The position numbers and the translations under genes are program-made. A DNA stretch of 64,000 nt from Thermoanaerobaculia bacterium. GTDB taxonomy: Bacteria > Acidobacteriota > Thermoanaerobaculia > Multivoradales > J023. Under the pieces are notes generated by a model, which saw only the letters and a list, made by a program, of their open reading frames with translations, made no database searches and was not told the origin of the DNA. The stretch is from contig JAUIJL010000015.1 of NCBI GenBank assembly GCA_030431255.1, positions 124,001 to 188,000 on the forward strand, given 5' to 3'. Positions 1 through 64,000 of this stretch are shown one piece after another (position 1 is the stretch's first letter; every line of letters begins with the position of its first letter).

Positions 1-1153
1 CCAACGGGCTGACATTTTTACCCTTGGCAAAGGCCGCCACCAGATCATCTTGCAACCAATGGCTGTAGGCGGCGAGCACGGATTTGTATTGACCGAAAAG
101 GCGGACGTCCCAGGTGTCGGAGGTGAGGAATCGAATCGGGATCCCGGAGTCGTCTTGCAGCAGGGTATGGGCTTTTTTCAGCAGAAGCTTGCGGAAGGTA
201 GAGAACTCATCCGTGTGCAGGAGGTACTCGGCGGACTTCATGTAGACGTTGACCGCTTCCTGACGCTGGATCAGCAAGCTGAAGGGATCGTCGGAAAACA
301 ATCCGCTGTTGGAGACATCCTGTGCGAAGTAATAAACGGCCTTTGCTTTGACCGCCTCCGCGTCCGGGCCTAGCTGAGCGTCGGGGTTTTCGCTCGGGTG
401 CTGATCTTGGGGTACGTAGTGGATGACAACAGCCTTCGCCGATGTCGCGTCCGGCGGCAAAGGAGTGATGGCGATGGTTTCCGGGTCGATGGTGACGTAT
501 TGCAGGTTGATCGGCACCTGCCCCGCCCGGACCAAGCAAATCAGCAGGATCGGCAAGATACCGTCGAAGCTGCCGCCGGATAGATCCTTGTCGATTTCGC
601 TGCGGACGAAATAGCCGTGCTCCTCAAAGGAGTTGAACGGCTTTCGGAGGCGCTTGAGGTCGCTCTCCAGCACCGAAGCGGAGAAGTCTTCGGGGTTGGG
701 TAAGTGGCCCGGCGCTTCGAGGCCGATGAGCAAGTAGCTGGAAGCCTCCGGAAAGAATTGAATAGCACTGATCAGATCCGGGCCGCCGAGTGGGTAGAGC
801 AACGGAGCTTCGGCTTGGTCTCCTGCGGGTTGGACCTCCTTGGCCCAATCCCGCATTTTGACCAACCGGTTCTCGATACCCTCCCAGGTGTCGCCCATCA
901 ACCGGCCGTGCTCGATCCACAGGGGATCCAGCTCCGCCTCGTCTTCAGGGGCGATTCGGCCGGCCAGAAGATTCGACATATTGCGCAGGCTGTCGGGGTC
1001 GAGCATGCGCATCGGAGGCTTCGACGAGCTGGCTTCTTTTTGGGCGAAGGAGCCGGCGAGGGGCTTTTGCGACTCGGGAGATTCTGAGCCACAGCCGAAT
1101 AAGAGTAGGAAACAAAGGGCCGAGGTGGTGTAAAGGCGAAGTTGCGGGGGCAA
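1..1153 (-). CDS. Putative lipoprotein of unknown function (3' end outside window)
   Basis: Reading down from a TTG at 1153 the frame stays open to the window edge, about 384 codons. GGAG sits just upstream of the TTG. The protein begins with a short charged segment and a hydrophobic stretch ending in a lipobox, LLFGC, with Cys21 as the likely lipidated residue, so it should be exported and membrane anchored. The mature part is soluble-looking, rich in Asp, Glu and Leu, with no motif I recognise. The start lies 9 nt beyond the permease stop, so it is probably the last gene of that operon. No ATG lies near the signal sequence, which is why TTG was chosen. Function unknown. Confidence 0.7.
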   Translation of the reverse strand, partial: MPPQLRLYTTSALCFLLLFGCGSESPESQKPLAGSFAQKEASSSKPPMRMLDPDSLRNMSNLLAGRIAPEDEAELDPLWIEHGRLMGDTWEGIENRLVKMRDWAKEVQPAGDQAEAPLLYPLGGPDLISAIQFFPEASSYLLIGLEAPGHLPNPEDFSASVLESDLKRLRKPFNSFEEHGYFVRSEIDKDLSGGSFDGILPILLICLVRAGQVPINLQYVTIDPETIAITPLPPDATSAKAVVIHYVPQDQHPSENPDAQLGPDAEAVKAKAVYYFAQDVSNSGLFSDDPFSLLIQRQEAVNVYMKSAEYLLHTDEFSTFRKLLLKKAHTLLQDDSGIPIRFLTSDTWDVRLFGQYKSVLAAYSHWLQDDLVAAFAKGKNVSPL

Positions 1154-1162
1154 AATCCTCTC

Positions 1163-2509
1163 CTAGCGCGTTGCGGAAGGGGGGTCTGGGCCGATTTTAG
1201 GGGACAGCAAATAGATTGGTAAACCCAATAGTACCGTGAACAGCCCTCCGAGGGACTCCAAGGGATGTTGCAGCAAGGTGAAAATCACCGTCATCAAGCT
1301 GATCAAGAGGAAAATCGCCGGGGTCCAGGGATATCCCCAGGTCCGGTAGGGACGGGCCAGGTCGGGGGCGCGGCGGCGAAGCACGAAGACCCCCAAAACG
1401 GTCAAGGCCGAGCTCAAGGCGAGCACGAATTGGGTGTAGACCAACAAGCTTTGGAAATTGGATTTGATCAGCAGCACGATCACCATGGCGCTCTGAACCA
1501 GGATGGCCAGGGCCGGGATTCCGCGCTCGGTGGTGTGAGAAAGGGTCCGAAAGAAAGCGAAGTCTTGGCCCAGAACTTGGATCACCCGGGGGCCGGCCCA
1601 GGTCATGGCGCTGATGGTCGAGATCAATGCAATACACAGGAGAGCGCTCATCCATCGTCCCGCCGCGGGGCCGAAGACATGGGCGGCGGCGACGTGACCG
1701 ACTTCCACTTGGCCGGACATCTCCTCGGCCGGCGCGCTCACCAAGAAAGCCCAATTGAGGCCGGTGTAGAGCACAGTGACCACCAGCGTGGCGACGATCA
1801 AAGACTTCGGCACGGCGCGCGCAGGATCGTCGATTTCGTCGATGATGTAAGTCGACGCGTTCCAACCCGCGTAGGCGAACATGACGTAAAGCAGCGACAC
1901 CGCGAATGGGGCGCTGAAGATTTCGCCCCAAGCTTCGTGGCTCGGCGAAAAATCGACCGTTTGCAGGTGTCCACGTCCTACCGTCACGCCGACGGTGACG
2001 GCGATGAATACCGCGATCAAGCCGACTTTGAAAGCGGTGAAGATATTCTGAAACCAGGCGCCGATTCTGAGATCGAAGAGGTGAGCGGCGGTCACCAAGA
2101 TCACCGCCGCACAGGAAATTTCCGTGGCGTAATCCGTGCTTAGGACTTGTTGGAAGTAGCTGCCGAAAGCCATAGCAGCCAAGGCGACGGGCAGGGTGAA
2201 TCCCATAATGAAGGAGATCCAACCGGCGAGAAAACCCAGGGAGGGATGGTAGATGCGGCCGAGGAAATTGAGCTCGCCACCGGATCGGGGCAAGGCCGCA
2301 CCGAGCTCGCCGTAGGTCAAGGCGCCACAGAGGGCGAACAGCCCCCCGACGACCCAAAGGGCGAGCAGGGCGAAGCCGGTGCGCAAATCCACCAGCTGAA
2401 ATCCCAGGCTGGTGAACACACCGGTGCCCACCATATTGGCGACGGCGATCGAGGCGGCCGTCTGCCAAGAGATCAATCCCCGGGGCTCGGGGGGCGTCGC
2501 TGAGCTCAA
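1163..2509 (-). CDS. APC-family amino acid permease
   Basis: A 448-residue integral membrane protein with about 12 predicted membrane segments, the usual size for amino acid-polyamine-organocation transporters. The N-terminal segment near residues 19-34 carries the glycine-rich stretch VANMVGTGVFTS, typical of the unwound first helix that binds the substrate amino and carboxyl groups. A second family feature, GELGAALPRSGG, follows near residue 68. It likely imports or exchanges amino acids across the inner membrane; the substrate cannot be read from sequence. Its ATG overlaps the stop of the Trm112-like gene by 4 nt, so the two are translationally coupled. Confidence 0.88.
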   Translation of the reverse strand: MSSATPPEPRGLISWQTAASIAVANMVGTGVFTSLGFQLVDLRTGFALLALWVVGGLFALCGALTYGELGAALPRSGGELNFLGRIYHPSLGFLAGWISFIMGFTLPVALAAMAFGSYFQQVLSTDYATEISCAAVILVTAAHLFDLRIGAWFQNIFTAFKVGLIAVFIAVTVGVTVGRGHLQTVDFSPSHEAWGEIFSAPFAVSLLYVMFAYAGWNASTYIIDEIDDPARAVPKSLIVATLVVTVLYTGLNWAFLVSAPAEEMSGQVEVGHVAAAHVFGPAAGRWMSALLCIALISTISAMTWAGPRVIQVLGQDFAFFRTLSHTTERGIPALAILVQSAMVIVLLIKSNFQSLLVYTQFVLALSSALTVLGVFVLRRRAPDLARPYRTWGYPWTPAIFLLISLMTVIFTLLQHPLESLGGLFTVLLGLPIYLLSPKIGPDPPSATR

Positions 2510-2766
2510 CCGTTGTCGCGGGCGAGAATCGATGCGGAAAGCGACTCTTCTTTCAGCATCATGGGGATGTCCGAAACGATGGGATAGACTCGCTGGGATT
2601 GCTCACAGTAAAGCCCCTGGCTCGCCACCGGTTCTTCATCGCGAAAATGCTCGCGGTATTTTTCCGCCAGCATTGTGGAGACATCCTCCGGCAGATCCAC
2701 CAGCTCCAAAGAGCCGTGGGTTTCGGGACAGACCAGAATTTCGAGGAGCTGAGGGTCTACGGCCAT
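2506..2766 (-). CDS. Trm112 family protein
   Basis: An 86-residue small protein. It matches the bacterial Trm112-like family (UPF0434): LLEILVCPETHGSL near residues 7-20 and YPIVSDIPMML near 61-71. In archaea and eukaryotes Trm112 activates several methyltransferases; the bacterial role is not settled. Only two cysteines are visible (Cys13 and Cys54), so a four-Cys zinc site is absent. The stop overlaps the permease start in an ATGA, so it leads the permease transcript. Confidence 0.85.
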   Translation of the reverse strand: MAVDPQLLEILVCPETHGSLELVDLPEDVSTMLAEKYREHFRDEEPVASQGLYCEQSQRVYPIVSDIPMMLKEESLSASILARDNG

Positions 2767-2821
2767 GGGCTTTATCCTTTGTTGAGATTCGGGCCTTTGA
2801 GCGGGAATGCGAGGCTCGGAA

Positions 2822-3337
2822 TCAACGTCCGAGGCTCCAACTGAAGACCAAGGATTCGGAACCCGGATTCAAATCGTAGATCCGAGCGTTCGACAAATGG
2901 TAGAAAGAGAGCCCGACGCGCGATCCGTTGCGCAAACGGTAGGCTAAGTCGATGCTGGAGCGAAACTCTACGACTCCGCCGAGATCCTTGCCATCGCCCT
3001 GCTCGTAGGCGGAGACGGCGAAACCGAGGGTCGTGATCCAGCGTTCGCTCGGCAGTGGAAGATCCCATCGGAATCCGCCGTAACCCCAATAGCTACCGTC
3101 GCTCGTGCCTGAGAGTCCGATCACGGGGGTCAGGTCTAAGCGCCAGAGCTCAAACGGCTCGAAGCGATATTCGACGCCGAGCTCCGGGGACTTGTCACTG
3201 TCGATGATATCGAAAGCACCCAAATTGAAGGCCCAGCCCTCGTAGGCTCGAGCGCCGTTGGTTTGTGCATCGGCAGAGCCGACCGAGATCAGGAGAAGCA
3301 GCGCCGTCGAGGCGAAAATCAGTCTAAGGTGGTCCAT
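2822..3337 (-). CDS. pagL: PagL-like lipid A 3-O-deacylase (acyloxyacyl hydrolase family)
   Basis: A 171-residue protein with a signal peptide (cleavage probably after SADA, near residue 24) followed by alternating beta-strand segments, as in an eight-stranded outer membrane barrel. The C-terminus has FYHLSNA and then NPGSES; His147, Ser149 and Glu161 have the same spacing (2 and 12) as the PagL triad His126-Ser128-Glu140. PagL removes the 3-O acyl chain of lipid A in the outer membrane. It is divergent to a lipopolysaccharide-type glycosyltransferase, which fits an LPS role. The barrel is inferred from pattern; the catalytic spacing is seen directly. Confidence 0.8.
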   Translation of the reverse strand: MDHLRLIFASTALLLLISVGSADAQTNGARAYEGWAFNLGAFDIIDSDKSPELGVEYRFEPFELWRLDLTPVIGLSGTSDGSYWGYGGFRWDLPLPSERWITTLGFAVSAYEQGDGKDLGGVVEFRSSIDLAYRLRNGSRVGLSFYHLSNARIYDLNPGSESLVFSWSLGR

Positions 3338-3490
3338 GTCTTTATCAGTGTCTTCCGTAATTCGAGATGATCCGTTGGACTAGGGCCTTAGATACGAAGA
3401 AGAGAAACCCGCGGTTTCAGAATGGGGTCGGCGCTGAGCTCCCGACCTGTTAACCTTCGGGCCGCGTCAGCATAGCCGAGGAGAAATTTG

Positions 3491-4366
3491 ATGTCGAATA
3501 AGAAGCCCACGGGAGATCTCTCGCGCCCCCGAGTGTCGGTGGTGGTCACCACGTTCAATGAAGAGCACAATATCGAGGCCTGTCTCGAATCCCTGCTCTG
3601 GGCCGACGAGATCTTGGTGGTGGACTCGTTTTCTACCGATAAGACCCCGGAGCTCGTGCGGGCTTTCGAGTCGAGGCACGACGACCTGAAGCTCATCCAG
3701 CGGACCTACTACGGCTCGGCCGCCCAAAAGAATTGGGCCATGGACGAGTGCGCCCACGACTGGATCTTGATCTTCGACGCGGACGAGCGGTGCACCGTAA
3801 AGCTGCGGACTGAAATCGAGAGACTCTTGGCCAAAGGGCCGGAGCACGACGCCTACACCATTCGGCGACGGGTTTTCTTTCTCGGCAAAGTGATTCGTTT
3901 CTCCGGCTGGCAGCGAGATCAGGTCATTCGTCTCTTGCGCAAAGGAACGGGGCGATATCCCAACCGCCGGGTGCATGCGGATATGAAGATTCAGGGCAGC
4001 TCGGCGCCTCTGCTGAAGCACACCATGGACCACTACATGGTGGAAGATTTTCACAAATACGCCTTGCGCATTGTGAAGTACAGCCGCTGGGGAGCTGCCC
4101 AGGGTTGGAAGGAAGGCAAGAATCCGGGCGTTTCCGAGGTGCTGTTGCGATCGCTTTGGCGTTTCCTGCGTACCTACTTCGTGCAAATGGGTGTGTTCGA
4201 CGGCATGCGGGGACTGGTGTTCTGCCTGCTCCAGGCCTACGGCACCTATTTGAAATGGTCCATTCTTTGGAGCTGGCGGGCGAACGAGGCCCGGGGGATT
4301 TCGCCGGATCTGCCGGAGTTCGACGACAGCGAAGAGACCTGGCAGGGGTTGGAAGAATTGAGCTGA
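3491..4366 (+). CDS. Glycosyltransferase family 2, WaaE-like (LPS core)
   Basis: A GT-A fold glycosyltransferase of about 291 residues. The N-terminal nucleotide-sugar binding part reads SVVVTTFNEEHNIEACLESL and then EILVVDSFSTDKT; the metal-binding motif DADE follows at roughly residue 97. This arrangement and length match the WaaE/KdtX beta-1,4-glucosyltransferases that extend the LPS inner core on the cytoplasmic face of the inner membrane. The ATG at 3491 is chosen over the TTG directly before it because GAGGAG ends 7 nt upstream of the ATG. It stands alone, divergent from the PagL-like gene. Confidence 0.85.
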   Translation: MSNKKPTGDLSRPRVSVVVTTFNEEHNIEACLESLLWADEILVVDSFSTDKTPELVRAFESRHDDLKLIQRTYYGSAAQKNWAMDECAHDWILIFDADERCTVKLRTEIERLLAKGPEHDAYTIRRRVFFLGKVIRFSGWQRDQVIRLLRKGTGRYPNRRVHADMKIQGSSAPLLKHTMDHYMVEDFHKYALRIVKYSRWGAAQGWKEGKNPGVSEVLLRSLWRFLRTYFVQMGVFDGMRGLVFCLLQAYGTYLKWSILWSWRANEARGISPDLPEFDDSEETWQGLEELS

Positions 4367-4504
4367 CGTCGGCTCGATCGACGTCGAGCTCCATTTCCCG
4401 CGGAATTCAGAGACTGAGTCGGGCAAAGGCCCGGGGCGGGAGCCGACTTCTCTCGGGAGCCGCCGAGTCCTGGTGTTATCATCCAGCCAAGGGAGATCCA
4501 GGAT

Positions 4505-6436
4505 TTGAATCCCAGGTTTGTTGCCGTCAGCGGTCCATTTGAAGGGCAGAGCTTCGCTCTGACCCAAGACACTTTCTCTATCGGCCGTCATAAAGACAAT
4601 GAATTGGTCTTGTCCCGGTTGGAAGTGTCTAGATTCCATTGCCGTGCCGAGCAAATTTTGGGTGAGGGCTGGCTGCTGACCGATTTGGACAGCCTGCACG
4701 GAACCTTCGTCAACCGGAGGCCGATCCGCCACTGCCAGCTCAAACACGGGGATTTGATCGGCGTCGGCGATACCCACCTGCTTTTCCTCTCCCAGGACCC
4801 GAATCCTTCCGGCACCGACAGCGCGGAGGATTCCTCCAGTCTTTGGGATTCCAAATCCCTGACCGATCAGACCCTGACCCAAAAACCATCGCGGACTCTC
4901 TACCTCAACGAGGTCGAGCTGGAATCCGACTTCCCCGAGCGTGCCAGGTTGATCCGGGATCTGCACGTGCTTCTGGGCATCAGCACCGCCTTCCAGGAGA
5001 CCCTCGAGGTCGAGCCCTTGGCCTGCAAGCTGTTGGATTTCGCGTTTCAATTGGTGCCGGCCGAAACAGGAGCGGTCTTCCTGCGCGAGCCGGGCTTGGA
5101 GCATCCCGAGCGGGTGGCGGAGCGATTGGGAACGGATTTCGCTTCGGGGTGTGGGACCGGCACCTCGACGGTGAAGGTGAGCAAGACGGTCGTCGAACGG
5201 GTGCTCGAAGAGGTGGTGGGAGTTTGCCACACCAGCTTGGAAGAGGATTCCGAGCTGATGAACGCCTCGAGCGTCATGGAAGCGCGGGTGCAATCGCTCC
5301 TTTGTGTGCCTCTGGTGGGCCACGGTGAGGCTTTGGGGGTGGTCTATCTTTCGAGCCGAAGCCTGAGGGCGCTCTTCGACAAGCGGCACCTCGAGCTGAC
5401 CACGGCGATTGCGGGCATCGCGTCGCTGGCGTTTGAAAACGCCAATCACTTGAAGTGGCTACGGCGAGAGAATCGACGGCTGCGGGAAGACCACCTCGAG
5501 CACGATATGATCGGAGAAAGTGCCGCGATGCGGAAATTCTTCGACGTGGTGGCGAGGGTGGCACCCTCCGATTCCACGGTGCTGATCCGGGGGGAGAGCG
5601 GCACCGGCAAAGAGCTGGCGGCTCAAGCGATCCATCGCTCGAGCCGTCGCGCCGACGGACCGTTGGTGGCGGTCAACTGTGCGACTTTTTCGGAAACCCT
5701 TCTCGAGAGCGAGCTTTTCGGCCACGAGCGTGGCGCTTTCACCGGTGCGGTTTCGCGCAAGATCGGCAAGCTCGAAGCCGCCCACACGGGGACCCTTTTC
5801 CTCGACGAGGTGGGTGAGATTCCCCATTCGATCCAGGCCAAGCTGCTGCGGGCTTTGCAGGAGCGAGAGATTGAGCGGGTGGGGGGCACGCGGCCGATCC
5901 CCGTGGACGTGCGAATCCTCGCCGCGACCCATCGGGATCTCGAATCCGCCATCGCCGGCGGCAAATTTCGAGAAGATCTCTACTACCGCCTCAACGTCAT
6001 CAGCTGCTCCTTGCCGCCCTTGCGAGAGCGGCGGGACGACATTCCGCTCCTGGCCAGCCATTTCGCGGCCGGCATCGGTCGGCGTCAGCGGCGTCAGGTG
6101 ATCGGAATTTCTCCCGAGGCGCGGCGATGCCTTCTCGCCTACGATTGGCCGGGCAACGTGCGTGAGCTGGCCAACGTCATCGAGCGGGCGGTGGTGTTGG
6201 GGGAGGGGGACGTCATTCTGCCCGAGGACCTTCCCGACGAGATCTTGAGCGGTGGGGAGGAGGCACCCAGTGATTTCCACGCCGCCTTGGTGGCTCACAA
6301 ACGATTCCTGGTCTTGGATGCCTACAAAAGGGCCGACGGCGACTACACAGCCGCCGCCGACCTGTTGGGAGTTCACGTCAACTCCCTCCACCGCATGATT
6401 CGTACCTTAGGGCTCAAGAACCAATTGGGTCGTTAG
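4505..6436 (+). CDS. FHA-GAF-AAA+ sigma-54-dependent transcriptional activator
   Basis: A 643-residue regulator. Residues 1-100 form a forkhead-associated domain ([17 protein letters not shown]), which binds phosphothreonine; 145-315 look like a GAF sensor; 335-570 are the sigma-54 AAA+ domain with Walker A GESGTGKE (363-370), GAFTGA (410-415) and Walker B LFLDEVGE; residues 600-643 hold a Fis-type helix-turn-helix. It should open sigma-54 promoters in response to a phosphorylated partner, plausibly one of the Ser/Thr kinases in this window (inference). The TTG start has GGGAG 9 nt upstream and no better ATG. It converges with the next gene. Confidence 0.9.
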
Positions 6437-6453
6437 GCCCAATCCATGACGGC

Positions 6454-7656
6454 TCAGCGACGGCTTAGCCCGAGCACGTAGGAGCCTCCGGCGGAATCGT
6501 CGTCGGCTCCGTCCGGCCGAACCTCGACGAAGTATTGCCCCGGCGTCAACGTGCCGACCCAGCGGGAGCCTGCCTGACCCGAAGGCCGATCCAGGCGTTG
6601 TCCGTGTGAATCGAAGACCGCAAGCTTCGGCTGTGGGCCGTCGCCCCGGGCCTCGGCGATGATCGTCGAGCGCTCGTCGAACCAGAAGGTAAACATGTCG
6701 CCGCCGGTCTCACCGGCCCATAGGGCGCCTTGGCTCGGTTGCTCGAACGACGCGGTGGAGGCACAGGCGAAGGTGTCGCCGTGGTCGTCCGAAGTCAGGG
6801 ACGAGCACAACGCCGCCATCACCTGCTCACGGGTTTGATTCCGCAACGCCGCCGCCTGGGTTCCCGGATCACACGGAGGAGCGAAGGGATCGATGACCAC
6901 CTCGATGCCGCGGTCGTCGTTGTCTTCGCTCTTGGCGAGCCCACCCAGCCCACCCATCCGCAGATCCGTCGGCAAACCGCAGGAGTCGTCGGTGAAGGGG
7001 TCGATGACCACCTCGATGCCCCGGTCGTCGTCGGCCTGCGAGTCGTTTTTGGCGAGGCAAGGGTCGGCGAAGGGATCGATGACCACCTCAATGCCGCGGT
7101 CGTCGTCGGTCTCGGCGCCGGTCTCGGCCATGGCGGACTGGCCACAGGGGGCTGAATTCCCGTGATCCTTCAGCCATCTCGCTGGGGCGTCGCCGGTCCA
7201 AGGGCCTTGGACCTGGGAAGCGGCGATGAAGCTCGATCTCACCGCATATGGACCCAACGCCTGCTCTGGATCCTCCGAGCTGATCCGGATCTGATACGTG
7301 GCGGGATCCCCTGCAAAAAGCAGGCTGTTTGAAGTCTGGTGTAGGGCCTTGGCGCCGACCTCGAAGGGGCCGTCGACATCCAGTCGGTATGACCGGGAGC
7401 CCGTGTTGGAGAGGTTCTCAACAAAGAGCAGCACCCAGCCGGGCTCGTCCAGGGTCAGGTCGAAACAGGTCGAGCCCACCATGCCGGCCTGCTCGTGGAA
7501 GCTGGGCTCGCCCGCGAAAACAGCTCCTTTGAATTGGCATTCCGGCGCGGGCTCGGAGGCCAGGCAGACGGCGGCGCTCAGGCTTACGGACAGAATCCCC
7601 ACAGTGAGGCTGGTGAAACAACGATTTCCCGATTGAAACGATTCGAAAAAGAACAT
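6454..7656 (-). CDS. Secreted protein with three copies of a DDRGIEVVIDPF motif
   Basis: A 400-residue protein with an N-terminal signal peptide (hydrophobic core about residues 17-32). The first 150 residues and the last 90 look like beta-sandwich domains; the C-terminal part resembles the bacterial pre-peptidase PPC fold. Between them lies an acidic linker with three copies of DDRGIEVVIDPF, each followed by a variable Cys-containing segment. AGGAGG with 8 nt spacing precedes the ATG. I do not recognise the family as a whole, and no protease or other catalytic motif is visible. It is monocistronic and convergent to the sigma-54 activator. Confidence 0.75.
   Translation of the reverse strand: MFFFESFQSGNRCFTSLTVGILSVSLSAAVCLASEPAPECQFKGAVFAGEPSFHEQAGMVGSTCFDLTLDEPGWVLLFVENLSNTGSRSYRLDVDGPFEVGAKALHQTSNSLLFAGDPATYQIRISSEDPEQALGPYAVRSSFIAASQVQGPWTGDAPARWLKDHGNSAPCGQSAMAETGAETDDDRGIEVVIDPFADPCLAKNDSQADDDRGIEVVIDPFTDDSCGLPTDLRMGGLGGLAKSEDNDDRGIEVVIDPFAPPCDPGTQAAALRNQTREQVMAALCSSLTSDDHGDTFACASTASFEQPSQGALWAGETGGDMFTFWFDERSTIIAEARGDGPQPKLAVFDSHGQRLDRPSGQAGSRWVGTLTPGQYFVEVRPDGADDDSAGGSYVLGLSRR
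6883..7106. repeat. Three 38-bp direct repeats inside the secreted protein gene
   Basis: Near-identical 38-bp copies lie at 6883-6920, 6994-7031 and 7069-7106, separated by unlike spacers of 73 and 37 bp. They encode the DDRGIEVVIDPF motif. Only a few positions differ between copies, so the duplication is either recent or maintained at DNA level. Confidence 0.85.
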
Positions 7657-7882
7657 GAGTGTCCCTCCTTCTAGCGGATGAAGCCCGCTGGTCTAAGAGT
7701 GAGGGACCTGAGCTGCCGGCATTTCAGGTCTTGTGAGTGAACCCCTACAACTGCGGGATCGGTGCCAACGTTGCCGCAGCAGGTTTATTGTGCAAGAGTT
7801 TCTGGAATGCCCTTGTTTTTAGCGTTTCATACCCTCGAAAGAACCGAGGAAAGAGCTCGAGACAGGCGAAGCCGCGGCTCAG

Positions 7883-7971
7883 CTAACCCGCGGGTTAGGG
7901 GATTGGGGCGGTCTCGGATCGGAGCTGATCTTGAGCTAACCCGCGGGTTAGGCCGACAACCCGAGGGTTAG
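7883..7971. promoter_or_regulatory. Palindromic candidate operators upstream of the ECF sigma/kinase operon
   Basis: The perfect 16-bp palindrome CTAACCCGCGGGTTAG occurs at 7883-7898 and again at 7936-7951. A degenerate copy, AACCCGAGGGTT, is centred near 7964. Centre-to-centre distances are 53 and 21 bp, close to five and two helical turns, which would place all three on one face of the DNA. They lie in the 335-bp non-coding gap just ahead of the sigma factor gene. Binding protein unknown. Confidence 0.6.
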
Positions 7972-7997
7972 AAAGTAGATCGGGCTACAATGTGCGC

Positions 7998-8666
7998 ATG
8001 CTCAATGAGCCTACGGCGATCAATCCGGGTGTCACGGCCCTGCTCCAAGCTTGGAATCAAGGTGATTCGGAAGCGCTTGAGGAGCTGATCCCTTTGGTGA
8101 TGTCGGATTTGCGGAAAATGGCGCTTCATCATTTGGCCAGGGAAAGGCCGGAGCACACTCTGCAACCCACGGCGTTGATCAATGAGGTTTACTTGAAGCT
8201 GGCTAAGCGGACGGATGTGGACTGGCAAGATCGCAAACACTTCTTCGCCACATTGGGAACCTTGATCCGTCGTATCCTGGTCGACCACGCCCGCCGCCGC
8301 AGCACGGAAAAGAAAGGCGGCGGAAAAGCCCATGTGGCTTTTGACGAAGCCCTGGGTCGTGGCGCTTTGGTGGACGGGGCGGGGGATCGGGAGGAAGCCA
8401 TTGTGGAGCTGGATCGGGCTCTGGGCGTTCTCGCCGAATTGGATTCCCGCCAGGTGCAGGTCGTGGAGCTGAGATATTTTGCAGGTCTGACCATCGACGA
8501 AACCGCCGAGGCGTTGGCTGTGTCTCCAATGACCGTCAAGAGGGAGTGGAAGACCGCCAGGTTGTGGTTGCTCAACGAGCTGAGCAATACATCGACGGCG
8601 GGCCGGCGTTCCGGCGGCCGGCGGTCCGGCGGTCCGGCGGCAGGCGGATCGGGAGCTCGAGAGTGA
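7998..8666 (+). CDS. ECF-type RNA polymerase sigma factor (TIGR02999-like)
   Basis: About 222 residues with sigma region 2 (near 25-95, including LQPTALINEVYLKL and FFATLGTLIRRILVDHARRR) and region 4 helix-turn-helix (near 140-190, LTIDETAEALAVSPMTVKRE). This form belongs to the sigma group usually found beside receptor-type Ser/Thr kinases in Acidobacteria and Planctomycetes, as here. A GTG at 7992 is an alternative start. TACAAT at 7986-7991 could be a -10 box, which would make an ATG-7998 transcript leaderless (inference). The C-terminus is a low-complexity Arg/Gly/Ser tail coded by short GC-rich repeats. The kinase gene follows after 7 nt. Confidence 0.85.
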   Translation: MLNEPTAINPGVTALLQAWNQGDSEALEELIPLVMSDLRKMALHHLARERPEHTLQPTALINEVYLKLAKRTDVDWQDRKHFFATLGTLIRRILVDHARRRSTEKKGGGKAHVAFDEALGRGALVDGAGDREEAIVELDRALGVLAELDSRQVQVVELRYFAGLTIDETAEALAVSPMTVKREWKTARLWLLNELSNTSTAGRRSGGRRSGGPAAGGSGARE

Positions 8667-8673
8667 GGGTGCT

Positions 8674-11073
8674 GTGACCCCGAGTCGTTGGCGGCAGATC
8701 AAGGAGCTGCTCAACGAGATGGAGGAGCTGCCTCCATCTCAGCGCCAACCGTGGTTGGCGGAGCGCTGTGTGGGGGATCCGGAGCTGCTCGAAAGTGTGG
8801 AAGTCTTCCTCGGCCACGAGACCAGACTGGCTGGGTTCCTCGAAGACACAGCCTCCACCCACCTGCAGATCGGCGCCTTTGAGCCGGAATGGCAAGGGGA
8901 GAGCGGAAAGCGAATTGGCCCCTATCGAGTGCTCGGTTTGCTCGGTCATGGTGGCATGGGTGCCGTCTATGAAGCGGTGAGGGAGGACGACTTCGAGCAG
9001 AGGGTCGCCCTCAAGCTGGTGCTCGCGGGGCGCAACCATCCGCGCACCCTGCAGCTCTTCCAGAACGAGCGTCAGATTTTGGCGCGTCTCGAGCACCCGA
9101 ATATCGCCCGCTTGCTCGATGGCGGCGCCGACCAGCAGGGTCGCCCCTATTTCGCCATGGAGCTGATCGAGGGGGAGCCCATCGACAGCTATTGCGATCG
9201 CAATCGCCTGGGGGTTCGCGAGCGCCTCAGGCTGGTGCTGCACCTATGTGACGCCCTCCAAAAAGCCCACCGAAATCTGGTGGTCCATCGCGACATCAAA
9301 CCCGGCAATGTGCTGGTGGATGCCGCGGGGGCGCCGAAGCTCCTGGATTTCGGCATTGCCAAGCTGATCGAGCCGGAGGCGACCTTGGCGACCCAGAGCG
9401 GCAGCCAGCCCATGACCCTCTTCTACGCCAGCCCGGAGCAGCTCAACAATGAGCCGATTACCCCCGCCAGCGACCTCTATTCCCTGGGGGTGCTGCTCTA
9501 CCGTCTGCTGACGGGGCTGCTGCCCAACGATTTGGAGAAGCTGGGATACCTGAAGCTGGTGCTGGCGGTGTGTGAGCAAGAGCCACGTCGGCCGAGCGAA
9601 GCCATCGCGGATCACGCCCCGGAGCAATTGGAGGCGGTGGCCCACCAGCGGGCTACAGACCCGGCCCGTCTGCGGCGTCAGCTGGCGGGTGACGTGGACG
9701 CGATTCTGCTCAAATCCCTGCGCAAAGAGCCGGATCGCCGCTACGGCTCGGTGGAGCAGCTGGCGGACGATATCCGGCGTTTCCTCGGCGGACGTCCTGT
9801 GTTGGCGCGCAACGGCAATTGGACCTACCGGGCGGGAAAATTCGCCCGGCGCAATCGTTGGTCCTTGGCGGTGGGCTCGTTGGCATTGGCGGTAATTTTG
9901 ACGCTCTCGATCCTCTTCGTGTTGCAAGCCAAAGAAGTCGAGCAGGAGCGTGATCGCGCGCTATACGTCAAAGCCTTCCTGACCAGCCTATTCGTGGAAG
10001 CGGCGCCCTTTGAGGCCGACTCCCACGAAGACCTGGAGGCCTGGAATCGACTTCTCTGGAATGGCTACGATCGGCTCAACGAGGACACGGACATCGTCGA
10101 TGAGGATCGGGCCGATCTCATGCAGACCATCGCCGGAACCCTCTACAAGCTGAATATCCCCGAAAGGGCGGAGTCCCTGTTGAGAGACACGCTGCCTCTG
10201 CTGCGTAAAGTGCACGGCGAGCGAAGCGAGCCCGTGGCCATTGCTTCGGCCGATCTCGGGGCGGTTCTGCTCGAATTGGGCCAACTGGCTGAGGCGGAAT
10301 CGTTCTTGCTCGAGTCCATCAAGATTCGCGAAGACCTCGGGTCGGACTTCCCGACCACGGCGATGAGCAATTTGGCGGCGGTGTATCGCCGGCAAGGCAA
10401 GGTATCGCGGGCGGAAGAGATCTACCGCAAGATTCTTAAGTTTCGACGTGGCTTCTACTCGGAACGGGAGGATCGCCGCAAGCTGGTCCACAGCATGCGG
10501 GCGTTGGCGGCGGTGTTGCTCGACCAGGGCAAGCTCGATGCCTCTCAGAGCTTGTTGGAAGAGGCGCTCGGCGAGCTCGAAGCCATGCTCGGCCAAGTCG
10601 AGGATTTGGCCCAAGACGACCGGGAATTCGTCAACGTTCGGGTGACCCTAGGGCGAGTGCTGCAAGAGCAGGGGCAGCCGGAGAGGGCCCTCGAGCTCTT
10701 CTCCAAGGCGGAGACGATTCGCAAGGCCCGGCTGGGGGAGTCGGATCGCCAAGTGGGTTGGATCTACAAAGATATGGCCTCCGCTCACTTGGACATGGGG
10801 GATCTCGCGTCGGCCCGTGCGCTTTTGGAAAGCTCCCGGGAGATTCTCGAAAGCACGCAAGCCGCTCCCTCTCCGATGCTGGCGGAGGTGGACAGCTTGA
10901 TGGGTTGGCTGGCCCTGCGCGAAGGACGTTCGGAGGCGGCACGGGAGCTGTTGCAGTCGGCTCACGCTTTTCTTCAAGCGGAAAGCCCAGGAACCCGTCA
11001 AGCGCGGCTGGCGGAGCAGCGTTGGCGATCGTATGCCGAGCTCGACGGGGACTCCCCAGTCGACAGGAATTGA
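8674..11073 (+). CDS. Membrane Ser/Thr protein kinase with TPR sensor region
   Basis: A 799-residue Hanks-type kinase. The catalytic domain spans about 80-370: glycine loop LLGHGGMGAVYE, Lys114 in VALKLV, HRDIKPGN from 205, DFG at 225-227 and an SPEQL activation segment. One membrane helix lies near 397-417, and the remaining 380 residues are helical pairs of tetratricopeptide type, likely periplasmic. In this common arrangement the TPR part senses a partner and the kinase signals inside the cell, possibly through the adjacent sigma factor. The GTG start is 7 nt after the sigma gene stop. All catalytic residues are present. Confidence 0.9.
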   Translation: MTPSRWRQIKELLNEMEELPPSQRQPWLAERCVGDPELLESVEVFLGHETRLAGFLEDTASTHLQIGAFEPEWQGESGKRIGPYRVLGLLGHGGMGAVYEAVREDDFEQRVALKLVLAGRNHPRTLQLFQNERQILARLEHPNIARLLDGGADQQGRPYFAMELIEGEPIDSYCDRNRLGVRERLRLVLHLCDALQKAHRNLVVHRDIKPGNVLVDAAGAPKLLDFGIAKLIEPEATLATQSGSQPMTLFYASPEQLNNEPITPASDLYSLGVLLYRLLTGLLPNDLEKLGYLKLVLAVCEQEPRRPSEAIADHAPEQLEAVAHQRATDPARLRRQLAGDVDAILLKSLRKEPDRRYGSVEQLADDIRRFLGGRPVLARNGNWTYRAGKFARRNRWSLAVGSLALAVILTLSILFVLQAKEVEQERDRALYVKAFLTSLFVEAAPFEADSHEDLEAWNRLLWNGYDRLNEDTDIVDEDRADLMQTIAGTLYKLNIPERAESLLRDTLPLLRKVHGERSEPVAIASADLGAVLLELGQLAEAESFLLESIKIREDLGSDFPTTAMSNLAAVYRRQGKVSRAEEIYRKILKFRRGFYSEREDRRKLVHSMRALAAVLLDQGKLDASQSLLEEALGELEAMLGQVEDLAQDDREFVNVRVTLGRVLQEQGQPERALELFSKAETIRKARLGESDRQVGWIYKDMASAHLDMGDLASARALLESSREILESTQAAPSPMLAEVDSLMGWLALREGRSEAARELLQSAHAFLQAESPGTRQARLAEQRWRSYAELDGDSPVDRN

Positions 11074-11074
11074 T

Positions 11075-11959
11075 TCATTCGGCGAAGTCCGGGTCGTCCC
11101 ACCAGGGGAAGTCGTCCGGTAGATCTTCCGAGACCTTCATCGAGAATGCCGCGGGGCGTTTTTGGAGGAAGCTCTCGACCCCTTCACGGGCGTCCGCATG
11201 GGCGCCCATATAGAACATGCCCCGGCTTTCGACCCGATGGGCCGCCATTGGATGATCGACCGTCAACCCTCGCCACATGGCTTGTCGGGTCAACGCCACC
11301 GAAACCGCGCTGGTTTGATCGCTGAAGGAACGGGCGATCTCGGACGCGGCACCGAGCAGCTCGGCACGGGGCACGACCCGCGATAGAAGACCCGCTTCGA
11401 GGGCTTCCCGGGCCGGAAAAACCCGACCGGAGAGGGTCCAATCCAAAGCCTTGCTGATGCCCACGAGCCGCGGCAGGAACCAAGTGCTGCACGCTTCCGG
11501 CACGATGCCCCGTTGGGTGAAGACGAAACCCAGCTTGGCTTCCTCGGCGGCGATTCGGACGTCGAAAGGCAAAGTCATGGTGATGCCGATGCCCACCGCG
11601 TGACCGTTGAGGGCGGCGATCAAGGGCTTCTTCGCTTGGAAGAAGCGCAGGGTCAAGATCCCGCCGGGATCTCGATGTCCGGCTCGGGCATCGTGCGCGG
11701 GATCTCCAAAGGTGAGATCGCCTTGATCGGCGTCGAAGGTGGAGCCGCCCTTCTCGAGATCCGCGCCGGCACAGAAGGCCTTGCCGTCGCCGCCGGTCAG
11801 CACCACGCAGCGGACATCGTCCTCCGTGTCGGCGAAGTCCATGACCTGCATCAGCTCATCGGCCATTTGCAAGTTGAACGCGTTCATGCGATCCGGACGA
11901 TGGAGGGTGATCGTCAGAATGCCGTCGGTCAGGTCGGTAAATAGGGTTTGGTAAGTCAC
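11075..11959 (-). CDS. Enoyl-CoA hydratase/isomerase (crotonase family)
   Basis: A 294-residue crotonase-fold protein. The two segments that form the CoA thioester oxyanion hole are visible: AFCAGADL near residues 61-68 and ALNGHAVGIGITM near 115-127. Members hydrate, isomerise or cleave acyl-CoA thioesters in the cytoplasm; the substrate cannot be assigned. It is slightly longer than the typical 260. It converges with the kinase gene, the two stops lying 1 nt apart, and sits 4 nt after the amidinotransferase-family gene, so it likely belongs to the minus-strand operon that begins at 15025. Confidence 0.85.
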   Translation of the reverse strand: MTYQTLFTDLTDGILTITLHRPDRMNAFNLQMADELMQVMDFADTEDDVRCVVLTGGDGKAFCAGADLEKGGSTFDADQGDLTFGDPAHDARAGHRDPGGILTLRFFQAKKPLIAALNGHAVGIGITMTLPFDVRIAAEEAKLGFVFTQRGIVPEACSTWFLPRLVGISKALDWTLSGRVFPAREALEAGLLSRVVPRAELLGAASEIARSFSDQTSAVSVALTRQAMWRGLTVDHPMAAHRVESRGMFYMGAHADAREGVESFLQKRPAAFSMKVSEDLPDDFPWWDDPDFAE

Positions 11960-11963
11960 AGGT

Positions 11964-12830
11964 CTATCCTTCTCGAAGCACAGGACGGGTTAAGCAGGTC
12001 GGTCCGCCTTCGGCTTTGAGGCTCAGCTCCTCACCCTTGTAGACCCGAACCGAGCAACCCGCTTCTTCCAAGCGGCCTTGGGTGATGGGATTGCCTTCGA
12101 TCATGATGCAGCGCCTGGGCGCGGTGGCCAGCACGTTGGGGGCCATGCTCATGAATTCCGTGTCGGGCACCTCTACGGTGCGAATACCTTGTTCCTGCAG
12201 CCGCTTCCAGAGCGGAACAGGAAAGAGGGGTGGATAGACCACCGCCAAGTCGTGGTCGAGCATGGAGATCATCGACAATAGGTGCAAGCAGGCCTCGGGA
12301 CCTTGGAAAAATGGCAAGTCGGCGGTCAAGACCTCCACTCCCAATGGCGCCAACAAGGCCTTGAGCTGCTCGGCGCCTTCACGGTTGGTTCGGAAACCTT
12401 GGCCGGCGAATAAGGTCTTTGAGTCGAGCCAGAGCAGATCTCCTCCGTCGACCCGGGCGTTGCCCGTCAACCGGCCGAGCATCGGCACGCCGATTTTTTC
12501 CAAGCTGGCGGCCAGCGGCTCTTCCTCACCTCGCCTCAGCTCCTTGCCCAAGCTCAGGACAATAACTCCCTCGTCGGTGACCCAAACCGGATCGTAGACA
12601 AAGATGGAGTCCGCATGCTCGGGCAGCTCGGCGTCGTGGTAGCTGACCTCCACCCCGTCCTCCTCGAGCATGGAGACCAGATGGTCGTGCTCCTGTTGGG
12701 CGACCTCCAGATCGGGGCGGCTGACGTAATGCCAGGCCTGGATATCCTCGACCGCAAAGGCCGGGGTCGGCCGTCGGACCATGACCCGCTTGAGCGGGCC
12801 GAACATGCTGTGTCCACCGTAGGTTTTCAT
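11964..12830 (-). CDS. Arginine deiminase/dimethylargininase-family (guanidine-modifying) enzyme
   Basis: A 288-residue protein of the alpha/beta-propeller guanidine-modifying superfamily. The catalytic His is probably in CLHLLSMISMLD (middle of the protein) and the nucleophilic Cys is in GGPTCLTRP at the extreme C-terminus, as in dimethylargininase and arginine deiminase. It should hydrolyse or transfer an amidino group of an arginine-like substrate. The ATG at 12830 is preferred over an in-frame upstream start because the family N-terminus begins there and the extra residues would overlap the epimerase gene. It follows a racemase and a DUF1611 gene on the same strand, suggesting amino acid catabolism. 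Confidence 0.75.
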   Translation of the reverse strand: MKTYGGHSMFGPLKRVMVRRPTPAFAVEDIQAWHYVSRPDLEVAQQEHDHLVSMLEEDGVEVSYHDAELPEHADSIFVYDPVWVTDEGVIVLSLGKELRRGEEEPLAASLEKIGVPMLGRLTGNARVDGGDLLWLDSKTLFAGQGFRTNREGAEQLKALLAPLGVEVLTADLPFFQGPEACLHLLSMISMLDHDLAVVYPPLFPVPLWKRLQEQGIRTVEVPDTEFMSMAPNVLATAPRRCIMIEGNPITQGRLEEAGCSVRVYKGEELSLKAEGGPTCLTRPVLREG

Positions 12831-12861
12831 CGTCCACCGTCGATTTTCATCGGGTTTTTTC

Positions 12862-13935
12862 TCATGGGGTCTCTCGCCATTGAACGCCCAGACCCGGGGC
12901 GTCGAGGGTTTCCAGGGCACCGTCGGTGAGCTGGAAACCGCCGATGGCGAGGTCCTTGGCGAGGTCGAAAGAGCCGTCCAAGTCCAAGTAGCGGGTCCGT
13001 GGACACGCGTAGGCGGTGTGCAGGGCAGCGGCGATGGAGATCACGCTCTCGTCCATGCAGCCCCACATCAGCTCGAGACCGGCGGCCTCGGCGATGCCTG
13101 AGATGGCCAGGGCCCCGGTGATGCCGCCGGACTTCATCAATTTGATATTGAAAATGCCGCACGCTTCCGGGCGTTGGGCGAGCTCGAAGGCGTCCCGGGC
13201 ATCGTGAATGCCTTCGTCGGCGGCGACGAATCGGCGCAAGGGCAGGGCCAATCGACGTTGATCGTGCTCCGTGCCCCGGGGCAAGGGTTGCTCCACCAGC
13301 TCGAGATCGAGATGCTCGAAGAGGGCTTGTAGCTGCACGGTTTGATCGAAATCGTAACCTTGGTTGCCGTCGACCCGGATCAACACCTCCGGCCCGGCGA
13401 GCGCGCGCATGCGGGTCAAACGGTCGACGTCTTCCTGGAAATCTTTGCCGATTTTGACCTTCAGGCAGCGGAAACCTCGATCGAGGTATTCGCGGGTCTC
13501 CTCGAGGGCGGTTTCCGTGGATTGGATGCCGACGGTGATCGAGGTCAGCAGTGGACGGCGACGACGTCGACCCAATAGATCCACCACGGGGGTGTCGAGG
13601 ATGTGCCCCAGCAGGTCGTAAATCGCCATGTCGACGGCCGCCCGGGCGCCCGGTGTGGCGAATAAGTGCTCTTCGGCTAAGCGGGTGAGCCGACCGAGTT
13701 GCCGCGGATCGGCGTTTTTGAGCCATTCGAGGTCCGCCAGGGCCGACGCGCAGGCCTGATGGGACTCGCCCGTGACCGCCTTGGACGGGCACGCGGAACC
13801 GAGGCCGCGACGTCCTTGGTCGTCTACGAGCTCGACATAGAAGAGGTCCACCGCGCTGATGGTGCGGTCGGCGATGGTGTAGGGGCGCACCAGCTCCACG
13901 GGCTCTTGCCAGGCGCGAATCTCGGTAATTTTCAT
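12862..13935 (-). CDS. dgcA: Enolase-superfamily dipeptide epimerase / N-acetyl-D-glutamate racemase-like
   Basis: A 357-residue enolase-superfamily member. The muconate-lactonising subgroup pattern is complete: KVK with catalytic Lys159 and Lys161, metal ligands Asp189 (VDGN), Glu215 (VEQP) and Asp240 (AADE), and the second catalytic lysine near 265-268 (NIKLMKSGG). Such enzymes racemise an alpha carbon of acyl amino acids or dipeptides (L-Ala-D/L-Glu epimerase). Because a DUF1611/DgcN-type gene lies 10 nt upstream, a role as N-acetyl-D-glutamate racemase DgcA is a good alternative. Fold and subgroup are secure; substrate is inference from the neighbour. Confidence 0.8.
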   Translation of the reverse strand: MKITEIRAWQEPVELVRPYTIADRTISAVDLFYVELVDDQGRRGLGSACPSKAVTGESHQACASALADLEWLKNADPRQLGRLTRLAEEHLFATPGARAAVDMAIYDLLGHILDTPVVDLLGRRRRRPLLTSITVGIQSTETALEETREYLDRGFRCLKVKIGKDFQEDVDRLTRMRALAGPEVLIRVDGNQGYDFDQTVQLQALFEHLDLELVEQPLPRGTEHDQRRLALPLRRFVAADEGIHDARDAFELAQRPEACGIFNIKLMKSGGITGALAISGIAEAAGLELMWGCMDESVISIAAALHTAYACPRTRYLDLDGSFDLAKDLAIGGFQLTDGALETLDAPGLGVQWRETP

Positions 13936-13945
13936 GGTGCGATGC

Positions 13946-15025
13946 TCATCGGCCGGCCGTGGGCTGTAGATTCAGGTGCTCGACCAAGGCCGCGGCGATG
14001 CGATCCACGCCATCCCGAATCGGCAACACGACCGGAATGCCGAGCTTGTCCTCGTAGCGGGCTCGGTGCTCTTCCGCCGTCTGCTCGTCGAGCCCCTCGG
14101 TGTGAATGCCCACCGCCCACACAGGCACCCCGTAGAGAGCCATCAGCTCGATTTCCGACTCCAGGGAGTGGATTCGACAGCCTTCGTCTTCGAGCCCTTC
14201 GTAGCAGGGGCGCCCCGGCGCATGTTGTAGGACCACGCCCGAAGCGGCACCGGAGAGCAAGAACTCGGCGCCGCAAGGGCCCGAGGGATTGCGCAAAGAG
14301 CTCTGACCTTCGAGCAGGATGACGTCGGGTTGGGTATCGGCGGCGCAGGTGAGAATGGCGTGCTCGAGCTCACCGCAGACGAAGTCGTTGGGGCACGAGT
14401 CGAAAATGAATCCGTGGCGATAGCCCTGCAACCAGCCGGTTTGGCCGGTGAACACCATCTCCGCGCGATACCCCGCCGCTTCCAGGCTTTGGCGCAGAAA
14501 ACCCGTGGTGGTGCGTTTGCCCAGGGCGCAGTCGGTGCCGAGCACGGCTACCCGCGGGACGTCCAATTCGAGGATTTTTCCGGACCAAAAATGTAGATTC
14601 TTGGCCTTGGGCGGCTTGCGGATGTCGACGATCTCGCCGCCGTTTTCGGCCACCAGGCGAGCGATTTCCGGTTCCTCTTCCGACAGCAGGTGGTGCAGGC
14701 CGTTGACCAGAGTCATGCCGGCGCGGGCGGCGTCTTCGAGGCTCTGCCGCAAGGATTCGGGCAGCACGCCGCCGACCGTAGCGACACCGACGACGCAGTG
14801 GGTGGGTGGAGGGTCGCAGGCGGATAAAGCGTCGGCGACGGAGGGGAAAATCGGGATATTTCGGCGTGTGCCGTCGAGCAGCTCGCCGGCGTCACAACCG
14901 GCGCAGGAAGCGTCGACCACGCCTGCGATAGGCCAGCGGCTCGGTCCGCGGACCAAGCCGTGGGTGGATTTTGCGTAAACGGTTTGGAAGTGCTCGTTGG
15001 CGAGCAACAGGGCGCTTTGTTTCAT
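13946..15025 (-). CDS. dgcN: DUF1611 protein, DgcN-like D-glutamate N-acetyltransferase
   Basis: A 359-residue DUF1611 protein. After an N-terminal Rossmann-like part, a P-loop-like segment GTDCALGKRTT lies near residues 163-173, then GQTGWLQGY and LLEGQSSLRNPSG, all typical of this family. As I recall, members named DgcN acetylate D-glutamate in a marine D-amino acid catabolic pathway and are paired with the racemase DgcA; here the same pair occurs in the same order with a 10-nt gap. It appears to head the minus-strand operon running down to 11075. The biochemical assignment rests on family knowledge and pairing, not on a visible active site. Confidence 0.7.
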   Translation of the reverse strand: MKQSALLLANEHFQTVYAKSTHGLVRGPSRWPIAGVVDASCAGCDAGELLDGTRRNIPIFPSVADALSACDPPPTHCVVGVATVGGVLPESLRQSLEDAARAGMTLVNGLHHLLSEEEPEIARLVAENGGEIVDIRKPPKAKNLHFWSGKILELDVPRVAVLGTDCALGKRTTTGFLRQSLEAAGYRAEMVFTGQTGWLQGYRHGFIFDSCPNDFVCGELEHAILTCAADTQPDVILLEGQSSLRNPSGPCGAEFLLSGAASGVVLQHAPGRPCYEGLEDEGCRIHSLESEIELMALYGVPVWAVGIHTEGLDEQTAEEHRARYEDKLGIPVVLPIRDGVDRIAAALVEHLNLQPTAGR

Positions 15026-15061
15026 GGGCCGGAGCTTATCAAGCTTCAGGCCCGCGATCGG

Positions 15062-15841
15062 TCAGTTGTCGAGGTCCAAGCCGCCACCGGAGCCCGACGA
15101 GCCGACCGACACCAAGACGCCGTCCTCAAAGCGAATCGACTGGGGCACGCCCTCTTCCTTTTTCTTCTTGGTGAAGATGAAACCCATTTTCATGCCTTTG
15201 TCGGTGCGCAGCTTCCAGACCTCGACCTTCTTGCCGTTCTCCTCGGACTTGTCGAAGCTTTCGGGGGTTCCGGTGACGTAAAAAGCCTGGCGCTTCGTCA
15301 TGCCGTTGACCAGCTCCCGTTTGGCGATCGCGTCTTTGATATCGGCGGACCAATCGTCGTGTAGGTCTTGCAAAGGTACCCGGGAGAAGGCTTGGTCAAA
15401 GGCCTTTTGAAAATCGTCCATGCTGTGGATGTCGATGAATTTGATCACCGTGCTCTCGTCTTCGACATGGTCCACGCCTTCCAGCTCGATCTCCACGCTG
15501 GCTTCGTCGGATTCATAGTCCATCTCGTCGAATTCCACCGGATCGTTGATGCGAATGCCCCAATAGGTGGAGTCGGCGTGAAATAGGCTGACGTTGAGCT
15601 CGGTGCTGGTGTCGGTATCGGCGCCTTCCGGGGAGATCTCCACCAGCGGGCGTTTGTAGGTGCCATAGGCGTGCCGCCCGGTGGCGCACGGGGCGTCCAT
15701 GCGCATGTAGAGCTTGCCCTTGAGTGCTTTTTTGATCGCTTTTCGGTCGTCTTTCGACAATTCGGCGTCGGCCGGGGCCGGGGCGAGCGATAGGGATAGA
15801 GCCAAGGTGCTGACCAGGGCAGTGATCAAGGTGCGTGACAT
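15062..15841 (-). CDS. Secreted protein of unknown function
   Basis: A 259-residue protein with a clear signal peptide (hydrophobic core about 5-22, cleavage near PADA). The mature region is very acidic, with an Asp/Glu-rich stretch between residues 90 and 140, and ends in a Ser/Gly-rich tail. No enzyme motif is recognised. The ATG at 15841 is used because GGAGGAG lies 8-9 nt upstream; an in-frame start 6 codons earlier has no binding site. It is separated by 36 nt from the DgcN-like gene, so cotranscription is possible but not evident functionally. Confidence 0.75.
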   Translation of the reverse strand: MSRTLITALVSTLALSLSLAPAPADAELSKDDRKAIKKALKGKLYMRMDAPCATGRHAYGTYKRPLVEISPEGADTDTSTELNVSLFHADSTYWGIRINDPVEFDEMDYESDEASVEIELEGVDHVEDESTVIKFIDIHSMDDFQKAFDQAFSRVPLQDLHDDWSADIKDAIAKRELVNGMTKRQAFYVTGTPESFDKSEENGKKVEVWKLRTDKGMKMGFIFTKKKKEEGVPQSIRFEDGVLVSVGSSGSGGGLDLDN

Positions 15842-16145
15842 GTGATCTCTCTCCTCCAAGTAAGGGGGTTCGTCGAGAGCTGTCCTCGGGCTCTCGTTTC
15901 AAGGTATCGAGGCGGTGTTTCGTCCATGGTGGGCTTGCGCTTCACAGCTTCAGCCCGCACGTTTAGAACCACGTGCTTTCCGCTCGGATTGAGACAAATT
16001 TTCCGTAGCTTATCTTTTCTGTAGCTTATCGCGTTCTCCAAACGTATATGAGCCTTTGTCTCGAAGCGTTTCGCCGGCGGCCGGGATTTATTTCCACTTT
16101 AAGACAGCTTCACCGGAGGGCGAGAAGCTCTGTGCACCGCTCGAA

Positions 16146-16195
16146 CCGGGTCATCACCCGACCGCGACATCTTCTTCGCGGTCGGGTTTTCTTTT
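16146..16195 (+). terminator. Intrinsic terminator with overlapping anti-terminator hairpin
   Basis: A perfect 10-bp stem (16157-16166 with 16177-16186) with a 10-nt loop is followed by TTTTCTTTT, a textbook rho-independent terminator on the plus strand. No plus-strand gene precedes it. A second hairpin, CGGGT (16147-16151) with ACCCG (16156-16160), uses the first bases of the terminator stem, so the two exclude each other. Further up, AGCTTC/GAAGCT can pair around 16107-16131. The MFS gene starts 86 nt downstream, so this may be an attenuator in its leader; an independent small RNA is the alternative. Confidence 0.65.
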
Positions 16196-16280
16196 GTTCC
16201 GGCGCGCCGTCTCGCCAAAGCGGAGCTTGCAATTTTATCCAGAAGGGGAGAGTCTTTCGTCTCACCGAGGACCCTTCTGA

Positions 16281-17423
16281 ATGAGCCAACCGTCCGCCAA
16301 GGCTTCCCTGCCCAGCCTATTCGCCATCGTCATCGTCGACTTGATCGGTTTCGGCGTGGTCATCCCGATCCTGCCTTTCTATGCCGAATCCTTCGGCGCC
16401 AGCGCCACGGTGCTCGGCTTGTTGCTGACCTGCCACGCTGGGGCGCAATTCCTCTTTGCGCCGGTGTGGGGGCGGATTTCCGATCGTTGGGGACGGCGCC
16501 CGGTCATGTTGGTGACCATCGCCGGCACCTCAGCGGCTTTGGCGCTGCTCGGGGCCGCGGAATCCCTATGGCTGTTGTTTGCCGCACGGTTGTTGGGCGG
16601 AGTCTTCGGCGCCAACATCAGCGTGGCGACCGCTTACATCACCGACGTGACGGCCGAGGACGAGCGCACCAAATACATGGGTCTGTTGGGTGCGAGCTTC
16701 GCGGTGGGATTCATTCTCGGCCCTGCAATCGGTGGTGGTTTGGCGCCCTTCGGTTACCACGTGCCCATGTATTTCGCCGCCGGCTTGGCGGCGATCAACT
16801 TCTTGGTCGCTTCGGTGCGGCTGCGTGAGCCCGAGCGGGCGGCGAGGGCTGTGGACCGAAGCCGGCGGTTGCGCATTCCAGCGAATCCTCAAGTCCGCCG
16901 CCTGTGCCTGGCCTACTTCATCTTCGTCTTCGGCATCTCGCAGCTGGAGACGGTCTTCGCCTTTTTCATGATGGATCGATTCCAATGGGACGCCCGCCAA
17001 GTGGCCTTCATTCTGGTGTTCCTGGGGATTCTGATGGCGTTGATCCAAGGGGGAGGCATTCGACCCCTGAGCAAGCGATTCGGCGAAAAGCGCCTGCTGA
17101 TCTTCGGTGCTCTCCTGGTAGGCCCGATGCTCGCTGTGGTGCCGCTGATGCCGACTGTGTGGTGGATGATCGTTCCCCTGGCGCTATCGTCCATCGGACG
17201 AGGTCTGGTGCATCCGGCCCTTCTCTCTTTGGTGTCACGGGCGGCCTCCGCGGAAGAGCGGGGTCTGGTGATGGGGACCTTCCAATCCAGCGCCTCTCTG
17301 GCGCGTATGGTCGGTCCGCTGGCCGCGGGTGCCCTCTACGATATTCGGCTCGCGTTACCCTTTTTCCTCGCCGGAGCGTTGATGTCTCTGGTGCTGGCGA
17401 TCGCCGCGGCCTTAGATCCTTGA
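16281..17423 (+). CDS. MFS efflux transporter, TetA-like
   Basis: A 380-residue major facilitator with about 12 predicted membrane helices. The segment DLIGFGVVIPILPFYAESFG near residues 20-39 and motif A GRISDRWGRRPVM near 64-76 are typical of the TetA/drug:H+ antiporter branch. It probably exports a small toxic compound using the proton gradient; tetracycline itself is not implied. GAGGAC precedes the ATG. A terminator/anti-terminator pair lies in its presumed leader, so expression may be induced by relief of termination. Confidence 0.87.
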   Translation: MSQPSAKASLPSLFAIVIVDLIGFGVVIPILPFYAESFGASATVLGLLLTCHAGAQFLFAPVWGRISDRWGRRPVMLVTIAGTSAALALLGAAESLWLLFAARLLGGVFGANISVATAYITDVTAEDERTKYMGLLGASFAVGFILGPAIGGGLAPFGYHVPMYFAAGLAAINFLVASVRLREPERAARAVDRSRRLRIPANPQVRRLCLAYFIFVFGISQLETVFAFFMMDRFQWDARQVAFILVFLGILMALIQGGGIRPLSKRFGEKRLLIFGALLVGPMLAVVPLMPTVWWMIVPLALSSIGRGLVHPALLSLVSRAASAEERGLVMGTFQSSASLARMVGPLAAGALYDIRLALPFFLAGALMSLVLAIAAALDP

Positions 17424-17472
17424 GCTGATATCCTTGCCTCTCGACTGGACGAACTGAACAAGGGGCGCTCTG

Positions 17473-19653
17473 TTGCAGATCGGCATCCGGGAAATCGAGG
17501 AAAAATACGACATCTTGGCCAAGATGGGCGAAGGTGGAATGGGGGCCATCTACAAGGCCCGCCATCGTTTGCTCGACGAGGTGCGGGTGATCAAAACGAT
17601 CAAGCCGCAGCTGCAAGACGACGAGGACCTTCAGGCCAGATTTAAGCGCGAGGCCCAGGTAGCTGCCAAGATGCGCCATCCCCACATCGCGGTCCTTCAC
17701 GATTTCGCCTTCACCGACAACGGCACGGCCTACATTGTGATGCAGCACATCGAGGGCGAGAATCTGCGGGACTTTCATAGGTCCGGCGGGCAGCTTTCGG
17801 TGCCCCAGGTGATCGATATCGGTTGCCAAGCTCTCGACGCGTTGGGTTATTTACACCGCAAGAGCTTCGTGCATCGCGACATCTCCACCGACAATATGAT
17901 GATCGGTTGGGTAGCGGGCCGGCCGCAGGTGACCCTCATCGATCTCGGCCTGGCGAAGAGTCTCGAAGGCTCCCAATGGCGCACCAAGACCGGAATGGTG
18001 GTCGGAAAGGTGCGGTATATCTCCCCGGAGCAGCTCAACGCGGGCACCGAGGGGGTCGTCGTCGACGCCCGCAGTGACTTGTACAGCTTCGGCGTGGTGC
18101 TCTATGAGCTGCTGACCGGTGAGTTCCCGATTACCGGTGTCGACGATATGTCGCTCATCGCGGGTCATCTTTATCGTGCTCCGCGGTCGTTCGAGGAAAC
18201 CGATCCCAACGCCAAGATCTCACCGGCCCTGCGAGCGGTGGTGATGAAAGCGTTGGAGAAGCATCCGGCGCAGCGCTACGAATCCGCCGAAGCCTTCGCC
18301 GAGGCGCTGCATGGCGTCTTGAGTGGAGCCGCTCCGGCGCCTTCTGCAGCACGGGTGGAGCCCGACGAGCAGCCGACCCGAATCTTGGCCCAAGACGATG
18401 TGGACCGGGCGAATCAACCGACCCAGACGGTGGGGGTCCAAGTGTCGGGGCAAGCCGCCCTCGGGGAGGCGCCGTTCACCCGAGCCGCGGTGCCGCAGGC
18501 GGCGGTGCCGACTGCCCAGGCCCAACCCCACAATACCCAACCCGTGGCGGGAGCCGAGCCGACTCGCAAAGATCTCGGCGCCGGGGTTTCCGTGCATTCA
18601 CAGCTGCCGTCCACGGGCACCTCGGCTTCGGTGGATATGTACGCGGAGACGGCTCCGATTAGGTCCGCATCGGTCGGTGCGTCGGCTCCGGGGACGGCAG
18701 CCACGGAGGTCACGGCGCCATTGGCTCCCGTTCGGAGCAAGCCGGTATGGCCGAAATGGTTGGCGGCGGTGGTGGGCGTGTCGGCGGTGCTGGCGTTGGG
18801 CTTCTGGTTTGCCGGTGGCCGAGGCGACATCGCAACAAGCACGGGCGGCGCCGGCTCGGCGGCGAGGGATTCAGCCGCGATGCCGGACATCTACTGGGGT
18901 AATTATTACGCCCTGGTGATCGGCAACAACGATTATCAACAGCTGCCGAAGCTGGAGATGGCGGTCAGCGATGCCGAGGCGGTGGCTCGCGTGCTGGAGC
19001 GCAAATTCGGCTTCGACGTCACCCTGCTGAAGAATGCCGATCGCAGCTCCACGCTCAACGCGCTGTGGGATCTCGGAGATCGATTGACCGCCCGTGACAA
19101 CTTGCTGATTTATTACGCCGGTCATGGGGCGATGGAGAACCTGGCTCCGTGGTGGCAGCCGGTCGACGCGAGCCCTGGGGACACCAGCCAGTGGATCGCC
19201 ACGGAGCATGAGGTGGTGCAGGCTTTTGAGCGGATCTACGTCCGGCACGCGTTGGTGGTCTCGGACTCCTGCTTTGCCGGTGCTACCGCCGACCGCGGCT
19301 TGACCGCCCCTTCCCCTCTCGATGCCCTGCCCGACGAGCGGCCGACGGCCGAGAAGCTCAAGCAGCTGGCGACCCGCCAATCCCGCTTGGTGTTGGCCTC
19401 GGGTGGGTTGTCACCGGTGTTGGACGCAGGCAGTGGACGGCATTCGGTCTTCGCCCAGGCCTTTCTCGACGCTTTGGAGTGTACCGAAAAGCCGACGCCG
19501 GTTTCCGAGCTCTATGAGCAATTGGCACCGGAAGTGCGATCCACCGCTGCCGGTCTAAGCATTGAGCAAGCGCCGGTCCTCGCGCCCTTCACCAGCCTCG
19601 GGGACGAGGGCGGGGAATTCTTCTTCGTGCCCACCTCTTCATTCGCGGGCTAA
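17473..19653 (+). CDS. Ser/Thr protein kinase fused to a caspase-like (C14) protease domain
   Basis: A 726-residue protein. Residues 10-285 form a Hanks kinase: MGEGGMGAIYKA, Lys41, HRDISTDN (134-141) and DLG (157-159) in place of DFG. The linker 290-425 is Pro/Ala/Thr rich. One membrane helix lies at about 428-446. Residues 475-720 match the caspase/metacaspase p20 fold: YYALVIGNNDY, YYAGHGA with His551 and VVSDSCFAG with Cys600, the expected catalytic dyad. With one helix the protease should lie outside the cytoplasm if the kinase is inside. AAGGGGC precedes the TTG start. A lipoprotein hydrolase gene follows after 6 nt. A death- or stress-related role is inference. Confidence 0.88.
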   Translation: MQIGIREIEEKYDILAKMGEGGMGAIYKARHRLLDEVRVIKTIKPQLQDDEDLQARFKREAQVAAKMRHPHIAVLHDFAFTDNGTAYIVMQHIEGENLRDFHRSGGQLSVPQVIDIGCQALDALGYLHRKSFVHRDISTDNMMIGWVAGRPQVTLIDLGLAKSLEGSQWRTKTGMVVGKVRYISPEQLNAGTEGVVVDARSDLYSFGVVLYELLTGEFPITGVDDMSLIAGHLYRAPRSFEETDPNAKISPALRAVVMKALEKHPAQRYESAEAFAEALHGVLSGAAPAPSAARVEPDEQPTRILAQDDVDRANQPTQTVGVQVSGQAALGEAPFTRAAVPQAAVPTAQAQPHNTQPVAGAEPTRKDLGAGVSVHSQLPSTGTSASVDMYAETAPIRSASVGASAPGTAATEVTAPLAPVRSKPVWPKWLAAVVGVSAVLALGFWFAGGRGDIATSTGGAGSAARDSAAMPDIYWGNYYALVIGNNDYQQLPKLEMAVSDAEAVARVLERKFGFDVTLLKNADRSSTLNALWDLGDRLTARDNLLIYYAGHGAMENLAPWWQPVDASPGDTSQWIATEHEVVQAFERIYVRHALVVSDSCFAGATADRGLTAPSPLDALPDERPTAEKLKQLATRQSRLVLASGGLSPVLDAGSGRHSVFAQAFLDALECTEKPTPVSELYEQLAPEVRSTAAGLSIEQAPVLAPFTSLGDEGGEFFFVPTSSFAG

Positions 19654-19659
19654 CAGTCC

Positions 19660-20493
19660 GTGGCAAAGGTCTCGGCCTTCGAGTCTCTCTTCCTTTTCGG
19701 GTTGGTCTTCTGTTCGGTCGTGCTCCAGTTGGGTTGCGCGACCCGTGAAGGGGTTCGTCTGGATCGGCGCGCCGAACGCTCGGGTTTCGAGGTGTCGGTG
19801 GTGAAAGGGGGGGCATTTCCCCTGCGCGTCTATCTCAGTCCTGGGGCGCGAGCGGGTCACGGTCCCTTGCACCTCTATTTGGAAGGCGACGGCCGACCGT
19901 GGATAGGTGGACGCTATATCGCCGCCGATCCCCACGGGCGCAACCCAGTTGCCTTCGAGCTCATGCTCGAGGATTCCGCGCCGTCTGCGTATGTCCAGCG
20001 TCCGTGTTACCACCTGGCTCCCGAGGGACCTTGTGATCCGGAGCTGTGGACCCATGGTCGTTATTCCGAGACGGTCGTGTCGAGTCTCGAAAAAGGTATC
20101 GAGAGGGTTGCCGCGCTCGGCGGATCGAATCGAGGGCTGGTCTTGATCGGCTATAGCGGGGGAGGTGCCCTGGCCCGACTGCTGGCGTCCCGGCTCGAGG
20201 GCGTCCGGGCGCTGGTCACCGTCGCCGCCAATCTCGACATCGAGGCCTGGGCCGACCACCACGGATTCGAGCCGCTTACGAGCTCCTTGAATCCGGTGGG
20301 CGAGCCGCCCTTGCCGGCCGACTTACCACAAGTCCATTGGCTCGGAGGCCGAGACACCAACGTGCCGGCGGAGCTGATGCCTGCCACCCTTCGCGATCAG
20401 CCGGGAGTGCGGGTTGAGGTCATCCCGGACTTCGACCACGTGTGCTGTTGGGTGGACCGATGGCCCGAGCTTCTCGAACAGTCATTGGACTAA
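19660..20493 (+). CDS. Lipoprotein alpha/beta hydrolase
   Basis: A 277-residue protein starting at a GTG. A hydrophobic signal ends in the lipobox LQLGC (Cys near residue 25), so it is likely anchored in a membrane facing the periplasm. The mature domain has an alpha/beta-hydrolase nucleophile elbow, GYSGGGA, near residue 165, with a downstream Asp (GGRDT) and His (DFDHVCC) at suitable spacing for a Ser-Asp-His triad. The substrate may be an ester or lipid. It lies 6 nt after the kinase-caspase gene, so the two are almost certainly cotranscribed. Confidence 0.8.
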   Translation: MAKVSAFESLFLFGLVFCSVVLQLGCATREGVRLDRRAERSGFEVSVVKGGAFPLRVYLSPGARAGHGPLHLYLEGDGRPWIGGRYIAADPHGRNPVAFELMLEDSAPSAYVQRPCYHLAPEGPCDPELWTHGRYSETVVSSLEKGIERVAALGGSNRGLVLIGYSGGGALARLLASRLEGVRALVTVAANLDIEAWADHHGFEPLTSSLNPVGEPPLPADLPQVHWLGGRDTNVPAELMPATLRDQPGVRVEVIPDFDHVCCWVDRWPELLEQSLD

Positions 20494-20601
20494 GTGGGCT
20501 TTCAGGCGGAAGTCTTTTCCCCGAAGGGTAGTACCCATCAGCGCAGGGCGCCGCGCCGGCCCACCCGAGATGCATTTCTGGATGGAACCTAGGCTAGTTG
20601 C

Positions 20602-21246
20602 CTAGGCTCGAGGCTCTGATTTGACGAGGGTCGCTGCCGCGATCAAGTGCATGCGAAATTGGCGGGGCTCACCGAGGTCGAGATCGTCACAGTTGAGCAG
20701 GACCTCGGCTCGATCGACGATGACCTGTCGAATGCGGATCCACCGCTCCGTTCGGCCCCGGGAGCCGTCGTAGGTGATGTGAACCGTCGAGTCTTCGTAC
20801 CAGGCTTGCTCCAGGATTCGGCGTACGCCGGAATCCACCGGCCGGGACGGTACCCCGACAAAAGCCAGGGAGGCGGAGAGTGGAGAGAGCTGCCGAAGCA
20901 CTTCGTTGGGCAACGCGGCCCGCACCTTGTCGATGGCGTCGCCCAAGGTGTCGACGAAGGGAATGACCCGATGGCGTACCAGCCAATCCGCCGTGCTGAC
21001 CAATAGGGCGGCCTCCCGGGCCGTGAAGTTGATGGGCGGCAGCTTGTAGGACGGGTCCAAGGCGTAACCGCCACCGGGTCCGGCATCGGCCAAAAGCGGA
21101 AGATGACCCGCTCGCAGGGCATCTAAATCGCGATAAATCGTGCGGATCGAGACTCCGAATCGCTCCGCCAGCTGTTGTGCGGTAATCCCGGTTCGGCGGG
21201 ATCGCAGGGTTTCGGCAATCGCCAAAAGGCGCTCGGTCCGACTCAC
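20602..21246 (-). CDS. HTH-WYL transcriptional regulator (YafY-like)
   Basis: About 214 residues. The N-terminus is a DeoR-type winged helix (TAQQLAERFGVSIRTIYRDLDAL, residues about 20-42), followed by a WYL-like C-terminal domain (WYEDSTVHITYDGSRG and an arginine-rich strand). Such proteins sense nucleotides or other ligands and repress or activate stress and defence genes. The GTG at 21246 overlaps the preceding gene's stop by 4 nt (GTGA), which fixes the start; further upstream the frame only shadows that gene. It is shorter than the usual 230-320 residues, so the C-terminal part may be reduced. Confidence 0.8.
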   Translation of the reverse strand: MSRTERLLAIAETLRSRRTGITAQQLAERFGVSIRTIYRDLDALRAGHLPLLADAGPGGGYALDPSYKLPPINFTAREAALLVSTADWLVRHRVIPFVDTLGDAIDKVRAALPNEVLRQLSPLSASLAFVGVPSRPVDSGVRRILEQAWYEDSTVHITYDGSRGRTERWIRIRQVIVDRAEVLLNCDDLDLGEPRQFRMHLIAAATLVKSEPRA

Positions 21247-22118
21247 GGCTCGGCGGGTTCCGGCGGAGCGACCTCCCGGGCCGCTTGTTGGAGATCCCCG
21301 GTCAAGTCGGCGGCTCGCATGGCCATATTCTCGATCTCCACCAGCTCTCGATACATCTCGCTGTCCTCGGCGACCGTGTCCATCGCCATTCCGGCACCAC
21401 CGACAATGGCGCTCAGCATGTTGTTGAAATGGTGGGCCGTATGGCGAGTGAAGAGGGCGAGATGCCGGGCTTGGCGAGAAGGGATGGTCACCAACCACCG
21501 CGAAGGCCCCGGGGATTCCAGGCCGTTGCCGCTGCCGTTGTTACTGCCACGGCTCAGGGGGTGGATGGATACTCTACCGTCCATCGGCTCAGAGAAGTCC
21601 GAACGAGCCCAGGATGCCGGCGGGAGGTCGAGCTTTTCGTCGGTCAATGAGCCCAGCTCCTCCGCCTTCGCCAGCAAAGGGCCGAGGAGCCGATTCTCAT
21701 CTTCCGTGCTGATGAAAGTCCCTTGCCAGGCCGGATTGGCGAGCACGCGTTGTCGACCCTCGAAGACCGCCACGGCGTCGTGGATTTCACCGAGGGCTCG
21801 GATCCAGCCGTCGTCGATGCCTTCACACATAGTGGCTCGAGGTGGGGCGTCGGTGCTGAGCCGAACGGGTCCCAGGTCGGAGCCGACGGCTCTTGTTCGG
21901 GCGAGCGCCAGCAGGACCAAGAAACTCGCCCACGGGGCCAGGGGAGAAACCGCAAAGACGCGAGCTCCGAGCCATAGATCGACCGCCGCCGCGAAGACCA
22001 GCAACCATGTCGCCGGCACAGCGGCTCGGTCGATGCGTGAGCGGGTTGGTCCGATGAGAATGAAGGCGCCGGCAGCTCCAAGGAGCGCCGAAACCATCCA
22101 GGAGAGAGAATTTTCCAT
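21243..22118 (-). CDS. Membrane protein with a histidine-kinase dimerisation stump and no ATPase domain
   Basis: A 291-residue protein. Three hydrophobic segments occupy residues 5-80. Residues 100-210 may form a PAS-like region. Residues 225-280 contain RHTAHHFNNMLSAIVGGAG, which resembles the H-box of AH(E/D)FNN histidine kinases, with His229 as the candidate phosphoacceptor but His230 where an acidic residue is usual. The protein ends shortly after, so the HATPase domain is missing. It may be an inactive or partner-dependent sensor. It overlaps the WYL regulator by 4 nt. Confidence 0.65.
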   Translation of the reverse strand: MENSLSWMVSALLGAAGAFILIGPTRSRIDRAAVPATWLLVFAAAVDLWLGARVFAVSPLAPWASFLVLLALARTRAVGSDLGPVRLSTDAPPRATMCEGIDDGWIRALGEIHDAVAVFEGRQRVLANPAWQGTFISTEDENRLLGPLLAKAEELGSLTDEKLDLPPASWARSDFSEPMDGRVSIHPLSRGSNNGSGNGLESPGPSRWLVTIPSRQARHLALFTRHTAHHFNNMLSAIVGGAGMAMDTVAEDSEMYRELVEIENMAMRAADLTGDLQQAAREVAPPEPAEP

Positions 22119-22316
22119 GACACAGGCAAATGAGAGGGCGTAAGAGCACGCCGTGGAGAGAGTCCCATGGCGACGGCCTTAATTTCACGAGGGAAGCCCC
22201 GAAGACATCCTACACCATGGGATCACCGCCGCCGATCTCATGGTGGAAGGACCAGTGGCCCTTGCCGTCTATGTCTGCCTGGACAACAATGACCCTTGAC
22301 CAATGGATCTAACCAG

Positions 22317-23246
22317 ATGGAGAGGCCTGTGGAACATCGCTCTGATTCCGTGAAAATTCCAATGTGGAAATCCGCGTTGCTCTGGGTCGTCGCGATCCTC
22401 ATCATGCTTTCCGCCGTGATCTATCAGCGGCGTACGGGTCCAACCTATCCGATGCGAGGAGAGATTGAGGTCGCGGGTCAATCCCATGCCTATCGTTTGA
22501 TTCGCAGCGAGGAGACCATCCGAGATGCCCGGGTCGCCGTGCCGAATCCCGGAGATGTGGTCTCGGGCACTCTTTTCTTTAAGAGATATAAGACCGACGA
22601 CCCGTTTGCGCCGATCTCCATGCAGTCGGAGACCGGCAAGGAAGGCCGGGACGAAGGGGAGCGCCAGTGGGTGGGTTATTTGCCCGCCCAACCGGCGGCG
22701 GGAAAGCTCGAATACTACTTGGAGCTCCAGATCGACGGCCGTAGCGTTCGGGTGCCGGAGGGCGATGAGCAGGTGATCATTCGGTTCAAGGATCCGGTGC
22801 CTCTGCCGCTTCTGGCTTCCCACGTGCTGTTCATGTTCTTCTCGGTGTTGATCGGCATGCGAACGGGTTTGGCGGCGTTGCTGGCGCCGTCCACCATGCG
22901 ACGTTGGGCGTGGGTCACCCTCTTCGGCCTGACTGTGGGTGGCATGATCCTCGGGCCTTTCGTGCAGAAATACGCTTTCGGTGAGTATTGGACCGGCTTT
23001 CCCTGGGGTTACGACCTCACCGACAACAAGATGCTGATCATGTGGGTGGCTTGGCTCTTGGCTTGTTCGACGGTCGGTACCGCGCCGAAGAAAAAAGAGC
23101 TCGTGGGGCGGATCGTCGTTGGGGTGGCGGCGATCGTCATGACCATCGTTTATATGATCCCCCACTCCATGCGGGGCAGCGAGCTCGACTACTCCAAGCT
23201 GGACCAAGGGGTGCCGGCCACCGAGGCGATCGGTACCGGAGACTGA
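22317..23246 (+). CDS. Conserved membrane protein of unknown function
   Basis: About 309 residues. One helix near 15-35 is followed by a 110-residue non-membrane beta-rich domain with an Asp/Glu-rich stretch, then four or five membrane helices from about 160 to 280, including FPWGYDLTDNKMLIMWVAWLL. No catalytic or transport motif is recognised. The start is uncertain: ATG 22317 is chosen, but no strong ribosome binding site precedes it or the TTG at 22296. It is followed 6 nt later by a DUF2231-like membrane gene, so the two probably work together. Confidence 0.6.
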   Translation: MERPVEHRSDSVKIPMWKSALLWVVAILIMLSAVIYQRRTGPTYPMRGEIEVAGQSHAYRLIRSEETIRDARVAVPNPGDVVSGTLFFKRYKTDDPFAPISMQSETGKEGRDEGERQWVGYLPAQPAAGKLEYYLELQIDGRSVRVPEGDEQVIIRFKDPVPLPLLASHVLFMFFSVLIGMRTGLAALLAPSTMRRWAWVTLFGLTVGGMILGPFVQKYAFGEYWTGFPWGYDLTDNKMLIMWVAWLLACSTVGTAPKKKELVGRIVVGVAAIVMTIVYMIPHSMRGSELDYSKLDQGVPATEAIGTGD

Positions 23247-23251
23247 GGCCG

Positions 23252-23722
23252 GTGTCCGCCGCTCATCTCCACCTGATGGTCGTGCATCTGCCGGTGGTTC
23301 TGTGTCCGCTGGGCATCCTATTTTTGCTCATCGATTCTCTTCGGGGCCACGATCGCTCCATGACCGGTTTCGTGCTTTTGCTGTCTGCCGCCGTGTTGGG
23401 GGTTGTGGCGTATTACTCCGGACCCTCCGCCTACGAGCAGCTCGAGGGCGTGCTGTTGACGGAGAAAGAGTGGGTCGAGCAGCACGCGGTCGCGGGTCGA
23501 GCAGCATTCGTAACGCTGATCCTGGCGGGAGTCTTGGCGCTGCAAGCCGTCTTGCGCGAGCTTCAGGAAGAGCCGGTGTCCAAGGGTTTGAGATGGGCGG
23601 TGGTGGTGATGGCGTTGATCGCCTGCTATTGCTCCGTATGGGCCGCTCATCTGGGCGGCAAGATTCGCCATCCGGAGATGAGAGGATCATCCGGGGTCGT
23701 TTTTCCGAGCTTGGAGAGGTGA
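23252..23722 (+). CDS. DUF2231-like four-helix membrane protein
   Basis: About 156 residues with four predicted membrane helices. It opens with SAAHLHLMVVHLPVVLCPLGILFLL, split here as HLMVVHLPVVLCPLG, the His-containing first helix typical of DUF2231 proteins. The conserved histidines suggest heme or metal contact, but this is unproven. The GTG start has GAGG only 3 nt upstream, so an ATG about 8 codons later is possible. It lies directly behind the other membrane protein gene. Confidence 0.6.
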   Translation: MSAAHLHLMVVHLPVVLCPLGILFLLIDSLRGHDRSMTGFVLLLSAAVLGVVAYYSGPSAYEQLEGVLLTEKEWVEQHAVAGRAAFVTLILAGVLALQAVLRELQEEPVSKGLRWAVVVMALIACYCSVWAAHLGGKIRHPEMRGSSGVVFPSLER

Positions 23723-23862
23723 GGCGCCGAGTAGAGAGGAATTGACAGGTCGGAAGGGCTATACTTCCACCTTGGCGTCGGCACCGAGCGTGCGAGCCCA
23801 AGGGCAGAGAGAAACTTACAACCGGCACCTAGGCATTGAGCTTCTCGGGAACGGAGGGCCTT

Positions 23863-25686
23863 TTGAGACCGGCAGTCTTGATAGTGGATCCGGACGATGA
23901 TCGGCGGCATGCGGTCGCCCAAGGGCTGGCCGAGCACGGCTATGAGGCAATCCCCGCCGGGAGCTCCCAAGAAGGCTTGAAATTCGCCCAGGGGTTGGGG
24001 CCGAGCGTGATCGTGGGCCCGGCGGAGCTGCCCTTTTTTGCCGATGGATCTATTCTCGGTGAGTCCTCCGGGCAGGACGGCTCCACCATGCAGCGCACCC
24101 TGGTGCTGCTGGGGGAGGATTCCGAGGCCCCCGAAGGTCTTGCGGACGATATCTACTATCTCTCCCGATCGGGCGTTTCCCACGGGGAGCTGATCCAGCG
24201 GATACGCTTGCTGTTGGTCGGGCGGGAGGTGGGCATCGAGCCTGATCTCGATCTGCGATATTTGGTCGGCGACCTAGCTCTGACCCCTCTCCTGGACCTT
24301 GTCAGGTCCTTGAGCAAGAGCGAGGTGAGCGGCACGGTGGAGCTGAGAGATGGGCAGATCACGTGTGATCGCGGGCGTCCGGTATACGCAAGCTTCGGCA
24401 AGACGGTGGGCTCCAAGGCATTTTGTCGTGCCGCCCGATTGCAGAGCGCACCGTTTCGGGTGCGTTTGATCCAACCCGGAGGTACGTTGCCGGTGGGACC
24501 TCCGAATTTGGAGGACGATCTCGACACCCTCAGCATCTGGGCTCTCGACGAGTCCCATCTGGAGATTCCCGACTTGCGCAGCCGGGTGCGCTTGGTGGCC
24601 CTTCGCGATATCCCTTCCGGTGAGCTGACACCCCACGAGAAGCTTTTGGCGACGGCCATTCACCGCTGCGACACCTTGGGCGAGGTGCTCGACAGCCTGG
24701 CCGCTACCGACGGTTTGCTGGTCAAAGCCGTGCTCAAGATGGTGGATCGTGGAGCGCTGGTGCTCGAACGGCCGAAAACCCAAGTGCGGATCGTGACCGA
24801 CTCCACCTCCGATCTGCCGCCGTCGATAGCCCGCGAGCACGATATTTTGGTGGTGCCCCTCACCGTGGTCTTCGGCAAGGACGCGCTGCGAGACGGGGTC
24901 GATATCCAAGCCCGAGATTTCTACAAGATGCTGCGAGGAAATGAGCACCATCCGCGCACAGAGCCTCCTTCGGAGGCGGTCTTCTTCGAGCATTTTCACG
25001 ATCTCATCGCTGATCAGGATATCCTCGCGGTCCACATTTCGGCCAAGCTTTCCAAGACCTCCGAGCATGCTCAACAGGCGGCGTTGCGCGGCATTCGCAG
25101 CTTCACGCACTTACCGCCCGAGCGGCACAACTGCGCCCTCGAGGTGGTGGACTCTCGCAGTGTGTCCATGGGAGTGGGCATGCTGGCGCTATTTGCTTCG
25201 CGCATGGCGTTGCGGGGGGAAAAGGTCTTCGCCATCGCCCAGCGACTGCGGGACTATTCCAATAGAACCCATCTATTTTTCGGGGTCGACTCCCTCGATT
25301 ATTTGGTCAAGGGGGGCCGCATCGGCAAAGCCAGGGCCATGGTCGGCAAGCTCTTGGGCATTAAACCGATCCTAGGGGTGGTCGACGGTGAGGTAAACGC
25401 GATCGATCGGGCGCGCGGCGGACGACGGGTCCACCCGAGAATCATCCAATTGATCACGGAACGCATCGACGCGAAGAAGCCGATCGTCGCCTGCGTGGCC
25501 CACGCCGAAGCCCCGGTTTGGGCGGACCGGCTGCGGCGGCTGATCGAAAAGAACTTCAAAGTCCACGAGATCTTCCTCGCCGATATCGGTCCGGTGGTGG
25601 GCACACACGCCGGTCCCGGCTGTGTCGGTACGGTGGTTTTCCAGCCCACCGACGAGGAATGGCAGCTGATCCGTCCGCTCGACTAG
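23863..25686 (+). CDS. Receiver-like + DUF4388 + DegV (fatty-acid-binding) fusion protein
   Basis: About 607 residues in three parts. Residues 1-110 resemble a response-regulator receiver (VLIVDPDDDRRHAVAQGL) but the phospho-Asp region is weak. About 120-290 is a DUF4388/PATAN-type domain (LALTPLLDLVRSLSKSEVSGTVEL). About 310-605 is a DegV domain (VRIVTDSTSDLP, SVSMGVG, LVKGGRIGKA), which in FakB binds a fatty acid for phosphorylation by FakA. TTG 23863 is chosen because GGAGGG lies 5 nt upstream; an in-frame TTG nine codons earlier lacks one. No FakA gene is nearby. Confidence 0.8.
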   Translation: MRPAVLIVDPDDDRRHAVAQGLAEHGYEAIPAGSSQEGLKFAQGLGPSVIVGPAELPFFADGSILGESSGQDGSTMQRTLVLLGEDSEAPEGLADDIYYLSRSGVSHGELIQRIRLLLVGREVGIEPDLDLRYLVGDLALTPLLDLVRSLSKSEVSGTVELRDGQITCDRGRPVYASFGKTVGSKAFCRAARLQSAPFRVRLIQPGGTLPVGPPNLEDDLDTLSIWALDESHLEIPDLRSRVRLVALRDIPSGELTPHEKLLATAIHRCDTLGEVLDSLAATDGLLVKAVLKMVDRGALVLERPKTQVRIVTDSTSDLPPSIAREHDILVVPLTVVFGKDALRDGVDIQARDFYKMLRGNEHHPRTEPPSEAVFFEHFHDLIADQDILAVHISAKLSKTSEHAQQAALRGIRSFTHLPPERHNCALEVVDSRSVSMGVGMLALFASRMALRGEKVFAIAQRLRDYSNRTHLFFGVDSLDYLVKGGRIGKARAMVGKLLGIKPILGVVDGEVNAIDRARGGRRVHPRIIQLITERIDAKKPIVACVAHAEAPVWADRLRRLIEKNFKVHEIFLADIGPVVGTHAGPGCVGTVVFQPTDEEWQLIRPLD

Positions 25687-25696
25687 GCCGGCCGCT

Positions 25697-27085
25697 CTAA
25701 GGCCCGTAGCCGATGGCCACCGCGCCGCAGAGCGCGACGACGGCGAACGCCATCAACCAGAGCTGAAGCTTCCAGGCGAAGCTGAACCACTCTTCGTAGC
25801 TGATTTTGCCCGCCTCCAAGGAACCCATGAGCACCGCCGAGGTGGGCACGATGAGATTGGAGAAGCCGTCGCCCAGCTGAAAAGCGAGCACGGCCATTTG
25901 GCGGGTGAGCCCGAGCAGCTCCGCCAGAGGCGCCATGATCGGCATGGTCAAAGCCGCCTGTCCCGAGCCCGAAGGGATGAGGAAGTTGAGACAGGTCTGG
26001 AAGAGAAACATCAAGTTGAGGGCGAGGGCCGCGGGCATGCCCGCCAGGCTACCGGCGACCCCGTGCAAGATGCTGTCGAGAATCTGTAGATCCTGCGCCA
26101 GAACCACAATGCCGCGCGCGGCGCCGATCACCATGGCCGCGCCTATGAGATCGCGAGCGCCGTCGACGAAGGACTCGGCAATGTCGTTGGCCGGCAAGCG
26201 ACCGACGATGCCGGCGGCGATGCCGACCATGACGAAGATCGCGCCGATTTCGATCACATACCATTCGAAGCGGTGCACCCCCCAGAGAATGACCAGAATG
26301 CCGGCGGCGAGCAATGACAGAACCGTCAGATGGCGGCCCTGCATCGGGCCATCGGGAAGCGCCGATTCCGAGGATTGCTCGTCGGTCGCTGAATCACCGC
26401 CGTCGGCGACAGCCACCGAACGGACCTTGGATGTCACGTAGGCGATGCCCAAGAGTGTGACCAGGACCCAAATCACGGTTCGGTAGGGCCAGCCGGAGAG
26501 GGGCGGCAGCTCGGCGATGCCCTGGGCGATGCCGACGGTAAATGGGTTGATCATCGCCCCCGCGAAACCCACCTGTGAGCCGACCAAGGGAATGGCCACC
26601 GCTAGGATCGGGGGATAGCCGAGGGCGTGGACCAGTGGCACCAGCAGGAGCACGAAAGGGATGATTTCCTCGCCCATGCCGAATATCGCACCGCCGATGG
26701 AGAAGAGGAACATGGTCAAGGGGATGATCAGCCATTTTCGATGCCCGAGCCGGGACACCGTGCCGACAATGGCGGCGTCGAAGGCGCCGGTGCGTTCGAT
26801 GACCTTAAAAGCACCGCCGATGAAAAGGATGAAGGCGATGACCGAAGAGGCGGCTTTCACCCCTTCGAGCGGAGCGGTGAACACGGCAAAGAATAGGTGC
26901 CAGCCCCTGGGACGTGAGTCGGCTTGGGTGTCTTCGACCGGGGCGTAGGTGTCGGGCAGAATCCTCTGGTTTGCATCCCGTTCATAGGAGCCCGCTGGAA
27001 CCACGAAAGAGGCAGCGGCTGTGAGCAGGAGCAACCCGAAGATCATCACGTGCACGTGTGGAATCCACAATTTTCGCTTGGGCAT
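25697..27085 (-). CDS. YfcC-family (DcuC/arginine-ornithine antiporter-like) membrane transporter
   Basis: About 462 residues with 11-12 membrane helices. It starts PHVHVMIFGLLLLTAAASFVVPAG and carries GMGEEIIPFVLLLVPL and the re-entrant NFLIPSGSGQAALTMPIM, all typical of the YfcC family, which includes amino acid and dicarboxylate exchangers. Substrate unknown. The ATG at 27085 is chosen for AGGAG 8 nt upstream; the frame extends 16 codons earlier without a binding site. Directly upstream lies a broken RpiR-type regulator gene that may once have controlled it. Confidence 0.85.
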   Translation of the reverse strand: MPKRKLWIPHVHVMIFGLLLLTAAASFVVPAGSYERDANQRILPDTYAPVEDTQADSRPRGWHLFFAVFTAPLEGVKAASSVIAFILFIGGAFKVIERTGAFDAAIVGTVSRLGHRKWLIIPLTMFLFSIGGAIFGMGEEIIPFVLLLVPLVHALGYPPILAVAIPLVGSQVGFAGAMINPFTVGIAQGIAELPPLSGWPYRTVIWVLVTLLGIAYVTSKVRSVAVADGGDSATDEQSSESALPDGPMQGRHLTVLSLLAAGILVILWGVHRFEWYVIEIGAIFVMVGIAAGIVGRLPANDIAESFVDGARDLIGAAMVIGAARGIVVLAQDLQILDSILHGVAGSLAGMPAALALNLMFLFQTCLNFLIPSGSGQAALTMPIMAPLAELLGLTRQMAVLAFQLGDGFSNLIVPTSAVLMGSLEAGKISYEEWFSFAWKLQLWLMAFAVVALCGAVAIGYGP

Positions 27086-27149
27086 AGCTTGGCTCCTAGA
27101 CAATTCGGCCTCTGGCCACGGCGTTCTCGACACCGCGGTGGCGACGATG

Positions 27150-27375
27150 CCTATTCGGCGATCACGCCGTGGTCCTCGACGAGGATCCGATTGATTTTGG
27201 AAAGGGCTTCGAAGGCGTGGTCTTGGTGGCGGACGGCGATTTCAAACCCGGAAAGCCGGAGTGGCCCACTCTTTGGGCGAACCGCACCACCGTGGCCTTC
27301 GACGCGCCGCTCTTCTCCGCCGGCTCGGGGATGGAGAGTAAGGGCAATTCGCTCATGCACTCTAGGGGAAGCGGT
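27150..27375 (-). pseudogene. Remnant of an RpiR-family regulator
   Basis: Reading minus from about 27375, one frame gives LLSIPEPAEKSGASKATVVRFAQRVG followed by HSGFPGLK (split here), an excellent match to the RpiR N-terminal helix-turn-helix. The same frame then turns to nonsense; a second frame, about 27260-27150, gives ALSKINRILVEDHGVIAE, which would continue an RpiR linker, and then stops. The first 35 residues and the whole sugar-isomerase domain are missing. It is therefore a frameshifted, truncated relic just upstream of the YfcC-type transporter. Confidence 0.5.
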
Positions 27376-27502
27376 GCTTTCAGGCAATTTCATACCGAGA
27401 AGGCCCCTTCTTGTCCCGCCCAGGGATCTTTAGCGGATCTTCGTCGTACCATGGGGGCTATCGTGGGACCGTGAGAACCGCAGGATCGACGGAGGATCTG
27501 AA

Positions 27503-27940
27503 ATGACCCAAGAACGCATGCGTGAAGTCCTATCCGAGCCCTTGACCGCTGAGCTTCTAGCCCGCAGATCCAAAGAGGGGTGGACGCCGGTGGCCGTGGA
27601 ATGGCAGCGCCCAGCGGGAGTTTCAACCACCGAGGCGGGCGGCACCATCATCGAGGTGCCCTACGGTCTGGAGGTCTGCGCCGACGGTGCGGGCCTTCAG
27701 GAGAACGGATTGGAGATGGCCGTGCTACGCGGGATTTTGTCCCAGATCGTGGACGATCGTCCGTTGTCGGAGATCGCCGACCGTCTCAACGGTTTGGGCT
27801 CCGCCCAGCGCAATAGAGCGCCTTGGACCCAAAGCGCGGTCTTTGAGCTGTTGCCTAGGGTGATTGAGGCCGCGCCGACCATTTACGCCTCCGCCGCCTG
27901 GCAGGAAGAGCGCGGGCGTTTCCGTCGCGACGCGGTCTAG
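27503..27940 (+). CDS. Hypothetical protein
   Basis: A 145-residue soluble protein starting with ATG behind GGAGGATCT. The first 75 residues look like a small alpha/beta unit (WTPVAVEWQRPAG, IIEVPYGLEVCADG); the second half is helical, with LSEIADRLNGLGSAQRNRAPW resembling the linker helix-turn-helix of large serine recombinases. No catalytic residues are visible. It stands alone between divergent and convergent neighbours. Codon use and binding site support a real gene, but function is unknown. Confidence 0.65.
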   Translation: MTQERMREVLSEPLTAELLARRSKEGWTPVAVEWQRPAGVSTTEAGGTIIEVPYGLEVCADGAGLQENGLEMAVLRGILSQIVDDRPLSEIADRLNGLGSAQRNRAPWTQSAVFELLPRVIEAAPTIYASAAWQEERGRFRRDAV

Positions 27941-27957
27941 GCTGGTCTAGGGCGGAC

Positions 27958-30042
27958 CTACTCGGCCGCCAGGGCCGTCGCCAAGAGCTCGACTTCCAGG
28001 GGTGTCGGCCCTTGATCGGTGCGGATCTTGAGCTTGCCGTTCAGGGCCCCAGCGCGGCTCGGCGAAAAGCGCAATTGGGCGACACAGGATTGCCGGGCCG
28101 CCAGCTGACGTTGGGCACAGTCTTGAGTGAGCACGATGTCTTCAGCGATGTGGCCGGTGACCATCATGCTCTGGATGGTCAGCGGGGCTCGACCCAAGTT
28201 GCGGAGGGTGAGGGATAGGGTCCGCTGCTGCCATTGGCGGACCGTCGAGAAATCCAATCGCCGTGGCTCCACGCTGAGACGCGCCGAGGTGCCGATACCG
28301 TTGACCGCAAGGCGGTCCCGACGATCGTCGGCGTTGTGCACCACTTCCAGCTGCGCTCGGTGGGGCCCATCGCGCCGAGGGCGAAAACGGATCTGTGCGC
28401 TGCAGCTCTGACCCGCAGGAATCGGTGCTCTCGTGCAGCCGTCGGCGGACAGCTCGAAGTGTCGGGCGTCGGTGCCGAGCAGCCGTAGCCGTTCGATATT
28501 CAAATCGGCATTGCCGGTGTTCTTCAGGTCCAGGCTGTGCCAAGAGCCCGGACCTCCGACGGCGGTCTCGCCGAGCGCCATTTGCGCGGGAGACAGCGCG
28601 AGATGGGGAGCCGTGCCGGTGCCCACCAGCGGTAGCCGGTGAGCTGAGGCCGCGGCGCTGTGATCGATTTGCACGAGGGCTCCCACGGGTTGCTCCAGCT
28701 TCGGCTGGAAAGCGACCCAAAACGTGCAGGCCTGCTCGGGCGCCAAGGATTTGCCGACACAATCCACATCTTCGAACGGGAAGCTCGCAACGAGATCGTC
28801 GGCATGGAAACCGATTCGATCCCTGGACCCCGCGGAAGTCTCGGGAGCGGTCACCCGGATGGAACGGATATCGAGGGGACCATTGCCGTCATTGCGCAGG
28901 GTAACCCGTTGGGGTGAAGACTGATCACCGATTCGTAGCTCGCCGAAGTCCAACCGCAAGGGTTGGAGAGCCAGCAAGGGAATCTGAGCGCGACCCCGAC
29001 CGATCAACACCGGCGGTGACGAAGGGCTGGGGGCGTCCGCGGAGACCAAGACGTCGGCACGTCGCTCGCCGTCGGTGGTGGGCACGAAGACGAATGCGAC
29101 CTCGCATTCGGCGTCGGGGGGCAAGGCTCGGCGACTGCATTGATCGTCGCTGAGCACGAAATCGGCGGCGCCCAGCCCTCGGAGGCTCACGGAGCTGATG
29201 GTCAGCGGGGCGCTACCACGATTGTGGAAGAACACCGACTGGCGGCCACCGCGGTATCCCACCGTCGCTTCATCGAATGAAAGCACCGCGGGCTCCGCAC
29301 CCAGCTCCGGAGCGATGGCTCGTCCCAACAAGGGCAGGGTTTGGGTCTTGAGGCTGTCGGGCGCACCGGTGATCAGCTTGAGGCGGGCTTGGTGGACACC
29401 TGCTGTGCTCGGCGCGTAGCGCACTTGCGCCGCGCACGCGGTATCGGCTCGGAGCAAAATGCCGGTGCACCCGGGGCTGGGAATCAGACTGAAAGCGCCG
29501 ACAGAGTCGTCGATGATGCTCCACCCTTGGACCACGAGATCCGCTTCACCGTCATTTTGCAGGCGAGCTTCACCTTGCTCGAATTGGCCGGCGGCCACCT
29601 CACCGAAATCGATCAGGTCTGAAGAGAGCACGGGTTTCGCCGGCTGGGGCTTTAGGCTGTAGCCGATGGCAATGCCCAAGGGAACCGCAACCAGGACGGC
29701 CATGGTCAGGGCCAACATACCTCCCCAGGGCGAGCGGGTGGTGCGAGAACGTGCCTGTGCTCGGGCAGAACGTTCTCGGGCTGTAGGCTCTCGGGCTGTT
29801 AGCTCAGTGGTTGGACGGGAAGCGGGTGCTAGATAGTCCGCTCGGCCCTGTGCTGCGGGTCTTCCGACGGGGTCGTTGTCGACGACCGACGGTGGGAAAC
29901 CCAGCTCGTCGGTCCCATGGTTTTCCCCAGCCAAGGGCAAGTCCAATAGGGGGCCAGTGCCTCCGGCGGGGCTGGAGGTTTCGGGGCGTTTCGATGGGGG
30001 CGGCGCAGACCTACGCCGGATGATGGGGCGATCGGAGGACAA
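27958..30042 (-). CDS. Membrane-anchored protein with repeated ASH (choice-of-anchor D) domains
   Basis: About 694 residues. A Pro/Arg-rich cytoplasmic stretch of some 105 residues precedes one membrane helix (GGMLALTMAVLVAVPLGIAI). The rest consists of about five Ig-like ASH/choice-of-anchor D repeats, each with LDFGE-, NDGNGPLDI- and C..LAPGQSC-type blocks and paired cysteines. Such repeats bind partners rather than catalyse, here probably in the periplasm. The TTG at 30042 is chosen because AGGAG lies 6 nt upstream; a perfect 18-bp palindrome sits directly before it. The stop converges with the hypothetical gene at 27503. Confidence 0.75.
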   Translation of the reverse strand: MSSDRPIIRRRSAPPPSKRPETSSPAGGTGPLLDLPLAGENHGTDELGFPPSVVDNDPVGRPAAQGRADYLAPASRPTTELTAREPTARERSARAQARSRTTRSPWGGMLALTMAVLVAVPLGIAIGYSLKPQPAKPVLSSDLIDFGEVAAGQFEQGEARLQNDGEADLVVQGWSIIDDSVGAFSLIPSPGCTGILLRADTACAAQVRYAPSTAGVHQARLKLITGAPDSLKTQTLPLLGRAIAPELGAEPAVLSFDEATVGYRGGRQSVFFHNRGSAPLTISSVSLRGLGAADFVLSDDQCSRRALPPDAECEVAFVFVPTTDGERRADVLVSADAPSPSSPPVLIGRGRAQIPLLALQPLRLDFGELRIGDQSSPQRVTLRNDGNGPLDIRSIRVTAPETSAGSRDRIGFHADDLVASFPFEDVDCVGKSLAPEQACTFWVAFQPKLEQPVGALVQIDHSAAASAHRLPLVGTGTAPHLALSPAQMALGETAVGGPGSWHSLDLKNTGNADLNIERLRLLGTDARHFELSADGCTRAPIPAGQSCSAQIRFRPRRDGPHRAQLEVVHNADDRRDRLAVNGIGTSARLSVEPRRLDFSTVRQWQQRTLSLTLRNLGRAPLTIQSMMVTGHIAEDIVLTQDCAQRQLAARQSCVAQLRFSPSRAGALNGKLKIRTDQGPTPLEVELLATALAAE

Positions 30043-30054
30043 GGCAGGCTCCTG

Positions 30055-30072
30055 GCTGCCGTGCACGGCAGC
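30055..30072. promoter_or_regulatory. Perfect 18-bp palindrome before the ASH-repeat gene
   Basis: GCTGCCGTGCACGGCAGC is a complete palindrome, lying 4 nt upstream of the AGGAG that serves the TTG start of the ASH-repeat gene. In RNA it could form an 8-bp hairpin beside the ribosome binding site; in DNA it could be a repressor site. Which applies is unknown. Confidence 0.45.
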
Positions 30073-30169
30073 ATGCTCACTCTTATATACGAGCCTCAAC
30101 GTTCCACGTTAGGACCTATCCTCTGCTTTTTCGAGAAACTTGATCCCGAGGCTCGGCTCGGGCGCCGGG

Positions 30170-31365
<1,196 letters not shown>

Positions 31366-31369
<4 letters not shown>

Positions 31370-32262
31370 CGGAGTTTCTCGGAAACCGGATTGCCGGCTT
31401 GGGAGCTCATGTCGAGCCGAATTTTGACCGTGGCGGCACTGAGGATCAAGAGGCCACCGAGCAGGGCCGTCGCGGTGGGGACCTCACCGTGAATCCGCCA
31501 AGTCCAAATCGGATTGAAGATGGGCTCAGCCATCAGGAGCAGGGAGGCTTCGAAGGCGGGGACCCTTTCGATTCCGCGGGTCAGAAGCCAGTAAGCCACG
31601 GCGATCTGAAAAATCCCCAGATAGAAGATCCACGCCCAATCCGAGGCGCTCGAGGAATCCACGGGAAGGGCGAGCGGCAGGGCGACGAGGAAAGCGATCC
31701 AATTGCCGGCGACCACGGCGCGGACCGCATCGGCTTGGGACGAGTCGTCCGCCGCGGCCAGCCATCGCAGGCCGAGGACTGTGAATGCCCAGGAAAGCCC
31801 GGCGAGCGCCCCATAGAGGTTGCCCGCGCCGGGCTCGGGGGCCGTGCTCGAGACGGGATGCTCGCCGACGAAGAACAGGGCCAAGCCGGCGGCCAGGACC
31901 AGCATCAGCAAAAGGTCCCGTCGTCGGGCTCGCTCCCCGAGCAGAATCGGCGCCAACACGAGAATGTACAAGGGGGCTGAAGATTGCAAAAAAATAGCGT
32001 TGGCGGAGGTGGTGGCCTTATTGGCCAGGGAGTAGCAGATCAACGTGCCGGCGTAGGCCAGGCCGACCAAAAGGGTGCGTCCGGTCCAGCCCCGACGGCT
32101 GGACGGCACAATCAACATCAATGCTAGGGCGGCCACACCGCAACGAAAGCCGGCGATTTGCCAATCCGTGAGCCCACAGCTCTTGATCGCGGTGCCGCCG
32201 GTGGAGAATAGAACGGCCGCCGCCAGGAGCATCAGCCGCGGGGCTAAGAAGCCGGTTCCCAT
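31366..32262 (-). CDS. EamA/DMT-family transporter
   Basis: A 298-residue inner membrane protein with ten predicted helices in two homologous halves of five, the standard drug/metabolite transporter layout. The first half holds AVLFSTGGTAIKSCGLTDWQ and the second repeats GALAGLSWAFTVLGLRWL. Substrate unknown. The stop overlaps manA by 4 nt. The histidine kinase stop lies 27 nt upstream, so it may be partly cotranscribed with the two-component genes. Confidence 0.87.
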
Positions 32263-32289
32263 GATGGGCGGATTGTACCGGAATCCAAG

Positions 32290-34188
32290 CTAGGCGGCAG
32301 CGGGCTCGGCTATCGGGAACGCGACCCTGAATTCGGCTCCGCCGGTGGGGGCGTCGCGGTAGGTGATTTCCGCTCCCTGGGCTCGGGCGAGCATGCGCAC
32401 CAGAACCAGGCCGAGCCCCAGGCCCTCGGGAGAGTCGGCTGTCGAGCCGCCGCGGGTGAAGGGGCGGAAGAGAGAGCGACGCAGGGATTTGGGCACACCG
32501 TTGCCGTTGTCGGCCACCGACAGCACCACTTCCTCGGAGTCGTGGCTCAGGCCGATGACGATGCGCCGCCCGTGGATCTCGCGAGTGTACTTTTCGGCGT
32601 TGTCCAGCAGGTTCTGCACGATGTGGGTGACCGCGTCGCGATCGAAACGGATCTGCGGCAGCCCTTCGCTGATCTCTAGGTCTACCTGGGCTCCGGACTC
32701 GTCGAGCGCGGGTTTTTGTCGTTGATAGGCCTCCAGCACCACATGTTGCAAGTCGCCGATCGCCGGATTGACCGAAAAGCCTCCTTGCTCCAGGCGGGTG
32801 AAGGAGAGCACATTCGTGACCACGCGGCCGAGCCGTTCGGCCTCACCGGCCATGCGCCGGGCGTAGTCCCTGGATCGGGACGGGTCCCCCAGACCTTCGG
32901 CCAACATTTCACCGTAGAGCCGCAAACCCGCCAGGGGAGTGCGCAGCTCGTGGGCCGCGGCGGCGGCGAATTGAGCCCGCTGGAGGGCGAGCCGCTCGCT
33001 GTGAAAGAACATGAAGACCAAGAGCATGGCAGCTATGCCCGCGCCCAGGGCTCCGAGCATGAAAACCCTCAGAAAACGGGCTTGGGAAGCCGCAGCCGCG
33101 GCTTCTGTTTCCGACAGCAGCGGCCCGATATCCAGGCGGATCTGCCACGGAGTTCCGTCGATCGGTACGGTGATGAAGCCGTCGTTCCGACCCGTGTGAT
33201 TGCGGGCTGTCTGCGGCTCAAAAACGGTGGGGTAGGAAGAGTTGTCCAGGATGCCGGTCACCGCTTCACTGGAGATGGTGAATCCTTGGGTCCAGGTGCC
33301 GGCCGGGGTCTCGACGGCGCGCATGGCCACCAAGCTGGGCACCCCTCCGACGGGCAGGGTCCGCCACTCCATCGGTGCGGTGCTGACACTGACCAACTTC
33401 TGGCCGGCCGCGGACCCGTCGTCTGCTTCGAGCTCGGAGAGGCTGCCGATAGCCTGTCCTTCATGGGCGCGTTTGAGCTTGAGATCCGCGTAGAGATCGT
33501 TGGCGGCAAGGTGTTGATTCCAAGAGGCGGCGGTCAGCCATTGGATTTCCGGCTCTTCTGGCCGGCCCATGGTCTCTCGGCCCGCACCGGCACCGCCGAA
33601 GGGGTGGAAGAGGGGGGCGTCGGAGTCCCCGGGATCCGAGTCTGGACCGTAGCTCAGGTTGAAGAGCTCGGTGGAATCGATCGGGAAGCCGGTCTCCGCT
33701 TCCAGGTCGCAGAAAATGGCGACGTCCTTGAGCTTCCATAAAAGCTCGCACTGGGCTTCATCGCCGTGTTGAAGACCGAGCTCGGGGAAGGTTTCGTTCA
33801 GGGTCGGCAGGCTGAGCTGACCTTTCTCGTCGACCTGAAAGTGGGCCTCGATCAGCGGATCCGCTTGGCCTTGGGCCAGTGGCGAGACGGAAACGGAGAG
33901 GCCTTCGGCGGCCCCCTTCGGGTCGTGGAAGAGGTTCTGGTAGTGGTAGAAAGCGCGCTGTGATTCCGACTCTCGGAGCACCTCGAAGCGAGTCGCCAAA
34001 TGCTCCGCCTGGACCACGGCTTTCCGCAAGCCTTTGCCGTAGAGATTCTTTTCCGCCAGCTGTGCCTCGCGGTCGACCTGGCGCTGGCCGGCGACATACC
34101 AGGCTGTGCAGGGAATGGCGACCGCCGCGAGGGTGAGAATCAGCGCCGCAGCGGTCCTGGGGTAGGTGAGGCCTATTCTGCCGCCCAT
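32290..34188 (-). CDS. Sensor histidine kinase
   Basis: A 632-residue two-component sensor. Membrane helices at about 10-32 and 373-396 enclose a 340-residue periplasmic sensor of no recognised type. The H-box is AAAHELRTPLAGLRLYGE with His413; N-box QNLLDNAEKYT, G1 ADNGNGVPKSL and G2 EGLGLGLVLVRML follow, so the kinase should be active. It should phosphorylate the OmpR-type regulator whose gene overlaps its start by 16 nt. The signal is unknown. Confidence 0.92.
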   Translation of the reverse strand: MGGRIGLTYPRTAAALILTLAAVAIPCTAWYVAGQRQVDREAQLAEKNLYGKGLRKAVVQAEHLATRFEVLRESESQRAFYHYQNLFHDPKGAAEGLSVSVSPLAQGQADPLIEAHFQVDEKGQLSLPTLNETFPELGLQHGDEAQCELLWKLKDVAIFCDLEAETGFPIDSTELFNLSYGPDSDPGDSDAPLFHPFGGAGAGRETMGRPEEPEIQWLTAASWNQHLAANDLYADLKLKRAHEGQAIGSLSELEADDGSAAGQKLVSVSTAPMEWRTLPVGGVPSLVAMRAVETPAGTWTQGFTISSEAVTGILDNSSYPTVFEPQTARNHTGRNDGFITVPIDGTPWQIRLDIGPLLSETEAAAAASQARFLRVFMLGALGAGIAAMLLVFMFFHSERLALQRAQFAAAAAHELRTPLAGLRLYGEMLAEGLGDPSRSRDYARRMAGEAERLGRVVTNVLSFTRLEQGGFSVNPAIGDLQHVVLEAYQRQKPALDESGAQVDLEISEGLPQIRFDRDAVTHIVQNLLDNAEKYTREIHGRRIVIGLSHDSEEVVLSVADNGNGVPKSLRRSLFRPFTRGGSTADSPEGLGLGLVLVRMLARAQGAEITYRDAPTGGAEFRVAFPIAEPAAA

Positions 34189-34853
34189 CGGTAGCCGACT
34201 CCGGTGACGGTGGCGATGATTTGAGGTTGGGAAGGGTCGATCTCGATTTTCTGCCGTAGCTTAGCGATGGTCATGTCCACGGTACGGGTTTGCAAGCTGC
34301 CCACAGTGCCCCATACGTTCTCCAGCAGCTCGGCACGAGAGACGCTGCGTTTTTGGTGGCGATGCAACCAGCGCAGGATGCCGACCTCGCGGGCGGTGAG
34401 CGAGATGATCTCGCCGTCTCGCTCGGCCTCGCATCGTCCGAGATCGAAGCGACAACCCTCGGCTTCGATCACCTCCGGCTCGGAGGGCATGGATTGGATC
34501 CGGCGCTCGAAGGCCTCGACCCGCGCCAACAGCTCACGAACGCCGAAGGGTTTGGTGACGTAGTCGTCGGCGCCCGCTTTGAGGCCCTTGACCTTGTCTT
34601 CTTCCGCTCCGCGAGCGGTGAGCATGAGAATGGGAAGACCAGGGCGGACGGTCCTAAGGCGCTGGCAGACTTCCAAGCCGTCGAGCTTGGGCAGCATTAT
34701 ATCCAGCACCACCAGATCGAAAGCCTCCTCACGCCCGGCCTGAAATCCCGCGGCCCCATCGGTGACCGCTTTCACTTCATGACCCGCTCCTTGCAATAGG
34801 TCGATCAGGCCGTCCCGCAGCATCGGATCGTCTTCCACTACCAAAACTCTCAT
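34173..34853 (-). CDS. OmpR-family response regulator
   Basis: About 226 residues. The receiver has the acidic pair in VVEDDP, phospho-Asp51 in VVLDIMLPKLDG and Lys101 in YVTKPFG; the C-terminal half is a winged helix (LTAREVGILRWLHRH, RTVDMTIAKLRQKI). The ATG at 34853 has AAGGAG 7 nt upstream, which rules out the longer frame. It is the first gene of a pair with the overlapping histidine kinase and ends in the canonical VTGVGYRW motif. Confidence 0.92.
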   Translation of the reverse strand: MRVLVVEDDPMLRDGLIDLLQGAGHEVKAVTDGAAGFQAGREEAFDLVVLDIMLPKLDGLEVCQRLRTVRPGLPILMLTARGAEEDKVKGLKAGADDYVTKPFGVRELLARVEAFERRIQSMPSEPEVIEAEGCRFDLGRCEAERDGEIISLTAREVGILRWLHRHQKRSVSRAELLENVWGTVGSLQTRTVDMTIAKLRQKIEIDPSQPQIIATVTGVGYRWAAE

Positions 34854-34995
34854 GCACAGACTCCTTGTCGGCCGGCAGGGCCGAGCGTTCATCCCCTATC
34901 AGGATAACCGAGGCGGCAGGCGATGTCGGTAAAAGTGGTGTAAGCAGTGGTCGGCGCCTCAGGAATGTCGCCCGCGGACCGCCGCTCGCGGAACG

Positions 34996-35026
34996 CAAAA
35001 ACGCCGGATGCCCAGCACCCGGCGTT
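34996..35026 (-). terminator. Intrinsic terminator of the Ig-like secreted protein gene
   Basis: On the minus strand AACGCCGG (35026-35019) pairs with CCGGCGTT (35007-35000), and the stem runs into TTTTT. It lies 52 nt past the stop of the gene at 35078 and ahead of the divergent-free gap before the response regulator, so it separates the two transcripts. Confidence 0.8.
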
Positions 35027-35077
35027 ATCTCAGACGGCCCTACGAGAGGACCGGCAGGTCGGCTCAGGCCGATCGGA

Positions 35078-36316
35078 TCAGTTGAAGCCGTTGTTGACGA
35101 AGAAGGTCCGCTCGCCGATCCGGGTCGAGGAGCCGATGTCGTCGACCACGAATACTTGTACCTGATGGAAGCCGTCGGACAGGTTGTTCGAGTCGTAGGT
35201 CAGGGCCCAAACCGGTGCGTCGACGTCGGGATAACCCGGGAATTGAACCGCCACGCCGGGGCGAGAGTCGATCCCGAAGGCCGCGGTGCCGATAAACTCG
35301 CCATCGATGTAGAGGTCGACGCGCTCGACCCCTTCGAGCGCCAAAGCCCAGCCCTGGAAGAGGATGTTGTCGCCGTATTGAGCGCCTTCCCGAGGGGACT
35401 CGATGTTGCCGACCAAGCCCGCTTGCGGAGGTAGATCTTCCACACATTGGAAGAAGACCGGATGCTCGTCGATGTTGGCGTTTTGGGTCGAGATGTCGCC
35501 GGCACGGATCGTCAAGGTGTGGTGCCCGCGGTTGAGACCCCAGCAGGTGATCAAATCGCCCACGTCGAGCAGGAATTTGAATCCACTGTTCTGGGCATCG
35601 ATGGCGAACGGAAATGCGCGCTCGACGTCGAGCCGGGGCAGCCCGTAGCACTGATGCAGGCCGAGAGCTGCGGAGAAGGTGCAGTCTCTACGGGTGTTGT
35701 AGTAGATCTCGCCGTCGATCATGACCTCGACCCAGGCCATGCCCGCGTCGCCGATCTCCAGGCCCAGATCCAAGGCCCAGCCGGACACCGGCGTATAGAT
35801 TGGGTTGTTCGGAGCGAAAATGCAGTCTCGGCTGCACCGGCCATACATCTGGGCGTTTCGCAGCGGTTGCTCGAGCTTGCCGAAGGGTACCAGGAGCGGT
35901 GTCGAGTTGACGAAGCTGAGGTGCTGAGTGCCCTCGATGATCACTTCAGTGCCCGCGTTGGTCAGCACTTTGGCTGAAACCCGATGCAAGGTGTTGGTGA
36001 ATTGGGTGCTGTTCAAGTGGTAGGTGAAGCCGGCGCCCATGCTGTCCGGGAATCCCGGATAGAGGTCGTTGACCAGCGGGCGGCTGAAGCCGTGTCGGGC
36101 TTGGCCGATATCCACCCCGTCGACTTGAATCACGACCCGCCGAATGCCTGAATCGGCCACTGCCCAGCCTGTCAAGCCAATGGCACCGGTGCCGGCATTT
36201 CCTTGGTACACGGGGCCTTCGAGGAAGCCGAGCACCGTCTCCGCGGTCGCCGGCAGAGCGCTGAGCAGCAAAAAGGCAAGCGCCAAGGGCAAACAGATCT
36301 TGAAGCGTGGGTTCAT
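35078..36316 (-). CDS. Secreted protein with Ig-like (Big-type) repeats
   Basis: About 412 residues with a signal peptide (core about 8-22, cleavage after ATA). Three related beta-sandwich units follow, each with a GWA(L/V) block and an (V/D)-(I/L)-Y-(V/I)-DG(E/V) strand and a shared PGFPD/PGYPD motif (about 40-130, 180-290 and 310-410). Six cysteines cluster in the middle unit. It is likely an extracellular or outer-surface binding protein; ligand unknown. AGGAG precedes both ATG 36316 and the adjacent GTG. A sigma-70-like promoter and a terminator bound it, so it is monocistronic. Confidence 0.75.
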   Translation of the reverse strand: MNPRFKICLPLALAFLLLSALPATAETVLGFLEGPVYQGNAGTGAIGLTGWAVADSGIRRVVIQVDGVDIGQARHGFSRPLVNDLYPGFPDSMGAGFTYHLNSTQFTNTLHRVSAKVLTNAGTEVIIEGTQHLSFVNSTPLLVPFGKLEQPLRNAQMYGRCSRDCIFAPNNPIYTPVSGWALDLGLEIGDAGMAWVEVMIDGEIYYNTRRDCTFSAALGLHQCYGLPRLDVERAFPFAIDAQNSGFKFLLDVGDLITCWGLNRGHHTLTIRAGDISTQNANIDEHPVFFQCVEDLPPQAGLVGNIESPREGAQYGDNILFQGWALALEGVERVDLYIDGEFIGTAAFGIDSRPGVAVQFPGYPDVDAPVWALTYDSNNLSDGFHQVQVFVVDDIGSSTRIGERTFFVNNGFN

Positions 36317-36399
36317 CACCTTACGTCTCCTGGGAGTTTCTCGCGTCGCAAAGGCAGGATAGACCTAGAAACTCAAGTGTTACTCGAACTATCGACGAT

Positions 36400-36429
36400 A
36401 TTCTATCTATGCTGGAAAAGCAAGGTCAA
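36400..36429 (-). promoter_or_regulatory. Sigma-70-type promoter of the Ig-like protein gene
   Basis: On the minus strand TTGACC (36429-36424), an 18-nt spacer and TAGAAT (36405-36400) match -35 and -10 consensus at five of six positions each. It sits in an AT-rich gap and would start transcription near 36393, about 77 nt before the start codon. Confidence 0.6.
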
Positions 36430-36496
36430 CGGTCAGCCTAAATATTGATCAAGAAAGGAGAATCGGCTTTTGGGCCGAAATCGGCGCAGGCTGAGC

Positions 36497-37297
36497 CTAT
36501 GTGGCTTTAGATTCGTCGATTCGAGCTCGTAGTCTCTTCACCGGCGGCAACATGTGGCGAAGGGGATTGCACGGACCGAAGTTGGTCCGGCGATGAAATC
36601 TAAGCCCTTCGCGGCTCAGAGCCTTTTTGAAATGACCCACCGCATTGTCGACCTGTTTGGGGGAGAGGCTTCCCCGGAGCCGCTGGCTGGCCTCGGCGCT
36701 GGTGCAGCCTTCGAAGATCGTCAGCTGAACGGCTTCGGCGTGCTCCGGGCGGCAAAAGCTCAAACACCGCTCCGTCAGCTCCTGATGATGCTCTTTTCTC
36801 AGCAAGACCTGTTCTGGGTCGCTGTCTCGGGCGCTCAGCACCCCGACCCGGTATTTGGACTTGAAAATGCCGGAGACCGAAAGCTCTACGGGGCCTCGGC
36901 AACCCCGCCGCTTCGCCGCGCGTTTTCTTCGAGCGAAGTCGAGCGCGAGATGGCGGGTGGAGCGGTGGATGTAGGCCCAGAACTCGAAGGTGCTCTGGCC
37001 GCGAAAGGGGCGCTCGCAGGTGAGCAGCTTGACGAAGAGATCTTGGCAGAGCTCGGCAATTTCCTCAGGGCTGAGGTGGATGCCGATCTCAAATGCGGCG
37101 ACGTAGAGCGAGCGCCTTATCTTCCGTCCGTAGCGGCAGGAAAGCTCTCGCCAGGCGTCCTCATCGTTCTGCCCCACGCAGGCGCTCAAGAGCTCGCTGG
37201 GGCGCTTCCGCTTTGAAGAACAGTTGGTGGGGGAGTGTCGGCCGGCTGGATTTGACGGGTGCTTCTCTGACGGATGATTTGAAGGGCGATGAGGCAT
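36497..37297 (-). CDS. Sigma-70-family (ECF-like) factor
   Basis: About 266 residues. Sigma region 2 is recognisable at about 65-145: LCQDLFVKLLTCERPFRG and FWAYIHRSTRHLALDFARRKR. The C-terminal region-4 helix-turn-helix is less canonical (FEGCTSAEASQRLRG). A basic 40-residue N-terminal extension and a basic C-terminal tail are unusual for ECF factors. AGGAGG with 7 nt spacing fixes the ATG at 37297. No anti-sigma gene is adjacent; the Ig-like protein gene lies 180 nt downstream on the same strand with its own promoter. Confidence 0.7.
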   Translation of the reverse strand: MPHRPSNHPSEKHPSNPAGRHSPTNCSSKRKRPSELLSACVGQNDEDAWRELSCRYGRKIRRSLYVAAFEIGIHLSPEEIAELCQDLFVKLLTCERPFRGQSTFEFWAYIHRSTRHLALDFARRKRAAKRRGCRGPVELSVSGIFKSKYRVGVLSARDSDPEQVLLRKEHHQELTERCLSFCRPEHAEAVQLTIFEGCTSAEASQRLRGSLSPKQVDNAVGHFKKALSREGLRFHRRTNFGPCNPLRHMLPPVKRLRARIDESKAT

Positions 37298-37578
37298 TTC
37301 CGATCCTCCTGGGAGGAAGGGATGCACGCGGACGATATCCTAAGGGAACCACAACTCGACCCACGAAGCGGGTAGCGTTTTGCGGCAGACGTGATCAGGG
37401 ACTGATCTGGGAGGGTGGCCGAAGCCAGCAGAGAGAATAGGATTCTAGCAGACTCGCCTTAGGCCCTCAAGCGGTCGCTGAGCGTTCCTGCGGCGCGGGC
37501 GCCTGATGGCTGAGGCTCTGGACCGGTCGGATACCTGGTCGCGGCAGGAGGCCGGTGATCAGAAGGTCGATGATGGAG

Positions 37579-38955
37579 CTAGAGCTCGATACCGCTGCGA
37601 CGGACCAATTGACCTCGGGCGATCTCCGCTTCACGGCGGATGTCCTCCATGTTCAGCTGGGTCAGCCGTCCGTCTTCAACCAGCTGCTCTCCATCGACGA
37701 AGACGTGTCGAACGTTGGCGCGGGAAGCGCTGTAGCAGACCAAATCGTGGGGGTCGACGGTTTTCGCGGCCCACATTTCCGGTCGATCGAGGGACAAGAC
37801 CACCAGATCCGCCCGCTTGCCCACCTCGACGCTGCCCACTTGGTGGTCGAGCCCGAGGGCCCTAGCCCCTTCCGAGGTGGCCAAGCTCAGGGCCTCCCGT
37901 CCACTGAAGACGTCGGGGCCATGTTTGACGGTCTGAAGCAGGGCCGCTAACCGAATTTCCTCGAAGGCGTCGAAGCCGTTGTTGCAGGCGACGCCGTCGC
38001 AGCCCAAGCCGACCGGCACCCCGGCTCGGCGATGCCTGACGATGTCGGCGATACCCGACCCCAGCTTAAGGTTGGCGGCCGGACAATGGACGACGGAGAA
38101 CGATTTGCCGCTGACCCGGGAATAATGTGGGTCGTCGAGCCACACGCCATGGGCGATCCTGAGGTCGGTGTCGAGAATTCCGTTCTCGTCGAAATACTCG
38201 ATCTCATCCCTGCCGTTCTTGAGCTGCCGGACGACTTCCGTTTCTTCCTTCTGCTCGAGGGCATGGGTGTGGATCGGCCAGCCCCGTTGATCGGAGAGAT
38301 CTCGGGCTCCGCTCCAGAGCGCGTCCGAGCAGCTGAGGATGAAACGGGGGTTAATGGAGTATTGGAGTCTGGCTTTGCCGTCGAAGTCGCTGCCGAGGGC
38401 CTCGGTGCCGGCGAGGGCTTGGTCGGCGTCCTGCGCCAATCCCTCGGGCAGATCCTCGCCGACGTCCATCAAGCATTTGCCCGCGATCGCCCTCAAGCCC
38501 GACTCCTCGATGCCGCGCAAGAGCCCACGCGCTCCCGGTCCGATGCCGATGTCCTGGATGGTGGTCGTGCCTGCCAGCAGGGCTTCGGCGGCTCCTTGGA
38601 GGGCGCACCAATAGGCGCTTTCGTCGTCGTGGGCGGCTTCCAGGGGCCAGATACGCTCTTTCAGCCACGGCAGCAGAAGACGACCTTCTCCAAGCCCTCG
38701 GAAGAAGGTCTGGCCCAGGTGCACGTGGCCTTGAATCAAGCCCGGAATAACCAAATGCCCGGTCACGTCCACCAGACGTGTACCGGGCATCAGAGTGAGG
38801 GTCTTGCCGACGGAGGCGATTCGACCCCGCTGGATCAGCACCTCGGCGTCGCGAATGACCCGAAACCCACCGTCCATGGTGAGGACCGTGCCCCCGTAGA
38901 GGAGCAGTGAGGACGTGGAGTTGGGCCGTTCCGTCGACCGAGAGGCGTTGCTCAT
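37579..38955 (-). CDS. TRZ/ATZ-type amidohydrolase (aminohydrolase)
   Basis: A 458-residue metallo-amidohydrolase. Metal and catalytic motifs are in place: GHVHLGQ near residue 77, HTHALEQ near 235, a His in LRIAHGVW, and LGCDGVACNN near 320. The family includes S-adenosylhomocysteine/methylthioadenosine deaminase, guanine deaminase and chlorohydrolases; the overall form fits deamination of a purine nucleoside or related heterocycle in the cytoplasm. Substrate not assigned. It is downstream of rpmG on the same strand, but the 41-nt gap gives no functional hint. Confidence 0.85.
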   Translation of the reverse strand: MSNASRSTERPNSTSSLLLYGGTVLTMDGGFRVIRDAEVLIQRGRIASVGKTLTLMPGTRLVDVTGHLVIPGLIQGHVHLGQTFFRGLGEGRLLLPWLKERIWPLEAAHDDESAYWCALQGAAEALLAGTTTIQDIGIGPGARGLLRGIEESGLRAIAGKCLMDVGEDLPEGLAQDADQALAGTEALGSDFDGKARLQYSINPRFILSCSDALWSGARDLSDQRGWPIHTHALEQKEETEVVRQLKNGRDEIEYFDENGILDTDLRIAHGVWLDDPHYSRVSGKSFSVVHCPAANLKLGSGIADIVRHRRAGVPVGLGCDGVACNNGFDAFEEIRLAALLQTVKHGPDVFSGREALSLATSEGARALGLDHQVGSVEVGKRADLVVLSLDRPEMWAAKTVDPHDLVCYSASRANVRHVFVDGEQLVEDGRLTQLNMEDIRREAEIARGQLVRRSGIEL

Positions 38956-38996
38956 GGCTGGATCCTGGGTGCCGGACCCAGGGTCCAGCTAAAGCG

Positions 38997-39152
38997 TCAA
39001 CGCATTTTTTCTTCTGTGAACTCCACGTGCTTGCGGACCTTCGGGTCGTACTTCTTCAGGCGGAGCTTCTCGGTAGAGAGCTTCTTATTCTTCGTGGTGG
39101 TGTAGAAGTAGCCGGTTCCGGCGGAGGATACGAGCTTGATTTTATCGCGCAT
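38997..39152 (-). CDS. rpmG: 50S ribosomal protein L33
   Basis: A 51-residue basic protein that begins [19 protein letters not shown] and ends [18 protein letters not shown]. Length, the TKNKK stretch and the KYDP block are characteristic of ribosomal protein L33; the zinc-binding cysteines of the C+ form are absent, so it is the zinc-independent type. GGGAG lies 7 nt before the ATG. It follows tRNA-Asp and tRNA-Val on the same strand, a frequent bacterial arrangement of tRNAs with rpmG. Confidence 0.95.
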
Positions 39153-39329
39153 GTCGAGGCTCCCATCAGGTTGAAATCGCTCGGCCTAGGTGTCGACGAT
39201 TCGGGTTCTGAAGCTTGGCTTGACCTGCGCCCCGTGTGGGGGCGGGGCGGGCAAATAGAACAAACCGCCGTGCCCGAAACGTGGAGCACAGCGGCCGTTT
39301 GAGGGCATTGGTACCCTGGTATAGCTGAA

Positions 39330-39406
39330 TGGCGGGGTCGACGGGGCTCGAACCCGCGACCTCCGGCGTGACAGGCCGGCGTTCTAACCAGCTGAACTAC
39401 GACCCC
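39330..39406 (-). tRNA. tRNA-Asp (GTC)
   Basis: A 77-nt cloverleaf with encoded CCA. The acceptor is GGGGTCG paired with CGACCCC, the D-arm is GTTCAGCTGGTTAGAAC, the anticodon loop is CTGTCAC (GTC) and the T-arm is CGCGGGTTCGAGCCCCG. Discriminator G fits tRNA-Asp. Confidence 0.95.
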
Positions 39407-39533
39407 GCAAAGCTTTCAAGGACTGCCGAGCATCGACTTGGGTCGTTCTCGGCTCCACCGAATCCTGCCGGAGTTGGGAGTCGGTGGGAGCGGCTCGTGG
39501 GTTGGTTTGACCTCGCCCCGCGCCGGGAGACGA

Positions 39534-39563
39534 AAGTTATTGCGACGGGGTGTCGGTTGTCAA
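39534..39563 (-). promoter_or_regulatory. Putative sigma-70 promoter between the two tRNA genes
   Basis: Minus-strand TTGACA (39563-39558), an 18-nt spacer and TAACTT (39539-39534). It could drive tRNA-Asp and rpmG separately from tRNA-Val, though the start would lie about 120 nt before the tRNA. Confidence 0.45.
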
Positions 39564-39649
39564 CAACTTTTTCGTCCGATTTTTCCGATTTTCAAGTGGG
39601 CTTTCGCCGTTTCCGTCGAGCCGTCGAAGGGGCTGCGCAGATGCCGCCC

Positions 39650-39726
39650 TGGTGGGGGGTGTGGGACTCGAACCCGCGACCCCCTGCGTGTAAGGCAGGT
39701 GCTCTAACCAACTGAGCTAACCCCCC
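39650..39726 (-). tRNA. tRNA-Val (TAC)
   Basis: A 77-nt cloverleaf with encoded CCA. Acceptor GGGGGGT pairs with ACCCCCC; the anticodon loop is CTTACAC (TAC); the T-loop has the GTTCGAGTC pattern. Discriminator A fits valine. Confidence 0.95.
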
Positions 39727-39742
39727 GGCCGTCGGGAGGCGG

Positions 39743-39771
39743 ATAATAGTCAGAGACAGGATTCAAGTCAA
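39743..39771 (-). promoter_or_regulatory. Sigma-70 promoter of tRNA-Val
   Basis: Minus-strand TTGACT (39771-39766), exactly 17 nt, then TATTAT (39748-39743). The predicted start is about 10 nt before the tRNA 5' end, ideal for a tRNA promoter. Confidence 0.75.
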
Positions 39772-40063
39772 CGATGAATCTGAGCCCGGGCAAACCTCGA
39801 AGGATAAAGAGCCGCGAGCAAAGGCGGTTGGTGTTGCCGGTTGCTCGGCAAATCGTCGAAGTAGGCACGATGGCCTTAACTCGTGGCACAATACCGTTTC
39901 GAGATCGAGCTGACCCGTGCTCATGCCGCTTTGAACGCCCACGCGTCGAGACACCGCGCGCGGAGTGGCTCGCCTCTTTCGTTGCCTTCCCAGTTTCCGC
40001 TGGACGGGCGAGACCCCCACGGGACTTTAATCCGCAAAAACTCAAGCTGACGAGGAGCCCAAC

Positions 40064-40663
40064 ATGTATCAGCTACCCGATTTGCCCTACGCGTTCGACG
40101 CGCTCGAGCCCCACATTGATGCCCGCACCATGGAGATTCATCACGACAAGCACCACGCTGCCTATGTCAACAACGTCAACAAGGCGCTGGAAGGTCATGC
40201 GGATCTGCAAGCGAAGAGCATTGACGACCTGGTGGCCGACCTGGGCTCGGTGCCGGAAGCCATCCGTGGCGCCGTGCGCAACAACGGCGGTGGGCACGCT
40301 AACCATTCCCTGTTCTGGGACATCATGAGCCCCGCCGGCGGTGGCGCTCCTGAAGGTGATCTCGCCGATGCGATCCAACGGGATCTGGGCGGCTTGGACA
40401 AGCTGAAGGAAGGCCTGAATCAGGCGGGCATGACTCGCTTCGGCTCCGGCTGGGCCTGGCTGGTGAAAAACGGAGATCAGCTCGAGATCATGTCGACTCC
40501 GAATCAGGACAGCCCGTTGACCGCGGGGAAAACGCCGATTTTGGGTGTCGACGTCTGGGAGCACGCTTACTACCTCCACTATCAGAATCGCCGAGCGGCG
40601 TACCTGGACGCATGGTGGAACGTGGTGGATTGGAAGAAGGTCGCCGCCCGCTTCGCCGGCTGA
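40064..40663 (+). CDS. sodA: Superoxide dismutase, Mn-type
   Basis: A 199-residue Fe/Mn superoxide dismutase. Metal ligands are in [19 protein letters not shown] and DVWEHAYY. The second-sphere glutamine lies in NQDSPL in the C-terminal half while Gly precedes the HANHS motif, which is the Mn pattern; cambialistic use is possible. No signal peptide, so it acts in the cytoplasm against superoxide. GAGGAG precedes the ATG, and a strong palindromic terminator follows. The 337 nt upstream hold no gene; only the tRNA-Val promoter on the other strand is evident there. Confidence 0.95.
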
Positions 40664-40735
40664 TCGGCTCATTAACCGGCGAATTTGCTGCGCCGGTTGA
40701 CTGTGTCCGTTCGTCGGCCGAAAGGTCGGTCGATG

Positions 40736-40763
40736 AAAAAGCCCCGCGGCCGCGGGGCTTTTT
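40736..40763. terminator. Bidirectional intrinsic terminator after sodA
   Basis: A 28-bp perfect palindrome: five A, an 18-bp GC-rich palindromic core (40741-40758) and five T. It can end transcription from either side and marks the end of sodA. Confidence 0.88.
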
Positions 40764-41097
40764 CTCGTCAGGAAGGCGGTGACAGGCTTCGAACGATTTG
40801 TTTAAGTGTGTTTGCTAAATTTTGTATATTGAGAACTTTGCAATTAAGTGATCACTGAATTGTCACAGGTGTGGCTAACTTGAATGGCGATTTCAATAAA
40901 ATGCGAATAGGCTTTGCCTATTGTCGTTAACGTTGACGGAGTGGGTTGTCGGTCTCACCCAAGACTCTTGCTCCGAGCCGCTCATCGATTCCACCGTCAA
41001 CGGAATATCTGCTGATAGAAAACCGAATTTTTTTGCGCTGACCTAGCGAACCGAAGATCTCATCATCGCCCGAGTCCCAGCTCACGGAGGAAAGTCC
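40764..41097. promoter_or_regulatory. AT-rich gap with inverted repeats ahead of the ArsR gene
   Basis: This 334-nt stretch is markedly richer in A and T than its surroundings and holds no convincing gene. Inverted repeats lie at 40906-40922 (AATAGGC, 3 nt, GCCTATT) and at 40925-40932 (CGTTAACG). They may be the operator of the downstream ArsR-type repressor. No consensus promoter pair is clear. Confidence 0.4.
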
Positions 41098-41403
41098 ATG
41101 CACAGCTCGCAAACCGCCAATCGTCGAATGACCAAGGTCTTCAAAGCACTAGCGGACGGTACCCGCCAGGAAATTCTGCAGCTCTTGGAAGACCAGCAGT
41201 ACACGGTCGGAGACATCGTCTCGAAATTCGATCTCTCTCAGCCGACCATCTCCCGCCACCTGTCGGTGCTCAAAGAAGCCGATCTGGTGATCGACCAGCG
41301 CCGGGGGCAGAACGTGATTTATCGCCTCAACGACTCCGCGCTCGCCGATGCGATGCGCCAGTTCTTCGGACAGTTCCGCAGCTGCCAAGAAGTTCTACGT
41401 TGA
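41098..41403 (+). CDS. ArsR-family transcriptional regulator
   Basis: A 101-residue winged-helix protein: KALADGTRQEILQLL near residues 16-30, the recognition helix in LSQPTISRHLSVLKEADLV and the wing RRGQNVIYRL. Length and pattern fit ArsR/SmtB repressors. The usual metal-binding CxC in the recognition region is absent, so it may sense redox state or another ligand. GGAGGAAAG precedes the ATG. No target operon is directly linked: a tRNA gene follows with its own promoter. Confidence 0.9.
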   Translation: MHSSQTANRRMTKVFKALADGTRQEILQLLEDQQYTVGDIVSKFDLSQPTISRHLSVLKEADLVIDQRRGQNVIYRLNDSALADAMRQFFGQFRSCQEVLR

Positions 41404-41416
41404 GCACGATTCCCCT

Positions 41417-41445
41417 TTGACAGAGAAGGGGGGATCCTGTATCTT
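41417..41445 (+). promoter_or_regulatory. Sigma-70 promoter of tRNA-CAU/tilS
   Basis: TTGACA (41417-41422), 17 nt, TATCTT (41440-41445). The start would be about 30 nt before the tRNA at 41482 and could read on into tilS and ftsH. Confidence 0.7.
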
Positions 41446-41481
41446 CCGTCGCCGCCGGTGCTTGAGCCGGCGCGGATACGT

Positions 41482-41558
41482 GGCGGTGTAGCTCAGCTGG
41501 TTAGAGCGAGCGACTCATAATCGCTAGGTCAGGGGTTCAAGTCCCTTCACCGCTACCA
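41482..41558 (+). tRNA. tRNA with CAT anticodon, probably tRNA-Ile2 (lysidine-modified)
   Basis: A 77-nt cloverleaf with encoded CCA and a CTCATAA anticodon loop. The anticodon stem-loop GCGACTCATAATCGC is the same as that of the Escherichia coli minor tRNA-Ile, as I recall it, and differs from elongator tRNA-Met. The gene for tRNA-Ile-lysidine synthase starts 29 nt downstream, which supports Ile2. Elongator Met cannot be fully excluded. Confidence 0.85.
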
Positions 41559-41587
41559 TCTTCCCCCCTCTTCGCTTCTCTCCAAGG

Positions 41588-43212
41588 ATGCCTCAGCTCC
41601 TAAGGCCTCCACTGCCCGAGTCTTCCGTTAAGAGCATGCGCCCGAAGACGGCAAGGGGTCGGCTTCAGTCCGGCTCGTCCTCCGATCTGGATCCCATCGC
41701 ATCGCACCTTCGAGCCCAGCTCGAGCAGCTCGGCTGTAAGCCGGGTGACCGACTGTTGCCGGCGTTTTCCGGCGGCCCGGATTCCTTGGCATTGCTGGCG
41801 GCGTGTGTGCGAATTCGCGACTTGATCGAAGTCGATCTTCACGTCTGCCATGTCGACCACGGTTTGGATGCGGGCTCGGAGGCGAGGGCTGTCCGTGCCC
41901 GGCAGCTGGCTGGGGAGCTGGGTGTGGCGATCGAGACCCACTTTCATGCGATCACTCTAGCGACGGCTCCCGGAGCCGGTGAAAGCCTCGAAGCTTGGGC
42001 CCGGAACCAACGCTACGCCGCGCTTTCACAGGTCGCCGGCGGATTGGGCGGCGCTTGGATTGTTACCGCCCACCATGCGGGCGATCAGGCCGAGACGCTG
42101 ATCCTGCGGTTGAAGCTCGGCTCCGGGCTGCGGGGAATGGGCGGCATTCGCGCCCGTCGCGGTAGGCTTTTGCGTCCGCTCCTAGGTCTGACCCGAGAAG
42201 ATTTGTCGTCCTATGTGGCCGATCTCGGTTTGCAGCCGATCCTCGACCCGACCAACCTCGACCTGAAGATGCCGAGAAATCGAATCCGACATCGGCTTCT
42301 CCACGAATGGAAAAAGGAAGAGCCGGGGTTGGAGAGTCTGCTCTGCCGGGTGGCCTCGCTCGCCGATCGGGTCATCGGCTCCACCGAGAATCGTTTGGCG
42401 GGTCTCACCGGCATCAGACCGTTGGGAAGCGACAAAATCGGTCGAGACGTCTCGGGCGCTCAGATGGATCGTCAGGCGTTCCAGGCGCTGCCTCGGGAGC
42501 TGCAAAACCTCGCCTTGAGCGCCTTGGATCGCACGGCAAAGCGGTCCTACCCTTCGTCCAGGGATACCCGCTCGGAGCTGTTTCGGCAGCTGGGCAAGGC
42601 TAGCGGCGTCGTCAGTTGCGATGCCGGTGCGGGGTGGCGATGGTATTCGGATCGACAGACTTTGAGGCTTCTGGCCCCGAGCACGCAACCCTTGGCGGAT
42701 TTCACGTATACTTTAAGGGCTCCCGGCTCGATCGACTTGGTCGAAATCGGGCTTCGAGCGACGATCACCCGGGGGGCACCCGCACCTTGGATGTTCGAGA
42801 GTCACGACAGCAAAACGGCATTTTGCCTAAAGCGGCTCCGAGTCGAGACGCAACGAGCGGCGGGCACCGCCCCTGAGCTGCGGATTCGAAACCGACGAGC
42901 GGGAGATAGGATTCGCCCTTTCGGATCGCGTCGAACCAAGAAACTGAAAGATCTGATGATCGATCAGCGGATTCCTCGCGAATCTCGGGATCGCTTCCCG
43001 GTCTTGGTCGCGGACGAACAACCCATCTGGGTGTCTGGAGTGACGTTAGACGACCGCTGCCGCATTGAAGAAGGGGCTACTTCCGTATGGATCTTAGAGC
43101 TGCGAGCCCTAGACAAGCACACTGCCGGCGATGCCCGACCCACCGTCGAGCCCGCCCTGGACATATTCCCGCAGGCCTCTCTGGCCGCGGGTCGAGAGAA
43201 AGGTAGCCGACC

Positions 43213-43216
<4 letters not shown>
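41588..43216 (+). CDS. tilS: tRNA(Ile)-lysidine synthase
   Basis: A 542-residue PP-loop ATPase. The nucleotide motif is [13 protein letters not shown] near residues 60-72, followed by CHVDHGLD and the [25 protein letters not shown] block; the C-terminal TilS domain with [11 protein letters not shown] and [14 protein letters not shown] is present. It puts lysine on C34 of tRNA-Ile2 so that the tRNA reads AUA. The start is uncertain; an ATG at 41636 is possible since neither has a good binding site. It overlaps ftsH by 4 nt and lies beside its likely substrate tRNA. Confidence 0.92.
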
Positions 43217-45171
<1,955 letters not shown>

Positions 45172-45193
45172 TCGACCCATGGAGCTTCGAAGC

Positions 45194-45217
45194 AAAAGCC
45201 GGCAACCGCCGGCTTTT
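45194..45217. terminator. Intrinsic terminator after ftsH
   Basis: AAAAGCCGGC, a 4-nt loop, then GCCGGCTTTT: a perfect 10-bp stem ending in a T run, 23 nt after the ftsH stop. It is symmetrical and may act in both directions. Confidence 0.8.
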
Positions 45218-45222
45218 ACTTT

Positions 45223-45279
45223 AGTTACAGGTGTACCCGGCAGTTACAGGTGTGCCCGGCAGCTACAGGTGTACAGGGT
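45223..45279. repeat. Three tandem 19-bp repeats upstream of folP
   Basis: Copies at 45223-45241, 45242-45260 and 45261-45279. The first two differ at one position; the third diverges in its last part. Each holds TACAGGTGT(A/G), close to the TACA-NN-TGTA dyad recognised by BlaI/MecI/CopY-type repressors. They lie between the ftsH terminator and folP, about 110 nt before the folP start. Confidence 0.7.
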
Positions 45280-45387
45280 AGCAATAGGAGTGCAGGCGTC
45301 GCGCTCCGCCGTGAGGCAAGGCGGTGAAAGGGCCAGTGGAAAACCAGCGAAAGGCGGCGTCGGGACGAGGAAAGCCGAGGACAGCTA

Positions 45388-46281
45388 TTGAACAACCTAC
45401 AGACGGCGACCTGGACCTTGAAGTCCGAAGGGCGAGCGGATCTTCACCTGTCTCGCGCTCCTCGGGTAATGGGCGTGGTCAATCTGACCCCGGACTCCTT
45501 CAGCGACGGTGGACTGCTTGCGACGCCCGAGGCGGCCATCGAGCATGGCTTGAAGCTGATAGAGGACGGTGCCGAGCTCTTGGATTTAGGCGCAGAATCC
45601 ACCAGGCCCGGGGGAGGGGTCTACGGCGAGGGAAGCCGAGAGCTGACCGTGGAAGAGGAGCTCGACCGCTTGATGCCGGTGCTCGAACCCTTGCGACGGC
45701 GTTGTCCGGAGACCTGGATTTCAGTCGATACCCGCAAGGGAGGCGTCGCCAAAGCCGCTCTCGAGGCGGGTGCGGATATGATCAACGATGTCGGTGGACT
45801 GAGTGATCCTGAGCTGATCGCGGCGGTGGCCGAGGCTGGATGTCCGGTAGTGGTCATGCATAGCCGGGGAAAGCTTGCGACCATGCAGCGAGACGTGGCC
45901 TACGACGATGTGATCGGCGAGGTCCTCGCCGAGCTCGAAGGCATGGTGAGCCGGGGAGTGGAGGGGGGCATCCCTCGAGAGCGGATGATCATCGATCCGG
46001 GCATTGGTTTCGGCAAGCTGGCGGCGCACAACCTCGCCTTGATCGGTGGATGTGACCGGCTCGTATCCTCAGGCCTACCGGTGTTGCTCGGAGCCAGCCG
46101 AAAGAGCTTTATCGCCGAGCTTTCTCCGTCGGATCCTGGCCGGCGTCTCGGGGGCAGCCTGGCGGCGGTTGCTTGGGGTGCCCAACACGGGGTCGCCATC
46201 TTGCGGGTGCATGATGTTTGGGAAACGGCTCAATTCCTTCGGGTCTGGAGTGGGATACATTCCGTCGCGGACGTCGGATGA
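45388..46281 (+). CDS. folP: Dihydropteroate synthase
   Basis: A 297-residue TIM-barrel enzyme that joins p-aminobenzoate to dihydropterin pyrophosphate in folate synthesis. Family motifs are present: VNLTPDSFSDGG near residue 31, DLGAESTRPG near 66, the SVDTRK and MINDVGG strands, and GASRKSF near 233. It starts with TTG; GAGGAC lies upstream. It is followed by cdaA after 24 nt. The order ftsH-folP-cdaA-cdaR-glmM is a known arrangement in several phyla. Confidence 0.95.
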   Translation: MNNLQTATWTLKSEGRADLHLSRAPRVMGVVNLTPDSFSDGGLLATPEAAIEHGLKLIEDGAELLDLGAESTRPGGGVYGEGSRELTVEEELDRLMPVLEPLRRRCPETWISVDTRKGGVAKAALEAGADMINDVGGLSDPELIAAVAEAGCPVVVMHSRGKLATMQRDVAYDDVIGEVLAELEGMVSRGVEGGIPRERMIIDPGIGFGKLAAHNLALIGGCDRLVSSGLPVLLGASRKSFIAELSPSDPGRRLGGSLAAVAWGAQHGVAILRVHDVWETAQFLRVWSGIHSVADVG

Positions 46282-46305
46282 TCTTGAGATAGTGGTGGTC
46301 AAGTG

Positions 46306-47100
46306 ATGGAAGCGCTCATACAGTGGCTGCAACCGGTCGCCGGTTGGATCGACATCTTGGATGTCCTGTTGGTGACCCTGGTCATCTACAACCTCCTGCT
46401 CTTGATCCGTGGGACCCGGGCGGTGCAAGTGGTTTTGGGCATCGTGGTGTTGGTCTTGGTGTACCGGTTGGCGAGCTTCGCCGGCCTGTCGGCGCTCGAG
46501 GCTACGCTCGAGAAATTTTTTGGGGTGCTGCCCGTCGCCATATTGGTTCTCTTTCAGCATGAGATTCGCAGAGCCCTGGCGAGCTTCGGCCGAACGCCGC
46601 TGTGGGGTCTAGGGACCTCCGCACAGCAGGTGAAAGATCTCTACAACGACGTCGTGGTCGCGGCGTCCACCCTTTCGGACCGCAAAATCGGAGCCTTGAT
46701 CGTTTTCGAGCGTCAAGAAGGTCTGCGCAACTACATTGAAAACGGCTTCACCGTCGACGCGGTGGTTTCACCCTCGCTCTTGGTGTCGCTCTTCCACCCC
46801 GAAACTCCGACCCATGACGGCGCGGTCATCGTGCAAGGGGACCGCTTGGCGGCGGCCACATGTTTTTTGCCGCTGACCCGAAGCTCGGAGCTGTCCAAAG
46901 AGCTGGGAACGCGCCATCGGGCGGCTCTCGGCATCTCCGAGGAAACCGATGCCGTCGCTCTGGTCGTTTCCGAGGAAACCGGCTCCATCTCGTTGGCTGT
47001 AGGTGGGCAGATGCATCGACGGCTCTCGTCGTCGTCCTTGGCAACCCTGCTGATCAAATATTTGGTCACCGAGAAGTCCCGGCCTGAGGGGGAAGTGTGA
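46306..47100 (+). CDS. cdaA: Diadenylate cyclase CdaA (c-di-AMP synthase)
   Basis: About 264 residues. Three membrane helices occupy the first 90 residues and a DAC domain follows, with DGA at 171-173 and RHR at 203-205, the residues that bind ATP and metal. It makes c-di-AMP, which controls potassium, osmotic balance and envelope stress in other bacteria. ATG 46306 is chosen over the GTG just before it. The next gene encodes its regulator CdaR and starts within its stop codon, and glmM follows, so the standard three-gene c-di-AMP module is complete. Confidence 0.95.
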   Translation: MEALIQWLQPVAGWIDILDVLLVTLVIYNLLLLIRGTRAVQVVLGIVVLVLVYRLASFAGLSALEATLEKFFGVLPVAILVLFQHEIRRALASFGRTPLWGLGTSAQQVKDLYNDVVVAASTLSDRKIGALIVFERQEGLRNYIENGFTVDAVVSPSLLVSLFHPETPTHDGAVIVQGDRLAAATCFLPLTRSSELSKELGTRHRAALGISEETDAVALVVSEETGSISLAVGGQMHRRLSSSSLATLLIKYLVTEKSRPEGEV

Positions 47101-47783
47101 TGGGACGAGGCAGCCTCTTTCTGTTTTTCCTATCGCTGATCTTTGCGGTGGTGATCAAATTCGCGGTCCATGAGCAAAGGCAGCTTTCGGAGCGGGTGGT
47201 GGAAGCTCAAGTCAGCTACGGGCAGCCGCCGGAAGGCATGATTTCGTTTGACCTTCAGGAGAGCGTAAGAGTCGGTGTGCGAGGACCGTCGAGTGATATC
47301 TCCCGGCTAGCCCCTTTCACCGTCGAGGTCTTGGCTCGCATCCCGAAGGGACGGCCGGGTCCGCGGGAGATCGTGCTCGAAACCGAGGACGTGAGGTTCA
47401 ACGTTCCCGGTGATTTTGAGACGCTGTCGTTGGAGCCGAACCGTTTCACCATCCAAGTGGAAGAGCGGCTGGAAAAGACCGTGCCGATTCGGGTGGTCTT
47501 TTCCGGCGAGCCCGCCGCCGGCTCTCGGCAGTCCCAGCCCACGGCGAGGCCCGCTGAAGCGGTCGTGGCCGGACCGCGGTCCAAAGTGGAACGGCTGGTT
47601 GAGCTGACTGCCACGGTGAATCTCGACGGACATGCCCGCAGCTTTGAAGAATCGGTGCCGGTGGTGTCCACCGATCCGCTGGTCAAGGTCGTTCGACCGA
47701 CCATTGTGGTGGTCAGCGTGCCGATGGAAGAACCCGAGCTTTCGATAAATTTCGGCGAATTCGAGAAGGAAGACGAACGTTGA
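47100..47783 (+). CDS. cdaR: CdaR/YbbR-domain regulator of CdaA
   Basis: About 227 residues: one membrane helix (4-22) followed by an extracytoplasmic region with two or three YbbR-like beta repeats (VRVGVRGPSSDIS, LEPNRFTIQVEERLEKTVPI). Such proteins bind the CdaA membrane part and tune its activity. The ATG shares one base with the cdaA stop. It is shorter than the four-repeat Bacillus form. It overlaps glmM by 4 nt. Confidence 0.88.
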   Translation: MGRGSLFLFFLSLIFAVVIKFAVHEQRQLSERVVEAQVSYGQPPEGMISFDLQESVRVGVRGPSSDISRLAPFTVEVLARIPKGRPGPREIVLETEDVRFNVPGDFETLSLEPNRFTIQVEERLEKTVPIRVVFSGEPAAGSRQSQPTARPAEAVVAGPRSKVERLVELTATVNLDGHARSFEESVPVVSTDPLVKVVRPTIVVVSVPMEEPELSINFGEFEKEDER

Positions 47784-49114
47784 GCCAGCCCCGATTTTTC
47801 GGTACTGATGGGATTCGTGGGAAGTTCGGAACAGCACCCCTGGACGAGCCTACGGTACGTCGCTTGGGAGCTGCCTTGGGAGCTGACTTGGTCCGCAAGG
47901 CGGCCGCGCCGAGGGTCGTTCTCGGGGGAGATACCCGCGACTCCACGCCGATTTTGTGCTCATGGCTGGCGGCGGAGCTCCAAGCCCAGGGCATGGACGT
48001 TCAATATTTAGGCACCGTGCCGACGCCGGGGGTGACGTTTACCGTTTTGGACGGCGAGGCGGCCGCGGGAATTGCCGTGTCGGCCAGCCACAATCCCCAC
48101 CCCGACAACGGCATCAAGCTGATCGATTCCACAGGATTCAAGTGGTCGCCCAAGGCAGAGGTGATGTTGGAAGGGCGGATGGAGGAGGCCGAGGTCAGCG
48201 GTGGGCAGGTGCAGCTCGAGATCGACGAGCGGGCCTTGGCGACCTACCGGCAAGCCTTGGCCTCGACCCTCGATGGTCGTCGGCTCGAAGGGCTGAAGAT
48301 GGTCTTGGATGTTGGTTTTGGAGCCGCGACTCCCTTCGCTCGTGACTTATTCGCCGGTCTCGGTGCGCAGGTGACAGTGCTCCACGACCAACCGGATGGA
48401 TGCAACATCAACCTCAACTCCGGCTCGACCCATCCTGAGGTGCTGGCGGCGGCAGTCCGAGATGTGGGTGCCGATCTGGGAATCGCCTTCGATGGGGATG
48501 CTGACCGGGCGATCATGGTCGATGATCGAGGTGAGGTCCGCGACGGGGATGCGATTCTCTTCCTTTGGGGGCTCGATCTCAATCGGCGAGGGGCGTTGCC
48601 GGAGTCCGGCGTGGTGGCGACCACCATGAGCAACCTGGGTCTCGAGGTCGCCCTGCGTCGAGAGGGCATCGACCTGATCCGCTGTGGTGTGGGGGATCGT
48701 GAGGTGGTGGCGACTCTACGCGAGCGGGGCTTGGTGCTCGGCGGTGAGCAAAGCGGGCATATCGTGAATCTCGACCTTTCGACCACCGGTGACGGATTGT
48801 TGACCGCCCTGCAGCTGGCAGACCTTCGAGCGCGCTCCGGGAAAACCGTGTCGGAGATGCTGGACGGGTTCGAGCGTTTTCCTCAATTGCTTCGCAACCT
48901 GCCCGTGCGCCACAAACCGCCCTTGGATTCCATCCCTTCGGTGGTGGCGGCGGCGCGTCAGGTCAAGGATGAGCTCGCCGACCAAGGACGGCTCGTATTG
49001 CGGTATAGCGGAACCGAGCCGCTGGTGCGCATCATGATCGAAGGGGCTGATCGGCAGGGCATTGAGGCCTTGGCGGATCGCCTCGCTGAGGTGTTGAATC
49101 AAGAGCTGGCTTGA
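47780..49114 (+). CDS. glmM: Phosphoglucosamine mutase
   Basis: A 444-residue alpha-D-phosphohexomutase that converts glucosamine 6-phosphate to the 1-phosphate for UDP-GlcNAc, hence for peptidoglycan and LPS. The phosphoserine is Ser103 in SASHNPHPDNGIK; the metal loop is DGDADR; the sugar loop is GEQSGH; the phosphate loop is RYSGTEPLVR. TTG start overlapping the cdaR stop. GlmM is also known to bind and inhibit CdaA in Firmicutes, which explains the linkage. Confidence 0.96.
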   Translation: MSQPRFFGTDGIRGKFGTAPLDEPTVRRLGAALGADLVRKAAAPRVVLGGDTRDSTPILCSWLAAELQAQGMDVQYLGTVPTPGVTFTVLDGEAAAGIAVSASHNPHPDNGIKLIDSTGFKWSPKAEVMLEGRMEEAEVSGGQVQLEIDERALATYRQALASTLDGRRLEGLKMVLDVGFGAATPFARDLFAGLGAQVTVLHDQPDGCNINLNSGSTHPEVLAAAVRDVGADLGIAFDGDADRAIMVDDRGEVRDGDAILFLWGLDLNRRGALPESGVVATTMSNLGLEVALRREGIDLIRCGVGDREVVATLRERGLVLGGEQSGHIVNLDLSTTGDGLLTALQLADLRARSGKTVSEMLDGFERFPQLLRNLPVRHKPPLDSIPSVVAAARQVKDELADQGRLVLRYSGTEPLVRIMIEGADRQGIEALADRLAEVLNQELA

Positions 49115-49188
49115 GGATCTCGAAGCCGACTGCCCCTTGATGGAAAGATCCGTCCGACGGACCGGACCCTACTGAAGAGATGACGACC

Positions 49189-49944
49189 ATGAGCCGTGAG
49201 CTAAAGCTGTCAGTGAATATCGATCATGTGGCGACCCTCAGGCAGGCGCGCAGGTCGCCCTATCCCGATCCAGTGGAAGCCGCCGAGCTGGCGGAGCAAG
49301 CCGGCGCGGCGGGGATCACCGCTCATTTGCGCTGTGATCGACGCCATATTCAGGACGACGACGTGCGTCGGCTGCGTCGGCATGTCCGGGGCAAGCTGAA
49401 CCTGGAGATCTCCCTCGCGGACGAAATGCTGGTGCTGGCGGAGGAGATCCGACCGGATCAGGTGACCCTCGTGCCGGAGCGTCCCGAGGAAGTGACCACC
49501 GAAGGCGGGTTGGATGTGGTCCGGGGCGCCGAGGCCATCCGCGCGGGCGCTGAGCGTTTGGTGGCTCACGGTTGTGCGGTTTCGGTCTTCCTCGATCCGG
49601 ATGCACGGCAGCTCGAGGCATTGGCGGCTCTGGATCGCGATCTCGTTCCCGGCTTTGAGATCAATACGGACGCTTTCACCAAAGCGACCCTGGGCGACGA
49701 CGAGCTCTTGATCGGCAAAGAGCTGGAGAAAGTCCAGCAGGTGGCGATGCGGGGAGCGGATCTAGGGTTTCAGGTTTTCGCGGGCCACGGCATCACGACG
49801 GCGAACGTCGGGGCAATCGCCGCCATCCCCCAGGTGGAAGAGCTCAACATCGGCCATTGGTTGGTCAGCCGCGCCGCCATGGTGGGAATCTCGACTTCAG
49901 TCCGAGAGATGCTGGCGGCCATGAGAGCGGGTCGCCGAGGTTAG
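49189..49944 (+). CDS. pdxJ: Pyridoxine 5'-phosphate synthase
   Basis: About 251 residues. SVNIDHVATLRQAR at the N-terminus, HLRCDRRHIQDDD near residue 45 and GHGITTANV near 200 are family signatures. It condenses deoxyxylulose 5-phosphate with an aminoacetone phosphate to give vitamin B6. ATG 49189 has GAAGAG 9 nt upstream; the ATG three codons earlier abuts it. It follows glmM after 74 nt, an order found in several Gram-negative groups. Confidence 0.95.
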   Translation: MSRELKLSVNIDHVATLRQARRSPYPDPVEAAELAEQAGAAGITAHLRCDRRHIQDDDVRRLRRHVRGKLNLEISLADEMLVLAEEIRPDQVTLVPERPEEVTTEGGLDVVRGAEAIRAGAERLVAHGCAVSVFLDPDARQLEALAALDRDLVPGFEINTDAFTKATLGDDELLIGKELEKVQQVAMRGADLGFQVFAGHGITTANVGAIAAIPQVEELNIGHWLVSRAAMVGISTSVREMLAAMRAGRRG

Positions 49945-49953
49945 CCGAGCCGG

Positions 49954-50169
49954 CTACCGTTCGATCTCGAGATCGGTGGGGAATTCGGGCTCTGGATCTC
50001 GGAAGATGATCGAGGTCGACTGTATGGGCACCAGGACTCGGTGCTGGCGGTTGTTGAATCCCAGCCTCAGCTCGTAGTAGCCGAGTTGATTGATGCTCAC
50101 CAGGGTCGCTTTTTGATTCTTGACCGCGAGCTGGTCATTGGAGATTTGTACTTCGGCGGGTAAGTCCAT
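49954..50169 (-). CDS. Small hypothetical protein
   Basis: A 71-residue protein with alternating polar and hydrophobic strands (KATLVSINQLGYYELRLGF), suggesting a small beta-barrel, of no recognised family. AGGAG is 7 nt upstream of the ATG. The start lies 9 nt after the stop of the NtrC-type regulator gene, so it is its likely operon partner. Confidence rests on the binding site and position. Confidence 0.55.
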   Translation of the reverse strand: MDLPAEVQISNDQLAVKNQKATLVSINQLGYYELRLGFNNRQHRVLVPIQSTSIIFRDPEPEFPTDLEIER

Positions 50170-50178
50170 CAATCGCTC

Positions 50179-51570
50179 CTAATCCTGATAATGCCCTTGG
50201 TCCTTGTAGTCTTTGAGCTTGCGCTGCAAGGTGCGCAAGCCGATTCCCAGGAGCTTGGCGGCGTCGGCTCGGTGTCCCCGGGTCCTGCGAAGGGTCTCCA
50301 AAATAGCCTGCCGTTCAATTTCTTCCATGGTCCGAGGCTCGCCGAGCAAGGGCTGAACCGGGGGGATGTCCTGCCCGGCGGCGGATCCCGAGTCCACCAC
50401 CTCCGCGGGCAGAGATTCTAAAGGAATCTCACCACCGGGCTGGAAGATGATGACCGACTCCAGCACGTTCCTGAGCTGGCGGACATTGCCGGGCCAGGAG
50501 AATCGGTTGAGAGCCTCCAAAGCCTCAGCCGTCAGGTGCATCGCCGGCTTGTCGTGCTCTTCGGCCAGCTCCTTCAGATAGTGGTCCACCAGCAACGGCA
50601 AGTCACCGTGTCGTTCCCTCAAAGGCGGAATATCGAGGGTCACGACCTTGAGCCGGTAATAGAGGTCTTCCCGGAACTCGCCGTCTTCGACCATCTCTTC
50701 GAGGTTGCGGTGGGTGGCTGCCAGCAGCCTGAAATCGACCTCGATCAGCTCGTGTCCTCCCACTCGCATGATCTTGCGTTCTTCCAGCACCCGCAACAGC
50801 TTCACTTGTAGGGCAGCGGAAAGCTCGCCGATTTCGTCGAGAAAGAGAGTGCCCTTGTGGGCCAGCTCGAATTTGCCGATTTTGCGGGATACCGCGCCGG
50901 TAAAGGCTCCGCGCTCATGGCCGAAGAGCTCGCTCTCCAGGATCTCATGGGGGATCGCACCGCAGTTGATGGCGAGAAATCGTTCGTGAGCCCGGGGGCT
51001 GTTCAAATGGAGGGCGTTGGCGACTAGCTCTTTTCCGGTTCCCGACTCGCCGGTGATCAGGACGCTCGAACGCGTGGGGGCGACCATCCGCATTTTTTCG
51101 AACAGCCGTTCCATGCTGCCGGATCTGCCGATGATGCTCTCGTAACCGAAGCGTTTGTCGAGCATCTGGCGCAGGTTGGTGACTTCTTCCTTCAGTCGAC
51201 GGTTGTCGAGCAGGTTCATCACCCGCTTGCGCAGCTCGTAGAGGTCGACGGGTTTGGTCAGGTAGTCGTCGGCTCCGACTTGCATGGCCTGGACCGCGTT
51301 TTCGATCGAGCCGAATCCTGTGACCAGCACGATGGCGATGTCCAGCTCCTGCTTGCGAGCCTGTTGGATCAGCTCGATGCCGTCCATTTCAGGCATGCGC
51401 AAGTCGCAGACCACCAATTGCACCTCGGGGGTCGTGTTGAGGAATGCGAGGGCATGACGGGCGTCGTCGAAGGTGCGTACCGTCAGACCGGCCTTCTCGA
51501 TCGCGATCGCCATGGATTCGCGCGAGCCGGTCTCGTCGTCGATCACAAGAACTTGGGGCTTCTCGACCAT
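50179..51570 (-). CDS. NtrC-family sigma-54 response regulator
   Basis: About 463 residues. The receiver has DD near residues 11-12, phospho-Asp56 and the Lys in YLTKPVD; the AAA+ domain has GESGTGK (174-180), GAFTGA (221-226) and LFLDEIGE; a Fis-type helix-turn-helix ends the protein (GHRADAAKLLGIGLRTLQRKL). Phosphorylation should let it activate sigma-54 promoters. The ATG at 51570 begins the conserved receiver; the frame upstream is not conserved-looking. No cognate kinase is adjacent. No clear Shine-Dalgarno sequence is visible. Confidence 0.92.
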   Translation of the reverse strand: MVEKPQVLVIDDETGSRESMAIAIEKAGLTVRTFDDARHALAFLNTTPEVQLVVCDLRMPEMDGIELIQQARKQELDIAIVLVTGFGSIENAVQAMQVGADDYLTKPVDLYELRKRVMNLLDNRRLKEEVTNLRQMLDKRFGYESIIGRSGSMERLFEKMRMVAPTRSSVLITGESGTGKELVANALHLNSPRAHERFLAINCGAIPHEILESELFGHERGAFTGAVSRKIGKFELAHKGTLFLDEIGELSAALQVKLLRVLEERKIMRVGGHELIEVDFRLLAATHRNLEEMVEDGEFREDLYYRLKVVTLDIPPLRERHGDLPLLVDHYLKELAEEHDKPAMHLTAEALEALNRFSWPGNVRQLRNVLESVIIFQPGGEIPLESLPAEVVDSGSAAGQDIPPVQPLLGEPRTMEEIERQAILETLRRTRGHRADAAKLLGIGLRTLQRKLKDYKDQGHYQD

Positions 51571-51727
51571 GGGGGGATTTTGGCACAACCGGTGGTCGGC
51601 TGGACAGGGTGCAGCCCAAAGGGTAGGTGCTTCGGAGGCCGTCCTCAAAAGGGTCGAAAAATAGCGGGAAGCGGCAAAAATACCGAAAACCAAATGGCGC
51701 TTCGAAAAAAGAGCCCATAAATAAAAT

Positions 51728-52000
51728 GCCGGAAGCGTTTTTACGCTCCCGGTCTTTCTACCCGCTTGACAAAAATGCGTTGTCTGCTTGCGCTGACTTC
51801 GCAGGCCTTTGAGGCCTCAGCTTCTCGAAGTGTAGGCTCCGCAGAAGCTAGTTCGTCCCGAGGCTTGGGGAAGGCTCCCCAAAAAGAGAACTAACAAGAC
51901 ACCCCTTTGCGAAGGTCGAAACCTCCATCCCTCCGGTCAATGATAAGAACCCCTTTGTGAGACCTTGCGGCCTCGCATCCCTCCTGAATTCACATCCCTC
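51728..52000. other. Non-coding stretch with hairpins and C-rich imperfect repeats
   Basis: No convincing gene lies between the NtrC-type gene and the histidine leader. Hairpins are possible at 51728-51755 (GC stem with a TTTTT loop), 51803-51817 (AGGCCT twice), 51819-51849 (AGCTTCT/AGAAGCT) and a nested one at 51849-51893 (outer TAGTTC/GAACTA, inner TTGGGGA/TCCCCAA). Two imperfect copies of an approximately 48-nt unit beginning ACCCCTTTG follow at 51901 and 51949, each with CATCCCTCC. This may be a small structured RNA or an old insertion scar; identity unknown. Confidence 0.35.
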
Positions 52001-52257
52001 AAAGTATCCAGATCAACTGAATCCCATTAGGAGACTGAACCCAATCCATCGAATCCGGGCCGTGTGTTCGAGCTAGGCAACGGCGTGAGCCGTTTCGACC
52101 TGCCGGCCCGAGGCCCCGTTTCGACAGGACTAATGTTAGATCCTGACCGGGCTCGGAACCATCCGCGCTGGGCCTATTGTGTTGTAGGACAAACTGCTAT
52201 TTATTTGCTTTTTTCTATTTTTGTGAGACTGACGCGTCGACTTGCCCGCGACCCCTT

Positions 52258-52286
52258 GACACTCCGAAAGGTGCCTGCTCTAATTC
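52258..52286 (+). promoter_or_regulatory. Sigma-70 promoter of the aro-his-trp leader
   Basis: TTGACA (52258-52263), exactly 17 nt, then TCTAAT (52281-52286), one mismatch from the -10 consensus. The start would be near 52293, giving a leader RNA of about 265 nt before aroDE. A T-rich tract lies at 52193-52226 upstream. Confidence 0.8.
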
Positions 52287-52358
52287 GCCGGTCACGATTG
52301 ATTTGGCAGACGATATCCAACCGGGGATATCCAAACATTGAGCGTCACATCTGAGCAC

Positions 52359-52442
52359 ATGATGATCACCCTCCACCACAACTCCCATTCTTGCTCCAGC
52401 CACGGCTGGTGGTGGCACGGCGTGCATCATTTCGGTTCTTAG
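52359..52442 (+). CDS. Leader peptide rich in His and Trp (attenuation peptide)
   Basis: A 27-codon frame from ATG 52359 (or the adjacent ATG 52362) to TAG 52442. Residues His6, His7, His10, His15, His20, His23 and His24 are histidine, 17-19 are three consecutive tryptophans and 25 is phenylalanine. Such density of two amino acids by chance is very unlikely. It lies about 66 nt after a good promoter and 115 nt before a combined aro-his-trp operon. The Shine-Dalgarno sequence is weak (CTGAG). By analogy with his and trp leaders, ribosome stalling on these codons would report low charged tRNA. Confidence 0.85.
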   Translation: MMITLHHNSHSCSSHGWWWHGVHHFGS

Positions 52443-52450
52443 GTTGGGAT

Positions 52451-52550
52451 TCGTCCCGGCCGCGTGCGGACCCGGGGCGAGGATCAGACCCATATCAGGC
52501 TAAACCTCTTTCCGGGCTCCCTCCGCCGGGGCCGCTAACGGAAAGAGGTT
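52451..52550 (+). promoter_or_regulatory. Attenuator hairpins with competing pairings
   Basis: Hairpin A: 52451-52459 with 52472-52480 (9 bp, one G-U). Hairpin B: AACCTCTTTCCG (52503-52514) with CGGAAAGAGGTT (52539-52550), a perfect 12-bp stem followed by TTCTTGCTTT. A competing pairing joins GGACCCGG (52468-52475) with CCGGGCTCC (52512-52520, one bulge) and breaks both. The leader segment 52411-52422 can pair with 52461-52472. The 3' arm of hairpin B contains AAAGAGG, the aroDE ribosome binding site, so control may act on termination, translation or both. Confidence 0.7.
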
Positions 52551-52556
52551 CTTGCT

Positions 52557-54038
52557 TTGCGTGAAACGACTTTGGTCGCAACCCTGACGTCGGCTCCTTC
52601 CCCCGATGGAAAGGAGCTTACGACGTTGCCACCAGGGGTGGGCTGGCTCGAGGTGCGAGGGGATTTGGTCGGTGAGCTGAGCCCGGAATGGCTCCGCGAT
52701 CGATTCTCAGGTGGCCTGATCTACACCCTTCGATCGAAGAGCGAGGGCGGCAGCTTCGAAGGCGGCCGCTTGGCGCGACGCAAACGCCTGTTGGCGGCCC
52801 ATGCCCACTACGATCTGGTGGATCTCGAGGGGGATCGAGATCTTTCGCCCGAAATTCTGGTGGAAATCCCACCGGAGCGACGGTTGATCTCCTGGCACGG
52901 CCCCGCCACCCACCTCACAGGTCTCAAACAGCGTTTTGAGCTGTTGTCGACGACCCAAGCCAAGTATTACAAGATGATCCCCACGGCGAAGGAGTCGGGC
53001 GACGATCTCTGCTGCTTGGCCCTTTTGCTCGATTTGAGGCGCGAGGATTTCATTTGCTTTGCCGCCGGAGACATCGGTAGCTGGACCCGGATCATCGCTC
53101 CGCGGTTAGGGTGTCCGTTGATCTACGGAGCCTTGGGAGACATTCCGGGGGCTCCGGGTCAGCTGACGGTGCAGAAGCTGCACGAGGATTTCGGCCTTCC
53201 CCAGATCGGCGACATGCAGGCGCTCTACGGCATTGTCGGCAAACCCGTCGCGCACTCCCTATCTCCCAAGTTGCACAACGGCGCGTATCGAGCCTTGGGG
53301 ATTCCCGCGGTCTACGTGGCCTTCCATGCCGAGTCCTTCGGCGACTTTTGGCTTGAGATCGTGGAATCCGATGGCCTGGAGTCCTTGGGGTTACCGCTCC
53401 GCGGATTGTCCGTGACCTCTCCATATAAAGAAGTAGCCCTCGCGGTGTCCGGAGCGTCGAGCCCGCGGGCGCAGCACATCGAAGCCGCCAACACTTTGGT
53501 GCTTCACGATCGAGTTTGGGAGGCCGAGACCACGGACCCGGACGGTGTGGTGTTGGCCCTGGAGAAGAAAGGCGCGCGCCTTCGGGGTGCCACCGCCGCG
53601 GTGGTCGGCTGTGGAGGGGCGGGCAAGGCAGCCGCCTACGGCTTGCAGCTGGCCGGCGCCAAGGTGACTCTGGTCAATCGCGGCCGGGAACGGGGTGAAA
53701 GGGCGTCGATGGCTTTGGGGCTGCCGTTTTTACCCCTGACGGACTTCGATCCTTCCCGATACGACGTCGTGATCCAAGCCACGGGTCAAGGACATCACGA
53801 GACCGACGACTTGGTCTTCGATCCGGAGCGCTTGAAACCATCCGCAGCCGTGTTGGACATGGTCTACGGTCCTCGCCCCACCCGTCTGCTCCGACAAGTC
53901 AAAGACTCCGGACGGATCGCCGTCGACGGCCGAGCCATGCTGCTGAACCAGGCTCTCGAACAATTCAGATTGATGACCGGTGAGCCGCTTTCCGAGGCAC
54001 TCGCCCGGGAGCTGCTCGGACTGGAGGATTCCATATGA
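52557..54038 (+). CDS. aroDE: Bifunctional 3-dehydroquinate dehydratase / shikimate dehydrogenase
   Basis: A 493-residue fusion. Residues about 5-220 are a type I dehydroquinase (VEVRGD-like EVRGDLV, LISWHG, Schiff-base Lys in KYYKMIPTA). Residues about 225-490 are shikimate dehydrogenase (YGIVGKPVAHSLSPKLHN, SVTSPYKE with catalytic Lys, NAD(P) loop VVGCGGAGKAAAYGL). It does steps 3 and 4 of the shikimate pathway towards chorismate. TTG start with AAAGAGG 8 nt upstream, which lies inside the attenuator hairpin. It heads the operon and overlaps hisZ by 4 nt. The N of the usual NVT motif is Ser here. Confidence 0.93.
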   Translation: MRETTLVATLTSAPSPDGKELTTLPPGVGWLEVRGDLVGELSPEWLRDRFSGGLIYTLRSKSEGGSFEGGRLARRKRLLAAHAHYDLVDLEGDRDLSPEILVEIPPERRLISWHGPATHLTGLKQRFELLSTTQAKYYKMIPTAKESGDDLCCLALLLDLRREDFICFAAGDIGSWTRIIAPRLGCPLIYGALGDIPGAPGQLTVQKLHEDFGLPQIGDMQALYGIVGKPVAHSLSPKLHNGAYRALGIPAVYVAFHAESFGDFWLEIVESDGLESLGLPLRGLSVTSPYKEVALAVSGASSPRAQHIEAANTLVLHDRVWEAETTDPDGVVLALEKKGARLRGATAAVVGCGGAGKAAAYGLQLAGAKVTLVNRGRERGERASMALGLPFLPLTDFDPSRYDVVIQATGQGHHETDDLVFDPERLKPSAAVLDMVYGPRPTRLLRQVKDSGRIAVDGRAMLLNQALEQFRLMTGEPLSEALARELLGLEDSI

Positions 54039-55012
54039 AAGTCTCGGCGTCTTTGCCGACTGGTGTAGCCGCCCTGCTTTTTGAGGGAGCGCGCCGACAC
54101 CGCCGTCTCGAAAAGACGATGGTGGACATGCTGGAGGACCGAGGATTTCAGGAGGCGATCCTGCCGGTAGTCGACTACCTTCGGCCCTACGAGGACCTGC
54201 TCAGCTCACAAAGCCGCTCGGAGCTCTATCGATTCGTGGATCGCGACGGCGAGCTTTTGGCCATGCGCGCGGACTTCACCCCCATGTTGGCTCGGTTGCT
54301 GGCCCCCCATATTTCGAGTCTCAACCTGCCGATCCACCTCTTTTATCGCGGCGACGTGCTGCGGTATCAGGAAGAAAGGGCCGGCCGACAGCGTGAGTTC
54401 TACCAGCTCGGCGCCGAGGTGCTGGGAATGGAAGGCGGACAGGCTGAGGAGGAGGCGTTGATCCAATTTCTCGACCTGCTGCGGGTCGGGGAGCGAGCCC
54501 ATCTGGTGGTGGTCTTGGGGTTTGCCGGCGCTCTTGACCGACTCTTGCTCGAACGCTCTGGCGACGGCATGAAAGCGTCGGATTTCGTGGATGCCATGGT
54601 CCGTCGGGAGCGACGTCACGCCCGCAAGGCGGGGAGGGCATTGCTCGAAGTGGTTGAGGACGGAGTGCCGGCGGATCCGTCGGTGCTCGGGGAGCCGGCC
54701 GCTGCCCGGCTCGAGGCCTTGCGAGCGCTGCGCAAGCGACTGGCGCCCCGATTCCCGGAGGTCGACTTGCGCATCGACTTGGCGGAATTCGCCGACCAGG
54801 TGGTCGAGCCCTCGCTATTGGGCGAGATCGGTACCCGCGCCTATTACGACGGATTGGTCTTTCGAGCCTTCGCCGGGGCGGGGGCGGAGCCGGTGGGAGC
54901 CGGCGGCCGATATGACCGTCTCTTCTCGAGCCTCGGGGCGGAGGTGACCGCCGCGGGTTTCTCGTTCAGCATCGACCGACTTCTCAGCCCTTCCTCGGAG
55001 ATCGACCGATGA
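54035..55012 (+). CDS. hisZ: ATP phosphoribosyltransferase regulatory subunit
   Basis: A 325-residue class II aminoacyl-tRNA synthetase paralogue. Motif 2-like FYRGDVLRYQ and the motif REFYQLGAEVLG resemble histidyl-tRNA synthetase, but the anticodon-binding domain is missing and the length fits HisZ. HisZ joins short HisG in an octamer and provides feedback inhibition by histidine. The next gene is the short form of hisG, as expected. ATG overlaps the aroDE stop. Confidence 0.92.
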   Translation: MKVSASLPTGVAALLFEGARRHRRLEKTMVDMLEDRGFQEAILPVVDYLRPYEDLLSSQSRSELYRFVDRDGELLAMRADFTPMLARLLAPHISSLNLPIHLFYRGDVLRYQEERAGRQREFYQLGAEVLGMEGGQAEEEALIQFLDLLRVGERAHLVVVLGFAGALDRLLLERSGDGMKASDFVDAMVRRERRHARKAGRALLEVVEDGVPADPSVLGEPAAARLEALRALRKRLAPRFPEVDLRIDLAEFADQVVEPSLLGEIGTRAYYDGLVFRAFAGAGAEPVGAGGRYDRLFSSLGAEVTAAGFSFSIDRLLSPSSEIDR

Positions 55013-55632
55013 TTCGTTTGGCATTGCCCAAAGGACGTAATCTCAGCACCGCGCTCAAGGCGTTTGAAGCGGCGGATTGGCCCTTGGATTCCCTAGAAAA
55101 GGGTGACCGACGCCTGCGGATTCCATTCCCCGAAATCGACGCCGAAGCGCTGCTGCTCAAAGATTGGGACGTCCCCCTCTACGTGGAATACGGCATTGCA
55201 GACGTGGGTGTAGTCGGCAGCGATGTGCTTGAGGAGGTGGGTGGTGATGTATTGGTACCCGCCAGATTTACCGAAGGTCGGAGCCGCATGTCCTTAATCG
55301 GCAAGGGTGGCCTCCCGAAGCCGGGGCAGCAAGTGCGTCTCGCTTCGAAGTTTCCCAACATCGCTCGGGCCGTGGTTGCGACCAAGCCCTGGAGCGCGGA
55401 AATTTTGAAGCTTTGGGGCTCGGTGGAGCTCGGGCCGTTGCTCGACCTCTCGGAAGTGGCGCTCGATATCGTGCAAACCGGTCGAACTTTGAAGGACAAC
55501 AACCTACTGGAGCTGGAAGCGGTCCGCGAGGTGGCTCCGATTTTGATCGTCAATCGAGCCGCATACCAAAACCACCGGCAGGCTTTGAACGGTCTGCTTC
55601 GCCGGATGGAAGCCGCAGGGGTGGTGGAGTGA
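55009..55632 (+). CDS. hisG: ATP phosphoribosyltransferase, short form
   Basis: A 207-residue HisG(S) that lacks the C-terminal regulatory domain, so it needs HisZ. It opens IRLALPKGRNLSTAL and has the PRPP loop DIVQTGRTLKDNNL near residue 155. It joins ATP and PRPP in the first step of histidine synthesis, which also draws on PRPP needed for tryptophan. Overlaps hisZ by 4 nt. Confidence 0.95.
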   Translation: MIRLALPKGRNLSTALKAFEAADWPLDSLEKGDRRLRIPFPEIDAEALLLKDWDVPLYVEYGIADVGVVGSDVLEEVGGDVLVPARFTEGRSRMSLIGKGGLPKPGQQVRLASKFPNIARAVVATKPWSAEILKLWGSVELGPLLDLSEVALDIVQTGRTLKDNNLLELEAVREVAPILIVNRAAYQNHRQALNGLLRRMEAAGVVE

Positions 55633-55663
55633 CGTTGGCCGCTCGAATTCACGGAGATATGAC

Positions 55664-57013
55664 ATGGCGACTCTGAAAATTACCAAAGCGGAAAGCCGCG
55701 CCGGAAATAAATTGTTGGCTCGATTGGAAGGTCGAGGCGCGAGCATCCTAGACCCCACCATCGTCCGCCAGACCACTGCGATCGTCGACAGCGTGCGCAA
55801 AACCGGAGATCGAGGGCTGCTCAGGGCGGCGCGCAAATTCGACGGGGTCAAGGTGAAATCCGTCGAGGACTTGCGTCTCAAGGCCGAGCGCACGGACCGT
55901 CGGCAGCTGCCCGCTGGTTTTGAGCACGCGTTGGAACGATCGATCGTGGCGGTGGAGAGGTATCACGAAGGGCAACGGCACGGCGGCTTCCGCTTCGCCG
56001 AGGGCGGCGTGGAGCTGACCGAAAACCGACGCCCCCTTCGCCGGGTCGGGATCTATATCCCCGGCGGGCGAGCGAGCTACCCCTCCTCCGTGGTGATGAC
56101 GGTGGGGCCGGCCAAGCTGGCGGGGGTCGACGAAATCGTGGTCGCCACGCCCATGGCCGGCTTCCGTCGCAGCCCGGCCCTTCGTCACGTTTTGGAGCGT
56201 TTGGGGGTCCGGGAAGTCTGGGCCATGGGCGGTGCCCACGCGGTGGCGGCCATGGCCTACGGCACGGAAACCATCGGCCGGGTCGACAAAATTGTCGGCC
56301 CCGGCAACGCCTGGGTCACCGCCGCCAAACACCTGGTCTCCGGCCACGTGGCGATCGACGGCTTGGCCGGTCCGAGCGAGGTCTTGATCATCGCCAGTGG
56401 TGACGGAGTCGATGCGGAATGGGTGGCCGCCGACCTGCTGGCTCAAGCAGAGCACGATCCTATGGCCACCGCCCTCTTGATCACCGATCGTCCGAAGCTC
56501 GCCCGTGAGGTCGAAAAAGCGCTGGCGCGGCAGCTCAAGAGCTTGAGCACCGCCAAGGTGGCGAGAGCGTCCCTCAAGGATTACGGCGCAGCCATCGTGG
56601 TGCGGGACATGGACACGGCGTTGCAATGGGCCGAGCGCATCGCCCCGGAGCATTTGCAATTGGTCGGTCGGGAGGCGGAGGGCTTGGCGGAGAAGATCCG
56701 CAACGCCGGGGCTGTTTTCGTCGGTGCTTCGACCCCTGAAGTCTTCGGCGACTATCTCGCCGGTCCGAGCCACGTGCTGCCCACGGCCGGCACCGCCCGA
56801 TTCACCTCCGCGCTGGGCATCGAGGATTTCATCCGCCGCAGCCACATCGTCCGTTTCAGCTCGGAAGCGGCCGGCCGTTGCGCGGCCGCGGCGGGGGTGC
56901 TCGCCGACGTTGAAGGGTTGCCGGCCCACGCGGCCTCCGCCCGTCTGCGTTCCCGCGGCACCCACACCCCCCGTGACGGCGAAGGGCGGGGCTCCAAGGG
57001 TGGTGGAGCCTGA
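55664..57013 (+). CDS. hisD: Histidinol dehydrogenase
   Basis: A 449-residue zinc enzyme that oxidises histidinol to histidine in two NAD-dependent steps. Motifs: [16 protein letters not shown] near residue 128, [13 protein letters not shown] near 210, [16 protein letters not shown] with zinc ligands, and the catalytic Glu-His in [13 protein letters not shown] lies upstream of the ATG. It is 31 nt after hisG, the largest gap within the his part. Confidence 0.96.
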
Positions 57014-57014
57014 T

Positions 57015-58142
57015 ATGACCAGTCTCAGCCCAGAGCCGGCGGCGGGTCGCCCGGAGACGTGGGTCCGCGACGAGGTGAAACGCCTCAAGATCTACCATCT
57101 GGATTTGACCCCCTGTCGCCACAAATTGGATCAGAACGAGGTGCCCTACGAGCTGCCCGTGGCCTTTAAGCGGCGGATCGCAGAGCGCTGGGTGGCCACC
57201 GAGTGGGCCAAATACCCGGACTTCCATTCCGATCGGGTGCGGGAGCTGTTGGCCGACCGTCATGCATGGCCGATGGAGGGCATCTTGGTGGGCAACGGCT
57301 CCAACGAGCTCTTGGGGGTGACGCTGGAAGCCATCAGCAGGCCCGGTGGTGAGGCCCTGGCCACCATTCCCAGCTTCGGCCTCTATCGGATGTTCATCGA
57401 GCGGGCCGCGCTAAAGCCTCGATTCATTTCCGCGGATGCGGACCTGAAGCTGCCGATGTCCGCGTTGCTTGAAGAAGTCGCGGAGGATCCGAGCCGGCCG
57501 GTGATCCTATGCTCGCCGAACAATCCGACGGGCGACGCGGTCACCACCGAGCAAGTCGAGGAGCTTTTGTCGCTGCTGCGAGCACCCCTGCTGCTCGACA
57601 ACGCCTACGGCGAGTTTTGCCGTTACGACTATCGACCCTTGCTCGAGAAGCATCGCCATCTCGTGCTCTTCCGTACCTTCTCTAAAGCCTGGTCCCTCGG
57701 TGGTTTGCGATTGGGTTATTTGATGGCCGACCCCGACTTGGTGCACCAGCTGATGAAGGTCAAGCTGCCTTACAACGTCGGTATCGGCCACGGTTTGGCG
57801 GCCCAGGCGGTTCTGGAGCATCCGGCGGCCGCGGAGCGTCGAGTGCGGGCGATCCTCGGACGTCGACCCCAATGGCAGGCCATGCTCTCAGAGCTGGGTT
57901 TCGAGGTCTTCGATTCGGAAGCCAACTTCTTCCTGGCTCGGGTGCCCGAGGGGCGTGACGTCGATCGAATCCGGGCGGGGCTCGAAGCGCGGAGCATTCG
58001 GGTGCGCGACGTGTCGAAATATCCCGGTTTGTCCGGCTGCATGCGGGTCTCGGTGGGCTCTGGACGGGCCCTGCGGGACGTGCGCGTCGCCCTCGAAGAG
58101 ATGTTGAACCCAGCACCGAGCGCGGAGAACGACGATGACTGA
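57015..58142 (+). CDS. hisC: Histidinol-phosphate aminotransferase
   Basis: About 375 residues, fold type I PLP enzyme. KLDQNEVPYELP near residue 38, CSPNNPTGD near 165, LLDNAYGEF and the PLP-lysine motif TFSKAWSLGGLRLGY are present. It makes histidinol phosphate; related forms also act on aromatic amino acids. The ATG at 57015 is fixed by GGAG 6 nt upstream and lies 1 nt after the hisD stop; the longer open frame upstream only shadows hisD. Confidence 0.95.
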   Translation: MTSLSPEPAAGRPETWVRDEVKRLKIYHLDLTPCRHKLDQNEVPYELPVAFKRRIAERWVATEWAKYPDFHSDRVRELLADRHAWPMEGILVGNGSNELLGVTLEAISRPGGEALATIPSFGLYRMFIERAALKPRFISADADLKLPMSALLEEVAEDPSRPVILCSPNNPTGDAVTTEQVEELLSLLRAPLLLDNAYGEFCRYDYRPLLEKHRHLVLFRTFSKAWSLGGLRLGYLMADPDLVHQLMKVKLPYNVGIGHGLAAQAVLEHPAAAERRVRAILGRRPQWQAMLSELGFEVFDSEANFFLARVPEGRDVDRIRAGLEARSIRVRDVSKYPGLSGCMRVSVGSGRALRDVRVALEEMLNPAPSAENDDD

Positions 58143-58755
58143 GCATCGACGGGACCGAAAAGGATCGATCGAGCGTCGAACCCGAGAGACTCAAATTCAA
58201 GCGACCCTTAATTTAGACGGTGGCGAGCGTCGGATCGACGTGCCCGGGGGTTTCTTCGCTCATATGCTCGATGCCCTGACCACCCACGGTGGATTGGGCA
58301 TCGACCTGAAGGCGGAAGGAGACACCCACGTCGATCTGCATCACACGGTCGAGGACGTCGGCATTTGCTTGGGCGAAGCTCTGGTAGAAGCCCTCGGGGA
58401 TCGCGCGGGCATCGTGCGTTTCGCTGATGCCTACGCACCCCTCGACGAAGCCTTGGCGAGGGCGGTGGTGGACATCTCAGGAAGGGGTTTCTTCGTCTAC
58501 AACGTGCCGCCTGAGCTGGAGCACACCTGGGTGACCCAGGACTTTCCCCTCAGCCTGATCGTGGATTTCTTCCAAGCGTTCGCGGATCGCGGCCGTTTCA
58601 CCCTGCATCTGGATATCTTGCGCGCCCGAAACGGACACCATGCCGCGGAGGCGGCCTTTAAAGCCGTGGCCGTGGCCCTGCGTCGAGCGATCGCCGTGCG
58701 CGCGGGAACGTCGAGCGCCGACGTGCCGAGCACCAAGGGGAGCCTCACTGTATGA
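58135..58755 (+). CDS. hisB: Imidazoleglycerol-phosphate dehydratase
   Basis: A 206-residue monofunctional HisB with the duplicated metal motifs LHHTVEDVGI near residue 65 and GHHAAEAAFKA near 165. No phosphatase domain is fused, so histidinol phosphatase must be elsewhere. Overlaps hisC by 8 nt and hisH by 4 nt. Confidence 0.96.
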   Translation: MTEHRRDRKGSIERRTRETQIQATLNLDGGERRIDVPGGFFAHMLDALTTHGGLGIDLKAEGDTHVDLHHTVEDVGICLGEALVEALGDRAGIVRFADAYAPLDEALARAVVDISGRGFFVYNVPPELEHTWVTQDFPLSLIVDFFQAFADRGRFTLHLDILRARNGHHAAEAAFKAVAVALRRAIAVRAGTSSADVPSTKGSLTV

Positions 58756-59408
58756 GCGATCCGCGATCTGCTGCTCCCGGTCACCGCGTGGTGGTGATCG
58801 ACGCGGGTGTCGGCAACCTGGGGAATTTAATGCGTGCTTTGGCCCATTTGGGGGCCGAGGCCGAGCTGACCGTGGATCCGGAGGTCGTTGCCGGAGCCCG
58901 ATGTTTGGTGTTGCCCGGGGTCGGTGCGTTCAGGCCTCCCCGGGAAAACTTGCGCGGCGAGATGGAAACCGCCGTCCGCCGAGCCTTGGACGCCGGCGCT
59001 TATCTCCTGGGCATCTGTGTCGGCTACCAATTGCTCTTCGACGCCAGCGACGAATTCGGCTCCACCGATGGTTTGGGCCTGCTGCCCGGGCAGGTGCAAC
59101 GCCTGCCGGACGGGGTGTCCCTGCCGCAAATCGGCTGGAATCAATTGGTCGACGTCCGGGACGAGCATCCGCTCTTTCGCGGTCTCGAGGCCGGTAGTCA
59201 TTTCTATTTCGTCCACACCTACGCGCCGTTGGAGGTGCCGGAGTCGGCGGTGCTGGCGCGGGCGAAACACGGCACGACCTTTGTCGCCGTCGCCGGTCGG
59301 GACCGGGTTTTCGGTACTCAATTCCACCCGGAAAAAAGCGGCGCCAACGGTTTGCGGCTGATCGAGAACTTTTTGGAGATGGCCCATGAAGCTGATTCCA
59401 GCCATTGA
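58752..59408 (+). CDS. hisH: Imidazole glycerol phosphate synthase, glutaminase subunit
   Basis: A 218-residue class I glutamine amidotransferase. The nucleophile Cys is in LGICVGYQLLFD near residue 84, and His-Glu in GTQFHPEKSG near 190. It supplies ammonia to HisF. Overlaps hisB by 4 nt and hisA by 23 nt. Confidence 0.95.
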   Translation: MSDPRSAAPGHRVVVIDAGVGNLGNLMRALAHLGAEAELTVDPEVVAGARCLVLPGVGAFRPPRENLRGEMETAVRRALDAGAYLLGICVGYQLLFDASDEFGSTDGLGLLPGQVQRLPDGVSLPQIGWNQLVDVRDEHPLFRGLEAGSHFYFVHTYAPLEVPESAVLARAKHGTTFVAVAGRDRVFGTQFHPEKSGANGLRLIENFLEMAHEADSSH

Positions 59409-60141
59409 CTTGCGCCAAGGCAAAGTGATCCGCCTTTCCCAAGGGGACGACGGCCGTCGGACCGAATACGCGCATGATCCCGCGGACTTGATCCGCACCT
59501 TTGCCGAGGCTGGGGTCAGCCGGGTCCACATCGTCGACTTGGACGGCGCCTTCGGCGAACAGCCACAACGACCCCTAATCGAATCGTTGGTGAGGCTGGC
59601 CGCCGGCATGTCCGAGCCGCTGTTGGTCGAGCTCGGTGGCGGTTTGCGCGACGAGGAGTCCGTGGCCTGGGCGGTCGACGCCGGTTGCGATCGGTTGGTG
59701 CTGGGCTCCATGGTGGTCAAGGATTTCGATCGATTCCACCGTCTGGTGAAGCGTTTCCCGGACCGATTGGTGCCGGCGGTGGAAGTGGCGGCGGGTCGAG
59801 TCCAGGTCTCCGGCTGGACCGAGTCCGCGGCGGTCGGCATGCTGGAGCTGTGCCAGAAGCTCTCGGGCTTGCCGTGTCCGGCCGCGCTGGTCACGGATGT
59901 GGATCGAGACGGCACCATGACCGGTCCGAATTTAGAGCTGGCCCAACGGGTCGCCCGCCTGAGCGGCTTGCCCACCATCCTCTCTGGTGGGGTCACCAGC
60001 CTCGACGACCTGCGGGCGGCCGCGAAAGCGACCGAGCTGGATGGGGTGATCGTGGGCAAGGCGTTCTACGAAGGGCGGTTCACCCTAGAGGAGGCGCTCG
60101 AGATTTTGGAAGGACCAGGAACCCAAGGAGGCTCGGAATGA
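59386..60141 (+). CDS. hisA: ProFAR isomerase
   Basis: A 251-residue TIM barrel. It begins [20 protein letters not shown] with the catalytic Asp8; the second catalytic Asp is in [14 protein letters not shown] near residue 170. It opens the ribose ring of ProFAR. Because no trpF lies in view, a bifunctional HisA/TrpF (PriA-like) role is worth considering, but nothing in the motifs shows it. Confidence 0.95.
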
Positions 60142-60980
60142 GCGGGGAAACCGAAGCGAGCCTGCCGAAGATCACCGTGCGAGTCGAGCGGGGAGGTGAG
60201 AGCGGTCTGACCTTCCGGGTGATTCCATGCTTGGACGTCAAGGACGGACGGGTGGTGAAAGGCATTCAATTCAAGAACCTGCGCGATCTCGGGGATCCCG
60301 CGGAGTCCGCCCGGCGTTATGCCGAGCAGGGGGCGGACGAAATCGTCTTCCTCGACATTACTGCGGCACCGGAAGGACGCGACACGGATCTGGATTGGGT
60401 CCGACGCACTGCCGAGCAAGTCTTCATTCCCCTTTCCGTCGGTGGTGGGGTGCGCAAATTGGACGACGCCGCACGCTTGTTGCGGGCCGGGGCCGACAAA
60501 GTCGCTACCAATACTGCGGCGATCGAGCGGCCGGAGCTTCTCACCGAGCTGGCCGAGCACTTCGGCAGCCAATGCGTGGTGCTTTCCGTCGACGCGAAGC
60601 GCCTCACGGGCTCAGACCAGCCGCCGGCTTGGGATGTGGTCACCCACGGCGGTCGCAAGGCCCGCAACATGGACGTCTTGGAGTGGATCGAGCGCGGGGT
60701 GGAGCTCGGGGCCGGAGAGATCTTGTTGACCTCGATCGACGCCGACGGCACCCGCGACGGTTACGACTTGGAGCTGATGCGTCGGGTCACCCGGCAGGTC
60801 AGCGTGCCGGTGATCGCTTCCGGCGGTGCCGGCAACCTCGATCACCTGGCGGATGCCATGGAAGCCGGGGCTTCGGCGGTCTTGGCCGCCTCCATTTTTC
60901 ACGAGGGCACATATACCGTGGCGGAAGTGAAGCACCGGCTGCGACAACGGGGTTTCGCCATGCGCGAGGAGATAGGTTGA
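60138..60980 (+). CDS. hisF: Imidazole glycerol phosphate synthase, cyclase subunit
   Basis: About 280 residues. The barrel has [16 protein letters not shown] with catalytic Asp and [14 protein letters not shown] with the second. About 26 residues precede the usual HisF N-terminus; AAGGAGG 8 nt before ATG 60138 supports the long form. Works with HisH to form the imidazole ring and AICAR. Overlaps hisA by 4 nt. Confidence 0.95.
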
Positions 60981-61624
60981 TGGTACGGCACGATATCGAT
61001 CCGTCGAAGCTCAAGCTCGACTCCCGGGGCCTGCTTCCCGTGGTGGCCCAAGACGTCGCCACCGGCACGGTGTTGATGCTCGCCTGGGCGGACCGGGAGG
61101 CGGTGGAGAAAACCCTGGAGACCGGAGATGCCTGGTTTTGGAGCCGGTCGCGGAAGGAGCTGTGGCGAAAGGGCGGAACCTCCGGCAATGTGCTCAAGGT
61201 GGAGGAGGTACTGCAGGATTGCGATGCCGACAGCCTGCTTTACCGGGTCCATCCCCAAGGGCCGGCTTGTCATCGCGGGACCCGAAGCTGCTTCGAGCCC
61301 GCCACCGGTGAGCTCGAGCTGGGCTGGTTGTCCCAGGTGCTCGAGGCCCGCAAGAGCTCGGGTGATACGAGCTCCAGCTATACCGCTGGATTGCTGGCGA
61401 AAGGGCGCCCTCGAATCGCCCAAAAAGTGGCCGAGGAAGCCGCCGAGACGGTGATCGCTGCGCTCACCCTGCACGACGACGAGGGGCGAGATCCCGAGGA
61501 CGAGCTGGTGGGTGAAGCGTCGGACCTGCTCTACCACCTGCTCGTTCTATTGCTCGACTGCGGCATCCCCCCTCGTCGAGTGGCGGAGAAGTTGGCGGAG
61601 CGGCATCGAGAGACGAAGACCTGA
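60980..61624 (+). CDS. hisIE: Bifunctional phosphoribosyl-AMP cyclohydrolase / phosphoribosyl-ATP diphosphatase
   Basis: About 214 residues. The HisI half has [19 protein letters not shown] and the zinc/metal motif [23 protein letters not shown]; the HisE half has [18 protein letters not shown] and [10 protein letters not shown]. It does steps 2 and 3 of histidine synthesis. GAGGAG precedes the ATG, which shares one base with the hisF stop. This completes the his pathway apart from a histidinol phosphatase. Confidence 0.95.
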
Positions 61625-61664
61625 CCATCTACTGACCCCAGCTTTCCACATCTGCGAGCAACCC

Positions 61665-63185
61665 ATGAGCGACTCATCTCCTGCCGCGACCATCCACGCG
61701 GCCTCGACCACCGCACCCGGTCCCGACTCGACCTCCACCACCGCACGGCGAGCCGTGGTCCATGTGCGCGAATTCTTGGCGGACACCTTGACCCCCCTGG
61801 CGGTATATCAGCGCCTCGAGCCCTTGTCGCCGGTCCGCTTCCTATTGGAAAGTGTCACCGGCGGCGAGCAGGTGTCTCGCTTCAGCTTCTTGGGCGTGAA
61901 ACCCCGGGAAATTTATCGGCTTTACGAGGACCGCCTGGAGGTCCAAAAGGGCAAGACCAGCCGGGCCCTCGCCGGTCCACCCCTAGATGTCTTGCGCGGG
62001 GTGTTGCGGTCGATCCGCAGCGAAAAAGGGCCGATTCCGTTCACCGGTGGCTACGTGGGCTTTTTCGGTTACGATCTGGTGCGGATGATCGAAAAGCTCC
62101 CGGCCAAACCCCACGACCCCTTTGGGTTGCCGGTGGGTGTCTTCGCCCGTTTCGACACCGTGGTGGTATTCGATCATGCGCGGCAGCGGGTCTTGGTGGT
62201 GGCCAACGAGATCGAAGGGGAAGTGTCGATGACCCAGGCTGAGCGGGATTTGGCTCGGGTCTCCAAGCTGTTGACCTCCTCGAGCTCTGCCGGCAGCAGC
62301 CGTGCCGTCCCCATGCCGACCGAGTCGGACACGCCCAGCGCGCCTACCAGCCGGGTGTCCATGGACGGCGCCACCTATAGGCAAGCGGTGGAGAAGGCGA
62401 AGGAATACATCGGTGCCGGCGATATCTTTCAAGTCGTGCTGGCCCGTCGTTGGACGGTGCCCCACGCACCGGGACCCTTGGCCCTCTATCGCGCCCTGCG
62501 GATGGTGAATCCCAGCCCCTATATGGTTCTCTTGGAGCTGCCGGACGCGGCTTTGGTCGGTGCTTCGCCGGAGATGCTGGTGCGAAAGGAAGGCATCCAA
62601 GTTCAGAATCGGCCGATCGCGGGTACCCGGCCCCGGGGAGTCGACTCCGAGGGGGATCGACGTCTGGCCGAGGATCTCAAAGCCGACGCCAAGGAGCGGG
62701 CGGAGCATGTGATGTTGGTGGACCTCGGGCGCAACGACATCGGCAAGGTGGGGCGGCCGGGCACGGTGAAGGTCGCCACCTTCATGGAAGTGGAAAAATA
62801 TAGCCACGTCATGCATTTGGTGTCGTCGGTCCAAGCGGATCTCGACACCGGAAAGGATGGCCTCGACGCCCTCTTGGCCTGCTTTCCGGCGGGCACCCTC
62901 TCCGGAGCGCCGAAGATCCGGGCGATGGAAATCATCGATGAGCTCGAGCCGGAATCCCGGGGACCCTACGGCGGCGCGGTGGGTTATTTCTCCTATTCCG
63001 GAGATGTGGACACCTGCATCACCATTCGCACCTTGGTCGAGAAGGACGGCGAGACGTCGGTCTCCGCCGGTGCCGGCATCGTCGCGGACTCGGATCCGGC
63101 GGCCGAAGAACGGGAAACGGAAAATAAGGCGGCGGCATTGTTGGCCGCCGTGGGATTGGCCCAGAAGCTGGAGGAACGGTCGTGA
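61665..63185 (+). CDS. trpE: Anthranilate synthase component I
   Basis: About 506 residues, full-length chorismate-utilising enzyme. The tryptophan feedback motif LLES occurs in PVRFLLESVTGG near residue 61. Catalytic motifs: GAGDIFQVVLARR, IAGTRPRG, LVDLGRNDIG, AGTLSGAPKIRAMEIID. It makes anthranilate with TrpG. The start has only a weak GAG; a 40-nt gap separates it from hisIE, with no hairpin terminator, so it is likely still cotranscribed. The N-terminal 30 residues are low-complexity. Confidence 0.95.
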   Translation: MSDSSPAATIHAASTTAPGPDSTSTTARRAVVHVREFLADTLTPLAVYQRLEPLSPVRFLLESVTGGEQVSRFSFLGVKPREIYRLYEDRLEVQKGKTSRALAGPPLDVLRGVLRSIRSEKGPIPFTGGYVGFFGYDLVRMIEKLPAKPHDPFGLPVGVFARFDTVVVFDHARQRVLVVANEIEGEVSMTQAERDLARVSKLLTSSSSAGSSRAVPMPTESDTPSAPTSRVSMDGATYRQAVEKAKEYIGAGDIFQVVLARRWTVPHAPGPLALYRALRMVNPSPYMVLLELPDAALVGASPEMLVRKEGIQVQNRPIAGTRPRGVDSEGDRRLAEDLKADAKERAEHVMLVDLGRNDIGKVGRPGTVKVATFMEVEKYSHVMHLVSSVQADLDTGKDGLDALLACFPAGTLSGAPKIRAMEIIDELEPESRGPYGGAVGYFSYSGDVDTCITIRTLVEKDGETSVSAGAGIVADSDPAAEERETENKAAALLAAVGLAQKLEERS

Positions 63186-63904
63186 TTTTGCTGATCGACA
63201 ACTACGATTCATTCACCTACAACCTGGTGCAATTGCTGCGTGAAGCCGGGGCCGAGGTGGAGGTGTTGCGCAATGACGCGGACACCGTCGAAGGCGTGCT
63301 CGCGCGCAAGCCGAGCGGCATCGTGCTGTCGCCGGGTCCCGGACGACCGGAGTCTGCGGGCATCTGCCTCTCGCTGTTGAAGGCCGAGCCGGACGTGCCC
63401 ATCCTCGGAGTGTGCTTGGGGCACCAATGCTTGGGCCAGGCCTGGGGGGCCACCGTCGATCGCGCTGAAAAGCTGATGCATGGCAAGACCTCCATGGTCG
63501 ACTACGAGCCGGATCCCCTCTTCGAAGGCCTTCCGAACCCTTTCCAAGCGACCCGCTACCACAGCCTATGTGTCCTCGAGTCCACCGTGCCCGACGACCT
63601 TCGCCCGATCGCATGGTCGGAGGAGCCACAGCCCGAGGGGCCACAGCCTGAGGAGCCACAGCCTGAGGGGCCGAGGGGCGGTGCCGACCCCGGGGAAACC
63701 CGGTCGATTCGAACCGTGATGGCCATGCGACACCGGCGATTACCCCATTGGGGAGTCCAATTCCACCCGGAGTCCGTGTTGACCTTCGCGGGCGTTCAGA
63801 TGTTGCGCAACTTCCTCCGCATCTCCGGGGTGAGCGTCTCCAACGAGGCGCCGTCGCCGCTGGTGGAGCAAGAGCAGCTGGCGGCCGCGGGAGTGATGTC
63901 ATGA
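63182..63904 (+). CDS. trpG: Anthranilate synthase component II (glutaminase)
   Basis: A 240-residue glutamine amidotransferase: LIDNYDSFTYNLVQ at the N-terminus, nucleophile Cys in LGVCLGHQ near residue 79, His-Glu in GVQFHPES near 193. Between these lies an insertion of about 28 residues, coded by 15-bp repeats and reading (E/G)PQPE three times, absent from ordinary TrpG. GTG start overlapping the trpE stop by 4 nt (GTGA). Confidence 0.94.
   Translation: MILLIDNYDSFTYNLVQLLREAGAEVEVLRNDADTVEGVLARKPSGIVLSPGPGRPESAGICLSLLKAEPDVPILGVCLGHQCLGQAWGATVDRAEKLMHGKTSMVDYEPDPLFEGLPNPFQATRYHSLCVLESTVPDDLRPIAWSEEPQPEGPQPEEPQPEGPRGGADPGETRSIRTVMAMRHRRLPHWGVQFHPESVLTFAGVQMLRNFLRISGVSVSNEAPSPLVEQEQLAAAGVMS
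63623..63667. repeat. Three tandem 15-bp repeats inside trpG
   Basis: Copies at 63623-63637, 63638-63652 and 63653-63667 follow (G)(A/G)GCCACAGCC(C/T)GAG and encode (E/G)PQPE. A partial fourth copy follows. They form a Pro/Glu-rich surface loop. Confidence 0.85.
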
Positions 63905-64000
63905 GTCTCGCCAAAGACGCCTTGAAAACGGTGATGGGCGGACAGAGCCTGAGTCGGGAAACCACGGAGCAGCTTTTCGGTGAGCTGATGGACGGCAAGC
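63901..64000 (+). CDS. trpD: Anthranilate phosphoribosyltransferase (5' end only)
   Basis: The first 33 codons are in the window. LKTVMGGQSLSRETTEQLFGEL is split here as LKTVMGGQSLSRE and TTEQLFGELMDGK; it matches the N-terminal helices of TrpD (GxxLSxxEAxxAFxxIMxG). ATG overlaps the trpG stop by 4 nt (ATGA). It transfers a phosphoribosyl group from PRPP to anthranilate. The operon continues beyond 64000. Confidence 0.8.
   Translation, partial: MSLAKDALKTVMGGQSLSRETTEQLFGELMDGK

Follow-up and report, generated by a model that had tools for sequence, protein, structure and literature searches.

The analysed window (the whole stretch of DNA under study, 64,000 nucleotides of a 10.2-Mb genome) contains on its forward strand a short leader peptide gene and, directly after it, an unbroken operon of 17 genes, aroDE-hisZGDCBHAF-hisIE-trpEGDCFBA, whose ORFs follow one another without a large gap. 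The first-pass annotation had listed the operon as aroDE-his-trpEGD; these genes are present, but its extent was understated, as the operon runs past the window through trpDCFBA. Family assignment by profile was checked for six of the operon genes. The genes within the window are as follows:

52557..54038, + strand: aroDE, fusion of dehydroquinate dehydratase and shikimate dehydrogenase (matched by the NCBIfam aroD and aroE models)
54035..55012, + strand: hisZ (TIGR00443, score below cut-off)
55009..55632, + strand: hisG (TIGR00070, above cut-off)
55664..57013, + strand: hisD (TIGR00069, above cut-off)
57015..58142, + strand: hisC, start approximate (ORF, operon position and relatives)
58135..58755, + strand: hisB (family check)
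58752..59408, + strand: hisH (ORF and relatives)
59386..60141, + strand: hisA (ORF and relatives)
60138..60980, + strand: hisF (ORF and relatives)
60980..61624, + strand: hisIE, start approximate (ORF and relatives)
61662..63185, + strand: trpE, start approximate (TIGR00564, above cut-off)
63182..63904, + strand: trpG (ORF; trpD, C, F, B and A come after the end of the window, in L036, up to position 18648)

Judged from translations only, the upstream neighbours (47780-51693) appear to be phosphoglucosamine mutase-like and pdxJ-like genes, and an NtrC-type sigma-54 response regulator is read upstream of the leader on the opposite strand (50179-51693). The leader region itself comprises the following features:

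52256..52284, + strand: promoter TTGACA-N17-TCTAAT, about 75 nt upstream of the leader frame
52359..52442, + strand: leader peptide gene of 27 codons, MMITLHHNSHSCSSHGWWWHGVHHFGS and stop (direct reading and orthologous leaders)
52407..52415, + strand: three putative Trp sensor codons, W17-W19
52416..52418, + strand: putative His sensor codon H20, a member of the conserved C-terminal His set
52425..52430, + strand: putative tandem His sensor codons H23 and H24 (F25 replaces the third His of relatives)

Direct reading of the sequence confirmed the frame that had been described here, from ATG at 52359 to TAG at 52440-52442, with seven His, three Trp (WWW) and one Phe codons. The promoter reported with it is also near-consensus (11 of 12 bases), and a similar one (at least 9/12) stands at the same place before the leader in 26 of 32 relatives; only its position, given as 52258-52286, was two nucleotides off. 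A rule-based scan for promoters and terminators listed none here, owing to fixed rules that require A as the second base of the -10 box and restrict loop length. Compared with relatives, the conserved part of the peptide is limited to the C-terminal WWWHGVHH, and the four N-terminal His codons and the Phe codon are not conserved. In 20,000 simulated stretches (267 nt, local composition), short frames with two Trp and four His codons appeared 140 times (~0.7%), so that a G+C-rich leader reading as His and Trp by chance might be imagined. However, none of the 20,000 stretches yielded three Trp and seven His codons, and the combination is conserved through the order and recurs in other orders; chance can practically be dismissed, having already been refuted by these comparative data.

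Examination of related genomes revealed that the leader with Trp and His codons, the promoter and a five-segment RNA switch recur across the taxonomic order, and that Trp- and His-containing leaders of different sequence are present in other orders of the class. The search for a conserved His/Trp-rich frame in relatives, which the first-pass annotation had proposed as a check, thus favoured its claim, both codon types being kept in orthologous leaders. The order's leaders upstream of aroDE include those ending in HSWWHGVHHGV, GGWWHGVHHHGR, AGWWHGVHHHGDF, AAWWRGVHHHGNR, GWWGFVHHHVE, AWAWRTHHHHAVS, CWRRSGHHHAVS and SWWAHGHGKG (stop codon following in each case). The pattern TGGTGGNNNGGNGTNCAYCAY was found in 7 of 149 genomes of the class, once in each and always before aroDE-his or hisZ. 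The only named relative found, a MAG, carries the label Acidobacteria bacterium CTSoil_010. A covariance model run on 396 genomes of the phylum recovered the order's leaders at E values of ~1e-13 or below, and among its weaker matches are leaders that precede hisZ or aroDE in families f10, f18 and f65 (such as TWHHHTR and stop in G249). Three weak matches from outside the class (L224-L226) were discarded, as they are not near his or trp genes. Neither the Rfam models His_leader (RF00514) and Trp_leader (RF00513) nor, upstream of the operon, the T-box model gave a match, either in the window at gathering score or in 52150-52700 at E values up to 5. Whether these leaders descend from a common ancestor or originated repeatedly is not settled.

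Approximately 65 related leaders were then sorted by whether they precede a joint his-trp, a his-only or a trp-only operon. Before joint operons, all 42 leaders contain Trp codons, and all 42 have at least two His codons near their end (genus g7 alone supplies more than a dozen of these rows, with near-identical leaders). Where his genes are separate from trp, His is present in 14/14 leaders and Trp in 3/14, these three, each retaining one Trp codon, being exceptions to the match. For aroDE-trp operons without his genes, Trp is found in 10/10 leaders and at least two His codons in 3/10, His having been lost or eroded. The association between Trp codons and trp genes (Fisher's test, p = 3e-10) is descriptive, as the leader rows are related, and the His thresholds, including the His-run criterion, were chosen post hoc on data already seen.

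Individual rearrangements were also inspected. In three genomes (G002, G003 and G006), aroDE lies 2-6 kb from hisZ and a leader ending in GWWHGLHHHGI or SWWYGVHHHGI stands immediately before hisZ, which assigns the leader to his-trp rather than to aroDE. Where his is apart from trp in G010, G025, G026 and G004 (the last with hisF and hisIE-trpE apart, on different contigs), the leader ahead of the his operon contains His codons but none for Trp; His-only leaders at such splits contain VHHHKMT, GVHHHHGMS, VVVHHHPVI and GGMHHRHGP. No leader turned up in a search ahead of the separated hisF-hisIE-trp operon in G010 and G025, nor in one ahead of trpE in G026. G010 also has a second hisZ-like frame, containing a single internal TAG (G010:C49:3757-4707, L096), which lies apart from the his operon and has no His leader. 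In those genomes of family f10 that were read, his and trp are split: the hisZ leaders end, for example, in RTHHHHHHVM and SHHHHHHVM, and the aroDE-trp leaders, located in two of the genomes, end in NWWWSRRS and NWWWYC. In genomes with aroDE-trp in which hisG was not found, Trp has been kept and the His run has decayed in five leaders (PVWWCVRSRS, CWRGRAQHRLS, CWWRRAHIHAG, RWRSHVHLHGA and RWRSHVHLLGA, each before the stop). Within genus g16, G022 and G028 retain both the his genes and HHH, and G039 and G045 lack both. No hisG was detected at E 1e-10 in any family f3 genome searched (e.g., G008, G023 and G043), and the whole family is possibly His-auxotrophic; its aroDE-trp operons are mostly without a leader.

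Further leaders differ in the arrangement of their codons. Joint aroDE-his-trp operons of family f18 have them interleaved (SWHWHWHHG, LWHWHHA and RHWHVHHS before the stop), the leader of family f14 ends in RHHHHWHWTVRR, and the aroDE-trp leaders of families f16 and f17 end in CWYWYWSDTR, NWRWREATR and SWWRLEKRR. In the first of these three (L282, G131), Trp and Tyr codons alternate, which suggests a putative Trp and Tyr input for that aroDE-trp operon. The His-only leaders of G113 and G114, ending in RHHHH(V/G)PPRR (L238, L239, L287 and L289), occur despite trpEG downstream of the his genes; no trpD-A was seen after trpG within the sequence that was read, and these leaders are only in part exceptions to the rule.

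One criterion for an attenuator, a short leader with codons for the products near its end, is met by the frame, its conservation and its correlation with the operon, with translation being inferred. As far as sequence comparison can tell, the pattern suggests that leaders acquire or shed sensor codons when genes relocate. A leader that senses only one amino acid and carries the remaining codons as inherited filler appears very improbable to us: Trp and His codons are close together in every leader and could hitch-hike, but several separate lineages have dropped Trp from the leaders of operons without trp, and His where the his genes are absent. Scarcely tenable is a functional His/Trp-rich micropeptide that is not a sensor. 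His-rich peptides are generally known to be able to bind metals, yet conservation is limited to the last codons, whose order and spacing vary (WWHGVHHH, WHWHH, HHHHWHW, HGH), codon content tracks the operon, and a conserved RNA with alternative structures comes immediately after.

This RNA consists of five segments (E0 to E4) between the leader frame and aroDE:

52442..52449, + strand: E0 (GGTTGGGA), overlapping the stop codon by its final base; partner, E1; conserved and coevolving
52453..52461, + strand: E1 (GTCCCGGCC), pairs with E0 or E2 (coevolution, covariation)
52471..52482, + strand: E2 (CCCGGGGCGAGG), pairs with E1 or E3 (coevolution, covariation, folding)
52503..52516, + strand: E3 (AACCTCTTTCCGGG), forms the antiterminator with E2 or the terminator with E4
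52539..52550, + strand: E4 (CGGAAAGAGGTT), 3' arm of the terminator/sequester hairpin (covariation)
52542..52548, + strand: Shine-Dalgarno AAAGAGG of aroDE, inside E4, 8 nt before TTG at 52557
52549..52559, + strand: interrupted U tract TTCTTGCTTTG, ending in the aroDE start codon (direct reading)

Across the order, the segments take the forms GCCGGG-like (E0), TCCCGG (E1), CCGGGACGAG (E2), CCTCCTTCCGG (E3) and CCGGAAGGAGG (E4). Native duplexes of E0:E1, E1:E2, E2:E3 and E3:E4 were stronger than duplexes with partners swapped between genomes, and none of 5,000 permutations was as strong. Five of the six control combinations of segments had no effect (p above 0.06), and E0:E2 had a small one (p = 0.009). 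Moreover, both alternative structures exceeded shuffled and slid controls in paired cells and in covariation score. The mutually exclusive hairpins noted earlier at this locus are thus real and conserved. In a folding test that took the RNA up to E3, with E0 either free or masked by a ribosome at the stop codon, the antiterminator E2:E3 was stronger with E0 free in 21 of 27 leaders; the reverse was seen in 0/27, and six leaders showed no discrimination. This ribosome-masked folding had likewise been proposed beforehand, and the expected shift was obtained in most leaders, but the difference in the window is small (11.9 expected E2:E3 pairs with E0 free vs 10.0 with E0 masked). According to the folding model, the switch is weaker in the window genome than in its relatives, and the antiterminator would largely persist with E0 masked, which is a real weakness. 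The attenuator criterion of mutually exclusive antiterminator and terminator hairpins is met by coevolution, covariation and folding.

The frame, its conservation, the match between codons and operon, the coevolution of four pairings and the folding preference together support a ribosome-mediated attenuator with two amino-acid inputs. We consider this reading very probable, although stalling, the ON/OFF outcome and OR logic are inferred and no RNA, protein or growth data are available. Transcription would start near 52291, and the leader would be translated by a ribosome. With ample Trp-tRNA and His-tRNA, the ribosome would reach the stop codon and cover E0, so that E1:E2 forms and E3 is free for E4, whose hairpin would end transcription and/or hide the aroDE Shine-Dalgarno (OFF). 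When charged tRNA for Trp or for His runs short, the ribosome should halt on the Trp or His codons, which lie 12-35 nt ahead of E0 in the window; with its leading edge assumed at ~14 nt, stalls from W17 to H24 would leave E0 free or nearly so. E0:E1 and E2:E3 could then form, E4 would stay open, and the 17-gene operon would be expressed (ON). Because a Trp stall and a His stall would lead to the same ON state, the predicted logic is OR; together with stalling, it is inferred from geometry and folding and has not been measured, and it fits the varying codon order across lineages (Trp first, His first or interleaved). The central proposal of the first-pass annotation, a single OR-type leader that responds to both His and Trp and serves a joint operon, is supported in that orthologous leaders keep both codon types and codon content tracks operon content. 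Its suggestion that tRNA-Phe might be sensed as well is not supported: F25 is not conserved, relatives have their third His at this position, and the codon is too near E0 to work well, as a stall there would cover part of E0. Phe was rejected as a third input and, on the alignment, is not a likely one.

In known his and trp leaders, as the first-pass annotation noted, ribosome stalling controls termination. The E3:E4 hairpin is real (12 pairs in the minimum-energy fold of the window), but termination is uncertain in the window genome, because the U tract is interrupted and the 3' arm of the terminator is the aroDE Shine-Dalgarno site; with respect to the criterion of a U tract, the window offers a strong helix followed by TTCTTGCTTTG. 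Whether the last hairpin acts here by termination or by masking the Shine-Dalgarno remains open. It is possible, though on balance unlikely, that the same two-input leader acts mainly on translation, E3:E4 sequestering the Shine-Dalgarno AAAGAGG of aroDE (or that of hisZ), stalling freeing the site, and termination being minor or absent in the family. The position of this site in E4 agrees with such control, as do the 20 of 32 leaders in which E4 has a Shine-Dalgarno-like site with an in-frame start just behind, and the hairpins of G002, G003 and G006, from the same family, which have an ATG right behind and no U tract. On the other hand, a clean TTTT+ tract directly follows the helix in most relatives, seven of the 11 bases in the window's own tract are T, and one masked site would not silence 16 downstream genes without polarity or coupling. 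In G002, G003 and G006 (L065, L058 and L057), the hairpin is terminator-like with a Shine-Dalgarno-like arm, and in G003 the ATG opens a small frame that ends in an ATGA overlap with hisZ. The two-input attenuator may extend to a class-wide modular leader, in which sensor codons would be gained or dropped at his/trp fusion or split, one hairpin arm would serve as both terminator arm and Shine-Dalgarno, the U tract would double as spacer and start codon, and the His-or-Trp decision would act on transcription and translation together; we offer this only tentatively, with our doubts slightly outweighing our confidence.

The leader peptides of the textbooks respond to a single amino acid, or to several that belong to one pathway. 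In the hisL attenuator of Salmonella and E. coli, the His codons of a short leader precede the his operon, and a chain of mutually exclusive segments ends in a terminator. The leader in the window resembles hisL in its His codons and its alternating segment chain ending in a terminator, but hisL has no Trp codons and is unlinked to trp or aro, and the present leader has no Rfam His_leader match. Several amino acids are read by one leader in thrL (Thr and Ile) and ilvL (Ile, Val and Leu) of enterobacteria; these share one pathway, whereas His and Trp belong to separate pathways joined here in one operon. The trp attenuators of Corynebacterium and Streptomyces have double or triple UGG codons in their leaders (PMC1262725). 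Like trpL of E. coli, they share tandem Trp codons and an antiterminator/terminator with the window, but no His codons have been described in them and they control trp genes only; the window adds E0:E1 behind the stop codon. In bacilli, His leader peptides precede hisS or hisZ (PMC2965389); these leaders are likewise His-rich before hisZ outside Proteobacteria but are described as His-only. We found no description of a leader reading both His and Trp, or of codon content tracking operon fusion and fission, in the open-access literature, and a prior mention elsewhere is not excluded. Leader-peptide attenuation is known, and the inferred reading of His and Trp of two pathways in one leader is a new variant. 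At the time of the last survey (PMC2965389), hardly any of the attenuators predicted in Acidobacteria had been linked to a function; in this phylum, one leader appears to read the products of two separate pathways sharing one operon, and natural operon fusions and fissions provide a set of variants with which multi-input attenuation logic becomes directly testable.
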